DNA of 64,000 bases from Platerodrilus igneus (lineage: Eukaryota; Arthropoda; Insecta; Coleoptera; Lycidae): NCBI GenBank assembly GCA_036346225.1, contig JARFIW010000593.1, positions 806,001 to 870,000 on the forward strand, read 5' to 3'. Positions 1 through 64,000 of the stretch are shown here, piece by piece. The notes beneath the pieces were generated by a model. The model made no database searches. It was not told where the DNA came from and worked only from the letters and a program-made list of their open reading frames with translations. Every line of letters starts with the position of its first letter. The first letter of the stretch is position 1. The position numbers were made by a program, and so were the translations under genes.

Positions 1-837
1 GATACTCTAGTAGTAGAAGCACAAAACTATCTAACAATTATAGACGCATTTACAAAAATAGGCCAAGCAATACCAATCACATCCAAAAATAGCATCGACG
101 TGACCCAAGGATTTTTACAATATTTCACATTTTACGGAACACCCGAATCAATCACTTTAGACAATGGTAGCGAATTTAAAAACGAGACAATACAAAACAC
201 TTTAGAACTCCACAAAATAAAAATTCATTTCATAACGGAAAACCAACCTGAATCAAACGGACTAATCGAACGATTACATTTAACCCTGTTAGAACAAATT
301 CGATTATTAAGAATAAATTATAAAAAGGAACATATAACCAATTTAATGTCATACGCACTAATCGCCTATAATAACACTATTCACTCATCAACAAATTTTA
401 CACCCTTAGAATTAACCTTAGGACATTCAGATTCACGAAATCCCTATGACATACACTACAATAAAGAAGTATATCAACAATATGCGAAAGATCACAAACA
501 AAAACTAAAAATAACTTATGACAAAGTAAAAGATAAATTAGAAAACGATAAGGAACGTATCACCACAACCCGAAATAAAAATACCGACTCAAATAAATTT
601 TCAATAGGACAAACCGTGTATGAGAAAAACTTTCAAAGCAAGCGACATAAAACAGCACCCAGAAATTTAGGACCATTTAAAATTAAGAAAATATCAAATA
701 AAAACATAGCAGTAGTAGAGAACGGTAAAATAACAAAGTACATTCATTTGAAAAACCTAAGACACCCTGTAATTTCAGATGGACAGTCATCTCCCTTACC
801 GTCAACCTCCGCCCAGGTAGAACGGACAACCAAGTAA
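1..837 (+). CDS. Integrase (C-terminal part of pol), errantivirus-like, partial at window edge
   Basis: Frame 1 is open from the first base, so the true start is upstream of the window. It would insert the reverse-transcribed DNA into the host genome in the nucleus. The DDE core is visible: an Asp in TIIDAFTK (codon ~15), an Asp in TLDNGSEF and a Glu in ESNGLIERLH about 35 residues later, the spacing expected of retroviral-type integrases. NNTIHSSTNFTPLEL is the usual end of the catalytic core. A basic C-terminal region with a GPY/F-like stretch (NLGPFKIKKIS) follows, then a Ser/Pro-rich tail. The N-terminal HHCC zinc domain and RT/RNase H are missing because of the window edge. The frame ends about 50 bp before the env start. 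Confidence 0.85.
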   Translation, partial: DTLVVEAQNYLTIIDAFTKIGQAIPITSKNSIDVTQGFLQYFTFYGTPESITLDNGSEFKNETIQNTLELHKIKIHFITENQPESNGLIERLHLTLLEQIRLLRINYKKEHITNLMSYALIAYNNTIHSSTNFTPLELTLGHSDSRNPYDIHYNKEVYQQYAKDHKQKLKITYDKVKDKLENDKERITTTRNKNTDSNKFSIGQTVYEKNFQSKRHKTAPRNLGPFKIKKISNKNIAVVENGKITKYIHLKNLRHPVISDGQSSPLPSTSAQVERTTK

Positions 838-888
838 TAATAGAAGATATAAAAACAACCCGGTATACTACCAATTAAATTAGGCAGT

Positions 889-2522
889 ATGCAAAACACG
901 ATCGACTATTGGACATTCGCACAAAAATTCGACCCAACGGAATTAAAACAAGAATTTCAAACAATCACAGAAAATTATGACCGATTAAAACAATCAATGG
1001 ACACAGCAAAATTCGGAAAAGAATACGCAATAGAAATGATGAATTACAACAGTATAATAGAAAGCATTTTAAGAAACATAGAAGATAAACTTAATAGACT
1101 AATACCCAACGAACAAACTACGAGACGAAAAGAGGACTAATCAACGGATTAGGTAACATAATAAAAGCTATCACAGGCAATTTAGATAACCAAGACGCAG
1201 AACGTTATGACAACACAATACAACAATTAATTGAGAATCAAAACGACATAAAAACCATAATCAGCAACCAATTATCGTTAACCCAATCAATGATTATAAA
1301 GTTCAACGAAACATTGAGAAAGTTAGTAATAAATCAGGACAGTATAGCCAACCGAATGCAAACTCTTGAAACCACCATGCAAACTACCTCGTTAGGCATG
1401 CGAGATTTAATTAGATTTAATACAATATTTAATCAAATAATATCCACCCTTACTTTAATGCAACAAATTTTAGCAACGTTAGAAAACGCAGTAACATTTG
1501 CAAAACTAAATACCTTACACTCTAGTATTATTGAACCAACCGATTTATTAAACGAATTAATAAGAATTAAATCACTTATAATTAACAGTAAATTACCTTT
1601 TGATGTAACAGAATCGAACATTCTAATATTTGAAAAGATAGCTATAGTAAAGGCTACATTAAGAATAACGAAATAATATTTTAATAGAAATCCCGATAGT
1701 AGAAAGTAACAATTATCATTATTATCATTTATTTGCTTTTCCAACAAAAGTTACTAGCACATACCAAGTAATCATACCCAAAACCAAATTCCTATCCCTA
1801 AATGAACTGAGATATGGTTATACAAACGAAAATGTACTGAAGTAACACCAAACCAATATTTATGTCAATCGATGACGACAACAACCATTCAAGAAGACAG
1901 CCCTTGTGAAGTACAACTATTAAAATTCTCAAATCATTACGAAAACTGTGAAACCAAACAAGTGCAAATAATTAATATGAAAATTCAAAAAGTTACAGAT
2001 AACAAATGGATAGCCATTTTCCCAACAGAAGTAATAGCAACCATCCACTGCAACCAAGATGAAAATAACCAAGCATTAATCGGAAGCAAACTAATTACCC
2101 TCAAAGAAGATTGCTATGTGAAATTGAAAGATGAAGTAATCAGAGTTTACCAAGATCCCATAGCAACAAAGAAACTTGCAAACCTACCGGAACTACAGTT
2201 CAAGATACAACAAGAAGACGAAGAAATAATTAAGAAACCTATGAAGCTAGAGCATCTAGACTTAGACGATCTCAACCACGCCGTGAAATTAGTGGAAAGT
2301 TATAAAGAACAATTAAGTGAACTCAAAACGCCAAAGTTACATTATAATAATATAAGTGTTTGGACAATTGTATTGATCATTTTAATAATTTTTGTAATTA
2401 TATATGTATTTTACAAAATGTACCTTAGATATAAGAATGAAAGAAACAGTTCTAGATTTAAGGAAACAAAGAGAAAAAAGGAAACAATAAGTATACCCTT
2501 AGAAACAATGAATTTTAAATGA
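889..2522 (+). pseudogene. Errantivirus envelope-like gene (Baculo_F-type fusion protein), broken
   Basis: Three open segments follow integrase: 889-1140, about 1137-1676 and 1872-2522, with short frameshifted stretches between. The first resembles the N-terminal subunit of insect errantivirus/baculovirus F-type envelope proteins and ends in a basic, furin-like motif. The second begins with a Gly- and Ile-rich stretch (GLINGLGNIIKAITG), typical of the fusion-peptide region of this family, followed by a long polar helix region. The third carries a strongly hydrophobic segment at about residues 160-185 (VLIILIIFVIIYVFY) and a basic cytoplasmic tail, consistent with a type I membrane anchor. The first break falls in an A-run at the cleavage-like site; another follows position 1676. 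No functional product is expected. Confidence 0.7.
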
Positions 2523-2582
2523 ATTTAAATAATGAATTTTATGTATTTAAAAATTAAGAAAAACCTTAATTTTTCATTTACG

Positions 2583-2590
2583 GTGGGAGG
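2583..2590 (+). promoter_or_regulatory. Polypurine tract
   Basis: The nearly pure-purine string GTGGGAGG directly precedes AGTTATGTAT, the inferred LTR start. This is the normal priming site for plus-strand DNA synthesis in LTR elements. Confidence 0.6.
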
Positions 2591-3049
2591 AGTTATGTAT
2601 CCCCCAATTACCTATATATATTGATATATTGAATCTAATAGGAATTATTAGAAATTGTTAAATAAAAGTATAAGTTCAATGCAACATTGTAACACAAGGA
2701 TAACCCAGAGAGGTTATCGACAGTTCATGAGAACGGACATGCAACTTTGCATCCGTGAGGGCAGTGATACTGCAGGTGGCAGGTCACAGGCGGTCAACAG
2801 ACCGCAGTTACTTAGAATTAAGTTGTTACATTGTAATAAAGTGTACAATTAAGAAAAACGCAGACATGAGATCTGCAAGTTCCCACAAGCCGTGTGAGGG
2901 GCAGGTTATTATAAAAAGCCCGGGAGCTCAATGCCCGGCAGTCAGTCTTCGAACTCCATACTTCGTTGTTCAAGCTACTCACCAGTACAATTAAGTATTA
3001 TTTTTATTAAAGTTATTATGTACAAGTTATTCCAAATTTCACCATAATT
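2591..3049 (+). repeat. 3' LTR of errantivirus-like element (approximate ends)
   Basis: The LTR is placed from AGTTAT, just after the polypurine tract, to ATAATT. Errantivirus LTRs commonly start with AGT and end in AAT/ATT rather than TG...CA. It contains TA-rich sequence near its start (around 2611-2630) and a mixed GC-richer middle. The 5' LTR is outside the window, so both ends are inferred; the right end is uncertain by several bases. Confidence 0.55.
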
Positions 3050-3095
3050 TCTGTTTCAAATTAAAATAAATGTGTTAAGAGTTTGAAATTGTTTT

Positions 3096-4456
3096 TTAAA
3101 AACAAAGCTCCAAAGGCCCGAACCTTAACTCGCGTTGTCGTACAACCTCTGGGCGAATGTTAGGCATATTTATCAATCCCAATTCCGAAATGACTATTTC
3201 TTTTGGCATTGTAGACAATGGTGTTGCAGATTGTATAAAATATGTACTACCTGCTTTAATGTAGCACTTGTGTAAGATTTTTATTTTATCTTGGCTGTCT
3301 TCCTCCTCTACTATCTCCAAATAATTTACAGGTATATACTTAAAACTAAAAGCCGAAAGCACATACTTTATCAATTTTTCCCTTTTCTCTGGTTTTTTCG
3401 GTCAACTTAATTTGTAACCCCGTCAATTTTTTTGTATTGCCATTGTACCTTTAGGAAGTATAACTTTTCTTCCAATAAGGTTAAACAGTCTTATAAGGGA
3501 TTATACGCCCGTTTCGCACTGACATAGCTTCCAATTGTACAGTTGTATATTGTCGCTCTCAATCGCGTAATACCATGTTGTTTGGGCAAAGTAGACGCAA
3601 ATGTTTCCCTTAAACGTACATCTGGACAACGTAAAAAATCTAGTATATGATTGCCAAGTTGTTTATTAACACCAGGACTTGTTATCTGACACACAAATTT
3701 GTCGTATATCTTAGTTCTTGCTTTGGTTGTTAGCCATGTTAAACAATCAATTCCCACAGTTTTATCGTTGTCAACTAAAATATTGCAGTTTTCTTCGTAT
3801 TCGCCCTTATAGCAAAAGTTATGGTTTGTAGTTAAATAATTACACATCTCCATCTTGCTAAATATGCCAGCAAAATCTTGGGTTACATCCATGTCAAAAA
3901 GAAAGAAATAATCTTTTTCGAGATCGTCTAATATATCTGGTAGTTCCTCCAATAAAGTTTCCAACTTAACATCTGCTAGTTCCACTTTGTATGGAACATA
4001 TAGGATTTTGGAATTTTTTATTAATGCATTCGAGGTCTTCTCTTCTAATAATTTCTTTTACTCTCTGGCCCATCTTGTAAGTGCTTTCCAGATAAAACGG
4101 AAACTTAGCTTTAACACCATGCCTAACGGAAACAAATCGGTCGAACTTTCTTCGTAGATAGCTGTTAAATGCACCACAAATTTCTTTTTTTTTAGGATAA
4201 ACATCCTTTTGTTTGCAGATGTTTGTTCGGCGTCAGAAAGGTCGAAAATTTTAACCAACATTATATTGTCACAAAATGGTTCTGTAATTGACGTGTGTAG
4301 TCCACCAGCCAGCATCTGTTCGCCTTCGACATAACAAATATTACCAATATCTGTCACCAGATTATTGTTGCACATATTTTCTGCCAACAGCCATAATCCA
4401 AATTGCTCATTTGTCTGTTTCACTTTATTCCCAAGAAGTTGAGAAAGGTTAATCAC
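3096..4456 (-). pseudogene. Polymerase-element gene 1 (unnamed protein of PolB-bearing arthropod elements), broken
   Basis: Three minus-strand open segments lie head to tail (4456-4058, 3985-3491, 3374-3096) separated by stops or frameshifts, consistent with one decayed gene of roughly 450 codons. The middle segment has a distinctive block with FDMDVTQDFAGIF, KIYDKFVCQITSPGV, LGNHILDF and HGITRLRATIYN; the last has GSTYFIQSA and INMPNIRPEVVR. From memory these resemble an uncharacterised protein that accompanies viral-type DNA polymerase B genes in arthropod endogenous elements; this was not searched. No catalytic motif was identified. It is transcribed away from the polymerase fragment at 4751, with repeats and a palindrome in between, suggesting a divergent arrangement. 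Function unknown. Confidence 0.45.
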
Positions 4457-4534
4457 CTTGGAGAACGCTCATGTTTACCGTTCCAGCTACTGTCGAATAC
4501 TAAATTGAATACGAAAAAATTGCCCCCTTATGAC

Positions 4535-4665
4535 AACCACTAATTGCTTTTTAATGGCTTTTTAATGAGTTTTCTCACAAAAACCCATTAGCACTAATTG
4601 TTCTTTAATGAGTTTTCTCATTAAAAACCCATTAGCACAAATTGCTTCTTAATGAGTTTTCGTAT
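4535..4665. repeat. Short tandem repeats with internal hairpins
   Basis: The motif CCCATTAGCAC(A/T)AATTG plus TTAATGAGTTTTCTCA recurs in about two and a half copies. One copy contains a perfect 9-bp stem (TTTAATGAG / CTCATTAAA) with a TTTT loop at 4604-4625. It lies between the minus-strand gene and the plus-strand polymerase fragment, where a shared regulatory region would be expected. Confidence 0.6.
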
Positions 4666-4704
4666 TAAAAATAAAGTGTGGACTTAGGTTAGATAAAAGG
4701 AAAA

Positions 4705-4750
4705 ATTGATAGGTTAGGTCAGCGCCACAGCGCTGATCTAACCTATCAAT
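4705..4750. repeat. 46-bp near-perfect palindrome (hairpin)
   Basis: ATTGATAGGTTAGGTCAGCGC is followed by CACA and then its reverse complement with a single G/A difference, giving a 21-bp stem and 4-base loop. It ends exactly where homology to the second element copy (near 40067) begins. It could be a junction left by a rearrangement, or a terminal hairpin of the kind seen in parvo- and bidnavirus-like genomes; the sequence alone does not decide. Confidence 0.8.
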
Positions 4751-6000
4751 ACAATATACCGCTTGTCGACAAAAAAGTTGTAGAGAAATTCAAAGACAAC
4801 TTTAATGGGGGTCTAGTATTAGAATTCGTTGGTACAAAAGCCAAGTCTTACTGTATTGTAGGCGAGAAAGACACGATTAAAAAGATTAAAGGGGTCTCAC
4901 GAAGTGTAGTTAAGTAAAACCGCGGATGCTACAATCGATAACGAGCATATATTTCCAAAAGGGGTGGGCATGCAACTACGCAATAGTGCGTGGAAGAATA
5001 AGGATTATCCCCAATAAGAAATTAAAGTTTCCATGTACGTAGCACCAGTCATTGGGAAATGGTAGAAATGTTAAACCTATAAAGGCGATTAGTAATTGTA
5101 GTTTAGAAAAATAGTAGTTTTCTTGGACTAAATAAAATAGCTTTGACTAATTAATGTATATGGTTACATATTCTGGTACACATCCACAAACATCTGCTTA
5201 CGTCCACATACGGACATGGCGATGCCGGTAGTTCTTGTTTAACAAATAGTAGGAAAGATACGTTAGGTGTTAGTGTGGAAGCCCATCGGATCGTTTGATT
5301 CAAGAAGAACGGTGTGGCGTAATGTATGGTGGTTCCCGTTAGAATAATCGAAAGTGGTTAATCGATCATATTAGCTGTTTAAATATGCGAAAGTGTAAAA
5401 GCCTACATAAGCAAAATTTAATTATCAGACAAAAAAGTGCGCGATGTGCTATATATACTTTTAAAGAAAGTATAGAATGGTGCTTTGCAGCGGTCCTAGC
5501 AGTTAAAAAGGCTACTGACTTTTTCAAGCAACTACAAGAATAGCTGTAGCGCAGAGAAGGGATATGCATGTATTATACAGCGCACTGTTAGTTTACGGGT
5601 AGCTCGGATGTGTAGTTGATCATGACTTATAGATCCCTTGGAGGTTTAAAAATTCTGAGACCATTGTCGTTTGAAAAATGTTTGGAAATTATCAGAACGG
5701 GTGCGGGTCGAAGTATAAGTCAGATGGATGATTGCCCGAGTTTTTTTCTACCTTTTTCGAGGGAATCGGAAGTTGAAAGACATCGAGCATCTAATTTTCT
5801 ATTTGGGAGATATCGAGTACTGACCGGTTCTAGAAATAATTACGTGCTACCGACCGCTATGCGGAAGATTTGGTTCTAGGAAATGAGCAACCTACGAAAG
5901 CACAGAATACTCGGTATTAATGCTAATTGGTTTAGTGATCGCGCTTGTGCACTCTTCGAGTGTCTTCGGCAATTTTCGGTTTGCATTCTATATGGAGCTT
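4751..6000 (+). pseudogene. Viral-type family B DNA polymerase, C-terminal fragment (copy 1), interrupted
   Basis: 4751-4915 encodes a stretch related to the end of protein-primed family B polymerases (VVEKFKDN, LVLEFVGTKAKSYCIV, TIKKIKGVSRSVVK), matching the better preserved copy at 40040-40291. Polymerases of this group (Polinton/Maverick, bidnavirus-like) replicate linear DNA. The match stops at 4915 and resumes at about 5860 (GCGGAAGATTTGGTTCTA) through about 5990, so roughly 940 bp is inserted here relative to copy 2. The catalytic palm motifs are not present; only the C-terminal tail survives. A pseudogene fragment. Confidence 0.5.
4916..5859. other. ~940-bp insertion inside the polymerase fragment, unidentified
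   Basis: This sequence is absent from the second copy, which runs straight across the same point. It begins near TAAAACCGCGG and ends near CCGACCGCTA. No clear inverted ends or target duplication were found. It contains a TATATATAC box near 5450 and an 87-codon frame at 5616-5879 that resembles nothing recognised. Confidence 0.45.
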
Positions 6001-6099
6001 AAAGCAGCTACGCAAGAGTAAACTTTTTAGTTTATAAGTTAGTTCGCTTACAAGTTTTACCAAAGTCATATACTGCGGATTTTGTTTTGTACTAAAATG

Positions 6100-6460
6100 G
6101 TACCTGCAAACGTTTTTAAATGCGAGCCCTGACACGTCTACTTTACCAGGAGGGATGCTCTCAAACGGCACCAGAACAAATGTCGTGGTGTAACATCGTC
6201 CAGGGTTAAGCTTATACATCCGTCAGCAGCAAAGTACTTAAACTGTATGTCTTGCGGTATCGCTTTTACGAGAATGGACAGCTTACAGCGACACAAGGAA
6301 AAACAGCACGGTATGTCATTAAGCCGTAAACGTTCAGCTCCGCCAGCTGTTAAAGGGTTTTGTCGAAATAACCACGAATTATGTGTAAAGTATGCGATTT
6401 CGAAATGGAAAAGACTACCTATGCCGCACACTTTAGAAGCAACAGACATAAAAATGCATG
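6100..6460 (+). pseudogene. C2H2 zinc-finger region of the polymerase element, broken
   Basis: Three zinc-finger-like units occur in a row. The first, at 6115-6180, reads FKCEP, a stop where the second Cys is expected, then YFTRRDALKRHQNKC. The second, at 6247-6312, is intact: CMSCGIAFTRMDSLQRHKEKQH. The third, at 6380-6450, is in the +1 frame: CKVCDFEMEKTTYAAHF with RSNRHK, a C-x2-C-x12-H-x5-H unit. Fingers of the third type are, from memory, found at the N-terminus of arthropod proteins that end in a family B DNA polymerase, which fits the neighbourhood. A stop and a frameshift separate the units, so this is a remnant. It may bind element DNA, but that is inference. Confidence 0.5.
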
Positions 6461-6559
6461 AGTTACCGCTACTAGCGACGATGGCGTAGAAATGGTTAGC
6501 ACCATACGCTTTACTAATCAGACCGCGTTATATACGGTTTGAAATAAATAACCGTTAAT

Positions 6560-7045
6560 TGATCTGTATTACAAAATGAAGTTTGCATTTCCCTAAATAC
6601 GTAGTCGAGGACGTACTAGAAAGTACATTGTGTTATTAATAATCTACAAGCAATTATACGTGAATTTTCTAATGCACGACATTGAAATATATTTCTTGTA
6701 TTTCTCAAACATATAGTCAATAATATAATTAATAAAGAGAAAATTATATACTGCTTTCACGTGTACTTCACATAATCGTAAAGCAATTAGTTTTGGAAGC
6801 GAAATGTATTTTCCAAAGTACATATTTAGCATTGAGCATATAATTATTTGTGACGTACTTAGTAATTAGGAAAATGTTAAACCGGAAATTGATAACTGTT
6901 TAAAATCTGAAAAAGCCGCGGTTTTGAATATTCTAGAAACAGTACATTACTGCTTGAAAATGGTTTTAAATATTAAACACTTATGACTTATAAAGAACTC
7001 ATTTATAAAATCCCCGCGGTTTTAGATTTTTCGGGAAATGCGTAA
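6560..7045. repeat. Conserved non-coding block shared by both polymerase elements
   Basis: From TTTGCATTTCCCTAAATAC to about the start of the tandem repeats, this block is closely similar to 40540-40985, with small indels. Shared landmarks include ACGTACTAGAAAGTACATTG, CAATAATAAAGAGAAA and ATTAAACACTTATGACTTAT. It has no open frame and sits between the gene remnants and the tandem-repeat tail in both copies. Confidence 0.7.
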
Positions 7046-8085
7046 AATTCTAGGTTAGTTTGATGTGTCGTATGTCTAAAAAATTTATAAGAACGGCCAG
7101 AAATCGCTAGCAGCGGAAAATATTAAAATAAGGGTAGCTCCCTGGGGGGGGGGGGTGATGCTATCTAAAAAATTCCTAAAAATTCGGGTAGCTGAGAAAA
7201 ATCTAATATTAATTGATACCAAACAATATAGATTTATCTTAAAAGATGCAATGGCTAGTCGAAGAAAACTATTTGTTAGGTTTGCTTATAGAGCAAAGAG
7301 CAAAATTTAAAGGTTTAGGACTTTAAAGGGATATAACTTTGCAGGGGATGATCCTATTGCAAATCTGTTTGCAGATTCGTATTCTGCATAAAATTTTAGA
7401 CTAATTTGATTTATAAGGACGGTCAGAAATCGCTACCAGCAAAAAATCTTAAAATTGGGGTAGCTCTCTGGGGGATGATGCAATCTACGAAATTTCTAGA
7501 TATTCGGGTCGCTGAGAAAATTCTAATATTAATTGATACCAAACAAGATAGGTTTATCTCGTGGGTAAAAATGGCTAGTCGAAGAAAACTATTTGTTAGG
7601 TTTGCTTATAGAGGAAAGAGCAAAATTTAGAGGTTCAGGACTTTAAAGGGGTATAACTTTGCAGGGGGGTGGGGCGATTTTAAATCTGTTTGAAGATTCA
7701 AATTCTGTGTAAAATTCTAGACTAATGTGATGTATTGCATGTCTAAAAAATTTATAAGGACGGGCAAAAATCGCTACCAGCAAAAAAATTTAAAATGAGA
7801 GTAGCTCCCTGGGGGATGATGCAATCTGGAAAATTCCTAGAGATTCGGGTAGCTGAGAAAATTCTAATATTAATTGATACCAAACAAGATAGGTTTATCT
7901 CGAAAGATGCAATGGCTAGTCAAAGAAAACTATTTAGTACTGAATGTTAGCGGTAAAAAATATTAAAATGTGGGTAGCTCCCTGGGGATGATGCAATCTC
8001 AGAAATTCCTAGAGATTCGGGTAGCTGAGAAAATTCTAATATTAAATGATACCAAACAATATAGATTTATCTCGTGGGTGGAAAG
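7046..8085. repeat. Tandem repeat array, unit about 330 bp
   Basis: About three units plus a partial one, starting near 7050, 7390, 7712 and 7943. Each has the landmarks TTTATAAGGACGG, AAATCGCTACCAGCA, GGTAGCTCCCTGGGGG, ATGATGCAATCTA, GATTCGGGTAGCTGAGAAA, TTAATTGATACCAAACAA and GCAATGGCTAGTCGAAGAAA. The first unit has a G-run of 10 or more near 7147. The same unit is tandemly repeated at 40986-41640. Open frames inside the units (such as 7406-7630) are not conserved as proteins. Confidence 0.75.
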
Positions 8086-8290
8086 AATGCGGGTGTGACG
8101 TAATCAAAATGGTTGATGTTGGGATGTCCGAGCAAGGAGGAGAGCAAGGAGAGAACAGGAGGAGATTCATCTCTCACATTTCCTCCTTATGGGAATTTAC
8201 ATGTAAATTGGTCCAGATGTGTGAGGAAAATGTGGGATTCTGGAGGAAATGTGGTTTCAGGACCGGTACAAACACTCTACTATTCCAATA
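8086..8290. repeat. Right-end region of polymerase element copy 1
   Basis: AGGAG- and GGAAATG-rich sequence ends in CAGGACCGGTACAAACACTC, followed by TACTATT. Copy 2 ends its minisatellite with CAGGACCGGTACCAACACCC, then TACTTATT (about 42048-42075). After these points the copies no longer resemble each other, so this is the best candidate for the right terminus. Confidence 0.5.
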
Positions 8291-10412
8291 AAAGATGTTT
8301 TGGACAGAAATAATATATCTTACCTTTTTTGTATTTTCTGCCACTTAAATAGTATAAACTAAGAAGTTTCTGATACCAAATCAAAAAAAGGCCTTTAAAA
8401 AATAACTCAACTTTAACCAAAGAAAGTTGATGCAGGAACGCACGCGATAGATGCCATAGTATATTTTCTATCACAAAAGTATTTGGTTGAACTCATTTCT
8501 ACCGTCGCTAAAGCATTTACCTTGATGCTTCAGATACAAATATTTTAATCGAATAATTAACTAATAATAAAACGTATTCTTACAGAATAGAGAATTGCAA
8601 CCCAGGTACATTCAAGGTTCACGAAATTTATGAATCAATGCAATATTGTCGACTTATTAGGAACTATACAATTAGTAAATTTTAACTGAAACTCGTCGGT
8701 CACTCGTTTGTAAGATTTATACGCACAATAAGTTTCAATAATAAACACACGTTCGTGCATGGAAAACGACATATAGATACTGGAATTGCATCGATGCACG
8801 AGAAAGACATTTCAACTGTTAACAGCTGTTAACCTTGAGTAGTGTTGCTAACAGACATGAGAGAGAAATAAAAGTTTTCGTATGCCTAATCTCTATCTTC
8901 TTAATTATAGAGTTGCGCCCTTTTTGAAGCACCTGTAACTAGAGATAGGCACAATACTGGAAAGTGGCATTTGTGTAATAATGTTTAATTTTGTTAATAT
9001 TGATTAAATTTTTAACTTTTTCTTATAAGATTTCATTCTTTAATGACTTCAAAGCTTAATCTAAGCACGTCATCAGCAGAGCTTTATTAAGTTATTCTAA
9101 AATTTCTAAACTGATTTGAAATTTCACATAAAGTGACCACAATTGCTACTTATATCCTATGTACAGACTCCTTATCTTATTAATATGACCAATATTATAA
9201 AGCTTCTGCTGTGGGATTTTGTTCAACAATTCATTGAACAGTAATGCACTTAAATTATTATACAATGAAGTAAAAACTTAAGTCGTAACTGTATAATACA
9301 GAAAAAGAAAGTGTGTTTATAGTCCTCACCCTCCCATTATTCCTAACAGTTTCAGAGCTACCCTAATTCTGTAACTCAGTCGGCAGAATGTAAGTATGTA
9401 TGCTAGCACCTACTGACCAGTGCACATAAGGCTCGGGGGCTAGGTAAAAGCTGATAAATGATTCAACGACTGCCCAAGATCAAGCTACCGACTTTTATGA
9501 GCCATACCAAAGTTGCTATTACTGTTTGATAACAGCGCCACAGAAGGTTTCCCAAATCCATCTAATAACATGTATTGAAATTTTACTGTCATAAAGAAAC
9601 CCAAATGTTATTGATATACTTGTTGAAATACTGTATTTAATTGTCTGCATTTAATAAAGAGAACCGACCACAAGAGCGTCGGGCCGCATAATTCATACGA
9701 ATGCTTAAAACTGCGCTTGCAATAATAACGCGTATTAATAATTGTCACTGAAAATACAGACATGTTGAATCAATCTTTGTATTGCTTTATTGGAAACTGA
9801 AGTGGTGTTTGGACAAATGTCCTGTCAACACAATCCCTTATTGGTAACGTAATACCAACAGCAGCAGGATTAAGCTTGGTCTGATGAGATGCAATGCCTC
9901 CGGGACCTATGTTTAATGAAATGACTAGCTTGTCGCGCTCTCTGCCAATAATTAAGACAAACACTCATGGGACCCGAGTTCTTCATACGAAGGCGTGTAA
10001 TCTGAATAGTGCCCTTATTAAGTTTTACATTTCCGGGTTGATTTCTATACCAATCTATTACCGTCGCTATCGCAATTGGGCTAAAACAAAACTTGAAACC
10101 ATTATTAATTTGTTTAGTTTATTGTGATTTGGTGAATATACTTGTCTAGTTCTTAAATGGTAATATTTTCTTTTATAGTAAAGACCAGATTTTATGGTGC
10201 GAGGAAGTTTTTTACGCTTATACATTGATTTTCATCATTATTTAAAAGTGACCACTCTATCCTTAGTCTCAGCCACAATGTAGAAAGTACTGACGTCACT
10301 ATAAATGGTTATACAACTCTTCTGTAATTTAAGAAACAATACAAGTCGTGTAGAGCGCGATGCCAGATTATGGAGAAACGAATGATACAAGCTCTATAAT
10401 TTATTTTTTGAT
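8291..10412. other. No gene identified
   Basis: AT-rich sequence without a recognisable protein or RNA gene. Two exact palindromes occur close together: TGCATCGATGCA at 8787-8798 and GTTAACAGCTGTTAAC at 8818-8833. Short frames at 9770-9964 (minus) and 9894-10127 (plus) overlap each other on opposite strands and have no recognisable motif. Confidence 0.6.
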
Positions 10413-10730
10413 AAAGATCATCATCATTAGGTCTTAAGTCCTAGAACTAGTTAGACGCGACTCCTCATTTTTTCCTATTCGGAGCTAACCTACACATTCC
10501 CCTAAAATTTCCAGTCTGCATTTTTTACTATCTGCGTGCATTAGTTTATTCTAGACCTACCTCTCTCTCTTTTTCCTATCTCTGCTTGTAATATATCCTG
10601 CACTTTTCCCCAAAAATGCCTTAGAACCTATCTTGTCTATCTATTTCTCCTACCTTTTTTGTTTTTCACAGATATCTTAATTCCCCACTCTTTCTATAAC
10701 CTGTTTGTTATTAACGTTGTCTGTCCATGG
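10413..10730 (-). mobile_element. 5'-truncated RTE-type LINE, 3' end only
   Basis: Closely resembles 33655-33970 and 34612-34900, the 3' ends of RTE-type copies (landmarks GACGCG, TTTCCTATTC, CTGCGTGC, CTACCTCT, CCCCAAAAATGCC). On the minus strand it ends in a GATGATGATC tail, typical of RTE 3' ends. A possible 6-bp target duplication TTTGAT occurs at 10407-10412 and 10731-10736; it is short and could be chance. Confidence 0.6.
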
Positions 10731-10738
10731 TTTGATGA

Positions 10739-10740
<2 letters not shown>

Positions 10741-10795
<55 letters not shown>
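10741..10795. repeat. (TA)n microsatellite, left flank of Gypsy-A
   Basis: About 50 bp of nearly pure TA directly abuts the first base of the left LTR (TACTCATATT). A second TA tract abuts the right LTR. Confidence 0.9.
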
Positions 10796-10797
<2 letters not shown>

Positions 10798-12857
10798 CTC
10801 ATATTTAGACCAGGGTAGAAAATTAATGAATTACATAAAATAATTTTAATCACCGTGTATAAGGAATTTTATTAGATAATACGCTTTATTAAAACACCGT
10901 GGAGAATAAAATTCATTCGTTTCAGTAAAATAAGAGATTTAAATCATGTACAAGACGCTTTATATCAAAAGAAACAGTATTAACAAGCTCTACGTGTAAT
11001 GTATTTATTCCGAGGAAAGAAACAAATGGAAATTACGTGCAAAATTTATATTAATTAACCTTATTTTAAGTAACCGGTATTAAACAAAGTGTACAAATAA
11101 TAATTAATATTTAATTTGTATTCGCTAAAATGAAAGGATAGAAGTCAATTTTAATTGGAGTTAATTAAACCATTATTAATAATAAGCATAAAAGTCTGTG
11201 AAAATCCAGGATTATAATACCAGAAAATAAAGCTCTGAGAATTAATATTATGTTTGAACACCTGCGTAGTTTAAAAGCTCATTCTGCGTAAATTTTGCAG
11301 ATAATTAATGGTTACAAAGAATCTTGGAGAAACCGGGGCTTAATATTCACGGGAAGGCGCGATACGGGGTTATTTAACCCAGATAGTCCACATGCACTGA
11401 AATAATCGATAGTAAGGAATATCAATTTGCACCACTAAGAACAGGTTAGAGAAGGAAAGATAATGTGCGTAAGACAAAGACACTAATACTTAAAGGCGTG
11501 ATATGAGCAACGTCACGAGGGTCACGATTGGTTGAAAATAAGATGCACATATGAGAGGTAGAAAAAACAATTTCTGTACAAAATTAATTAGTTATTCTCG
11601 GACATGTTTGCGTGCCGTGTGAGAATTTCTGAGATTTTCAACTGGCGAGTGCAAAATTCGTAAAAACCGACGCACAGGCGACGGAATGGGAACATAGAGT
11701 GACGAAATTCTAGAAACTTGCCGTTTTGGGGAACAGACCGACAGACAGGCTAACTTCTATATATACCGAGGTAAATATAAACAAGCTCTCTTAGATCTTC
11801 GACTTGATTGAACGCGTTATACAGTGCTTTTTAGTTTTCCGGTTTTAATATTAAATAATTTAAACAGTTTGCTCGAATATTATGTGATTTAAAACAGCTT
11901 GTTCTTTACGTGCTACAATGAATGTACGTTAGTGCACTTAGAAAAGAAGATACAAGGTAATAAAGTTTAGTATCACTGTACCAATTGGTAAAAATTTACA
12001 ACGACAAATATATACACAAAAGTAGGCAGTTTTGGCGTATATTGGTGAAAGAAGTATGAAGTTCTTTGTTATTTTTCGGGGTATTAATACTTAAATGGTG
12101 CATAAACGGGTCTGGATCCACAAAACAAGGTTCAGATATACACAGATTAGTTCCGGAAAAGCCCTGAAACAACTTTAAATAAATGGTGATGGAGAAAATT
12201 TTAAAGCGTTGAGAATCAGAAGCCGTAAATATAACCCAGTTGGAATGGTGTGATTAACAAAAGGGACGATGTACATTGAAGCTACGAGTGCAAGTAACCT
12301 TCAGGTAAATTATACTATTTTGTTTGAACTTTGAGATGTTGGTGTGTGTTGAATAACTTTCTAATTTGTTTATTTAAAATGGACAGTAGTGAAATTGTAC
12401 TAACAATAATATTTTAATTTTAAGGTGAAATTTGCTTGTTTAAGTAGAAAGGGTATTTAGTATTGATGTTCTGGATTATGATAAAAATATGGGTATGTCT
12501 TTGAGCTCAATTAGACGAACCTGGTTAATTAACGTAAAGGGGTGGTAGATGCTCCTTTGTACTCTGCATATATTGTTATAGTAATTAGTAGGCATCCTAC
12601 AAGGACTTTAATTCTGGATGCACATTAAAATGAAAATAAATTTAATTTTGAAATTTTCCGATATTAAAATTTATGCTGAATATTAATTTTGAAATTTTAA
12701 TGTATTGTGAATATTGATGTAAATAGAGTTGACGTTGATGTTTGTGGTAGGAATGTGTTTGTTTTTATGTATGAGGATGACAGCTATCTAGAGGAGCAGC
12801 CGAGGCGATTAACAGAAGAAAATCAACAGACCAGGTAATTCAAGAGGTTTCACAGCA
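10796..12857 (+). repeat. 5' LTR of Gypsy-A
   Basis: Begins TACTCATATTTAGACC and ends TTTCACAGCA; the 3' copy has the same ends. A TATA-like CTATATATACC at about 11758-11767 is followed about 30 bp later by sequence around TCTTAGATCTTCGAC, a plausible transcription start. AATAAAG near 11960 could serve polyadenylation. No protein-coding frame was found. It is unusually long for an insect Gypsy LTR. Confidence 0.85.
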
Positions 12858-12861
12858 TTCT

Positions 12862-12879
12862 TGGCGACCCAAGAGTGAG
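12862..12879 (+). promoter_or_regulatory. Probable primer binding site
   Basis: TGGCGACCCAAGAGTGAG starts four bases after the LTR end, in the position and with the TGG start expected of a tRNA-primed site. The tRNA was not identified. Confidence 0.5.
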
Positions 12880-13001
12880 GCTCGAGTTCCAAATAAAATT
12901 TTTGTGATTTTATTCCAGGAAACTGGCGATCTGAGAGAGAGAGTTTCTGTGTGTGTATAAATTTAAGAGTATTTTAGAGTGTGTGTGAGTGATTAGAACG
13001 T

Positions 13002-14263
13002 ATGCAGAGAAAAGAGTGGTTAAGGAGTCAAGGAGTGGAAATTGGAAGTGACGATAGTGCATTGTGTGGGAAAAATTCGAAAATGGAAGAAGCTGGAGGC
13101 AGTAGAGATCAGTCGAGGACGGAATCAGGGGATCAAGGAAACGAGATGATGATGCGAATGCTAGAGGAAATGAGATCGAGTAGGGAAGAAGCTAATAGGA
13201 AGTTTGAGGAGATTAGAGAAATGAGTGCTGAATCGAATAGGAAAGTTGACCGAATGAATGAGACATTAACAGGAGTTAGGGAAACCCTAAGTGAGAAAAT
13301 AGATAAGACGAATAAAGAAGTTTCAGAATTTAAAATAGTCTTACCGTGAAACTGGGGGAAGTAGAAAATCGGGTTGATAAAAATGAGCGTGATATTACAG
13401 GTCTTCGACAGGAAATGGGACATTTAAGGTCCGAAGTACGCATTTTTTGTGAAGAAGAGATTAATATAAAAATGACTGAAGTGACAGACTCATGTAGGGA
13501 TCAGTTAGGCAGGGTAGAACGCGAAGTTAGTAGTATTAAATACAACATGTCAAATTTAACGGGGGATGGTCCCAGATTTTCTACAGGTGGAGTATCATTG
13601 GACCAACACATGAAGTTTTATGGCGATAACAGGGTAAATCCACAAATTTTTATTAATAGCGTAAGAAATCTAGTGGGAAATTTATTTGACGAACAGACTA
13701 AACTGAATACGATAAAGGCTTTATTAAAGGACAATGCGGAAGCGTGGTACAATTTAGTAGGACAGGACATAGACACGTATCAGGACTTTGAAAACAAATT
13801 TTTAAAGCACTACTGGAGTGACCACAGACAAGACCAGGTACGAGACGACTTAATCACATGGAAATTTAAGGGAGAATTTTCAGGAAGTAGGGAGCAATAT
13901 GCTATACGCAAGTATAGCATAGCAAAGCAACTGAACCCACCACTGACGGACCGACAAATTATTAAGTATTTATCACGACACTTCGAGGTAGACATAAGAC
14001 AACACGTAGCACTACAGAACATAGTGGACAGAGAAATGTTTCTAGAATACTTGCAGAGGTACGACGACGTAAGTAGTGGACGACCTCGGGATAACAGGGA
14101 AAGACAGATCAACACAGTTAGGTTTGACAATAGACGGGACAACTACGCTAGACGGGGGAATAGTTACGGATACCAGCGACAGAATTGGGAACAGAGACGA
14201 CCATATGTTAGGAGTAATAGTTTAGGAAGGGACCTGCACCGAGACCGGGACCTACCAGAATGA
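13002..14263 (+). pseudogene. Gypsy-A gag polyprotein, one frameshift
   Basis: Two overlapping frames (13002-13349 and 13346-14263) make one gag of about 420 residues split by a single frameshift. The N-terminal ~190 residues are charged and heptad-like (coiled coil). The middle matches the retrotransposon gag capsid region: FYGDNRVNPQIFINSV, KALLKDNAEAWYNLVG, FENKFLKHYWS and KQLNPPLTDRQIIKYLS. The C-terminus is Arg/Asn-rich (RRDNYARRGNSYGYQRQ), probably the RNA-binding part in place of a zinc knuckle. It would form the intracellular particle that packages element RNA. Relatives: 20625-21841 (minus) and 49551-53000 (plus). The shift could be a programmed frame change, but it lies inside gag, so a mutation is more likely. 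Confidence 0.75.
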
Positions 14264-14494
14264 ATAGTTCACCAGACATGAGCGGGACTGCTAATACAGA
14301 CACGGAACGAGTGGAAACGCCTAGGACATACGCGGAGGTGACGGCTAGACCAGGACCGAGTAGGGAAAACAGACCTGGACAGGATTTTTAGAACGCGACA
14401 GACCACTAGATTTCAGTGTAAATGTATATGAACATCCACGTGAATTTTTCAAAATTGAGGAGGAAGTAGAGCCAGAAACTAAGGAAAATTATGT

Positions 14495-14803
14495 TTGCCA
14501 ATTATTAATTTAGAAATTTTTGAGAATAATGTAGAAGTATTACTTGATACAGGGGCAGAGGCGAGTTTAATATCGGAGGAATTCGTCAGCAAAATTAGGG
14601 ATAAGGTTTGTGATAGAATTATGCCTATAAAGCGTAGCCATTTAGTAGCTCCAAATAAAAAGAAGTTTGCTGTAGTAAATAGTGTTGTGGTGCTTAGGAT
14701 AGATATAGGAGAGTTAAGCTGTGAACAGGAGTTTGTAATTGTACCTGGACTGAAGTTTCAGAGCATTTTAGGTGTTGACTGTATGATGAAGTTAGGGTTT
14801 TGA
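14495..14803 (+). CDS. Gypsy-A aspartic protease (retropepsin)
   Basis: About 100 residues with the active-site motif LLDTGAEASLI near residue 18 and the C-terminal element ILGVDCMMKLGF near residue 95, corresponding to the hydrophobic-ILG-D motif of Ty3/Gypsy proteases. It would cleave the gag-pol polyprotein inside the particle. The frame is closed upstream by stops, so it is now separated from gag; the region 14264-14495 between them is frameshifted. It overlaps the next frame by four bases at the stop. Confidence 0.75.
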   Translation: MPIINLEIFENNVEVLLDTGAEASLISEEFVSKIRDKVCDRIMPIKRSHLVAPNKKKFAVVNSVVVLRIDIGELSCEQEFVIVPGLKFQSILGVDCMMKLGF

Positions 14804-15420
14804 TAGATATGGAAAGGAAGGTAGTAAGGATTAAAGATAGGGCAGTGCCATGGAAGGGCAGTTATGAAGTCACAGAGGATGACACGGGGTTTAGTATTAA
14901 TGTAGTAGAGGTAGAGGATGATGAAGGTAAACAGATCAACACAATAAGATGTCCAGAGGAAAGGAAAGTAGAGGTTCAAGCTTTAATACAAAAACATGCA
15001 GAAGTAGTGGGGGTAGAAGCAGCATATCAGGAGCAGGTGAAGGCGAAATTAAGTAAAGATGGCAAGTTTGTTTTTAATCAAGTAGATTTAAGGGATTCAT
15101 TCTGGCGGATTCCATTACATAAGAATTCTAGGAGGTACATAGGATTTTCCGTAGAGGGAAAAATCGATAATTGTAAGGTAGTGTCGGTTGGTTTGTCGGC
15201 AGAAAGGAAGAAAACAATAATAAATGAGAAACAGACAAGTGTAGGGACTGAAGAAGAAGTAATATTTAAGAGTAAGGATAATAGGGATGATAAGTTTATT
15301 GTATGTGAGATAACAGGGATGTTAAGTATAGATATAGAAGGGGGAGAGATAGGGATGAAGAGTATTAGGATGGTGAGAAGAAAGACTTGGAGGGTGAAGA
15401 AGAGAGTTAGATTTAAATAA
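14800..15420 (+). pseudogene. Gypsy-A reverse transcriptase remnant fused to purine-rich tail
   Basis: The frame begins in the protease-RT linker and contains a short RT piece, FNQVDLRDSFWRIPLH followed by RRYIGFSVEGK, equivalent to the first catalytic Asp region of Gypsy RT. The segment before it (KHAEVVGVEAAYQEQ) joins non-adjacent parts of pol, so there is also a deletion upstream of this block. After the RT piece the protein becomes Lys/Arg/Glu-rich and low in complexity (VRRKTWRVKKRVRFK) and matches nothing recognised. The YxDD box, RNase H and integrase are absent. No enzyme activity is expected. Confidence 0.65.
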
Positions 15421-15479
15421 CTTGATGAACAAAGAATAGAGATAGGTGAATTTTAGTATAGTTATAGAAAATAAAGCTA

Positions 15480-15720
15480 GGTATAGGATAAATATAAGAG
15501 ATAATTAGGAATAGGTTTAGGATGATAATAAAGAGTAAATGTAGGAAGAAAATAAGATAGGTTAAGTATAGATATTTCATATAAGATTAGTGGAGAGTTA
15601 GGAATAGAGTAAAAATTAGGAATAGGATAGGGATATAGGTAGGTGTAAATATTTTTTTTGGATTGGAGACAAAGTAGGTAAGTTAGATAGATAAGGATAG
15701 AGAGAGATAGGCAATTTTTT
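15480..15720 (+). other. C-depleted, purine-rich tract in Gypsy-A
   Basis: On the plus strand this ~240-bp stretch contains only about three C residues, built from GGATA, GATAG and TAGGA words. The asymmetry begins more weakly near 15180 and ends before the polypurine tract (AATAGGGGGAAAA, 15791-15803) that precedes the 3' LTR. Confidence 0.7.
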
Positions 15721-15803
15721 TTTCTAAATATTTTTTGGCAGTCTAAATGCTTTATATTTGCATTCAAATAAGTGGGATTATTTGTATTCAAATAGGGGGA
15801 AAA

Positions 15804-17870
15804 TACTCATATTTAGACCAGGGTAGAAAATTAATGAATTACATAAAATAATTTTAATCACCGTGTATAAGGAATTTTATTAGATAATACGCTTTATTAA
15901 AACACCGTGGAGAATAAAAATTCATTCGTTTCAGTAAAAATAAGAGATTTAAATCATGTACAAGACGCTTTATATCAAAAGAAACAGTATTAACAAGCTC
16001 TACGTGTAATGTATTTATTCCGAGGAAAGCAACAAATGGAAATTACGTGCAAAATTTATATTAATTAACCTTATTTTAAGTAACCGGTATTAAACAAAGT
16101 GTACAAATAATAATTAATATTTAATTTGTATTCGTTAAAAATGAAAGGATAGAAGTCAATTTTAATTGGAGTTAATTAAACCATTATTAATAATAAGCAT
16201 AAAAGTCTGTGAAAATCCAGGATTATAATACCAGAAAATAAAGCTCTGAGAATTAATATTATGTTTGAACACCTGCGTAGTTTAAAAAGCTCATTCTGCG
16301 TAAATTTTGCAGATAATTAATGGTTACAAAGAATCTTGGAGAAACCGGGGCTTAATATTCACGGGAAGGCGCGATACGGGGTTATTTAACCCAGATAGTC
16401 CACATGGACTGAAATAATCGATAGTAAGGAATATCAATTTGCACCACTAAGAACAGGTTAGAGAAGGAAAGATAATGTGCGTAAGACAAAGACACTAATA
16501 CTTAAAGGCGTGATATGAGCAACGTCACGAGGGTCACGATTGGTTGAAAATAAGATGCACATATGAAAGGTAGAAACAACAATTTCTGTACAAAATTAAT
16601 TAGTTATTCTCGGACATGTTTGCGTGCCGTGTGAGAATTTCTGAGATTTTCAACTGGCGAGTGCAAAATTCGTAAAAACCGACGCACAGGCGACGGAATG
16701 AGAACATAGAATGACGAAATTCTAGAAACTGGCCGTTTCGGGGAACAGACCGACAGACAGGCTAACTTCTATATATACCGAGGTGAATATAAACAAGCTC
16801 TCTTAGATCTTCGACTTGATTGAACGCGTTATACAGTGCTTTTTAGTTTTCCCGTTTTAATATTAAATAATTTAAACAGTTTGCTCGAATATTATGTGAT
16901 TTAAAACAGCTTGTTCTTTACGTGTTACAATGAATGTACGTTAGTGCACTTAGAAAAGAAGATACAAGGTAATAAAGTTTAGTATCACTGTACCAATTGG
17001 TAAAAATTTACAACGACAAATATATACACAAAAGTAGGCAGTTTTGGCGTATATTGGCGAAAGAAGTATGAAGTTCTTTGTTATTTTTTGGGGGTATTAA
17101 TACTTAAATGGTGCATAAACGGGTCTGGATCCACAAAACAAGGTTCAGATATACACAGATTAGTTCCGGAAAAGCCCTGAAACAACTTTAAATAAATGGT
17201 GATGGAGAAAAATTTTTAAAGCGTTGAGAATCAGAAGCCGTAAATATAACCCAGTTGGAATGGTGTGATTAACAAAAGGGACGATGTATATTGAAGCTAC
17301 GAGTGCAAGTAACCTTCAGGTAAATTATACTATTTTGTTTGAACTTTGAGATGTTGGTGTGTGTTGAATAACTTTCTAATTTGTTTATTTAAAATGAACA
17401 GTAGTGAAATTGTACTAACAATAATATTTTAATTTTAAGGTGAAATTTGCTTGTTTAAGTAGAAAGGGTATTTAGTATTGATGTTCTGGATTATGATAAA
17501 AATATGGGTATGTCTTTGAGCTCAATTAGACGAACCTGGTTAATTAACGTAAAGGGTGGTAGATGCTCCTTTGTACTCTGCATATATTGTTATAGTAATT
17601 AGTAGGCATCCTACAAGGACTTTAATTCTGGATGCACATTAAAATGAACATAAATTTAATTTTGAAATTTTCCGATATTAAAATTTATGCTGAATATTAA
17701 TTTTGAAATTTTAATGTATTGTGAATATTGATGTAAATAGAGTTGACGTTGATGTTTGTGGTAGGAATGTGTTTGTTTTTTATGTATGAGGATGAAAGCT
17801 ATCTAGAGGAGCAGCCGAGGCGATTAACAGAAGAAAATCAACAGACCAGGTAATTCAAGAGGTTTCACAG

Positions 17871-17872
<2 letters not shown>
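15804..17872 (+). repeat. 3' LTR of Gypsy-A
   Basis: Direct copy of 10796-12857 with few substitutions and some one-base length changes in homopolymers. Its last bases TTTCACAGCA run straight into a TA microsatellite. Confidence 0.9.

Positions 17873-17918
<46 letters not shown>
17873..17918. repeat. (TA)n microsatellite between Gypsy-A and the next LTR-like block
   Basis: Pure AT/TA dinucleotides; directly joined to Gypsy-A on the left and to TACTGTGAGT on the right. Confidence 0.9.
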
Positions 17919-17920
<2 letters not shown>

Positions 17921-20243
17921 CTGTGAGTATTAGTATTCATTTTGCAATTTATTTTGTTATTTAACATGTAAAAACAACAAAGTACAATTTGAAAACGCTT
18001 TTCAAATCGTTAGTGTAGAAATTAGTAATATTTTAGTTAATTTTCATAAGCCTGCGGATGTATATATTCATAAGGTATAGTGTATATAAGATAGTGTTTT
18101 CAAATTTGATAGTTATAAATATACTTCAACAATCGTATTTAAGTAAAGGAATATGTAGGGGAAGAAGCGAACATCTAAATTTCATATTGTAAAACAATTT
18201 AAACTTCATATTTCATTACAACAAAGGTGGATGTATAATGTCAAGTGCTTTAGCATTTAAAACCGTTTTAGTTTCTGCGTATTATATTTGTTCAAAGTTT
18301 GAAGCTGTTGTCGAAGCTTTTCCTAGTAACACTAAAATAATAAACGAATGTAACCGTCTTCAGTTTTCCCCGTATATTTTAAGGAGCGTTGAACAAACAA
18401 CAGCAAATTCTAGGTAGTACTGGTTATCGGTGTCAATTGAATAGATTTATAGGTGAAATGAGTAGATAACTTTTATCGGTTACAAATTCAACTTGTCAAC
18501 AAGAAAATAAAGAGGGAGTATTAAATAAAATCGGTACAAGTGAGATAGGTGTAGATTGAACGCTTAACGTTCGTTGACAACGGGGAAGGCAGATGAAGTA
18601 AAGGATGGTTGCTTTAGCGTGTATGTTAGAATGAGATGAGGATAACACGTGTTAGGAATATAAGATAATGGAGTGATAACAAAGAGATGATTATACAAAG
18701 TGGAGTGAGTACAAAGTAAAAGAGAGGCAATTTTGGGGCGTAGGCTGGAGAGAGATAGATACTACACTTGTTGCATTAGGGACGTATTAAATGTTGACTT
18801 TGTCAGTTGGGGTTTAAATATTCACAACGTGATTGGTGAAAGATGTTTTGAATACGGGGAAACAAGCCGAGTAAGAGTATGGGTTAAGATCGTTAATTGG
18901 AATTTCAAGCAAATGTTTTGAAAAATCGTGGCGGTTAGAGAAATTACAAGAAATTTTGAACGTACGTTAGAATATTACTGGAAAACGGTAGCCGTTGGAG
19001 TTGTTTGTTTAGTGGAATTTTAAGAACTGTGAACGGTTGAAAGTTTTACGTGGAAGTGAATGTTTGTATTGAGAAAAGTTGATAGAATTGACAGGCTTTT
19101 GTGGGATGAGAAACAAGATATAGACCCCAACAGGTTGTTGTGGAGCTCTCTTAGTTCTTCTGAGTCTCCGAGTTCGAATAGTGAAAAGCTTTCACTTAAT
19201 ACAATCAGCTGATGGCTACAAGTATAAAATACGTTAACGAGTACAATAAAAGAGTATTTTACGTAAGTAAAGATTGTTTTATTTTAATTTGCACTAAGTG
19301 TGCAAAAGCATACAAATGGAGTTGGAGTAGATATCAGTGGTTAATCAATTTGGGTGTGTCTCAACATTCAATGGTATTAGTTACGGAGCTTGAGGAATTT
19401 GGATGCATCTTCAGTGTGGTAGATAAGTTGATGTCATGGTTAAAGGGTTGCTGCTGGCAGTTATGGTTAGTGCAAGTCAAGATGGTGTTCCTGTATGCCG
19501 CAGTCTCTGAGGGAATAGTAGTAGGCCGTAGGCAAAAATAGTTTCCGGGTAACTGTTGCTTTAACTGTTGTTTTTATTACCTATGTGTATAAACTGGTGT
19601 TCAATGATTTTTGTGCATTGTGGGTATAATTTACGAACAAAAGGACAAAATTGGAAAGAGTTATTGATTGAATTTTTTTTATATTGTATTCTTTTACTGT
19701 ACTTTTATGTGGAAATTTATATTAAGAGAAAAAGGGTTACGATCTTGGTAATATTTGTTTGTACAAAAGAAAAGGGACTTTTTGCTGTTTGATGTGCAAA
19801 AAGCAGCACGAGAGGTTATGGTTACTAAGAGCTCTTATTAAACCTAGGTTAGAGTAAAACATGTGGAAAAGCCCTGTTACTTTCTTGGATAATCAATAGG
19901 AAATAATTAATCTGAGAAATTATTAATCCCAAAATGTATTATTTTATCAAGAGTTGTATATAATGTATAAATAATGTGTAAACGAGGATTTTAATTGTAA
20001 TTTGGCGTGTATATTGTTTTTTTATGCGCATGTAACAAATGTATGTGATTTACCGTAGCAGCTATTTTTTTTGTTTGTGTGGTAGTTAAATTGCAGAAAG
20101 CAGTTGAACTGTCCTGGCATGTGTTTCCTTTTTAAGCGATTCAGGCACAGCATATCAACACTTCATCAGCCTCGAAGATCGCAGCAATTAATGAAGTTTC
20201 AAATAGTGGGGCCGTAGTAGTAGTAGCAAGGACTTTCGCAGCA
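17919..20243 (+). repeat. Probable solo LTR related to Gypsy-A type
   Basis: A 2.3-kb non-coding block bounded on both sides by (TA)n. It starts TACTGTGAG and ends TTTCGCAGCA, closely like the LTR ends of Gypsy-A (TACTCATA...TTTCACAGCA). The phrase GCTCTCTTAGTTCTTCTGA (19146-19164) resembles GCTCTCTTAGATCTTCGAC at the presumed start site in Gypsy-A. Overall sequence otherwise differs, so it would be another family member. A 109-codon frame at 19212-19541 has no recognisable domain and is not called. Confidence 0.5.

Positions 20244-20245
<2 letters not shown>

Positions 20246-20290
<45 letters not shown>
20246..20290. repeat. (TA)n microsatellite
   Basis: About 45 bp of TA directly right of the probable solo LTR and left of the Gypsy-B remnant. 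Confidence 0.9.
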
Positions 20291-20291
<1 letters not shown>

Positions 20292-21900
20292 CTATGTTTT
20301 GGGTTGGAAATTTGAAATTATTTTCATACCTTCCTTTCCTTTTCGTTGCCGGACTAGCTTAACGTAAGTAATACTATGGAATTTACAAAATGAAATAAAA
20401 CACAGCAATCTTAAGAAAACATCTATTCATTCAAAAACATTTTCTTCCGTACAAAACAGTCTATAAACCAATTCACAGTTCCAGTTCATGCTGAAAATTT
20501 CTCCTGTAGGTTACTTAAAAAGTAAAATTTTTACCTATTCTTTGGTAACAAATACACTATCCTTTTTAATTAATAGGTGAATAATTTACCCATCCTTTAT
20601 TACCACGCTTGTAAGGGTGATCGGCCAATAATTTTTGATCTCATCAAAACGTTGAAGATATTCCAAAAATACATCTCTATCAATAATATTCTGTAAGCTT
20701 ATGCATTGCCTTACCTCCGTTTCAAAGTGTCCTGCTAAATATTTAATAATTTGCTTGTCCTCTAAAGGAGGATCAAGTTGATTGGCAGCAATACATTTGT
20801 TGATGGCAGACTCCTGTCATGCCTGAATCACTACTATACCTGTTAATCAATAAATTATCTCCAACTTTAAATTGCCGATTGTCACCCCTAGAAATGTTTT
20901 AAAATTTTAATCTCAAAATCTTTAAAAGAACTCAACTCACTTTCAATTAATCCAAACCATATTTCTGCACTCCCTTTCAATATGCACCTCATAATATTTA
21001 ACTTTGTGTATTTATCCCAACTCCATTGTGTTAAAGTTTTCAGGCTATTTAAAAATATCTTAGAGTTTAGTTTATTATTACCATAAATTATTGAGTGTTG
21101 TTCCAACGGAACACTTGTTAAACTCCACCGCATCGGTTCCCCAACATGAATACTTTTAACTCTGTCTTCTAAATTCTCAAACTTTTCCTCCAAGTCTGTT
21201 TAAAGTTTTCTCAAATTGTTTCTAAAAGTTTTAAGTCCCGCTTGGCAGCTTTCCTCTATTTTATTTACTTTTTGTTCTAACTTTTTAATTTTCCCATCTG
21301 TTTGTTTCTCACTTGCATTCTGATTCGCTTTTATTTGAACAATTTCTTCTTTGACGTCATCCACATTTTCTAAAATTTGTACCACTTTTCTTCTAATTCC
21401 AAATTTTTTTTTTTCTATGGTTTTTGTTTTTTTAAGCCCAAAGTTAGTTTTTTACTCATTTCCTTAATTTCTTTTCGTTCTTTTCACTTTCTAATCTTAA
21501 ACTTTCCCCCAATTTTGCAACATTCTCCCCAAATTCTGCTCGTAACTCTTTAGTATTTTTATCAAATTTGTATGCATTTAATTTATATTCTCTTTCGTTT
21601 CTTTCATGCTTTTTTCAGTACATTCACTTATTTTTTTTGTTCCTGCATATTTTGATTTAGACTTAATAAGAGAGCCATTATTTTTGATTCCTGAGTCTCT
21701 CGCAGTCTGTCCTTCCTTTATCTCAGGATTCTCCTTTGTCGCTTCTTCCACATAAACACCTTCCTGAGAACCAATTTCCACTCCCTCAGCTCTCAAACCT
21801 TCAAGAATCTCTTTCATCCTAACAATCATACTGGAAACCAATCAGATATATTACAAAAAACTTCCACAAAATCATACGAGCCAAGAAACTCTAATTTTCA
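20291..21900 (-). mobile_element. Gypsy-B remnant (gag region only), minus strand
   Basis: Contains a gag related to Gypsy-A and Gypsy-C. Its left limit is the TA tract and its right limit, about 21900, is where BEL integrase sequence stops. The leader before gag (CTGAAAATTAGAGTTTC on the minus strand) matches the leader of Gypsy-C near 49489-49505, fixing the orientation and boundary. 20291-20620 holds no recognisable coding sequence. Confidence 0.6.
20625..21841 (-). pseudogene. Gypsy-B gag, degenerate
   Basis: Open pieces at 21841-21578, 21385-21200 and 21193-20888, plus a frameshifted tail down to about 20625, follow the same order as Gypsy-A gag. The start region reads MKEILEGLRAEGVEIGS, matching Gypsy-C (MKKVCEGLRAEGMKIS). 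A coiled-coil part follows, then the capsid part: IYGNNKLNSKIFLNSLK, RCILKGSAEIWFG and, in another frame near 20700, PPLEDKQIIKYLAGHFETE. Multiple stops make it non-functional. Confidence 0.65.
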
Positions 21901-22799
21901 GACTTGTACTCAATGAACGCAACGGACGAGAATTAAGTATGGCCTCAATTTGAATTAGTGCGGTATTAAATTCCTCATACGAGAGAATTTGAAGCACCGA
22001 TAATCTTGTTGGGATGACTCTTAACTGAATTGATGCCTGCCTACCTCAACTCTACGAAGTGAGGGGTTGACGGGGGATTGAAAATAAATTCAATACCCTC
22101 TGCGGTAGCAACATGTTGAATAAGTTCTGCCAGTTTACGGGCAGCACCAGTGAATTTGTGCCGCAATCACAGTAGATTTTGGCACATTTACCACGGCTAG
22201 CAATGGAACCCATCAATGCAGATATAAAAGCAGATGAGGACAAATTTGAAACTAGCTCTAAGTGCAGAGCTTTAGTTCCAAAACAAACGATCAAACAAAG
22301 ATAGGACTTTAGTGACTTTGAACCACGGGTACGGCTCATGGTAATTGCGAACGGTCCACCAAAATTAACCCCAGTGTGGAGAAAAGCTTTACCCAAAAAG
22401 GTGCGGGTTGCTGGTAGGTCGCTCAGAGGGGGGATAGGGAATTAGTATTATACGAAAACAAATGATACAAGCCTTTAGACATTTTCGAACAGCCTTTTTT
22501 GCGGCCAAAATCCAAAAATATTGCGTTAAAAGAAATTGGGTTGTTCTAAGAACAGGATGTCAATATTTTTGATGACAGTCCAAAACAACGAGATCTGTCA
22601 AACGATGAGTACGAGGTAATAAGAGTGGAAACTTTTCCCCATAAGGTAAATTAGACTTTCGAAGGCAACTGTACACCCTGAGTAAACCATGTCTGTACAA
22701 AAATGGGCTAAGGAGTCTAAGCTGTTTGCTAATGGTTCTCCTCTTTTCAATATTCTCTATGTCCTTATAAAAGAATTCTAATTGAACTTTTTTAACCAA
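21900..22799 (-). pseudogene. BEL/Pao integrase, broken
   Basis: 22799-22560 contains the zinc-binding lead-in (LRLLSPFLYRHGLLRVYSC, LPYGEKFPLLLPRTHRLTDL). 22396-22052 contains the catalytic core (GVNFGGPFAITMSRTRGSKS, FGTKALHLELVSNLSSSAF, IYCDCGTNS). A third frame (about 21895-22015) holds SYEEFNTALIQIEAILNSRP, the end of the core. Catalytic Asp positions are recognisable but the frame is interrupted. The end of this block marks the junction to Gypsy-B. Confidence 0.7.
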
Positions 22800-23119
22800 T
22801 AAATAAAGCGCAACTTGTTGTTGTTAACTTGAAATGATTTGCGATGCGTTTGAAACGAGATCCACAGGGAGTCTAAAAATGCGAATGAAACGAAGAACAT
22901 AACATATAATGCGACAAACTTTATTTATATCAGAAAATTTGTTTAATAAGAGATCAAGAGAATGATCCGAAATGATAATATTCAATAAGATAATTCTCTT
23001 TTCCAAATCCATAAGTGTTGAATCCACTTCAGAAAATTTACTCACATGTCAATCTGATTGTGGAAAAGAAAGCCAAATAGGACCGGACCACCATAAACGA
23101 TGGTCTACTAAGCCCGTGG

Positions 23120-23827
23120 CTAGTAAACCCCGAGAGGCACAATCCACTGAATTATCTTGACATTTGATATAGTTCCAAGACCCAGAAGAAATTTGATCTT
23201 GAATGTGTAAAATTCTTTTAATAATGAAAGTTTTCCAATGGTAAGAAGGCGATCAAATCCATGATAAAGCCACTGTAGAATGTTACCACGCAAAATCGAT
23301 AACTTTAGTCGAACCATGTAAATATTAAACAAGAACTCAATCAAATCTGATGAAAGTACCGCGGCAGATAATTTTAGCCAAAGCACAGAAATGCGTTAGG
23401 TAGGTGCAACCTTTGATTTTGCACATACCAATGAAACTTTGATATAACCATTTGTGTCTACCATTCTAAAATAAACTACTGCGGCGTATCCTTGTTCGGA
23501 AGCGTAGCAAAACCCATGCAACTGAAATTCCAGACAGTTATCAGACAAAATCCACCGAGAAATTTTCACCTTAGACAATTCTGATAATTGATCAAGGTGA
23601 TCCTTCCATTTGACAGTGACATCAACAGGAGGGTCGTCATCCCAATCGATGCCCCGAATCCATAAATATTTAATAAGGTGTTTTGCAAAAAACACCAACG
23701 GTGTCAAGCCCAAGGGATCAAAGATCCGCGCTATTTCTGAAACCATGTGTCTTTTAGTACAAATCCGATTCACCGGATTTACTACATAAAAAAATTCGCC
23801 CAATGACGGATGCAACTGAAGGCCCAA
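23120..23827 (-). pseudogene. BEL/Pao RT-RNase H connection and RNase H-like region
   Basis: The segment 23827-23396 reads LGLQLHPSLGEFFYVV, ARIFDPLGLTPLVFFAKH, LWIRGIDWDDD and FQLHGFCYASEQGYAAVVYFR, ending KSKVAPT; these are characteristic of the BEL/Pao region after RT. A frameshifted continuation runs to about 23120. The GFCYASE block corresponds to the start of the RNase H-like fold. Broken by several shifts. Confidence 0.7.
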
Positions 23828-23904
23828 AATTTTTTGCCAGAGATTAGTTGAATCTTCGAATGAAAATGTCTGTTGATACCTAGCCGATTAAGGTACTACT
23901 TTAA

Positions 23905-24999
23905 TTACGTCATATACATTATGTTCCATTTACGCAACCTAAATCTACCCAACAAGCTCAGTTTGTCTAATTCCAAAATCAACTGCTGTGCGTCTTCAAC
24001 CGATTGTGACCCCGTCACGACATCGTCAACATATGTATCGGATTTCAAAGCCTTAGCAGCTAAAGGAAAGTTTGATGATTCAAGACGGGCCAATTCTTGG
24101 ATAACACGCAATGCCAAATACCGTGCTGATTTGACACCATAGGTTTATATAGTATAAAATTTGAAATAGGTTCTGTAGGATTAGACCTCCAAACAATTTT
24201 TTTGAAATTTCCGGTGTTCCGGAGAAATCAGAATTTGTCGATACATCTGTTTGATGTCTGCAGTGATGACAATCGGATGTAAGCAAAAATGCAAAAGTAA
24301 AGCCAAGATATCTTTTTGTAAGGAAAGACCGGCAAGCAAATGGTCATTAAAAGATCCGTCAATAAGAGTAGTTGTCAAAGCGTCAAAGACTACCCTAAAT
24401 TTTGTTGTGTTACTTTCTGGTTTAATAACCGCATAATGCGGAATGTTATATTCTGTCGAATAATGCGATGATTCCTTCATGCTAGAAGGAATGAGTGACA
24501 TGTGGCCATTTTGTAAATAATATTGCATAAACTCCCTGTACATTATATACAGTGGAGAGTCTTTTTGTAGACGTCTTTTCAATGTCAAAAACCTACAAAG
24601 TGCGACTTTCCGAGAATACCAAAAAATAGGTTCCGGACCATTAAATGGAAGTGACACTATAAAACGACCCTGCTCGTTTGTAGAGTGTGTTGTCAAAAAA
24701 TGCTGCTCACAAGCTTCTTCTGCAGAAGAAACCTTGTGGACATCTGGAATACCTTCCAGCTCCCAAAACCGATGAACTAGAGTATCCAAGGGTTCTATTA
24801 GTACACATAATGAAGTACTATCTGCTGCAGGAGAAATGATTTTCCTTGTAAGAACCCACCCAAATTTGATATGAATCGCGACTGGTTCGTCTACGATTCC
24901 CATACGAATCTCATTTAACAATGAGTATGCACAAACATCTGCACCCAAAAGTAAATCAATTGTGCCTGGCTTATCAAAATCAGGATCAGACAACGGCAA
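23905..24999 (-). pseudogene. BEL/Pao protease and reverse transcriptase, broken
   Basis: The 272-codon segment 24999-24181 starts in the A17 protease (IDLLLGADVCAYSLL, FGWVLTRKI) and continues into the RT N-terminus (STEYNIPHYAVIKPES, KFRVVFDA, SFNDHLLAGLSLQKDI, ADIKQMYRQI, which holds the first catalytic Asp). After a frameshift, 24117-23905 contains SDTYVDDVVTGS, the catalytic YVDD box, and LGRFRLRKWN. RT copies element RNA to DNA in the particle. Key acidic residues are present, but the frame break between them inactivates the copy. Confidence 0.75.
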
Positions 25000-25379
25000 G
25001 TCCGCTGTATGCCGTTAATGGTTGGTGTTTAATTGGACTGCAGGCAATTTACCATAAATATGCACAATATAAACAACTACATCAAATTGTGGATGTGAGA
25101 AAGCTAAACCTAGACCTTACTTTAATGGGAACGTTGGATTTTTGTAAGCCAAGTCGCTGACGACAAGTTTTTGTCATATAACTTTCCATGCTACCGTTAT
25201 CTAACAATGTTCTGACCTTTTAAATCTTTCCGTTCTCATCTCAAATTGCAATAGTTGCAGTTGTCAACGAAGTGACGGTTTTCGAAGAATGCGATGAAAA
25301 TAAACTGCTAATACTTGATGTACTTGCACATGGTTGATTTGACTGTAGTACCGGCGCCTTATTAATTAATTGACCCGTC

Positions 25380-25610
25380 AATGATTTTTAAAAATTGTAA
25401 AATGTAGCAATATGTTGTGAGGTTTATCGCACTTTCTACAAACAGATTATGAAGAACATTTCGTGGCTCGATGAATCCCCGATAAACAATTAACGCAAAC
25501 ATTTTTTTGCTTAACAAACTCGTAACGCTCGTGAGGCGTCTTGTCCAAAAAATTCCGACACTGATATAAAGCATGTTTGTCTTTACAATGATGTCAAGAA
25601 GACCGTGTTC
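25380..25610 (-). pseudogene. BEL/Pao gag zinc-knuckle region, frameshifted
   Basis: In one minus-strand frame the paired cysteine/histidine pattern of BEL gag C-termini is readable (CRNFLDKTPHERYEFVKQK, VCVNCLSGIHRATKCSS, CRKCDKPHHILLH), with a stop between the knuckles. It would bind element RNA. The longer open frame over the same DNA (25362-25622) is a shadow. Confidence 0.6.
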
Positions 25611-25689
25611 GGTAAACTGCAATCATTGCTCCAAGATGGAAAAGAACATAAGTGTCATCCATAGAATGACGGTAGCTGATGATACTTAG

Positions 25690-26515
25690 CAACCCGAAAA
25701 AATACGTGAAGATTAGGATAATGACGCCGAATTGGTACGTATTATTAAGTGGAAAAGTAAAGGACGACGACCAGCTTGGGAAGAAATTAGTATTTCAAGT
25801 AGAAGTCTGAAGGCATACTGGGTGCAGTAAGACTCCTTGGTGATTGAAAATAAAATCTTGAAACGACGCATGAAGTGTGAAGATGGCACTGAGAAACGAC
25901 TTGAAGTGATAGTGCCGAGAAGCAGAGTGCCGGAAGTGTTGCAGCACTTGCACGATGGTACCTCCGGAGTGGACTTTGGCGTGAAAAGAGCTCTAGAAAG
26001 AGTAAGAGAAAGATTCTATTGGGTGAACTGCAAAGAAGGTGCGAAGAAATGGTGCCGGAAATGTGAGTTGTGTGCCTCTGGAAATGGCCCGGTCACAAAA
26101 CAGAAAGCCCCAATGATACAGTATAACGTAGGGAATCCTTTTGAGAGGGTGGCCATTGATATAGCTGGTTCGTTTCCTAAATCAGAGAAAGGAAATAAAT
26201 ACATCTTGGTTGCAATGGAATATTTTACCAAATGGCCGGATGCGTACGCCATACCTAACCAAGAAGTCGAATGGTTGCAGATGTACTAGTGAGGGAATTG
26301 TTTTGGTGTTCCGTTCAAAATACACTCCAATCAAGGTCGGAACTACGAATCGGTGTAGTTTCAGAACGTCAGCAAGTATCCTGGAATCAGGAAGACTATA
26401 TCAACGCCACTTCATCCTCAATCGGATGGAATGGTTGAAAAAATGAACAGGACGTTATAAAAGTATTTAGCCAAAGTAGTCTCCGAACATCAACGAGACT
26501 GAGGCCAATATTTAC
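25690..26515 (+). pseudogene. Gypsy-D integrase (copy 1), frameshifted
   Basis: RRPAWEEISISS and KAYW (linker after RNase H), VIENKILKRRMKCEDG, the HHCC zinc domain (HLHDGTSGVDFGVKR, FYWVNCKEG, WCRKCELCASGNGP) and the core start (VAIDIAGSFPKSEKGNKYI) are open to 26289. After that the core continues in other frames to about 26510. One HHCC histidine is replaced (GVDFG where copy 2 has GHFG). Non-functional. Confidence 0.75.
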
Positions 26516-26517
26516 AT

Positions 26518-27085
26518 TTGTTCCTACTGGGGTACCGATTTTCGGTACATGACAGCACAGAATACTCTCTCGCTTGCGTAATGTTAGGACGTGAATTGCG
26601 GCTACCATGTGATCTTCAGTTTGGATTTAAACCTGGAGAAGAGATCGCAGGTAAAGATTACGTTTGTAAGCTTCGCGAAAGATCAAATAGCATTCACGAA
26701 AACGTCCGAAAGAATATCCGGGCGGCAAGCGATCGAATGAAATCACATTATGACACGAGAGCACAATAAGGTGGTTACCAACTTGGAGATTTAGTGTGGT
26801 TGTACAATCTACAAAGAAAGCATGGATTGTCGACAAAATTACAAAGACAATGGGAAAGCTCGTACGAAGTGTTAAAAAGAGTTAATGATGTAGTATACCG
26901 GATCAGAAGATCTCCCCGTGGTAAACCGAAAGTGGTACACTTTGACCGTTTAACATCTTATGCTGGCAACAATCAGGAACACTCGAGTAATGAAAATGGG
27001 GTTCAAAGAATTATTAATCGTTATTCAAATATAGATCTTGAAAGTTTCATGGCGGCATATGGTGGTTCCGCTAAGACGAAATTTG
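26518..27085 (+). pseudogene. Gypsy-D integrase C-terminal region and GPY/F module (copy 1)
   Basis: 26518-26769 encodes MLGRELRLPCDLQFGF and KLRERSNSIHENVRKNIR, the end of the integrase core region. After a stop at 26767, the frame 26794-27354 encodes the chromodomain-like GPY/F stretch (SYEVLKRVNDVVYRIRR, GKPKVVHFDRLTSYAG). This module normally helps target-site choice. The frame then runs without a stop into the macro domain, which is what makes this family unusual. Confidence 0.7.
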
Positions 27086-27650
27086 GCGTTGTTGTTGAAA
27101 AACAGAAAGACCTGTTTAGAGCACCAGAAGGGCATACCCTTACACATTGCGTAGCTCAAGATCTGCGAATGTCAAGAGGAATAGCTGTTGTTTTCAAGAA
27201 AGGGTTTGGATGTGTGGATAAGTTAGTACAACAGCAACCAACTGTAGTAAAAACTTTGGTCTTCAAGATGGAAATTGTTATGTTTACTATCTGGTCACCA
27301 AAAATTCTACATAGCAGATACCTAGTTATGAACATCAATGGGAGCCTTTGTTGAGTCTTAAGGCTCAGATGATGGAAAATGGAGAACGAGACTAGCGGTG
27401 CCCAAGCTAAGCTGTGGATTGAATCGCTTAGATTGGAGAATAGTTCGAAATATGCTAGAAGTAATTTTCCAAGGAATCACCATCCAGGCCCTTGTTTGTT
27501 GTTATCGACTGGTTGCCTACCATGACCAAGCAAAAAGCGTTGACTGTTATTTCCAACGACGTGGTGGATGCACCAAAGGAGATAGCTGCCGATACCATCA
27601 TCAGTCATCAAATTGGCGTCTTGTTTTTACAGTTACAAGACGTAACGGCT
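27086..27650 (+). pseudogene. Macro domain (TARG1/OARD1-like) plus CCCH zinc finger at the end of Gypsy-D pol (copy 1)
   Basis: The N-terminal half of a macro domain is in frame with GPY/F: FRAPEGHTLTHCVAQDL, RGIAVVFKKGFGCVDKL, QQPTVVKTLVFK. After frameshifts near 27280-27390 the second half is in 27398-27727: PKLSCGLNRLDWRIVRNMLE followed by VIFQGITIQALVC. The same frame goes on to VDCYFQRRGGC, TKGDSCRYHH, a C-x7-C-x5-C-x3-H finger. TARG1-type macro domains bind ADP-ribose and remove it from proteins; their GLDRL motif carries a catalytic Asp, which reads Asn here (GLNRL), so this copy looks inactive as well as frameshifted. The reading frame ends at a purine run before the LTR. Confidence 0.7.
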
Positions 27651-27665
27651 TTAAAGAGAGGGCAG

Positions 27666-28172
27666 TGTTACGAACTATTAGGCAACACGCAAGTTGCATA
27701 ACTGAAATGTATTCTACAGAAGTATAGAACATTTGAGCAAACACCAGACTATGAATCATCTAGTTAATTTTAGAGTATATATAAGAACGGTGATGAGTGT
27801 ACATCAGTTAGTCTATATCCAAATGTCGTATATAAATCATATCGTGTATAGTTAGTTGGTTACTACGTTTTGATAGTCCTATAGTAAATATAAATTTGTA
27901 TTATGTACACGTGCATATTGTACCGCCAGCTTGTACATAAATAGACAAAAGGATAATAAATAATTTATAGTAGTGTTAGTGTTAGGAAGACTTATGATTA
28001 AAGATTTAGTTTAAGAAGATATCAGTGTTTGTAAATAGCATTAGTGTGATAGTGCTTCATTGTTAATTGGACTGAAAACATCTATAAATAAGGCATATAC
28101 TGCTAATTAAACTTGTGAATAGTGAATAATAACAACTTTTGTTATTACTTGTTCTAAATCGGTAGCCCGCTA
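27666..28172 (+). repeat. 3' LTR of Gypsy-D copy 1
   Basis: Starts TGTTACGAACTATTAGGC right after a purine run (AAAGAGAGGGCAG) and ends near GGTAGCCCGCTA. It aligns along its length with 54300-53768 (minus). A TATATATAAG box at about 27776 is followed by CATCAGTTAGTC about 25 bp later, a good core-promoter arrangement also kept in the other LTR. Confidence 0.75.
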
Positions 28173-29025
28173 TGATGTTATTAGTAGTTACTTAATTGTA
28201 TGATGCACGGAGGTTTCCTCTTCAACTATACTTAAGACAGTGATTATCGTAAGGTACTTACTTTCTCTACCTAAGTTTAGAATTATGCTTTTCATGCAAC
28301 AAATGGCTTGCGTTTGATAGGTATCGCACATGCAGTCAGAACCCCAACATCAAACAGATAAAATGGACTACGTCAAAGCAACGTATATTACAATTTTTTT
28401 ACACATATATGATACGGTTTTGTTTGCAGCCATAAACTACTTGCCACATTTAAAGATATAAATCATACTATTATTTAGAGAAATATTTAACAGTGTTCGC
28501 AAAAACGTGTTATGTTATATAACAGAGAAGAACAACAAAATCGCTCTTTCAATAAAGTCATTGGTGTCGTGGGGCACTAAATTTGATTTTCCAATGTTCC
28601 CTCCGAAGGTACTACTTTGGCCAGAAAGCGAGTTTTTTTACTTGGAAAATTTTGAATTTTGCCGAACCCTTGCTGTTCCACAAGGTAGGGATCTTTAACG
28701 TGCGTGACAACACTCACGCACGGGACCGTCATTTTACCTCTCATCCGAACCACCACACGGAGCCACCTGTGTCGTGGGAAGGCAAACCAACAAAAGTTAT
28801 GGAATTAGTACAGTTAGTGCGACTGAGAAAGATTTTTACGAATCAGCTTCCCAAATTACGAATTGGGGAGAGAAGCATTGAATATTTAATATTTAATTTT
28901 TAGTAAAATATAAAAATACGGTGTATCTTCAAAAAGGTTCTTGAACAAGTGTTGTTCCACGGTAGAAATTCAATAAAAATAAAGTTTGGTAAAATATCTC
29001 AAACCACAACTTAACATAAGGAAGA
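28173..29025. other. No gene identified; contains a 9-bp perfect stem-loop
   Basis: AT-rich except for about 28660-28790. CGTGCGTGA / TCACGCACG with a 6-base loop lies at 28699-28722. Two overlapping frames (28507-28698, 28583-28903) have no recognisable domain and were not called genes. Confidence 0.5.
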
Positions 29026-29039
29026 ATCTTGAATAGTAT

Positions 29040-29146
29040 CATCATCATAGGGTCTTCAGTCCTAAAACTGGTAAGACGCGTACCATCATTGTTTCCTATT
29101 CTGAACTAACCTACAGATTTCCCTGAAATTTGCACAGTCTGCATCT
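29040..29146 (-). mobile_element. Very short 5'-truncated RTE copy with 14-bp target duplication
   Basis: 107 bp matching the 3' end of the RTE copies at 10413 and 33655 (GGGTCTTCAGTCC, GACGCGTACC, TTTCCTATTCTGAACTAACC). It is flanked by perfect direct repeats ATCTTGAATAGTAT at 29026-29039 and 29147-29160. This defines the exact 3' end of the family, a CATCATCAT repeat as seen on the plus strand. Confidence 0.85.
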
Positions 29147-29160
29147 ATCTTGAATAGTAT

Positions 29161-30838
29161 AATAGTTGAAATTTAATGGGGATTAAAATTCTGATTGAAA
29201 TTTAGATGTTTATAGTGGACTAGGTGTGCTAGAAGCAGTTTTCTGCACCTACTTGCGTACTCATTTGAAAACGATCTAGCATAGCTAATTTTTTGGTTTT
29301 TGCAATAAAATGACTATTGCGGTACAATTGGAATAAGTAAATTGTGGTGCTCGGTCAATAATCTCGCATTTGTAAACGAAAATTATATATTAAGTGATTC
29401 GTAAAATATTTGTTCTTAGTAAAGCTGATGTGATCAATTTTCTATTAACTTCCTTAATTTCGGTTCTATAATACGATAAATACCGTCAGTGTTAAATAAC
29501 ATTCGAAGAAATGTTGCTACAAAATCGCCAAATGAACTTATGACTAATTTGGCCAGACGGAAAATAACAATTCCAATTCCGCTTATTTTATATATCTTGG
29601 AAGAGAACCTCTAGCGTAAGAATCTAGCTTTCATAAAGACATGAATTCAAGCTAGATATTCAACCTCCTGTTGACAGTAAAAGGCAATGAATTTATACTT
29701 TGTAATTTTGCGAACACGAGCTCTACTTGAGTAAGTTATATCTGGAATGTTCTATATAACCTAGCCGTTGCTCCCTGGCAGCTGGCGACTTATTCAATAA
29801 CTTCACCTCGGGGCGACTTGAGTTGCCCTCTGTTCCCGTCTTCTTGTTTACATAATGACCATCATTTAGCTGGACAGCGGCCTGTGTCCCTTTTATTTCA
29901 CCATATAACTACCCCAAAGTTGTAATCGATTTTGCAATAATGTCCAGCTTGAAAAACGTACTCTCTGCACGTGTATATCACTCCCACTCTATTAAATTAA
30001 TGCAAATCTATGTTTGTTAACGTAATTGAAGCTCTTAATTTTATTAACGTTCTAGATTCAGAATGGGTTACTTGTATGTAATTATGTAGTTTAATATTCA
30101 AATTAGCAGCTTCTGTACTTTTAATGTAAACGCGACTAAGTTGTGGGTTTTAGAATTTGTATTCCGCTTTGTTACGTTTAAAACTAGACACAGATGTTTA
30201 AATGACTCAGTATCTAGTGAACTTCCGTATAATTAATGACTTAATATCATTACGAATCAGACCACGCATCACTAATTTCATAAAAGTTGTCTCATCAACA
30301 TTTTAAAGGTTAGGGTATTCCAGTACAGAAATATTTTGTTTGGGTTACTGCAACCTACAATTAATTTCATTCATAACATTATATCAGCCTTCCTCCTTAA
30401 TAGATTACTTTAAAAAAATTTAGAACTGATTTCAGATGCAACGACGCTGCAGATTTCAAAACTGGACAAACGTACTTCTCGATTCTGTTAAAAACCATTG
30501 GTGTGTTTCATTAACCCTTATCCGATACGCTGAAAATTTTATGCTGTACGGGAGGGAGTAGCAGGATGAGGTCCATATTACTCTTAAACTGTAAAAATAC
30601 ATGATAAAAAAATTTACTGCAAAAATATTAAATATAACTTCAATGAGCTATGCTGTTAACGAAATCGCATCCATCCGCAGTGGCACATATGTAGTCTATA
30701 CAATGGCCCAGAAATCCATTTTTCCAACACTAAATTGATTCAAAAAGCAAAAAGGAACTTGTTCGTTAGCTGTACACGTACATAATACTCAACATATTCC
30801 TAATCACACGGAAATAATTTTGGAAATAGAATTCAAAT
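29161..30838. other. No gene identified
   Basis: AT-rich DNA with no frame above 60 codons and no recognisable repeat. A slightly GC-richer stretch near 29760-29840 holds nothing recognisable. Confidence 0.6.
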
Positions 30839-31389
30839 CAGTGACGTAATTACACCCTCGTCAGGCCCCACAGTTCGAGGGGGCTCGAGTGCAAGGAAGC
30901 CAAAATGATAAGAAATTCAAATTATAAATTGTTAACGCTATTTCATAGTTCTTAGAATATGTAGTACTTTCTAAGTCTACAGGTTTTAGCAGTTTTACAA
31001 ACACGATAACACCCTTAATGTTGTTAGCATCGCAAGTGTGGAGAGATATTTTTCAAAAATAAAAATTATTAACAATTATTTTAGGAACCACACTTCAGAA
31101 AATAGATTAAATGATTTATCCCTACTGGCAATAGAAAATGACACTTCCAGAAACATTAATAACTATGACATTTAATCTCGTTAGATGTCAGAAAAAATTT
31201 TTCTTGCTAGTGTTAATTTGAATTTCAATAACACTTACTTTATCTTTTATGATAAATATAACCTCCATCTCTTTGGTACACCGATAGGATCACGGCTCCT
31301 GGCATAGCCAAAATTGTTATGAATAACTTACTGTATTCAGTTTTACAAAAATTACTTTATGAGATGTCATTTCTTGTGAAGTATATTGA
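30839..31389 (+). mobile_element. hAT fragment with left terminal repeat and transposase C-terminus
   Basis: Starts CAGTGACGTAATTACACCC, similar to hAT terminal repeats (CAGNGGCGTA type). At 31016-31175 it encodes SIASVERYFSKIKIINNYF and ENRLNDLSLLAIEN, the hAT C-terminal dimerisation region of ZMYM1-like transposases. The rest of the gene is missing, so it is an internally deleted copy. It is oriented opposite to the adjacent hAT remnant. Confidence 0.6.
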
Positions 31390-33650
31390 CAGTGGTGTAA
31401 CTTAAAAATGCTGCGGCCCCTGCCATTATTTCGCACAGTCTCCACTGAATTGTAGTTGTGATATCTTATATGCTCATGTATCATTATTACAATATATAAA
31501 TTACATAAAAACTTACCTGTTAAAACTGATACAAATCCAATCTAGCTTCTATGATCATTTTTGATAATGCAATTAAATACAGACAGCCAAAATTGAAATA
31601 TAAAGACAGTATGCTTGAATTTTACAACGGGCACCGTTCATTATATGCATGCACTACACACACGAAACTTTACAAATCACAATCAAAAAAGTACTAAACT
31701 ATGGACCTAAAATAAAATGGACATCGCACTTGTATTATAATAAGGACGGTAAAGTAACTTACGCGTAACTATCAATGCAAGAACTAACTAAACGAGTTTG
31801 TTCTCGAATATACCCGAACGTATATACCTGACATCCCAAAAATTTGGATTGTCGCAAGGAACGTCAGTTGTTGCTTTTGTATTTGATCTAGTTCCCTTCA
31901 CGCCGCAACCTACCCTGTGCCGTATTTACTTTGTCTTTAGTCATCCCTACGCATTTGAAAACTAAGTGAAGTTTTTATTAATTATAGATGTAAGAGTCAA
32001 GGGCGTTTCCGACAGTTTACAAAATCTTGCACCACACTATAGAGGTTAATCTTTTTAGAACGCTCACTTTCAATGCTCAAGATAGCCAAACTATTCAACC
32101 TTGTTTCAGTCATTGTACTTCTTAGATAGGACTTGATTAACTTTTTGAAAAGACTTTTATGCCGATGCTGAAGTAACCGGTAGTGTTAAAAACAAGAGCA
32201 ACACAGTCCAAAGGTATGGTAAACTGCTTGCTAGAAAGCTATTGTAAACTAAAAGAAACTTGGCCACTTCAGCAATTGTGGTTATGTTGTGCATTTTGAA
32301 ATGGTAGGAGGCTAAGTTCTTGAAGCTAATTATTTGTGTTGCTATCGAATTTAATATATCTATTTCGTATTTATTAAAAAATACATTTGCTGATGCAAGT
32401 AATTCTTTGTCCGTTTGTTCTAGCATTTCTTTTGGTTGCAGACAAGAGAAGAGATTAATTACTTTTCTCATACTCTCAAATCATACATTTATTTGTGAAT
32501 TCAAGATATCTAGAACCGCATTCAATACGGTGATTCTAAATTTTTCAAATGGATAATCAAACACAGTGTCTTCAGCTAGCTCATAATAAAATTTTTAATT
32601 TTTTTCTACGGCATGTTTGAAAGGCAATATCAATACACCAACGTCGTGCGATTTTTTCACTTTCGTATCGAAACATACTGAAGTTACTTCGAAACTATTG
32701 AAAATTATCTCTGACGGTTTTTAATAAGCTACACGCTTTGTCTAAAGAAATCTCTGGGTTTTGCAAAACATTTGATACTAAATTCACATGTTCCAATGTT
32801 TTGCATTATAGAACAAGATGTAAGACGAAGTCGAAAGAGTTCATTTTTTTCAACAGCGCTCTAGCTTGATCGGCCGGCTTCATTTAGTTTCCTGATTACT
32901 ACACTTAATTTGGATAAGCAGTTCATCACAAAAAGAAAGTTATGCTTTACTGCAATTACTGAATCATATCCTAAAAACCACCTAGTGGAGCAAAGCCTTT
33001 TAAGGAATCTTCTTCACCATACAATTATCTGTTTGTAGATTGCAGCAATCTTTCTCTTCGCGTAATTTTTGCCATCTAGGCAGGCTGTCGCTAAAAAATA
33101 TATTGATAGTATTAATTAAATCGTAGAACGTAGACAAGCCACTAATGCTGTACACAGAATCGTTTAAAACCAAAATTTAAATTATGAGTAGCACAGTGTA
33201 CACACTCAGCGGTCGGTGACATTTTTGGATTTTTGCCTGCAATCCATTATATTTACTACTCATTACGGCGGCTCCATCATATCTCTAACTCTGACATTTG
33301 GATAAGGGTATACCTAAACGGTTTAAATGTTCAATAATTTTATGTTGTAGACTATTGGAAGAATGGCTTGTTGTTTGTATAAATCTTATAAAACTTTCAT
33401 GGACACAGTAATATTTAGATTCTGCTCTACTGACACTTATCTTATCATCCACGATAATTGATCGACCTTCGAAAAGTCATGAGTTGTGTCTATAATTAAT
33501 GAATAAAACGGGGATGCTTGAACTACGGCAATAATTTTATTTAATACGTTGTTAGATGCTAAACTAATTAATTCATTTTGGATAAGTGGACTCAGATATT
33601 TGGTTCTATTGCGCGGATTATCAATATAACTTTTAAGTATTAGATCATAT
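31390..33650 (-). mobile_element. hAT element (ZMYM1-like transposase), degenerate, minus strand
   Basis: Left end CAGTGGTGTAACTTAAAAAT, then GCTGCGGCCCC, is a good hAT terminal repeat. The transposase runs on the minus strand from about 33640 to 32050. The right end is lost where an RTE copy begins at about 33655. Confidence 0.65.
32050..33640 (-). pseudogene. hAT transposase, DUF4371/dimerisation type, broken
   Basis: Minus-strand pieces in order: HESFIRFIQTTSHSSNSL, LGIPLSKCQS with a stop then RYDGAAVMSSKYNGLQAKI (about 33400-33210), FDYPFEKFRITVLNAVLDI (about 32560-32500), the open segment 32471-32157 ending FLTLPVTSASA, and, after a frameshift, TRLNSLAILSIESE at about 32100-32060. These match the DUF4371 region and C-terminal dimerisation region of ZMYM1-like hAT transposases, which would excise and insert the element by a DDE mechanism. 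Many stops; inactive. The tract 32560-33200 is too decayed to read confidently. Confidence 0.7.
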
Positions 33651-33654
33651 CTGG

Positions 33655-34140
33655 CTCATAATCATTAGGTTTTCAGTTCTGGAACTGGTTAGACGCGTAC
33701 CCTCGTTATTTCCTATTCTGAACTAATCTATACATTTCCCTAAAATTTGCACAATCTGCATTTATCACTATCTGCGTGCGATAGTCTAATCTAGGTCTAC
33801 CTCTACCTCCTTTTTCCTATCTCTGTTTGTACTATTCCCCAAAAATGCCCTAGAACGTATCCTGCCTTTCTATTTCTCCTACTTTTTTTCCACAGATATC
33901 TTTTTTCATCTACTATTTCTATAACCTATTTGTTATTAACTTTGTCTGTCCATACTATCATCCACATACATTTGAAGCACTACATTCCAAAAGGCTTCTA
34001 TCTCTTTCTGTCTACTATTCCTACTGCCCCTATTTCATAGACGTACAGTGCTGTGCAATCAACAATTTTCTTCTTGTTTCTATGTTATTTGTTTTTGATC
34101 ACAGTCACTGTTCATTCTTGTTAGATGTAGTTCGGTCCCT
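33655..34140 (-). mobile_element. RTE-type LINE, truncated copy B (3' end)
   Basis: Parallels copy A over several hundred bases, from the 3' tail (GGTTTTCAGTTCTGGAAC on the plus strand) to the end of the RT-associated coding region (ACAGTGCTGTGCAATC corresponds to a LYGC-type motif on the minus strand). It stops at about 34140 and directly follows the truncated hAT. Confidence 0.65.
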
Positions 34141-34350
34141 TTCTATTGTTCTACAATTATATACTCTATTTCCCCCATATTCAGTGGTATGTGAAGGGTG
34201 GAGAGGTGGGGGGAGCGGCCTGTGGCTGCCAAGTACCCCAGCACTTGGATATTTTCCGAATTAAAGGTTTTACCAATATATCCTTTCGCACAATCAACAT
34301 TAGTTAAAAATATTTCACAACCAACACCTGTAGTTGTTTATCATAATAAT

Positions 34351-34397
<47 letters not shown>

Positions 34398-34608
34398 GCT
34401 CGCTTCCCTTTTATTGTTTTCTAATTAAATGCCCTATATCACCGAGATTCAGTGGTATGTGAAGGGGGTTAAGCAGTCTGTGGCTACGAAGATCCCCCAA
34501 CACAATTGCCGAATTAATAGTTTTCCAGTAAATCTCTTCGTACAATTAATATTATTCGACAATATTGCACAACCAATACCTGTAGTTGCTTATAATAATC
34601 ATCATGTT
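34141..34608. repeat. Tandem duplication of ~200-bp unit around a (TA)n tract
   Basis: Unit 1 (about 34143-34350) and unit 2 (about 34405-34608) share CAGTGGTATGTGAAGG, CTGTGGCT, CCGAATTAA, CAACCAA(C/T)ACCTGTAGTTG and TAATAATCA. A (TA)n of about 45 bp (34351-34395) lies between. It separates two RTE copies. No coding content. Confidence 0.7.
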
Positions 34609-34611
34609 TAA

Positions 34612-36850
34612 GTAAGGTCTTGGAACTGGTTGGACGCGTACCTACATTGATTTGTATATTGTGATAGCCTACGCATTTCCATGAAATTCCAGCCTACATC
34701 TTTCACTATCCGTGTGCAATACTCTTACCTAGGTCTACCTCTACTTCTCTTTTTTCATATCTCTGCTTCTAATATGTTTCGCACTATTTCCTCATGCCTT
34801 AGTGTGTGGCCTATCAGCCTATCGATACCATTTTTTACTGTTTGCCACTTATACCTTTTTCCCCTACCATTTCTAGTACCCTTTGTTTTTAACTTTGTCT
34901 ATACATTATACCTTCATCATACGTCTGTAGTACCACATTTCAAAGATTTCTACCTTTTTCTTGTCCGCTTCTACTACTCTACAGGCTGCACACCCGTACA
35001 GTGCTGTGCAACACACATATGTTTTAAGCAATCTTTTCTTTGTTTCTATGTTTGTTGTATTTGAACACAGTAGTTGCTTTTTCTTGTTAAATGTAGCAAG
35101 ATCTTGTGATAATCGTTGTTTTAAATATTTTGCGTTATTCCGATCTTAATTTATTCGGCTGGCTAGGTAGCAGATATCCTTAACCTGTTGTAAGTTTTCG
35201 ATACCTATTTGTGTTCTTGTTTTCGATTTATTTTCCCCTCCTTTGCATACTAGTACTATAGCTTTATTTTTGTTAATTTTCATACCGTATCTCTCTGTTA
35301 AAACTGTTTACATTTATTAAAAGCAGCTTCTGACTCTTCTTTGCTAGATGGTAATACCGCAACATCATCTTCAAATCTAAGCATATCAATCTTTTATCCC
35401 TGCACAATCATTCCAAATGTCTTCCTGCATTTGACAGTATTCATTGCCTCTTCAATGTACAAGTTAAAAATTGATGGGGATAGGGCACATCCCTGTCTCA
35501 CCCTTTTCCTAATATTTACTTCTCCACGTTCCTACTCTAATTCTATTACCGTTGTTTGCTTTTCGTATAAGTTATGTACTATCCGTCTATCTCTAAAAGT
35601 CATTCCAATCTCTTTGAGTATTTTTTCCATTTTTCATTGTCGAATGCTTTTTCCAGACCTACACACCCTATATACACGCTTCCCCTTTTTCTATTGTTTT
35701 TTCCATTATCGCCCTCTGAGCTAAAATAGCTTCCAGTGTTCACCTGTATTGCCTATACCCAAATTGATCTTCTACTAGTGTTTCTTCAGCTCGCTTTTCC
35801 ATTCGTCTTTGTACAATTCTAGTCAATATTTTTAAGACGTGTGCTCTCAAGCTTATTTTTTTGGTACAGTTACTACGATGTTACATTTGAATCTCCTGGC
35901 ATCTTCCACGTATATCGCCTTTTAACATAATGTTGAAAAAAATGTGTTTGTGATGATTAAATTGTTCTTGTCGCAAAATTTTACCAGCCTATTTCCCTGT
36001 CGCTTCTCGTGCCTAAACTAAATAATCCTACTACCGCTCCTTTCCTACCCTCACATACTACTGCACTAAAATCCCCCCAATTATTAAATTTTTATATCTT
36101 TTTACGTATCCTAGTATGTCTTCGATATCTTTGTAGATCGCTTCTACCTCTTCTTCACTGTAGCTAGAGGTGGGCATGTATACTTGTGTTATTACTGTGT
36201 TTACCGGTTTAGATTCTAATCTAACCATGAGCATTCTTTCGTTCTTTTGTAAGTAATTTTCTACACAGTGACCTATCTTTTATCGCATAACTATCCCCAT
36301 ACCCGAATTTCCTTCCTCTGATCCTGTATGAATTACCCTGAAGTCTCCACTCCTTAAATCCCCCCGTCTCTGGCCGACGAACTTTGCTGATCCCTACTAT
36401 GTCTAGTGCTAAACTATCCATTTCAATTATTAAGTTCTCTAGCTAACCTACTTGCCTCATACTTCTGACATTCCACGTTCCGACTCGCAGAATGTTCTAG
36501 CCTCTTTTTCTAAATTTTTTGATCACATCCTCCGAAGTAGTCCCCTCACGGATATTCGAATGGGGAACTATTTTAACTCCGGAATCTTTTACCCTAAGAA
36601 TGCCATCATGTTTATTACAAATTAAGTACGCGGTGTACTTGGGAGGTAATGTGGTGGTTTCTCGTTGCCTTCCACATTGCCGTAGTGTCTTAGAATGCCA
36701 TACCTACCACTATGGTCTCTGCTACTTTAAGTACCGAAAAAGCTGCTGCCGTCTTTCGTGGACTTGTCTTAGTCTGGTTCCTCACTAAAGATCCCACTAA
36801 TTTGTTTAAACCTATAGTTCGACTCTTTAGATCACTAGATCTCTGAAGTT
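34612..36850 (-). mobile_element. RTE-type LINE copy A (endonuclease and reverse transcriptase remnant)
   Basis: Minus strand, 5' to 3': leader around 36850-36560; endonuclease start (GTWNVRSM, then DSLALDIVGISKVRRPETG at 36421-36360); RT with LEKAFDNEKW near 35640; VRQGCALSPSIFN followed by LYIEEA near 35510-35430; and RFEDDVAVLPSS near 35370, the equivalent of the catalytic FADD box. The 3' end is near 34620. This is the RTE/BovB layout often annotated as craniofacial development protein 2-like. Stops and shifts throughout; the plus-strand frames at 34681-35064 and 35341-35724 are shadows. Confidence 0.75.
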
Positions 36851-36902
36851 GTTTTACCCGTTTTAGTAATTTAGAAGTTCTTCAAGGTACACGTCCATTC
36901 AG

Positions 36903-38135
36903 TCACTTTTTCCTCCTTTTAATTGGCAAATGTGTAGTATACATATCCAAATTTTGTAAACGATTTTCGTTTGAACTGAGTTTCGTATAGAGTGTAGCTT
37001 TTGGAACATTGTAGATTTCGGATGCTTCTGAACCAGTAATCCATCCTTTGTTTATTTTGTCAAGGGCTTTATTTAAATCCTCTTTAGTATACGATTTAAG
37101 TTGTCTCTTTCTTATTCTGTTAGAAACGTCTGACTTGAAGTCTATGTGTTGATCTTTCGCATCAATATTATCATGTGTAGGTTTATCTTGCACTATTTTA
37201 GTATTTGCCAGAGATTCATTAGACATACCATTCAAATGTTGGCAAGTTGAATTGTTTGATAAACTTTTTTTCATCTCCTTGACAACTTCTTCTAAAATTT
37301 TCATAGCATTTAAAGATATAATTCTTTCTCCGGTTATTTTTATTACGGTGTTTACTTATCAAAATGCAGATGCAGACTATTCCAATTTTACAAATTTGAA
37401 AAATATGTATAAATATTTACCCCCATCTAACTTTGTTGTCGTTCTATTCTATAATTCCTTTTTGTCGAAGTTTAGATATTATAGAGATAATTTCATTTAG
37501 GTCATGCATATCTCGATGGTTGTGATAATCAACAGTATCTAGCAACTGCAGTCTTTCAATCAACCCATGTACATTAAAGTGAATATATGCATCATCTGAA
37601 CTGTGCCCAGACGAGGTGTATTTTTTAATACAACATCCCTTTTTATATACATCGGTATTTTAGTGCCCCGACTATTGCTTTCCTGTGTTGAATCCTCATC
37701 TTCAGAATTTGGGGTGTAATCTATAGAACTTGATTCATTTATTATTTGCTCTGATGGTTTATGACGAGCATTTCCATTATTTTTTGCAGAGTTCATTTCC
37801 TCAATATTAAACTTTTGCTTTTGCATCTTACAACTTCTTTTACAAACTTCTTTATCATCTTTTCCATCTGAGTAGGTAGGTGTTGCTGCACATCTTAGAG
37901 TACTTCCTGTCCCCATTTCCGCAGTTTGTAAATTAGTTGTTTGTATATCAGAGATGTAACTGTCTACACTTTTATTTCTTTTACTCTGCGATAGTATGAG
38001 ATGGTCTCGCAATGTCGACTTTGGAATCCTAAACTTCTTACTAGCAGCGTACATTGTTGCAACACCTCGTTTAACCTCATTAAGAGCTTCTTGCAAACAT
38101 TCCTTGGTATACGTTTTTCTAGAAATCATTTTCAA
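36903..38135 (-). pseudogene. Gene or element with two pipsqueak-type HTH domains
   Basis: The first segment (38135-37560) begins MKMISRKTYTKECLQEALNE followed by an HTH ending FRIPKSTLRDHL, a clear HTH_psq domain in the first ~45 residues, then a polar acidic region. Near an A-run at about 37630 the frame appears to shift, after which LIERLQLLDTVDYHNHRDMH and NEIISIISKLRQKGIIE continue to a stop near 37455. The second segment (37304-36903) carries another HTH_psq (KSYTKEDLNKALDKINKGWI, YNVPKATLYTKLS) before a basic C-terminus. Pipsqueak HTH domains bind DNA and occur in insect transcription factors and some transposases. It could be one spliced or frameshifted gene, or part of the polymerase element to its right, from which it is transcribed divergently. 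Confidence 0.5.
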
Positions 38136-38985
38136 GTTACAATGCTTTACGGTTCAATATCCGGGATAAACTAAAGTAATAATATTGTAGCTAGTGAATA
38201 TAAAACCGATCGAGTTTATCATAATTCGATCTATATCTGTAGTTGAAGTACAACAATTTAGAAACGTATAAGAGAATAAACTGTAATATGCAGGAATATA
38301 GTGACAGAAATTTCTCCAAAAAACTATGGTTTAAAATTTAAACATCGCTTCGGAATTCGACAGACATCTATTATTTGACTATTATCCCAATTTGTATTAA
38401 ATTTCCTCAAACAGAAAGTAAGGTGCATTTCTAGTAATCTAATTACTTGGTTCAAGATCGCATTTAATTACGCGCGTCACTTACATTCTTGAAATTCCAT
38501 GTTGGTGAAACGTATGACGTAGAATTTTTTTATTTAAAGTAAATGCGGGCTCCTCTCTAATTAAATGGACAAGCCTGCGCAGACGAGTGCATAGAAATAA
38601 TAATAACTATAAAATATTGTATAAATATTTTTTTTAAAATTGCTGTATTATCGAGTTAAATCTAAATAAAAATGTAGAGGTGTTTTGCTGTTAGGTTTTT
38701 AAATATTAAAACACTATGCGGGTCCTTGTTGGAGCTAATTTTAAAAGACGTGATAACTAAGTTCGATTCCCCAGGAAAATTCTATACTAATTTGATAGGT
38801 TACACGACGGAGTTATATTAAAAATACTGCTAAGAGTAATTTTGTATAATAATTCTAAAAATGGTGTTGGTGGTTAAATACATACAGGTAAAACCCACTA
38901 TAAAACAATTATACGCGTCACTTTTCCAGTCAAGATTTGCATATAACGCCAATTAACATAATAAGGAGCTGCGCACGCTCGACCA
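38136..38985. other. Divergent intergenic region, no gene identified
   Basis: Lies between the minus-strand HTH_psq locus and the plus-strand polymerase-element gene. AT-rich, without a conserved frame. Confidence 0.5.
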
Positions 38986-38989
38986 TCGG

Positions 38990-39024
38990 CATAAAAGGCG
39001 AGGGAGTCTTGTTCCAGTGCATTA
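38990..39024 (+). promoter_or_regulatory. Core promoter (TATA and initiator)
   Basis: CATAAAAGG at 38990-38998 is followed 25 bp later by CCAGTGCATT (A at 39016), matching the arthropod TATA-to-initiator spacing and the CAGT-type initiator. It lies about 70-85 bp upstream of the open frame of the polymerase-element gene. Confidence 0.6.
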
Positions 39025-39081
39025 GTCATCAAAGTATTGTCGAGTTCGATTAAAATTACAAGTTAAAGATAGATTTTTTTC

Positions 39082-39913
39082 TTGTGTTAACGTTGCAAGT
39101 GATGTGCGAGTACCACAATTAAATATCAACCAACTAGTTGGTAAGACAACCTATAGGTTAGGCGAATTTCCATCAAATTCTCACCACCATATAATAGAAG
39201 TTGGTTTTGATTTATATGGTGGTCTTCAACCTGCCATCCAAGTTATTTGCTGTAGTGGTATGTGTGCAGATTCTACGATAACATTCTCATACTTTGATTG
39301 GAAGAAATTGTGTACTTTTCAAGTGGAATTTCAAATTCACCAATTTGCTCAAGATTCAAAACAAATCAGATTAAATGGTTTGGCTACTGAAGACGATGTT
39401 GTTGACATGCAATTGGATCAAGATTTCAAATTGCAGCTGAGCACATCCTTTAATAAAAGTATATGGCCGTTGAACAATTTTGAAAAAGAGATTTTATATA
39501 ATATGAAAATTACAAAAGATCGGAATGTTATTGTGCTACCTGCGTACGAGTGCATCAAGCTATTATATTTGCGAGAATCAATCTGTTTTAAAATGGCCGA
39601 GTTGAGGTGTAGAAACTTTCAAGAATTTTACGAAAAATTTGTAGGTGATATAAAAATGTATGTGGAAATACGACGGAGGAAGAAAGGGCTCAAACGTTAT
39701 TAGAGGAAGAGAACCGTGCCAGTATTTCTCTGTCTAATGATTGCAGCAATTTAAATTACTTGACAGTGTTGGAAATTATTAAATGTTACCCCATCCAGTA
39801 CTTAAAAGATGCGAGTGCAAGGCAATCGCTTGCGCAAATGTTTAAAGATTTGGCGATTCCCAGATTCACCAGACTTTGGTTACCACAGCGGTTTATAGAT
39901 GTTATCAATACAT
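39082..39913 (+). pseudogene. Polymerase-element gene of unknown function (copy 2)
   Basis: A frame open to 39703 encodes about 200 residues (QLNINQLVGKTTYRLGEF, DLYGGLQPAIQVICCSGM, FNKSIWPLNNFEKEILYNM, RCRNFQEFYEKFVGDI). After a frameshift near 39700 it continues (ASISLSNDCSNLNYL, EIIKCYPIQYLKDASARQ, RLWLPQRFIDVINTC) to a GTATGT donor-like site at 39914. The start is unclear: the only nearby ATG (39102) is in a frame that stops at once, and the long frame is open further upstream, so an upstream exon or lost start is possible. No motif recognised. It sits just downstream of a core promoter and upstream of the polymerase fragment. Confidence 0.45.
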
Positions 39914-40032
39914 GTATGTATTTTATTTAAAACATAATATTTATTGATAAAGTTTGTTTTTACATATTTGTATCGCCTACATTAGCAAAAATTATTAATA
40001 AGCGTATTAAACTATCTTGTTTTTATTTTTAG
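39914..40032 (+). other. Candidate intron (119 bp)
   Basis: Donor GTATGT at 39914 and acceptor TTTTTATTTTTAG ending at 40032, with an AT-rich interior. Joining the flanks directly gives a frame that stops shortly downstream and does not match the polymerase frame, so the splice, the frame or both are damaged. Confidence 0.4.
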
Positions 40033-40033
40033 G

Positions 40034-40440
40034 TTTAAAGTGGTGTACCCCGCAGATAATAAACACAATATACCGCATGTCAACAAAAAAGTTGTAGGGA
40101 AATTCAAAGACAACTGTAATGAGGGTCTACTATTAGAATTCGTTGGTACAATAGCCAAGTCCTACTGTATTGTAAGCGAGATAGACACGATTAAAAAGAT
40201 TAAAGAGGTCTCACAAAGTGTAGTTAAGAATATTAATGTAGATAGTTTTAAGGACATTGTACATTGCGGAAGATTTGGTTCTAAGAAATGAGCTACCTAC
40301 AAAAGTACGGAATAATTGATATTAATGCTAATTGGTTTAGCGACCGCGTTTGTGCACTCTTTGCGTGTCTTCGGCAATCTTCGATTGTTTCCAAAGAACA
40401 TATTCAAGCCTGTCATTTCCGAAAATATGACATAGAAGTT
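40034..40440 (+). pseudogene. Viral-type family B DNA polymerase, C-terminal fragment (copy 2)
   Basis: The open segment 40040-40291 encodes VNKKVVGKFKDNC, LLLEFVGTIAKSYCIVSE, IKKIKEVSQSVVKNI and FKDIVHCGRF. This is the order found at the end of protein-primed family B polymerases of Polintons and bidnavirus-like elements (lysine-rich KxKxFKDE block, EFVxLRxKxYS, KKxKGxxKxVV, DYKxCL). The catalytic DTDS-type motif lies upstream in the family and is not present. A following short frame (MSYLQKYGIIDINANWFSD) is conserved in copy 1 at about 5882-5940. Fragment only. Confidence 0.55.
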
Positions 40441-40539
40441 ATTTAAAATTAAATTGCTTTATTAGTAAGTATCCTGTATACAACAAGTTTGGTATTCCCT
40501 TAGAAAAGGTTTAAAGTGTTTATTTAAAATTTGTATTTC

Positions 40540-40985
40540 CCTAAATACTTATTCGAGACGTACTAGAAAGTACATTGTGTTTTTAATAAACTACAAGCAA
40601 ATATACGTGAATTTTCTAATGCAGACATTGAAATATATTTCTAGTATTTCTCAAACATATAGTCAATAATAAAGAGAAAGGTCTACGCTGCTATTACTTC
40701 TACGTCCCATAATTGTAAAGCAATTAGTTCGAAAACGAAATGTATTTTCCAAAGTACATATTTAGCATTGAGCATATAATTATTTGTGACGTACTTAGTA
40801 ATTAGGAAAATGTTAAACCAGAAATTGATAACTGTTTAAAATTTTAAAAAAAGCCGCGGTTTTGAATATTCTAAAAAGCAGTACATTACTGTTTGAAATT
40901 GGTTTTAAATATTAAACACTTATGACTTATATAGAACTCATTTCTAAAATCCAAGCAGTTTTAGATTTCTCAGGCAATGGTTGTT
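40540..40985. repeat. Conserved non-coding block, copy 2
   Basis: Counterpart of 6560-7045, with small indels and in the same position between polymerase remnant and tandem repeats. Confidence 0.7.
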
Positions 40986-41640
40986 TAAAGCATGCAAAAA
41001 TTTTGAGGTTTGAGACTTTTAAAAGTGTAACTTTGTAGGGGGTGGTTGGATTTTAAATCTGTTTGCCGATTCAAATTCTGCATAAAATTCTAGACTAATT
41101 TGATGTATTGCATGTCTAAAAATTTATAAGGACGACCATAAAATCGCTACCGGCAAAAATCTTAAAATTGGGGTAGCTGTCTGGGGGATGATGCAATCTA
41201 AGAAATTCCTAGAGATTCGGGTAGCTGAGAAAAATCTAATATTAATTGATACCAAACAAGGTAGGTTTATCTCGAAAGATGCGATGGCTAGTCGAAGAAA
41301 ACTATTTGTTAAGTTATAGAGCAAAGAGCAAAATTTAGAGGTTTAGGACTTTAAAAGTGTAACTTTGCAGGGGATGGTTGGATTTTAAATCTGTTTGCAG
41401 ATTCAAATTCTGCATAAAATTCTAGGTTAGTTTGATGTATCACATCGTTAAAAAATTTATAAGAACGACCATAAAATCGCTACTAGCAAAAATCTTAAAA
41501 TTGGGGTAGCTCTCTGGGAGATGATGCAATCTAAGAAATTCCTAGAGATTCAGGTAGCTGAGAAAAATCTAATATTAATAAATACCAAACAAGATAGCGT
41601 TATCTCGAAAGATGCGATGGATAGGCAACGAAAATTATTT
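40986..41640. repeat. Tandem repeat array, unit about 330 bp, copy 2
   Basis: Two units (starting about 41083 and 41418) plus a partial leading unit, with the same landmarks as 7046-8085 (TTTATAAGGACGACC, AAAATTGGGGTAGCT, GATTCGGGTAGCTGAG). Confidence 0.7.
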
Positions 41641-41699
41641 GGTGCAGATGTGGGAGCAAATGAGGATGCTCATTTATCTCGAAAGATGAAAATGCAAGA

Positions 41700-42074
41700 T
41701 ATATTTATCTCGAAAGATGCAATGGCTAGTCGATTAAAACGGAGATTCATCTTCGCATTTCCTTCTAAGAGATTCATCTCCACATTTCCTCCTAGGAGAT
41801 TCATCTCCACATTTCCCTCCTTATGAGATTAATCTCCACATTTCCCCCCTTATGAGAATTTATATGTAAATGAGGAAGCAAATGAGGGAGCAAATGAGGG
41901 AGCAAAATGAGGGAGCAATTGAGGAAGGGGTTATTCCTCCTTATTTCTTCCTTATGGGAATTTACATGTAAATGAGGGAGCAAATGAGGGATTCGAGAGC
42001 AAATGAGGGATTCTGAAACAAATGAGGATGCTGGAGCAAATGAGGCGCCAGGACCGGTACCAACACCCTACTTA
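41700..42074. repeat. Minisatellite and right end of polymerase element copy 2
   Basis: GAGATTCATCTCCACATTTC recurs three to four times at a ~27-bp period to about 41850. CAAATGAGGGAG-type repeats follow to about 42040, partly complementary to the first set. It ends CAGGACCGGTACCAACACCC, matching the end of copy 1 near 8255-8275. Confidence 0.6.
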
Positions 42075-45000
42075 TTTAATTGGTATTAACCAAGCCGGCA
42101 AGATATGAATAGACGAAATTTCATATAGTCGCGTTAAAATATATAACAAGTTTATATGCCAAGTAACCAATCTATATAGAAAACCATATGTGGATTTTCT
42201 TAACTCTCCGTATCTTTGATTAAAGCAGACACTTAGATCTACTATGGCTAAAGAACATGGTGTTACCTAACTAGAAGCAACGATATATAATTAATTACAC
42301 GGTTGGAAATTGTTATATGGTTAGTCATGTATATAATTCATTAAAAGATTGTCTGTCTTGTTGAGAGATAACTCGGTATCGATTACTAATATGTGAAAGA
42401 AGCTAACCGAAAATCTGCAAAACAGTAGCTTTCTTGTACTTAACAACATTCTGGAGCACACTTATAGAAGAAACAGTAATACAAAAAACCGACTGGATTA
42501 TAGTTTAAATTACCAGTCAATATTAAGAACAGGTATACGATAATCAATTACACAATATCCGCATTCAGTTTTAACACTTACCAATTAATTACATAGAAGT
42601 TGTGGAAGATGGATCAAACAAAAATTCATTTCTATACAACCGGAGATGCAATTACTATTAAAAATTAGATAAAAAAGTTAAAATCAAAAACTTTAAGAAA
42701 TTATCGTTGTGCAGGTATGTGCCAAATGCATAAATAAGTATATAGGTTAATACGAATCCGCAGAAGATGAGAGACGAATGGTTGTAAATGCTATAATTCT
42801 TTACAAACATTAAGCAAAGAACTAAAGCTTTTAGAACAAAGAACCGTGATAAAAAAATTATAAAATATTGAGAGGTAGGTAACGTACGACAATGTCTCGA
42901 GCGACGCAAATATTTATATTTCATACCTCTTAAGGCAAAGAAACAATATTTTTCACCTGCACACGATTTCTTCACGTTTCTGGAATCATTAGTGTTTAAG
43001 AAATCCAGCTTGTCTTAAACTGCCAGACATGACGTGTGTAATATGCGATAATATGCAGCTTATAAAATTAATCTAAAAGAATTTTGTGGTTTCGAAAGTT
43101 TCACAACTACCCGTGGTGAATGGTATTCTCTACTTCTTGGTTTACCTATCTTTAACACTGAATAGCGCATTTCGCGTTAAAGTTAATTGCCATTAATTAG
43201 AATAGTAAACTAATTTGCTGCTACCGGTAACATGATTCTCATGGATTTTCTGTGACATGAATCATGGTATTTTATGCATCACTCAAGAAGTGCATACATA
43301 CACTGTGAAGAATAAAGCTATTAACAATTAGTTCCATCAGGTTCTAGTTCATATGTAATGTTTTGAAATGTAGTAATAAGGAAGACGCTCGTTAAGGTTT
43401 ATACAAACCACGGTAGTTTCGGCTCGTGCTACTTATACGTCGCTTCAGAGGTCATCTGCATGACCCAAGGAACGCATCTCAGCGTGAGAACTGCCAGCTT
43501 CAGTAGAGTTCTTAATTTTATTCTCTTATCTTTAGAAATAATTATAAATTCGGCAAATGTAACTAGTAAAAAATAATTAAAGAGATCTAAATCTTCGTTA
43601 ACGTGTTGGTATTATTCATCCCGATAAGACCTTTCATTTCTGGCATTAACGACTCCTGACATTTTTACGACCTAAAGGGACGTTTGAATTACCCTGTAAT
43701 CATATTGAAATAGTTATTAGTGACTACCGCAACGGTGTCCGAATTTATATTGTGACCGTGCTCAATCTGTAGCCAACATTAAGACAATAAGCTTCTACAT
43801 TATTACAACTTACTGTTCTACTATAGATTTATGTAGCATCATCCCTAGAACCCTGTTTTCTTTCCCTTTCGCTTTCCTCCAATAATATCCGTATTAGGAC
43901 AATACAAATCCTACGTGTCATTTTATAGTTTGCACGAACCGTACTATTTCGGTCTTTTAAGGAATTTACATAAAATGCTGTACTGAATTTGGTGCCCAAA
44001 TTGCTTGCAAACACCAGAATTATGTCTAAACGTTTAGAAATATAAAAGCTACATGGTAGTCTAAAAATCAACCTTTGTTTAATGCTTTTATTTTAGTTAT
44101 AATTGTTCGCACTAAACAGTTAACGTTTTTCTGTAATTGTTAAGTGTTCGGACCTGGAATAACAGTAAGAATAAGCAAGTCGAATTTTGTAATGGAGTTT
44201 GTTAATTAATAATTATAATCTTCAGTTAAGATACTTGTATTATACACCCGTTTAATAAATATAAAGTGTAAAATAACGATAACTAAGAGTGGCAGAGAGA
44301 AGTGGACGCAAATGATGATAATAAACAACGATTACTTCAAAGCACTTACCTTGTAAATATAGCAAAGCGTAGCACATTTATTTATTGCGGCCGTCCAGGA
44401 CGGGAAGCGGTAGTAGAATAGGTCGCGTCCTCTCCCTGGTAGGTGATATGATGGTTCTTGCACATGCGAAGACACAGCATAGTATATCGGTGTTCACGGC
44501 ACTTAAAATACACAGGTGCGGTGTTTGAAGTAAATTCACGGTACATACAATGACATTTGAATATACTGGGCGGAGGTAAATAATTAACAAATTCTAAATG
44601 TTTATAATAAGTCAAGCGGTTTATTATATATAATTATAAACGCAGCATAAGGTATCCCGAACTTCAAGGCCTTAACCCTACATGGCATGATTTTTTTAAA
44701 TTCGGATGAAAAAAATTGAACAGCGTTTATGTTTTATATAAAGGAAAAAAATAAAAAAATTGAAACCACATTTTCAGAAAAATAAACATAATTTTTGTAT
44801 TGTAACATATATAACACATTGTGTCATGTCCTACATATAATTAACATATGAGACCGAGACGAATTGTGGTATCCTGCAGGACACTACTGCAACATACAAG
44901 GTGACATTAGTTTTATGTCATTAAATTGAGGAGGTAAACTGATTGGCTAAACAAAAAACCTTTTAGGCATTTACTTTTGGACCGCTTTTTAAATGCCCGA

Positions 45001-45699
45001 CCTAGGTCAACTTAAGTAAAAGTTTTAGAACTGCCGTTTTGTTATATGTTTATAAGAAATAACTTACATATGATAGTGTTATTCTAAATTACATCACGCA
45101 CATGGAATGATTCCACAATAGGTGTTCAAAATGACCACCGCATCTGCAAGTTTGTGGTTGGTATAATTTCCAGTTATCAAATTTTTAAATCAGAATTCAC
45201 TAAACTACCGAGAAATAAAATTATTGCATTACCGACAATCAATTACAATTAAGTCAAAATATTGCGTTTAAGTGTATTACCTAAACAGATAATTCAACAC
45301 AAGTAACAAAATCAAACATCAGAGATGATACACTAACAAATCATCTAGCTCTAGTTACAAGCTATTTAATAAAAAAAGCACATTCAACTTAAAGTAGGTT
45401 ATCATTTGGCTGCAAACAGCTGAATTGCAAAAAACTTAAGACTACGAGGTCAGAAACTCAATGCAGTCGACAAAATCAGCATCATGGAATATTATTTTTT
45501 GTAACATCCGATGTTCAAGAAAATTTTAAAATTATTTTGGTAGCAGCTAAAGTGCATGGAGTTATTTTGTTTGGCAGCTAAAATGCAGCAACTAAATTGG
45601 TCGACTCTAAAGGATGGTGTTACTGTGCATTTGATTCGTGACCTAGTTCACATTGCAGTGGTTTTAAAACATTTTTTATACTTTTTTGTGTGTCAACTA
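42075..45699. other. No gene identified
   Basis: AT-rich DNA. Frames at 42658-42975, 43829-44071 and 44378-44615 (all minus) have no recognisable domain, and the last two overlap in different frames. The only local compositional change is a GC-richer stretch at about 44385-44450. Confidence 0.55.
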
Positions 45700-46652
45700 A
45701 TAGACAGGCAGGGGTAGAAATAGTGTTAGGTAAAAGATTAGGCCGTAAAGTTAAAGAGTACTTATAATTTAGTGATAGAATAGTTATGGTTAGATTGAGT
45801 ACGAAACCCACAGACACTGTTTTAGTACAGGTTTACATGCCAACAACTCAGTACGAAGATGAGGAAGTAGAAAAGGTATACAAGGATATAAATAGTATAG
45901 CGAGAAAAGTAAAGAGAGATGAGAATTTAATAGTTATGGGCGATTTTAATGCGTCAGTGAAAGAAGGTAGTGAGGAAAAAATGGTACGAAAATTTGGGTG
46001 TGGTAGACAAAATGATAGAGGAAAAAGGTTAGTTGAGTTTTACTAAGAACATGGATTAGTAACTGTAGACAACCTATTCGAACAACATGTTAGAAGAAGA
46101 TATACCTGGAAACCGCCAGGTGATAGCGCTAGATACCAAATAGATTATATTTTGGTTAAACAAAGATTTAGAAACCAAGTTAAAGACTGTCGTAGTTATC
46201 CAAATGCTGACATAGATAGCGATCATAACTTAGTTAAAACGAAGTGTATTCTAAAATTCAAAAAATTGAGAAAGGCTAAAAGAGAGGAATGGAATCTAGG
46301 TAAGCTTAATGACAGTGAGATAAAAGAAGAATGTAAACAAAGTTTAAATAATAAGATCAAAGAAATAGCTATAGGAGGGAACGTAGAAAATAGATGGAAA
46401 GAAATAAAAAGGGCTGTACATGATATAGCAAAACAGACTATAGATAGGAAAAAAGTAGAAGCGAGAAAACCCCGGGTAACAAAGGAAATATTAGATTTAA
46501 TAGAGCACAGAAGAAAGCTTAAACTTTTCAGAGAATTGGATGGTAAAAGTAAGCAAAAATATAATAGAGTTAGAAATAAGAAGTACATGAATGTAGAAGA
46601 GATAGAAATAAATGGATGGAGGAGAATTGTAAGGGAATACAAGATGATTTGA
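45700..46652 (+). pseudogene. RTE apurinic-type endonuclease domain and linker
   Basis: 45786-46046 encodes LSTKPTDTVLVQVYMPTTQY and LIVMGDFNASV, the latter a core APE-type endonuclease motif. After an in-frame stop (46044-46046) come YTWKPPG and YQIDYILV (46100-46160) and ADIDSDHNLV (about 46210), whose SDH is the catalytic His motif. The frame 46152-46652 then continues into the Lys-rich linker before RT. The domain nicks target DNA for target-primed reverse transcription. Confidence 0.75.
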
Positions 46653-47560
46653 AAGTAGTTAAGATAGACAAGGCTTACAAGACAGTTAAAGGGTTTTTCG
46701 GGGTAGATAAGAAAAAATATATTGGTATTAAAGATGAGAATAATGAGCTTCTAATAAATAAAGTTGAGGTAGCAGCTAGATGGAAAAGATATTTAGAAGA
46801 TTTATATAAGGGAGACGATATGAATGAGTTAGAGAACGACCAAGAAGAGGATGTAGAAATAGGGTTCTCAATATTAAGAGAGGAATTTGATAGAAATGTT
46901 AGAGATCTTAAACTATATAAAGCGCCGGGGATAGACGATATACCCGCAGAAATAATAAAAAATGCAAGTCAGAAAACTTTAGACAGATTATATGAACTAG
47001 TAAAAGTAATATATGACACAGGTGAGGTCCCGATAGATTTTGAAAGAATATTATTATCCCAATTCCAAAAAAGTCAGAAGCTGATAGGTGTGAGAATTTT
47101 AGAACGGTTAGTTTAACTTTCCACGCTTCCAAAATACTAACAATAATAATTAAAAATAGAGCAGAAGCTTCGACTGAGAATTATTTAAGCAAAGCCAATA
47201 TGGTTTTCGTAAAGACAGAGGGACTAGAGAACCAATACTAATGATTAAGATAATTATCGAAAAAAGGTTACAAAAAAATTAAAAGACTTATTTCGCGTTT
47301 GTAGATTTAGAAAAAGCATTTGAAAGAGTTAATTGGATTGATATGTTCAAGGTTTTCGAAAAATAGGAATCCTCATCGTTATAGAAAAATTATTTACATT
47401 CTATATAAAAACCAAAGCGTAGTAATTAGTTTTGATAAAATAGAAAAGGAAGCTAAGATTAGAAATGGTGTTAGACAGGGCTGTATACTATCTCTCTTGA
47501 TTTTTAATGTTTATACTGAGGAAGCTTTAAACTTAGCTAGAGAGAGAAAAGAGATGTGAT
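46616..47560 (+). pseudogene. RTE reverse transcriptase, N-terminal half
   Basis: 46616-47116 carries KAPGIDDIPAEIIKNAS, the conserved start of LINE RT fingers. Frameshifted pieces then give YFAFVDLEKAFERVNW (about 47288-47335, first catalytic Asp) and NGVRQGCILSLLIFNVYTEE (about 47464-47523). Sequence ends before the FADD box. Confidence 0.7.
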
Positions 47561-47575
47561 TAGTGGTAATTCAAA

Positions 47576-49445
47576 AGGCCATTTAGCACCATTCCTTGAA
47601 CATACAACACTCAGAACCTGTGTAAAGTTAAGAAATTTTTATAAATACTCATTATCATAGTACTGTATTTGTAGAGGCACTCTGTATTTATTGGAACGCT
47701 TAGTAAATATATTATAATTGCATAAGCCCCGTGATTTACATAATTCGTATTACGGAACTTATTTGTCTCTTTAAATAAGTATATTTTTTGAATAAAAATA
47801 TGTTTTTGAAAAGTTCTTATCCATTATCGACGCACTGGATGAGGGAACGTTATGATAGCTTTATTTAAATGCGTTCTAAGGAATTACAGTTTGTAGGCAA
47901 TCAATTTTCATTCCATTTTCATAACAAGATTAAAATTGTTGAAAAACATCTGTGATAACGCAAAACATGCAGGTGTGCTTTTGATGAGGAACGTGTATTT
48001 AAAATTGAAAACGTACTTCATTAAGAACCTTCGAGTAAAATCCTAGTTAAATGACATTGTCCATAAAATACCGAATTTGAACGTTCATTCGACAATTAGC
48101 GAAGGTAATATATCAAGAAACAAGTGTCGCGCAAATAAAGGAACGACGACACTAAATCTTGAATATAATAGGGAACGCATGGAAATGTATTAACTAACGA
48201 TACCCTCAAGCCATAAAATGCACATTCTGTAAAGTTGCGTCATACAAACGATTCAAAATCAAAAAACATCTAAACTTAAATCAACCAGAACGTAGAAACA
48301 ACACTCAGAGTGACTTAAATCTTTCTAGAGTATACGACGTAGTAAGATTTGACACTATATAACCAATTTAGAAAAGCGGTCGATGGTCATTCAGTAGCTA
48401 ATAATGAGTCGGTTCAATAGCCAGTGTTAAATTTTCGTTTTAAAACGTCATGATGTTAGTATAAAGTAGTAAATGAACGACTTTTGAAAATAATTGTTAC
48501 TCTGAGGTAAGTAACATTTTGAAGTAGATAATTAAACTGGTTTTAAGCAAATAAACAATGACGAAATACGGCAAGATAACGTTTTAATGTAAATGGATTT
48601 AATGGTAAATGGAGCATAAGGCTTTAAACGAATGGAACGATATTGGAATTTGGATTTGCAGAGCACATATGCAGTTTAATTGTCTTTTATGATAAGTTAA
48701 TTTTAAAAAAGTAGGACGATCTTGGTATATGAATTTGAAATACAACTTTAATGGTGTTTTTTCGACGATTTTGGACAAAAATACAAACATACGATATGAA
48801 AAAAGGACGCCAGTTTAATTTAACAAAATACAATAATCTTATTGTTTTAAAACTTTAAAAAGACATCCCTTTTATAATTTTAGATAGGTAACTTACGTAA
48901 GATTTTGGTGCGTAAAACTTTGTGTGCAAGTAGAATAATTGAAATTGATGGTGGTTCAACTTCGGTAAGTTTGATCATTATATAATAAGAATGATCAGCT
49001 ACGTTTGAATCCGATTTAAAGGTGGTTATTAAAATTACCCAACTTAGTTTCGAAAATATAAATAGGGAATGATTTGTGAATGAAAATCCTACTATAAAAA
49101 GATTTTTCTGGACTCTATTTTAGTGTAACCGAGTAATCATCTAGTAGTTATAAATTTTTGATCTTAAGATATTGTTTGAAAGGAAAATCTGTTGAGGCAA
49201 TATTGTCCTATATTTTTAGGTTTTAATATTTGTATTAAAGTATTTTTCGTGAGTATACATATAAGACATTGTTTATTAAAAAAGGCTGTATGTTGTTATA
49301 GCAATTATTATTTGAAAAATTGTTTGTAAAAGAATATTTTATGTTATTATACATTTCATGTCTAATTCTAGTGGTTGCATTTTATCTGAGCTAGCAAAAT
49401 AATTAAGGCAACACATCTATTTTGGATCAGCTATAGTCCACAGCA
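47576..49445. other. No gene; right part is possibly the 5' LTR of Gypsy-C
   Basis: No coding content. The end GTCCACAGCA at 49436-49445 resembles the LTR end of Gypsy-A (TTTCACAGCA) and is followed by a primer-binding-like TGGTGTCCCAACTTGGTG at 49454-49471 and then gag. A related LTR would be about 2 kb, the length available here, but its start and a matching 3' copy are not in the window. Confidence 0.4.
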
Positions 49446-50299
49446 ACTTTTATTGGTGTCCCAACTTGGTGCTCTATTAAGCCGCTTGAAAATTAGAGTT
49501 TTGTGTCTTGTTGGATGTTTTTAGGAATTTTTTCTGTGAAGTATATTTGATTGGTTTCCAAAATGATTAATGAAATGAAAAAAGTTTGTGAGGGATTGAG
49601 AGCGGAGGGTATGAAAATTAGTTTCCAAGCAAGTGTCTATTTGGAAGATCTGAAAAAGGCCGAACAGAGTGTAGGAAAGACTCAGGAATCTAAAATGATA
49701 GCTCTTTTATTGAGTCTAAATAAAAATATGCCGGAAATGAGTGAAAAGATCGAAAAAGTATGTGGGAACAAAAGAGAATGAGTGAAAGTAACAAAAAAGG
49801 CATGAAGGCAATTAGAGCAAACATGCAGGAAATGAGTAAAATATCTGAAAGGAGTTTAAAAAAAATGAGTGAAAAACATGAGAAAAATATAACAAAAATG
49901 AGTGAAAAAGTATCAAAAAAATGAATGATAAAATAACTTTAGGCTTAAAGACTTATAAAGCAATAGAAGAAATGAAATTAGAAATTAGGGGTAAAATAAC
50001 ACAAATTTTGGAGGATGTAGATGACGTAAAAGGGGATATCGTACAAATAAAAGCTAATCGAGAAGCGTGTGAAAAAGAATTGAATTGAAAAGTTAAAAAC
50101 TTAGATCAAAGATTGAAAGAAATTGAGGAAAGTTGCCAAGCCTGATTTAAAAATTTTAAAAATCACTTAGAAAATTTCAAAACAGATTTAGGAATCGAAG
50201 TAGGAAACTTGAAGGATAGAGTCAAAAATATTAGCATTGAGGAACCCATGAAATGGAATCAAAGCATTGCACCGATATAAAGGTATTCAAAATTTTATG

Positions 50300-50509
50300 G
50301 GGACGTTGTTACCCGATGCCAGGACGTTTTTAGTGTCTTTGATGCTAAGGTCTGTGTTCCGCAAATTTATTGACTTCATTAACGATTAAATGTATAACTG
50401 CATCTGCGGTTTAAAAGATGGCATTCAGCGGATTTAACGTGTAATGTTGTTTTCAGCATTATTTGATTGTAATTTGTTCTCAAATCGCATCTCGGACACA
50501 AATTTTTAT

Positions 50510-50555
<46 letters not shown>

Positions 50556-50813
50556 TCACATAAACACACAAAACACTTTTTATGCACTGTGCAAAACACA
50601 AAACCCCATTCACCCACTTACATTGCCTTTTCAACATCTGAATTTCCGGCTGCCGATGGTCCGGACTGATAAGGCAATATCCGTCGAGCATTCCTCTTTA
50701 ACGATTGGGATAACCGGCTTCCGATGGTCCTGGTCGTAAAGGGGGAACGTAGCACGGATACCAACATCACACACAACACACATACACACAACCCTCTCTC
50801 TCTCTCTCTCTCA

Positions 50814-50846
<33 letters not shown>

Positions 50847-50850
50847 CAAA
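50300..50850. repeat. Insertion in Gypsy-C gag carrying (CA)n and (TC)n(AC)n microsatellites
   Basis: Absent from related gags. Contains (CA)n at about 50514-50554, TC repeats at 50793-50811 followed by (CA)n to about 50843, and a ~75-bp spaced duplication of CCGGCT(G/T)CCGATGGTCC (50647 and 50712). Exact ends were not resolved. Confidence 0.5.
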
Positions 50851-51076
50851 AACCTCAAAAAAAATTAAATATAGTAAGATCTATGTTGAAGGGAAGCTGC
50901 GAGATTTGGTTTGACCCAATAGAAAGCGAACTAACATCATTTAAAGATTTTCACATTAGAGTTAAAAAACATTTCTGGGGAGATAATCAACAATTCCGAG
51001 TAAGAGATAATTTACTTATGGAAAAATACAGTACCGACTATGGCATGACAAAGGAATTATATGCCACAAGAAAATT

Positions 51077-52786
51077 TGTAACAATTTTATTTTCGATAAT
51101 AATTCTTTGCATATAATTTCAAGAATAATGTAACAATAATAATAATTTGCATTCAACTTCAAAAGTAATACGCTAAGCCTGCATCGTCCTTTAGTAATCT
51201 AGTTATATTCAGATATCTGTGTCGTATAAAGCTATTTACAAGCACATCTCTGTTTGATTGTTTCGTTCCCCACCTGACGGCGCGACCGCTCGAGTTGGTT
51301 ATAAAATAGTCGGCCACAGGTGATAGAGATATCAACATGTACCCTTGGCTGGAGGCCGGAAATCTACGAATCCATTTCAAATAGTGAGGATATCTTCGAA
51401 TAACGGTCGGCAATGTATATATTGTGCGAACTTGTGTAATTTGAGATAATTTATTTAGCGCGACAAGTAGGATGCAACTTTTAAAAACACACAAGGACAC
51501 AGAAAAACACATGTAAGATGCAACCTTTAGAAGATGACGTAATTCAACTTTGAGAGTACGACTGCTGCAGAATGTAAGACGACAGGATATGATTCGACAC
51601 GTGGAACGAAGGAATTATAGAAGTTGGTTTGGATGAATTTGTTTCAAATTACAAACGCTGTTATCGTTGCTTGAAAAACGGGGATCCCGTCTTCCTTTGT
51701 CACAATGCGACAATTGCAGTTTTGCGTTCGTAGATAGCTATAAGTTTTTTTGTGTTTCAAAACTTGGAACACGTTAACTTGCTTTGATGCGTAATACATG
51801 TACATTGTAAAAGTTTCAACTAATTGTTGAGCTGGATTTACCAGTAGCAAAACAAAAGTTCATTGATTTAGTGTTCTAAAAAAACATGCTTTGCTCCATA
51901 TGAATCGTCGGTAATGTCAACAGGTGTTACTGACGTCATATTTTTCTACTTTGTACAGCTGACAGATGTTATTTTAAAAGCAAATGCTTTGAACAGCTGT
52001 AGTACAATATATGTAAACATGTCTATTTTTGTGATCAACTTTATCTACACTAAAATTAGTATACGTAATTTTGAAAGCTCAAATGCTAATATTGTTAGGA
52101 GCTATTAATTTGTTATCTACCTGAAAAGATCTGCCCAGGTTAGAATCCTATTTGTTCAACAAGTTCATGTTTTAAAGTAAAGTGCTTGATGAATAATAAT
52201 AAAGACAAACAGGAAAGTTAAAAGTTTAAGATTGATGTAGTTAATGATAAAAATTTTTTTGTTACAAGTTATATTATTTTAAAAGAGATCTTTTAGTAAA
52301 CAATTGGTTCAAGATTAAACATTTTTTATTTTGATCAAGTGTGATCAAATCTAATTACATAAAGCTAAAACCCTTCTGAGTAATAAATTGATGCCAATTT
52401 TATATTGGAAATACTTTTTTATTATTTCTTTATGTATTTTTGCAGGACACAAATGGTGTTCCACTTTTTTACTTATTTAACTATCACAATTTCTTACAGA
52501 AGCTGCGTCTTATTTTATTAAGACAGGTTTTTGTCAGCGAAGGCGATCATTTTTTTCTTTGGGTCTCCACGTCCGCCCTTAGAACTATGCTATGCAATTA
52601 TCGTAATTATATCAGGACTTGGTGGCGCCTATTTGATTTAGCTTAAGTTTGATCTGCAAACAGAATTCGATTTCCCCCCCACTTCTCATTGCTCTACCCA
52701 GGAATAGACCCCTAGTTGTGTCGGAAGATTTTTGGAACAATAAGTATTACTTGCGCCAAAACAAATAACAAACAAAAAACGTTTCA
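51077..52786. repeat. Solo LTR-like insertion in Gypsy-C gag, target duplication AATT
   Basis: 1710 bp starting TGTAACAATT and ending AACGTTTCA, flanked by AATT at 51073-51076 and 52787-52790, exactly at a break in gag homology. TG...CA ends, a 4-bp duplication and lack of coding capacity fit a solo LTR. TTATAAAATAG at about 51298 is a possible TATA box. Confidence 0.6.
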
Positions 52787-53619
52787 AATTCAGTGGGGCA
52801 AAACAACTCGATCCTCCTCTAGAAGACAAACAAATAATTAAACATCTAGTATGATATTTTGACGCGGAGACGAGACAATACATCGCTTTGCAAAACATCG
52901 TAAACCGGGACGTATTTTTAGAATACCTCCAAAAATATGAAAAAATGGGTCAACGCAGAAGACAAAGGGTAGGACTAGGAACCAGACCATAAACTTTTAC
53001 AGGTACCATAGAAACACAGGACCTGAACAGTATAATGGTAGAAATTTCGACAAAGGAAATTTTAATAGGGCCAATTAAAGCGAAAGCAACACACCCAGAA
53101 AAGAGGTGGAAGGAGATAATGAGTCAAGAAATACTGAAAATAGAAGCATAAACCAAGAGAACGAGAATAACGGAAATGCTTCAAGGGATAGTTCAAAGGA
53201 AAATAACAGGACATACGCCGAAAAAAATAGGTTGGGATATTTGGCAGCAAGGCCAGATTTTCAATAAGAGACAAATCAAGCACCTCTCGAAATTAAACAA
53301 TATGAACATCAACGTGTGTTTATAAAATTTAATATAAAAAGTCGTTATCGCGTAAATAAAAAATGTTGAAGTAGAGAAAGACTGTGCTAGTTTGAATTAA
53401 TGTGAATTAGAGGAAATAGAGGAAGAAGCAAATGAAGTACAGGTGGAAGTAAATCAGCTAGAGATAAAGAGTATTGAGGATCCAGGTGAGGTACAGGATA
53501 AGGAAGAGTAATCGTTAATTAAATATTCCTATATAGATAAGAGAGAGTTGAAAAATGAAGATTTGAGCATTTCTACAAGTTACGGAGGTCAGACGTAAGC
53601 TTTTAAGAAAGATGAGATT

Positions 53620-53767
53620 ATGGAGAAATTGATTGAAGGTGAGAAAAATGTAGATGAGGTTATCAGTGACAAATTAAGTGCTTGTGCTGTGAATCATCTA
53701 ATTTTAATAAAAAGAAGCGATGTTAGTAAGAAATTAGGTTTAAATGTGAAAATTATGAAGCGCATAA
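53620..53767 (+). pseudogene. Gypsy-C RT start, left of the Gypsy-D insertion
   Basis: CAVNHLILIKRSDVSKKLGL followed by NVKIMKRI corresponds to the Gypsy RT region PxxLVKKKDGxxRLCxDxRxLN. It is cut at 53767 by the Gypsy-D LTR. 53020-53620 left of it is a decayed gag-pol linker rich in Glu/Asn codons. Confidence 0.5.
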
Positions 53768-54300
53768 TGCAGCGGGCTACTATTAACGCGTTTCACCAAT
53801 TTAAAACAAGTAAAAACAAGTCTTTATTACTCACTGTTCACAAGTCTAATCAACAGTATATGCCTTATTTATAAATGTTTTCAGACTAATTAGCAATGAA
53901 ACACTATCACACTAATACTATTTACAAGCACGAATATCTTCTTGAACTAAATTCTTAACCATAGGTCTATTAACAACACTGACACTACTATTTATTTATT
54001 ACACTTTTGTCTATTTATGTATTCTACAAGCTGGCGTTACAATATACACGTTCACATAACACAAATTTATATTTACTCTTAGAGTTCTAAAACGTTACTA
54101 ATTGACTTTACACGATATAATTTATATTGGACATTTAGATATAGACTAACTCTGTACTTCATCATCGGTCTTATATATACCCTGAATTAAATGGATGATT
54201 CATACTCCGGTATATGCTAGAAGGTTCGAGGCCTCTGTAGTATATACATTGCTTACGGCGCTCGTGTGTTTGACGGGTTGCCTAATAGTAGCTCGTAACA
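53768..54300 (-). repeat. 3' LTR of Gypsy-D copy 2
   Basis: 533 bp, TGTTACGAGC...GCTGCA on the minus strand. TATATATAAG (about 54181-54172) lies upstream of ACAGAGTTAGTC, the same promoter layout as at 27776. It runs directly on from the CCCH-coding sequence through a purine run. Confidence 0.8.
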
Positions 54301-54546
54301 CTGCCCCCTCTTTAAAACTGTTACGTCTTGTAACTGTAAATACATTTTGACGCCAATTTGTTGGCTGATGACGGTATCGGCAGCTATTTCCTCTGGTGCA
54401 GCCACCACGTCGTTGAAAAAAACAGTCAACACTCTTTTCTTGGTCTTGGTAGACAACCGGTTGATAACAATAAACAAGGATCTGGACGTAGGTTTCCATC
54501 ATCTGAGCTTTAAGATTCAGCAAAGCCTATCATAGATGTCCATAAC
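54300..54546 (-). pseudogene. End of Gypsy-D pol: macro-domain tail fragment and CCCH zinc finger (copy 2)
   Basis: The frame 54523-54200 reads LNLKAQMMETYVQILVYCY, then VDCFFQRRGGC, TRGNSCRYRH, the same C-x7-C-x5-C-x3-H finger as in copy 1. The GxxRLAVPKLGCGLDRL part of the macro domain is deleted here between AQMME and TYVQILV. Two copies conserving the finger despite many neutral changes support this reading frame over the alternative frame that is also open. CCCH fingers usually bind RNA; a role in element RNA handling is inference. Coding ends inside the LTR. Confidence 0.65.
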
Positions 54547-54552
54547 TAGGTC

Positions 54553-55803
54553 TTTCATCATCATTTTGTTTTCGACCTTATTTAAGGTCGGTTTGACGCA
54601 GCTCTAACTTCTTTTCTATTCTGTGCTAATCTAAAAAGTTCTACATACCCCTCACAACCTACGTTTCTAATAATTTGACTAAAATAGCTTAGTCTAAGTC
54701 TTCCTATACTCTTCTATCTTTTTCTTATCTACCTGGCTCTATATAGATATTAGTAACCTGATGGTTGTTAAAAAACTCCAACATGTTTACATAATTCCCA
54801 TTTATAAGGAAATGAAATATTACCTGGTTATCCCCTCCAAAAAAGGAAAAGTGTTAAATTATATGTTATGGTAAGGCTTAAGCAACGAATCGCTACCAAC
54901 ATGTCAGACCGCTAACTAATTGTGACATTTAGTTAACTGATTTTTATTTATTTATTTTTTGTTTTGTTTTCGAACCTACTTAAGGTCGGTTTGACGCAGC
55001 TCTAAATTCTTTTCTATTCTGAGCAGTCAGCCCCTGGATAACTATGACAGTTTTTAACTTGGTTTCTAAATCTTTGTTTAACTAAAATATTATCTATTTA
55101 GTATCTAGTCCTATCATCTGGCGCTTTCCAGGTATATCTTCTCCTAACATGTTGTACGAATAGGGTGTTTACAGTTACTAATCTATGTTCTTGGCAAACC
55201 TCAACTAATCTTTCTCCTCTATCATTTCGTCTGCCATACCCAAATTTTCCTACCATTTTTCCCTCACTACCTTCTCCTACTGACGCATTAAAATCGCCCA
55301 TAACTATTAGATTCTCATCTCCCTTTACTTTTCTCACTATACCATTTATATCCCCGTATACCTTTTCTACTTCCACATCCTCGTATTGAGTTGTAGGCAT
55401 GTAAACCTGTACTAAAACAGTGTCTGTGGGTTTTGTACTCAATTTAACCATAATTATTCTATCACTAAATTGTAAGTACTCTTCAACTTTACGTCCTAAT
55501 CTTTTACCTAGCAATATTCCTACCCCTGCTTGTCCATTAGTTGAAGAAGTTGTAATTATTCTACAATTATCTTTCCAAAAGTCATTACTATCTGGCCATC
55601 TCACGTCACTAATACCTAATATGTCCAGCTTCCCTTTTCTCAATTCGACTAATAAATTCGTTAACTTATGTACTCTAAGTCATGACCTTACATTCCAAGT
55701 CCCTATCACTAAATCGAACTGTTGTTTTAAATTCCTATAATGACGAGCCCCAAGTTCCCCCTCCTGGAGATCCGAATGAGGGGGTATTTTACCTCCGGAC
55801 AAG
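54553..55803 (-). mobile_element. RTE-type LINE inserted in Gypsy-D, target duplication ACTAGGTC
   Basis: Flanked by ACTAGGTC at 54545-54552 and 55804-55811. The 3' tail on the minus strand is AAAATGATGATGAAA, an RTE-type tail. The interior holds the leader and endonuclease (55740-55098) followed directly by 3' sequence, with RT deleted. A second 3'-end-like block (GGTCGGTTTGACGCAGCTCT at both about 54584 and 54985) shows an internal duplication. Confidence 0.8.
55098..55740 (-). pseudogene. RTE endonuclease domain
   Basis: Open from 55643 to 55098: LDILGISDVRWPDS, STNGQAGVGILLGKRLGRK, TDTVLVQVYMPTTQYED, LIVMGDFNASVGEG, then RRYTWKAPDDRTRY. GTWNVRS lies just upstream, after which a stop closes the frame. 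These are APE-type endonuclease motifs of RTE/BovB elements. The SDH histidine motif and the whole RT are deleted. Confidence 0.8.
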
Positions 55804-55811
55804 ACTAGGTC

Positions 55812-55995
55812 CCTGCCATGAAGAATTTTTGGTGACCAGTTAGTAACCATAACGTTTTTTATCCTGAAAAACCAAAGCTTTTCCTACAGTTGGCTGCTGT
55901 TGTACTAATTCATTCTTTAGAAAATTACTTTTAGCATATTTCGAACTATTTTCCTATCTAAGCGATGCAGTTCACAGCCTAGCTTGGGTACCGCT
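55812..55995 (-). repeat. Duplicated piece of the Gypsy-D macro-domain coding sequence
   Basis: The segment encoding LVQQQPTVGKALVFRIKNVM repeats, with divergence, the QQQPTVVKTLVFRMKIVM segment at about 56165-56095. Between them lies LGCELHRLDRKIVRNMLKVI, the second half of the macro domain. The order second-half then repeated first-half is out of register, so two diverged macro copies were joined here before or during the RTE insertion. Confidence 0.6.
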
Positions 55996-56034
55996 AGTCT
56001 CGTTCTCCATTTTTCATCATCTGAGCCTTAAGAC

Positions 56035-56796
56035 TCAGTAAAGGCTCCCATAGATGTTCATAACTAGGTCTTTGCTATCTATAATTTTTAGTGACCAGAT
56101 AGTAAACATAACAATTTTCATCCTGAAGACCAAGGTTTTTACTACAGTTGGTTGCTGTTGTACTAATTTATCCACACATCCAAACTTTTTCTTGAAAACA
56201 ACAGCTATTCCTCTTGCGATTTCCAGATCTTGAGCTACGCAATGTGCAAGGGAATACTTTTCTGGTGCTCTAAACAGAGTTTGCTGTTTTTCAACAACAA
56301 CGCCAAATTTCGCCTTAGCGGAACCACCATACGCCGCCATAAAACTCTCAAAATCTACATTTGGCTCGTGATTAATAACTCGGCGAACACCATTCTCATT
56401 ATGCGAGTCTTCCTGGTTGTTGCCAGCATAGGACGTTAAACGGTCAAAGTGTACCATTTTAGGTTTACCACGGGGACATCTTCTGATCCGGTACACTACA
56501 TTATTAATTCTTTTTAACACTTTGTACGGGCCTTCCTTTTGTCTTTGTAATTTTGGCGACAATCCACGTTTTCCTTGTAGACTGTACAACCACACCAAAT
56601 CTCCAGGTTGGTAACCACCTTCTTGTGCTCTCATGTCATATTGTGATTTCATTCGATCGCTTGCCGCCTGTATATCCTTTCGGATGTTTTCGTGAATGCT
56701 ATTTGATCTTTCACGAAGCTTACAAACGTAATCTTCAGCTGCGATCTCTTCTTCAGGTTTATCCAAACTGAAAATCACATGGTAGCCGCAATTCAC
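56035..56796 (-). CDS. Gypsy-D integrase C-terminal region, GPY/F module and first half of macro domain (copy 2)
   Basis: A 253-codon open frame. Residues ~10-60: end of integrase region (KLRERSNSIHENIRKDIQA, QYDMRAQEGGYQPGDLVWLY). Residues ~75-120: GPY/F module (GPYKVLKRINNVVYRIRR, MVHFDRLTSYAG). From ~165: macro domain (FRAPEKYSLAHCVAQDLEIA, RGIAVVFKKKFGCVDKLV, TVVKTLVFRMKIVMF). Macro and GPY/F are in one uninterrupted frame, showing that the macro domain is part of this pol and not a neighbouring gene. The N-terminal half of the macro fold supplies part of the ADP-ribose pocket; AHCVAQDL-x5-GIAVxFKKKFG is the most TARG1-like stretch. The second half follows in a shifted frame. The frame with the integrase core (56885) is broken near 56840. 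Confidence 0.75.
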   Translation of the reverse strand: MNCGYHVIFSLDKPEEEIAAEDYVCKLRERSNSIHENIRKDIQAASDRMKSQYDMRAQEGGYQPGDLVWLYSLQGKRGLSPKLQRQKEGPYKVLKRINNVVYRIRRCPRGKPKMVHFDRLTSYAGNNQEDSHNENGVRRVINHEPNVDFESFMAAYGGSAKAKFGVVVEKQQTLFRAPEKYSLAHCVAQDLEIARGIAVVFKKKFGCVDKLVQQQPTVVKTLVFRMKIVMFTIWSLKIIDSKDLVMNIYGSLY

Positions 56797-56884
56797 GCCC
56801 TAACATCACGCAAGCGGGAGAGTATCCCGTGTTGTCATGTACCGAAGATCGGTACGCCAGTAGGAACAAATGTAAATATTGGTT

Positions 56885-57568
56885 CTAGTCTCGTTGATGT
56901 TCAGAGACAACTTTGGCTAGGTACTTTCCTAACATCCTGTTCATTCTTTCAACCATTCCATCCGATTGGGGATGAAGTGGCGTGGTTCTAGTCTTTCTGA
57001 TTCTCAGATGCTTGCAGACGTTTTGAAACAACGCTGATTCGAAGTTCCGACCTTCATCGGAGTGTAATTCCAACAGAACTCCAAAGCGACGAAACAACTC
57101 CCTCACTAGTACATCTGCAACCGTCTCGGCTTCTTGGTTAGGTATACTATACGCCTCCGGCCATTTGGTAAAATAATCCATTGCAACCAAGATGTATTTA
57201 TTTCCTTTCTCAGATTCAGGAAACGGACCGGCTATATCAATGGCCACCCTCTCAAAAGGATTCCCCACGTTATACTGTCCCATTGCGGCTTTCCGTTTTG
57301 TAACCGGGCCATTTCCAGAGGCACATAACTCACATTTCCGGCACCACTCCTTCACATCTTCTTTGCAGTTCACCCAATAAAATCTATCTCTCACTCTTTC
57401 GAGAGTTCTTTTCACGCCAAAGTGCCCTCGGGAAATACCGTCGTGCAAGTGCTGCAACATTTCCGGCATTCTGCTTCTCGGCACTATCACTTGAACTCGT
57501 CTCTCAGTGCCATCTTCACATTCCAAGCGTCGTTTCAACATTCTATTTTCAATCACCAAGGGTCCCAC
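56885..57568 (-). CDS. Gypsy-D integrase zinc domain and catalytic core (copy 2)
   Basis: 227 codons, open. HHCC zinc domain at about residues 38-85 (HLHDGISRGHFGVKRTLE, FYWVNCKEDVKEWCRKCELC). Core: AIDIAGPFPESEKGNKYILV (first Asp), LLELHSDEGRNFES (second Asp) and HPQSDGMVERMNR (Glu), the D-D-35-E set, all present. It inserts element cDNA into chromosomes. The frame is also open a little upstream into the RNase H linker (RRPAWEEISILS, KAYWAQW, at 57600-57560 in a neighbouring frame). This is the best-preserved enzyme in the window. Expression would depend on gag-pol context, which is broken. Confidence 0.8.
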   Translation of the reverse strand: MGPLVIENRMLKRRLECEDGTERRVQVIVPRSRMPEMLQHLHDGISRGHFGVKRTLERVRDRFYWVNCKEDVKEWCRKCELCASGNGPVTKRKAAMGQYNVGNPFERVAIDIAGPFPESEKGNKYILVAMDYFTKWPEAYSIPNQEAETVADVLVRELFRRFGVLLELHSDEGRNFESALFQNVCKHLRIRKTRTTPLHPQSDGMVERMNRMLGKYLAKVVSEHQRD

Positions 57569-57701
57569 TGTGCCCAGTATGCCTTCAGGCTCCTACTTAA
57601 AATACTAATTTCTTCCCAAGCTGGTCGTTGTCCTCTACTCTTCCACTCGATAATACGTCCCAAATCTGCGACGTCCTCATGGTCTTCTCGTTGTAACGTA
57701 T

Positions 57702-59641
57702 TTTTTTCGAAGTAACAGTTTGTTTCTTAATAGAAAATAAAGCAACAATAAAATAAAAATATAATTTGTAAAATTTAGTACAATTAAAATAAAACTTAAA
57801 ATCTATAATAGCATATAGACTCCTTTACCTTTGAGGTCTAAGATTCGTTATTAAACTTCGTCGAGTTGTCAATTCGAGCACTTTGCTATCAACGTTTGAA
57901 GAGACAAGCTGCGATAAGCGGCGTAGTAAAATCAAGATGGTTTCCAGGCACATGGCCTGCTGTCGAGTTCGTAAAAGGAGAAATTGAAGTCACCATCATC
58001 AAAACATGCAATATCAAATAATGCAATATCACGTAACTATATGATATGAGAATATCATATACAATTTCCTATAAGTTTATTACATCAGTAATATCAAATA
58101 TTAATCTCAAGAAAATTTAGTTTAGTTTTGGAGTACTAAATTTTATATGATGTAAAATCAAGCAGATGTTAGTTTCGTTAAATTCTGGTTTTATTCAAAA
58201 GAGTTCTTGCAATTCCAGTAATAATTTCGTAAGTATTCACGTGGCTTCTATTTGTGCGTCACAGAAAACAGATGTTCATGGAATTTCCGACAGCTGGGGT
58301 TATGGTCCGATTTCTTTTGTTCACAGCAGTATCTGCACACGTGAGTGTTTTTAGCATTTAATCACTTTCAATATCAGTTAAATTGCAATAAGAAAATATT
58401 AAATTGAACTTTAGTTACGTAAAATTCGTTTAAGGAAAGAAAGAATTAAGTAACAAATTTATTGCTTGTCAGAATGATTGCACATACAGATAAAGTTAAC
58501 TAAGCTAAAAAGTTATGAGTGACATTTTATGTCTGATATAAAAAACATATATTCAACTGTCCTATTTAGACCTCACATGTCATGTTACTTTAATTTAAAA
58601 ATATGTTTAAATATTTTGGAGGTCATGTACTTTGATTTTTAGTCAACATGAGGAATTCCTTTATTAACTATTAAATAAAAGTAACTCTAGGTTGACACAT
58701 GCTAGTTTATCTGCACTTAGGTAATTTAAATTTCATTGTTAAAGTCAAAGTAGTGCTACTATGACTTGAAGAATATGTAATATGAATAATTAAGAAAACT
58801 CAAATCCTTACATAAAAATTATTAAGAGATCTTTATGTTAAATTTATTATGAAAGATTCATTCAGAGATCTTTATGTTATTGAATACAAATCCTTATTAG
58901 TATATTTCTGTTCTATAAAAAATTATTAGTTAAAAATATTATAGTAAAACAAATTGAAAATATTATAGTAAAATGAATCAAGAAATTTAAGCAAATAGAA
59001 TCTATTTTTTTGACTTTTTTATTGTTTGAAATACAAGTAAAGTTTACAAATAATTCCTGATCAGAAATTGTGGGTAATGATTACAAATACCCTGGTTGTA
59101 TACTTTTGAAACCTAAATTCTATTATTTTATTTTTGGTAAATATTTTTGAGGACACAAACGGTGTCCATGTTGTGCATTTGTTTGTTCACAGGTCAAGTT
59201 GAGACATCTGTATGACATCTGGTGTTTGAGATTTTGGTAAGTGTTTTAAGAAAGTGAAATTCAGGTTTTATGGCTATGTTAGTGGTGTTGATATAAGGTT
59301 TCCGCATTCCCCTAATACAAGCACCGTTAATTTTTGTAGGTTGTAGTATTGAAAAATACGGTGGCGCTCATTATTCATATTTTTTGGTCTTTTGACAACC
59401 CATGACCCAAGCTCATGATCTACCCAGAGCTAACACTCTACTAGCCGTTTATGTCTAAAGAGTTTTTCTTTTCCTCAAGCCGTTTTCTATCCAACTTTTC
59501 CTTGGGCTTTCATTGTTAATAAGAAATTCTCGACCTTGTGATATCAGGTAAGGGTTTAGGAAATATAAAGGTGCAATTTATTAACTGATAGTCACGAGGG
59601 TAAAAATAAAATTAAAAACAAAATTAAATTATTGTTTTCAT
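57702..59641. mobile_element. Unidentified 1.94-kb insertion in Gypsy-D, target duplication CGTAT
   Basis: Absent at the same point in copy 1 (25690-25715), where the flanks are contiguous. CGTAT occurs at 57697-57701 and 59642-59646. The minus strand ends in a short A-run (CGAAAAAA) next to the 57.7-kb edge, which could be a poly(A) trace of a retroposed sequence. No coding domain was recognised; the 62-codon frame at 58166-58354 is unassigned. Confidence 0.6.
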
Positions 59642-59649
59642 CGTATTCT

Positions 59650-59830
59650 TTCGGGTCGCCAAGTATCATCGGTTACCGTCATCCTATGAATGATACTTAT
59701 TTTCTCTTCCATCTTGGAGCAAGGATTGCAGTCTGTCGGACAAGGTCTCCTTGACAGAGCGTCTGCATTCCGATGACTAGTTCCTACGCGATGTTCTGTG
59801 TCAAAATCATACTCTTGCTGTTAAACCGGT
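59650..59830 (-). pseudogene. End of Gypsy-D RNase H joined to gag
   Basis: The minus strand reads EHRVGTSHRNADALSRRPC in one frame, the hallmark end of Gypsy RNase H, only about 15 codons after the gag zinc knuckle. Protease, RT and most of RNase H are therefore deleted between the two. Confidence 0.7.
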
Positions 59831-60989
59831 TGTTTTTTAGTTGAGTACAGCGGCTCTGTATATGGCCAACTTCACCGCAGTTCCAACATCGCAGACACAA
59901 TCTCTGCGGTCGTTGTCTTTCCAGCTTTTTCGCCTTTTGTTTTTCAAACACGCGGTTGATTATTTCTTCTATGCTGTTCTGCGATTAACCAGATTCTTCT
60001 AAGGCAGACCGACCGTTGTGACTCATCCTGTGTGATGTCTGCTTAGCTGCTTCAAATTCAAGCGCATGAGCGCGTCATCCAACATTTATGGCCTTGCTAA
60101 TCTTAGCGCTTGCGGTATTTCGCCATCTTTAACGCCATCTACGAACAGCCAGTTGTTCCAGGAAGCTATCTGGTGCCGTTGGGTATGCCAATCTAACTAA
60201 TCTAGCAATGTCAGCTTCGAATTCTTGCAGGCTTTTATTTGTGTTTTGCGAGCGGTTCTAAACTTGTGCATGGTAAACGTGTTGAAGGTGAGCGTCTCCA
60301 TATCTCATCTCAAGCTTCGATGTTAAGAGGCCGTAATCATTCTACTAACGATTGAGATTCGTTTGCAGGATGTTAAGCGCTTCCCCCCGTAGGGCCACTA
60401 TTAAAGAGATAGCCTTCTCTTTGTTACACCAATTGTTGGCTATTTCAGCGGCTTCAAATTGTTTCATATATGTGGGCCAAGGCGTTTTACCATCGAATGT
60501 GAGTGGTTTCGCTCTAAATTTTGACAGTATTGACTCGCTTTCTTTCATGCTTTTTATTTCTGGGATATTCTGATTTACAACTTGGTTTACTAATTCAAGT
60601 GGCCGCGTTGTTAGTGAAATCACTTGTTCTTGCAGCCTCATCACATCTTCTTCTATTTTTACGAATTTACTTTCCAACTTTTGCTCAACTGTTTTTACTT
60701 GTTTAGTGAAATCTTCTTTCAATGCAATGGAGCTTTCCATTAATCTTTGCTCTAACGTGGCTGTACTTTCATTCAACTTTTCTTCCATTTTGGCAGCATT
60801 TTCACTAAACTTTACTTCCATTTTCGCAGCATTTTCACTCAACTTTTCTTCTATTTTCTCAGCATTTTCACCAAGTGTCACTTCTAATTTAGCCGACCTC
60901 TCTTCCATACCGGATTTAAAATCCTTAAGTAAATTCATTAAAGTTTCTGCGCCCATTTTACTTTGGCTTCTTGTAACAGGCATATACAA
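59831..60989 (-). pseudogene. Gypsy-D gag with CCHC zinc knuckle, broken
   Basis: 60989-60345 is open (214 codons): MPVTRSQSKMGAETL start, then repeated KLSENAAKMEEK-type heptads (residues ~45-85; coiled coil, internal ~14-residue repeats), then the capsid start KPLTFDGKTPWPTYMKQFEA. After a frameshift it continues as YGDAHLQHVYHAQV, LQEFEADIARLVRLAYPTAP and ALEFEAAKQTS, and ends with the knuckle CWNCGEVGHIQSRC (about 59900-59855). Gag forms the particle and the knuckle binds element RNA. The long plus-strand frame 60706-61008 is its shadow. Confidence 0.75.
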
Positions 60990-61061
60990 ACTACTGAAAT
61001 GTCTTTAGACTTGTGCGTTTTCTTTTAAATTAATCACTATATACCCAACACCTGACATCAG

Positions 61062-61196
61062 TGTAGCGGGCTAGTATTAACGCGTTTCACCAATTTAAAA
61101 CAAGTAATAACAAGTCTTTATTACTCACTGTGTACAAGTCTAATTAACAATATATGCCTTATTTATAAATGTTTTCAGTCCAATTAACGAAGCTGT

Positions 61197-61235
<39 letters not shown>

Positions 61236-61404
61236 CATATATATATATATAAATATACTATATATATATATATATATATATATACCTTGAATTAAATGGA
61301 TTATTCATACTCCGGTATATGCTAGAAGGTTCGAGACCTCTGTAGTATATGCATTGCTACGGCGCTTGTGTGTTTGACGGGTTGCCTAATAGTAGCTCGT
61401 ATCA
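61062..61404 (-). repeat. 5' LTR of Gypsy-D copy 2, internally altered
   Basis: TGATACGAGC...GCTACA on the minus strand. It aligns with the 3' LTR at both ends, but the middle is deleted and replaced by an expanded TA tract (61200-61285), making it 343 bp instead of 533. The tract starts near the TATATATAAG promoter of the intact LTR, so this LTR has lost its normal start region. Confidence 0.75.
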
Positions 61405-61408
61405 ATAA

Positions 61409-61690
61409 TACAAACGGTATAATTATACAATGTCAATAGATAGTATCTTGACGAGATTGAGATTAGGTAATAAGGATTTTTCAACGATTGATTTAAAGAG
61501 TTCATTTTTAGAGAGGAGAAATAAAGGATTTCGGTAGATGGGTGTATTTACCAATTTATAGATATCCCTTTTGATTTGTCTATGGGCATGTAGCGTTAGT
61601 AGATGCTATGCGCTGTATCTGGAACCACTTAACAAAATCATGATGCAAATTCCAATATAGTTTCTTATTTCATTATTGGTCAACAGCGCT
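61409..61690 (+). pseudogene. Gypsy-C RT, right of the Gypsy-D insertion
   Basis: DSILTRLRLGNKDFSTIDLK is the Gypsy RT block with the first catalytic Asp (61440-61500). A frameshifted YRYPF...LSMG stretch (about 61558-61590) corresponds to the PFGLS motif. It fades before the YxDD box. Confidence 0.6.
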
Positions 61691-61799
61691 AGTTCGCTAG
61701 GAACTTTCTAATTGCTGAATAAGCTGAACTGTTCAACAATACTAGAAATTATATATGGAGTATATCTGGAGTACATCTGGCCAAAGAATACGGTACGGT

Positions 61800-63085
61800 A
61801 TCCAAACCTGCAATCAGTTATCAGTCCAGTTCTTCACCGCCAGAATTTACCTATCCCCAAACGTCCAGAATCATACACACTTAACGATGATGTGAATTCT
61901 GCGAAAGATATTATTGTTGAATCGATGGAAGAAGACACGGATCCAAATTTCCAACCACTTGATATAGGTACTTCATATTTACTTTCACAGGATGAACTTA
62001 ACTACTTAGTACAAGATTTAAAGCTCAAGCCGAAATATTGAGATCCAGGTTGCAAGGTGGGACTCTATTACAGAATAGTACGCGTATTTCCACATATCGG
62101 AGACGCAAAAAATGTTTTTTTAAATTTCTTACATCGTACGATCAATTGGTGTACTGTGTAGTTGTTTCTGGATTAATTGACGCATTAGAATATAAATACA
62201 AAACTAAAGAGTGGAAACTATTTATGGAAATTCGTACAGCTCTGTTTCTATTACCCTCGCAGTACACATGCAGGAAAACTATGACAATATGATAATTGTA
62301 CTTGAAAAAAATTAAGAGTACAGAGCATGAGTGGAGCATATATGATGATTTACAGTCATAGCACTTTTATTAGGAACACAATTGGGTTGCCCTAAGAGCT
62401 GCTATTTTCTCTACGAATGGGGCAGCAAAGCAAAAAATAAACATTGCTTTGTAAAAGACTATAAAATGCGAAAAATTCTAGTTGCTTGAGAAAAAATGTT
62501 ACAAATCCTCTACTTGTTGATACAACAAAAAATTTACTACCACCTCAGTACATAAAACTGGGACTCATGGAAAACTTTGTCAAAACTTTAAATAAAGATT
62601 GCGAAGAATTCCTATACCTGAGAGAAATTTTCTAGACTAAGTAAGACAAAAATAAAAGAAAATTTTTTATTGGGCTGCAAATTCCTCACATCATAAAGAC
62701 CAGTGTATTCGATTCAAAACCGACCGATATTGAGACTGCTGCATGGGTATCATTTAAGGATTTTGTGTTTTAATTTCTTGGAAAATAAAATGGCAAAAAG
62801 TTACGAACAAATTTAGAATCTTTTAAGTTCCACATACAGCGGTATGGGTTGCAACATGTCTTTGATGATTCACTTTGTCCATTCGCATTTGGACTTTCTC
62901 CCCCTAAATTTAGTTTCAGTGAATGACGAACATGGTGAAAAATTTCACCATGACATTATACATTATGAAAACCGATACCAAGGGAAGTGGAACCGCACAA
63001 TACTCCCCGATTATTGTTGGAACCCAATCAGGGATGCTCCAGAGCTACGCTACCAACAAAAACCACGTGCAAAAAAATTTTGAGA
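61800..63085 (+). pseudogene. Pseudogene of an arthropod multicopy (transposon-like) gene family
   Basis: Broken in at least five places. Readable pieces: LPIPKRPESYTLNDDV (61845); DPNFQPLD with LLSQDELNYLVQDLKLKPK (61945-62037); RLQGGTLLQNSTRISTYRRR and ALEYKYKTKEWKLFMEIRTA (62040-62245); GTQLGCP (62370); and MGCNMSLMIHFVHSHLDF, VSVNDEHGEKFHHDI, ENRYQGKWNR then LPDYCW (62844-63020). From memory these match a frequently annotated uncharacterised arthropod family with the DEHGERFHQDI motif, present in many copies per genome. Its biochemical role is not known to me. The 3' end merges into a frame (62923-63294) that is probably non-coding. Confidence 0.55.
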
Positions 63086-63299
63086 GTCGGCAGTGGCGTG
63101 GTATGCATAACTTGTATTATAACAAATGTAAACATTACATAATAAACCGTTCCACTATAAAAATACGAATACCTTTTGACTGGAGGGAGAGAAAAATACA
63201 GATTTGTAGTCAGCGGGAAAAACATTATAAGAAATACCTACCCCGCATTAGGAAACAAGAGAAAATTACAATTTGTTGTGGAGTGATTTATTAATACTT

Positions 63300-64000
63300 C
63301 TATTTCTTAATACACACGATGCAGAAGCAACTTGCTTGCTTTTTTTGTTTCATATGGGTCAGAATTATGTTGAACATATTACTTAAAAAGCTTTTATCTT
63401 TGTTCTAATGTATATTGCACGTTTTACATAATATTTTAAGATACTGATATTACTGACATTATATAAAATGACAACAACCAACAACTGTCAGTCAATAGTC
63501 AATAATCCAAGAAAAATTTTAAGCAAAAAGAAAACCTTCAAATAAATAAAACTGCAATTCTGGATATGAGACGATATATAATGAAACGCATGCTTGGTGC
63601 TGCTAAAGTTGCAACAATGTAACACATCTTCGCACCAACCCTAAGGTAGATGGGAATTAACTACTTAGGCTAGGGAGATTCGATTTTTATGATCCTTATA
63701 CTTTTCAAAATGTCGTAAAATTTAAATTGTGTACGGACCTACTAATTGTAAAGCTGAGGTCATTTCCAGCACTAAAATTTTTATGCATTTATTCCTTTTG
63801 TGGCAACGTCAACGGAATAAGTAATTTTATGTTCACCCTCTAGAACTTCGTAAAACTTGCACTTTGCGCGTTTTCCTCCGGTAATGCGAAATGCCCTTAA
63901 TAAAATACCATTCAGAAGCAAAACTAAATTTAAAATTTTTAGACATTCATTCCTGCAAAAACGATTTGATTTTCGTGTAATATGTTAATGAGGGGTCCTT
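63300..64000. other. No gene identified
   Basis: AT-rich DNA with no frame or repeat that could be recognised up to the window edge. Confidence 0.55.

What the first reader, a model, noticed from the sequence alone, without database searches (positions are those of the whole stretch)
27086..27650. Gypsy retrotransposon pol ending in a TARG1-like macro domain and a CCCH zinc finger
Downstream of integrase and GPY/F the coding sequence continues into a macro domain (THCVAQDL, GIAVVFKKGFG, PKLSCGLNRLDW) and then a C-x7-C-x5-C-x3-H finger, ending at the polypurine tract and LTR. The same order is recoverable from copy 2 (56330 down to 54300), and there the GPY/F-macro join is in one open frame. 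TARG1/OARD1-type macro domains remove ADP-ribose from proteins. An element carrying one could counter ADP-ribosylation-based host defence or PARP activity at integration breaks. That role is inference; the architecture is visible.
Basis: partly seen in the sequence, partly recalled or inferred. Interest (0 to 1): 0.88.

Follow-up and report, generated by a model that had tools for sequence, protein, structure and literature searches.

The report
Retrotransposon carrying an ADP-ribose eraser
A jumping gene found in beetle genomes has a borrowed enzyme domain at the end of its integrase that normally strips ADP-ribose tags from proteins and nucleic acids; selection has kept the domain intact while the element copied itself, so it probably helps the element, perhaps against its host.

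Summary
Confirmed and extended. Both window copies of this Ty3/Gypsy element carry, between the integrase GPY/F domain and the LTR, a TARG1 (OARD1)-type macro domain and a CCCH finger. A macro profile built without the window passes only on four pieces of these elements among 2,023 six-frame pieces. The two copies are old and dead: macro frame-broken, catalytic Asp replaced. The family is not: 30 of 108 integrase relatives hold the macro; the named ones are beetles. All 28 macro-bearing relatives in a GPY/F tree and window copy 2 share one clade (100/98). A modelled relative matches TARG1-ADP-ribose at 0.8 A. In 60 high-scoring copies of the window's own genome the catalytic Lys is kept in 58 and the Asp in 59. 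Variants shared by two or more copies give omega 0.26 in macro (p 1.4e-7) and 0.24 in CCCH, against 0.79 and 1.72 for singletons and 1.18 in the tail. So the domain worked during replication, most likely as an ADP-ribosyl hydrolase; its target is not shown. My paper searches listed no such element; fish retroviruses with macro ORFs are the nearest precedent.

The parts
25831..26289 (+). copy 1 integrase piece (homologous to the H2C2 and first part of the core in copy 2)
   Evidence: open frame; 90% DNA identity to the copy 2 integrase over 25840-26260; not itself run against Pfam
26770..27090 (+). copy 1 GPY/F (Integrase_p58_C) and linker
   Evidence: Pfam 4.2e-12; one open frame with the macro N half
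27091..27253 (+). copy 1 macro domain, N half
   Evidence: profile positions 8-63, E 1.7e-13 for the frame; PDB search with both copies
27264..27389 (+). copy 1 macro domain, middle (frame changed, one in-frame stop, both shared with copy 2)
   Evidence: three-frame reading; no indels between the copies; pieces of the middle only reach E 0.4 (copy 2)
27386..27502 (+). copy 1 macro domain, C half, with Asn in place of the catalytic Asp
   Evidence: profile positions 106-144, E 4.4e-9; TARG1 E 9e-4; residue
27542..27601 (+). copy 1 CCCH zinc finger, same open frame as the macro C half
   Evidence: PF00642 21.8 bits over its cut-off 20.5; CPSF4 fingers
27653..27665 (+). polypurine tract (by eye)
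   Evidence: read; aligned with copy 2
27666..28172 (+). copy 1 3' LTR (end approximate)
   Evidence: alignment of three LTRs; start and end motifs
61062..61404 (-). copy 2 5' LTR (internally altered)
   Evidence: 4-bp TSD TTAT at 61405-61408
60345..61004 (-). copy 2 gag-like coiled-coil open frame (by position)
   Evidence: only a weak coiled-coil Pfam match below its cut-off (PF01442)
59784..59984 (-). copy 2 frame with a CCHC-like knuckle (by eye)
   Evidence: read; no tool test
56885..57592 (-). copy 2 integrase: H2C2 zinc finger and rve core
   Evidence: PF17921 6.5e-19, PF00665 4.5e-15
56035..56799 (-). copy 2 GPY/F, linker and macro N half in one open frame
   Evidence: PF22938 6.8e-13; TARG1 2.1e-9; profile 1.6e-13
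55920..56027 (-). copy 2 macro C half (His at the catalytic Asp)
   Evidence: profile 2.2e-5; residue
55804..55913 (-). copy 2 partial second macro stretch
   Evidence: self-comparison (matches 56063-56171 and copy 1 27223-27326)
55098..55679 (-). endonuclease-like open frame of a non-LTR element inserted in the copy 2 macro region
   Evidence: 90% DNA match to 45693-46211; kind recalled, no family test
54368..54424 (-). copy 2 CCCH finger
   Evidence: zf-CCCH 0.0018, below the cut-off, residues 35-53 of frame 54526-54200; alignment to copy 1
53768..54300 (-). copy 2 3' LTR
   Evidence: 4-bp TSD TTAT at 53764-53767

Best explanation
This is a Ty3/Gypsy LTR retrotransposon lineage whose pol was extended, probably once, behind the integrase GPY/F domain by a TARG1-type macro domain and a CCCH finger. 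Shown: the architecture; its conservation in a clade whose named members are beetles; the TARG1 fold and the Lys/Asp catalytic pair in most copies that were seen; purifying selection on both added domains during amplification in this genome. Inferred: the macro is an active ADP-ribosyl hydrolase, carried by the integrase and by an RNA-binding finger into the element's nucleoprotein. There it removes ADP-ribose that host PARP-type enzymes put on the element's proteins, RNA or cDNA ends, and so keeps copying and integration going. The two window copies are old, dead members.
For: Architecture. Insertion with a 4-bp target-site duplication. Relatives: 30 of 108 GPY/F relatives carry the macro, some only in part; of 55 element-type proteins the catalytic Lys is present in 44 of 47 that cover it and the Asp in 38 of 43. 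Relative P0007 against TARG1: 5e-31. Model: TARG1-ADP-ribose complex, rmsd 0.8, TM 0.96 by target, macro part at high confidence. One origin: the 26 element macros chosen for the tree are one side of a branch in 91% of bootstraps (94/50); on the GPY/F tree all 28 macro-bearing relatives and window copy 2 fall in one clade, 100/98. Own genome: frame open through the macro in 51 of 60 and through CCCH in 40 of 60; Lys 58/60, Asp 59/60. Selection, shared variants: omega 0.26 (macro), 0.26 (macro middle and C half, outside the search query, p 2e-5), 0.24 (CCCH); singletons 0.79, 0.89, 1.72; tail 1.18; wrong frames 0.96-4.7. Known chemistry: K84/D125 is TARG1's catalytic dyad and mutating D125 abolishes deacetylation (PMC5413906, passages); TARG1 clears ADP-ribose from proteins and from DNA and RNA ends (PMC7050489, PMC6582358, passages).
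Against: No activity, binding or localisation was measured, and no substrate is known. A supported subclade (P0013, P0019, P0119, P0020, P0134; 98/90) has lost parts of the catalytic pair while keeping the domain, so in some lineages the fold may do something else. The two window copies show no clear constraint in the macro (omega 1.69 N half, 0.24 middle, 1.28 C half, few changes). The 60 copies are high-scoring ones out of 17,445 candidates, so the open fraction is biased upwards; the bias shows in GPY/F singletons (omega 0.41, p 4e-4). For CCCH, variants shared by four or more copies alone are not significant (8 N, 7 S, omega 0.40, p 0.07). The linker also looks constrained (shared omega 0.30, p 0.014).
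Confidence: 0.58

Rival explanations
1. The macro acts at the integration site: fused to the integrase C-terminus, where chromoviruses carry a chromodomain (abstract of PMC3605345 in the listing), it strips ADP-ribose laid by PARPs on the nicked target or cDNA ends, so that strand transfer or gap repair proceeds.
For: Position directly behind GPY/F in window and relatives; TARG1 is reported to clear ADP-ribose from phosphates at DNA breaks (PMC6582358 passages).
Against: Two relatives that look internally deleted keep gag-like or protease sequence next to the macro without integrase (P0116 by eye, P0127 by its precomputed Pfam), which suggests the domain can matter without integrase. Cleavage and location of the domain are unknown.
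Confidence: 0.22
2. The macro is a reader, not an eraser: it binds ADP-ribosylated chromatin or proteins and steers integration.
For: Same position as chromodomain targeting modules; a subclade has lost catalytic residues but keeps the domain; the ALC1-like class holds readers as well as erasers (PMC7050489 passages).
Against: The Lys/Asp pair is kept in 58 and 59 of 60 sampled own-genome copies and in 44/47 and 38/43 relatives, which binding alone would not obviously require.
Confidence: 0.13
3. Chance capture: a host gene piece carried as a passenger with no function.
For: Both window copies are broken in the macro and show no clear constraint there; frame-broken copies exist elsewhere in the genome (class A, 0 of 20 complete in the starting frame).
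Against: Conservation across the clade and purifying selection on shared variants in macro and CCCH. Broken copies are scattered on the tree, not a lineage of their own.
Confidence: 0.04
4. Retrotransposon pieces beside an unrelated host OARD1 gene, or an assembly join.
For: NCBI gene models call some of these proteins OARD1-like (P0130, P0134).
Against: The macro lies between GPY/F and LTR inside an insertion with a target-site duplication, in two copies here, in the 149 scored places of the genome, where the match runs from GPY/F into the macro, and in many beetle proteins. P0130 itself carries the integrase domain.
Confidence: 0.01

Closest known systems
Ty3/Gypsy (Metaviridae) LTR retrotransposons with GPY/F integrase
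   Same: LTRs with a 4-bp target-site duplication, polypurine tract by eye, H2C2-rve-GPY/F integrase
   Different: pol continues into a macro domain and a CCCH finger; 78 of 108 GPY/F relatives show no macro, though 50 of those end within 40 residues of GPY/F
TARG1 / OARD1 / C6orf130 (ALC1-like ADP-ribosyl hydrolase)
   Same: sequence (5e-31), fold (0.8 A), Lys/Asp pair in most copies seen
   Different: TARG1 is a free host enzyme of about 150 residues; here it is a fusion at the end of a retrotransposon polyprotein, with a CCCH finger behind it
Fish epsilon-like endogenous retroviruses with macro-domain ORFs (Basta et al. 2009, cited in PMC4977317; one passage seen, the original not held)
   Same: an LTR retroelement that carries a macro-domain protein
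   Different: vertebrate retroviruses with additional ORFs; macro class and place not known to me; not compared here
Macro domains of alphaviruses and coronaviruses
   Same: a virus genome carrying an ADP-ribose eraser; alphavirus macro chains match the model (TM by target 0.64-0.69)
   Different: MACROD-like (abstract of PMC6582358), not TARG1-like; RNA viruses
DarG antitoxin macro domain
   Same: ALC1-like fold (TM 0.79-0.82)
   Different: 22-24% identity and, as reported, without the catalytic acid (PMC7050489 passages)
Insect retrotransposons with virus-like helicase domains (PMC5563155, passages)
   Same: an accessory enzyme acquired and kept by insect retroelements
   Different: another enzyme, mostly in non-LTR elements

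Membership tests
Ty3/Gypsy LTR retrotransposon | two LTRs with target-site duplication | tested here: met
   copy 2 LTRs 61404-61062 and 54300-53768, TTAT on both sides
Ty3/Gypsy LTR retrotransposon | integrase with H2C2, rve core and GPY/F module in that order | tested here: met
   (copy 2, two frames 85 bases apart)
Ty3/Gypsy LTR retrotransposon | reverse transcriptase upstream of integrase; RT phylogeny | not tested
   copy 1 is cut short upstream and copy 2 shows no RT frame; not sought in other copies, to stay with the 3' piece
Ty3/Gypsy LTR retrotransposon | gag with CCHC knuckle | tested here: inconclusive
   coiled-coil ORF and a CCHC-like motif by eye; no gag family hit for the ORF tested
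TARG1 / ALC1-like hydrolase | nearest solved structure is TARG1, full domain aligned | tested here: met
   relative P0007: 5e-31 over 132 residues; Foldseek 0.8 A. Window pieces: halves only
TARG1 / ALC1-like hydrolase | catalytic Lys84/Asp125 equivalents in the family | tested here: met
   58/60 and 59/60 own-genome copies; 44/47 and 38/43 relatives; one subclade is an exception
TARG1 / ALC1-like hydrolase | catalytic Asp in the two window copies | tested here: not met
   Asn and His
TARG1 / ALC1-like hydrolase | ADP-ribosyl hydrolase activity | not testable with these tools
   needs purified protein
CCCH zinc finger | C-x7-C-x5-C-x3-H ligands | tested here: met
   PF00642 over its cut-off in copy 1, below it in copy 2; each ligand in 57-59 of 60 copies; motif in 30 of 38 relatives with a complete macro and a long enough tail
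Errantivirus / endogenous retrovirus | env gene between integrase and 3' LTR | tested here: not met
   no env family in the frames of that interval. Weak gp41 matches (0.0046, 0.0025, no stretch passing by itself) lie in the last 45 residues of the copy 2 frame, mostly past the frame change; I take them as chance
Fish ERVs with macro ORFs | same macro class and same place in the genome | not tested
   Basta 2009 was looked for by a recalled DOI and is not held

The most novel reading that the evidence does not exclude
An LTR retrotransposon lineage carries its own TARG1-type ADP-ribosyl hydrolase, fused to integrase and joined to an RNA-binding finger, as a counter-defence against a PARP-based restriction of transposons in insects that has not been described. 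One subclade has turned the domain into a pseudo-enzyme, as if it were shifting targets in an arms race.
Probability: 0.4. Interest if true: 0.92.

Novelty: new variant of a known kind. Interest (0 to 1): 0.8.

Why it matters
Macro domains of RNA viruses are a main line of evidence that ADP-ribosylation is antiviral (abstracts of PMC5156301 and PMC6521996 in the listing). A retrotransposon that keeps such an enzyme under selection suggests that ADP-ribosylation may also limit retrotransposition, in insects where no such defence is known to me, and it offers a testable reagent. It also warns annotators: 'OARD1-like' gene models in beetle genomes (P0130, P0134) are pieces of this transposon family.

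Tried and rejected
Rejected: (1) 'Two subfamilies, one with a broken macro': first read from the two alignment classes; the tree mixes them (12 changes), and the 'broken' class was picked up because my query itself ends in a changed frame. (2) 'No PF01661 hit means no macro': intact relatives also stay under its cut-off. (3) 'The Asp was lost in the family': it is present in 79 of 80 sampled own-genome copies. (4) The two-copy dN/dS is too small to decide. (5) Weak gp41 matches: taken as chance, not followed.

Led nowhere: (single-sequence protein search, none of 4 candidates), viral-contig scans 14, 16 and 20 (16: 12 matches, chance), genome-contig scan 54 (26 stretches, none confirmed). One search gave 41 loci; L048 and L053 are one chance match; 34 distinct proteins of 100 residues or more made the profile (7 of 41 dropped as duplicate, short or chance). 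An own-genome search with GPY/F alone, which would have sampled copies without regard to the macro, did not complete. Their lists show no Gypsy element with a macro domain, but I saw at most 25 rows of each (39, 46 and 73 had 1,042, 3,609 and 2,927 papers), passages of ten papers, and the library lacks most subscription journals and repeat databases.

Full report
WHAT IS THERE. Two copies of one Ty3/Gypsy element lie in the window. Copy 2 runs from 61404 down to 53768 with recognisable LTRs and the 4-bp target-site duplication TTAT on both sides, so it looks like a true insertion with the macro sequence inside. Copy 1 is cut short upstream and ends in a 3' LTR from 27666. Integrase H2C2 and rve were found by Pfam in copy 2, GPY/F in both. 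Behind GPY/F both copies go on, in the same open frame, into the N half of a macro domain (26770-27354 and 56799-56035). In copy 1 the C half and a CCCH finger share a further frame, 27362-27727, which stays open past the polypurine tract into the LTR.

IS IT REAL. The N half (copy 2) matches human TARG1 at 2.1e-9 and the C half (copy 1) at 9e-4, each at the right place of the chain. The middle part alone reaches only E 0.4 (copy 2). PF01661 is not reached, but intact relatives do not reach its cut-off either. Weak gp41 matches (0.0046; 0.0025) lie at the frame-changed end of the copy 2 frame, and I take them as chance.

STATE OF THE TWO COPIES. They are old: 10.4% and 8.9% from the nearest of 60 sampled copies and 10.5% from each other, sister on the tree (100/97). 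In both the macro changes frame in the middle at the same place, with a shared stop, and no indel separates the copies there. The catalytic Asp is Asn in one and His in the other. Copy 2 also holds a partial second macro stretch and an endonuclease-like insertion. Copies with an open macro frame exist elsewhere in the genome.

THE FAMILY. A profile of the two pieces finds 108 proteins among 685 candidates; 30 of them carry a macro stretch at E under 1e-3, many of them complete, for example P0007 with 5e-31 to TARG1 over the whole domain. A second search with macro and CCCH of 11 members finds 83 proteins. Every organism named in that list is a beetle: Aromia, Molorchus, Exocentrus, Callosobruchus, Acanthoscelides, Leptinotarsa, Gonioctena, Diabrotica, Brassicogethes, Pyrocoelia, Aquatica (four lineages looked up: Cerambycidae, Chrysomelidae, Nitidulidae, Lampyridae; the others recalled). 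Of 176 proteins seen in all, 93 hold a macro and 55 of these have GPY/F or CCCH beside it; the catalytic Lys is present in 44 of 47 that cover it and the Asp in 38 of 43. CCCH follows in 30 of 38 with complete macro and tail.

ONE CAPTURE. In a tree of 63 macro domains that I chose, the 26 element macros are one side of a branch (94/50; 91% of bootstraps). In a GPY/F tree of 101 rows all 28 macro-bearing relatives and window copy 2 fall in one clade of 38 (100/98). Nine rows in that clade show no macro. P0173 has its start but is cut. P0034 and P0113 are neighbouring gene models by locus tag, and P0077 and P0112 share a contig length, so these look like split models. P0035 has a 95-residue tail unlike a macro; the others have tails of 45 or less. 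Loss in single copies is not excluded. Of the 78 relatives without macro, 50 end within 40 residues of GPY/F and so say nothing; 13 have 100 residues or more behind it, without a macro. The termite, fly and snail proteins in the list are among the short ones; the cockroach ones are long. The source of the domain within animals is not resolved. A subclade of five has lost parts of the catalytic pair (98/90).

SELECTION. The window's genome (2.71 Gb, unnamed) gave 149 scored matches out of 17,445 first-look candidates; neither is a copy number, and the longest open frame reported is 1,653 residues. I fetched the 1.6-kb 3' parts of 60 matches in rank order that align to query residue 226-228 (those beginning before residue 13 left out) and of 20 matches of the other class. 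In the 60, the frame is open through the macro in 51 and through CCCH in 40; Lys is kept in 58, Asp in 59, the four zinc ligands in 57-59. Variants seen in one copy only (mostly decay after insertion) are near neutral in macro (70 N, 34 S, 8 stops, omega 0.79) and CCCH (34 N, 7 S, 4 stops, 1.72), though not in GPY/F (33 N, 30 S, 0.41, p 4e-4), where picking high-scoring copies biases them. Variants shared by two or more copies, mostly passed on by transposition, are constrained: macro 25 N, 37 S, no stop, 0.26 (p 1.4e-7); its middle and C half, which lie outside the matched query and so free of that bias, 16 N, 24 S, 0.26 (p 2e-5); CCCH 10 N, 15 S, 0.24 (p 3.6e-4; with four or more copies 8 N, 7 S, 0.40, p 0.07); GPY/F 9 N, 27 S, 0.12; linker 8 N, 9 S, 0.30 (p 0.014). 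The tail that overlaps the polypurine tract and LTR is neutral (42 N, 15 S, 1.18). In the two wrong frames the same counts give 0.96-4.7. Variants were counted per site, not per event on a tree, so the p values are approximate. Across 15 complete relatives mean pairwise identity is GPY/F 0.72, macro 0.56, CCCH 0.56, linker 0.43, tail 0.39.

STRUCTURE. The AlphaFold model of P0007 with 24 rows is confident only in the macro part (block means 85-97 for residues 211-350; whole-chain mean 69.6, pTM 0.46). Its best PDB match is the TARG1-ADP-ribose complex 4j5s (rmsd 0.8, TM 0.96 by target, 40% identity), then DarG (0.79-0.82), designed hydrolases and alphavirus macros (0.64-0.69). Finger and GPY/F are not reliable in this model.

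HOW IT MOST LIKELY WORKS. Shown: a TARG1-type domain with its catalytic pair, kept by selection during replication. Established for TARG1: K84 and D125 form the catalytic dyad (PMC5413906, passages; PMC7050489, passages, writes Glu125); it removes ADP-ribose from Glu/Asp, and from DNA and RNA ends (PMC7050489; PMC6582358, passages). Inferred: carried by integrase and the finger, it cleans the element's own nucleoprotein of host-laid ADP-ribose. Whether the target is protein, RNA, cDNA ends or the integration site is open. In mammals, mono-ADP-ribosylation of KAP1 by SIRT6 silences L1 (PMC4695847, passages), an example of the kind of pathway it could oppose.

NOVELTY. Ten paper searches listed no Gypsy element with a macro domain; the nearest is one sentence on fish epsilon-like endogenous retroviruses with macro ORFs (PMC4977317, passage). 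The library lacks most subscription journals and repeat databases, and long lists were seen only in part. I rate it a new variant of a known kind: a known class of retrotransposon with an enzyme not reported there, to my knowledge.

Noticed in passing
window 10796-12857 and 15804-17872: Direct repeats of about 2.07 kb, 98.7% identical, around a gag-like frame (13334-14263, Retrotrans_gag 0.0013, below the cut-off): probably a young LTR element with 2-kb LTRs and a short internal part.
   Followed up: no
proteins P0130 (Leptinotarsa) and P0134 (Diabrotica): Public gene models named 'ADP-ribose glycohydrolase OARD1-like' belong to this retrotransposon family: P0130 carries the integrase C-terminal domain, P0134 groups with element macros.
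   Followed up: partly
proteins P0116 and P0127: On short contigs, gag-like (P0116, by eye) or retropepsin (P0127) sequence runs into linker and macro without RT or integrase: derivatives that look internally deleted and keep the eraser part.
   Followed up: partly
proteins P0013, P0019, P0119, P0020, P0134: A supported subclade keeps the domain but lost parts of the catalytic Lys/Asp pair: possible pseudo-enzymes.
   Followed up: partly
loci L013-L053: 34 distinct TARG1-type macro proteins in viral contigs (hosts not tested); the catalytic Asp is present in the 33 that span it (three read by eye where the script's pattern matched elsewhere). The C half of the window macro is 56% identical to L035 over 41 residues.
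   Followed up: partly
window 1098-2522: Two frames that look by eye like coiled-coil and membrane-anchored parts of an insect retroelement env; the second has no Pfam hit over its cut-off, the first was not tested.
   Followed up: no
window 3491-4468 (-) and 37560-38153 (-): Long frames: 3491-4057 without a Pfam family (4058-4468 not tested), and 37560-38153 with a psq helix-turn-helix match of 0.0039, below its cut-off.
   Followed up: no
window 45693-46211 and 55026-55544: A 519-base stretch, 90% identical, of what look like non-LTR endonuclease frames; the second lies in the macro region of copy 2.
   Followed up: no
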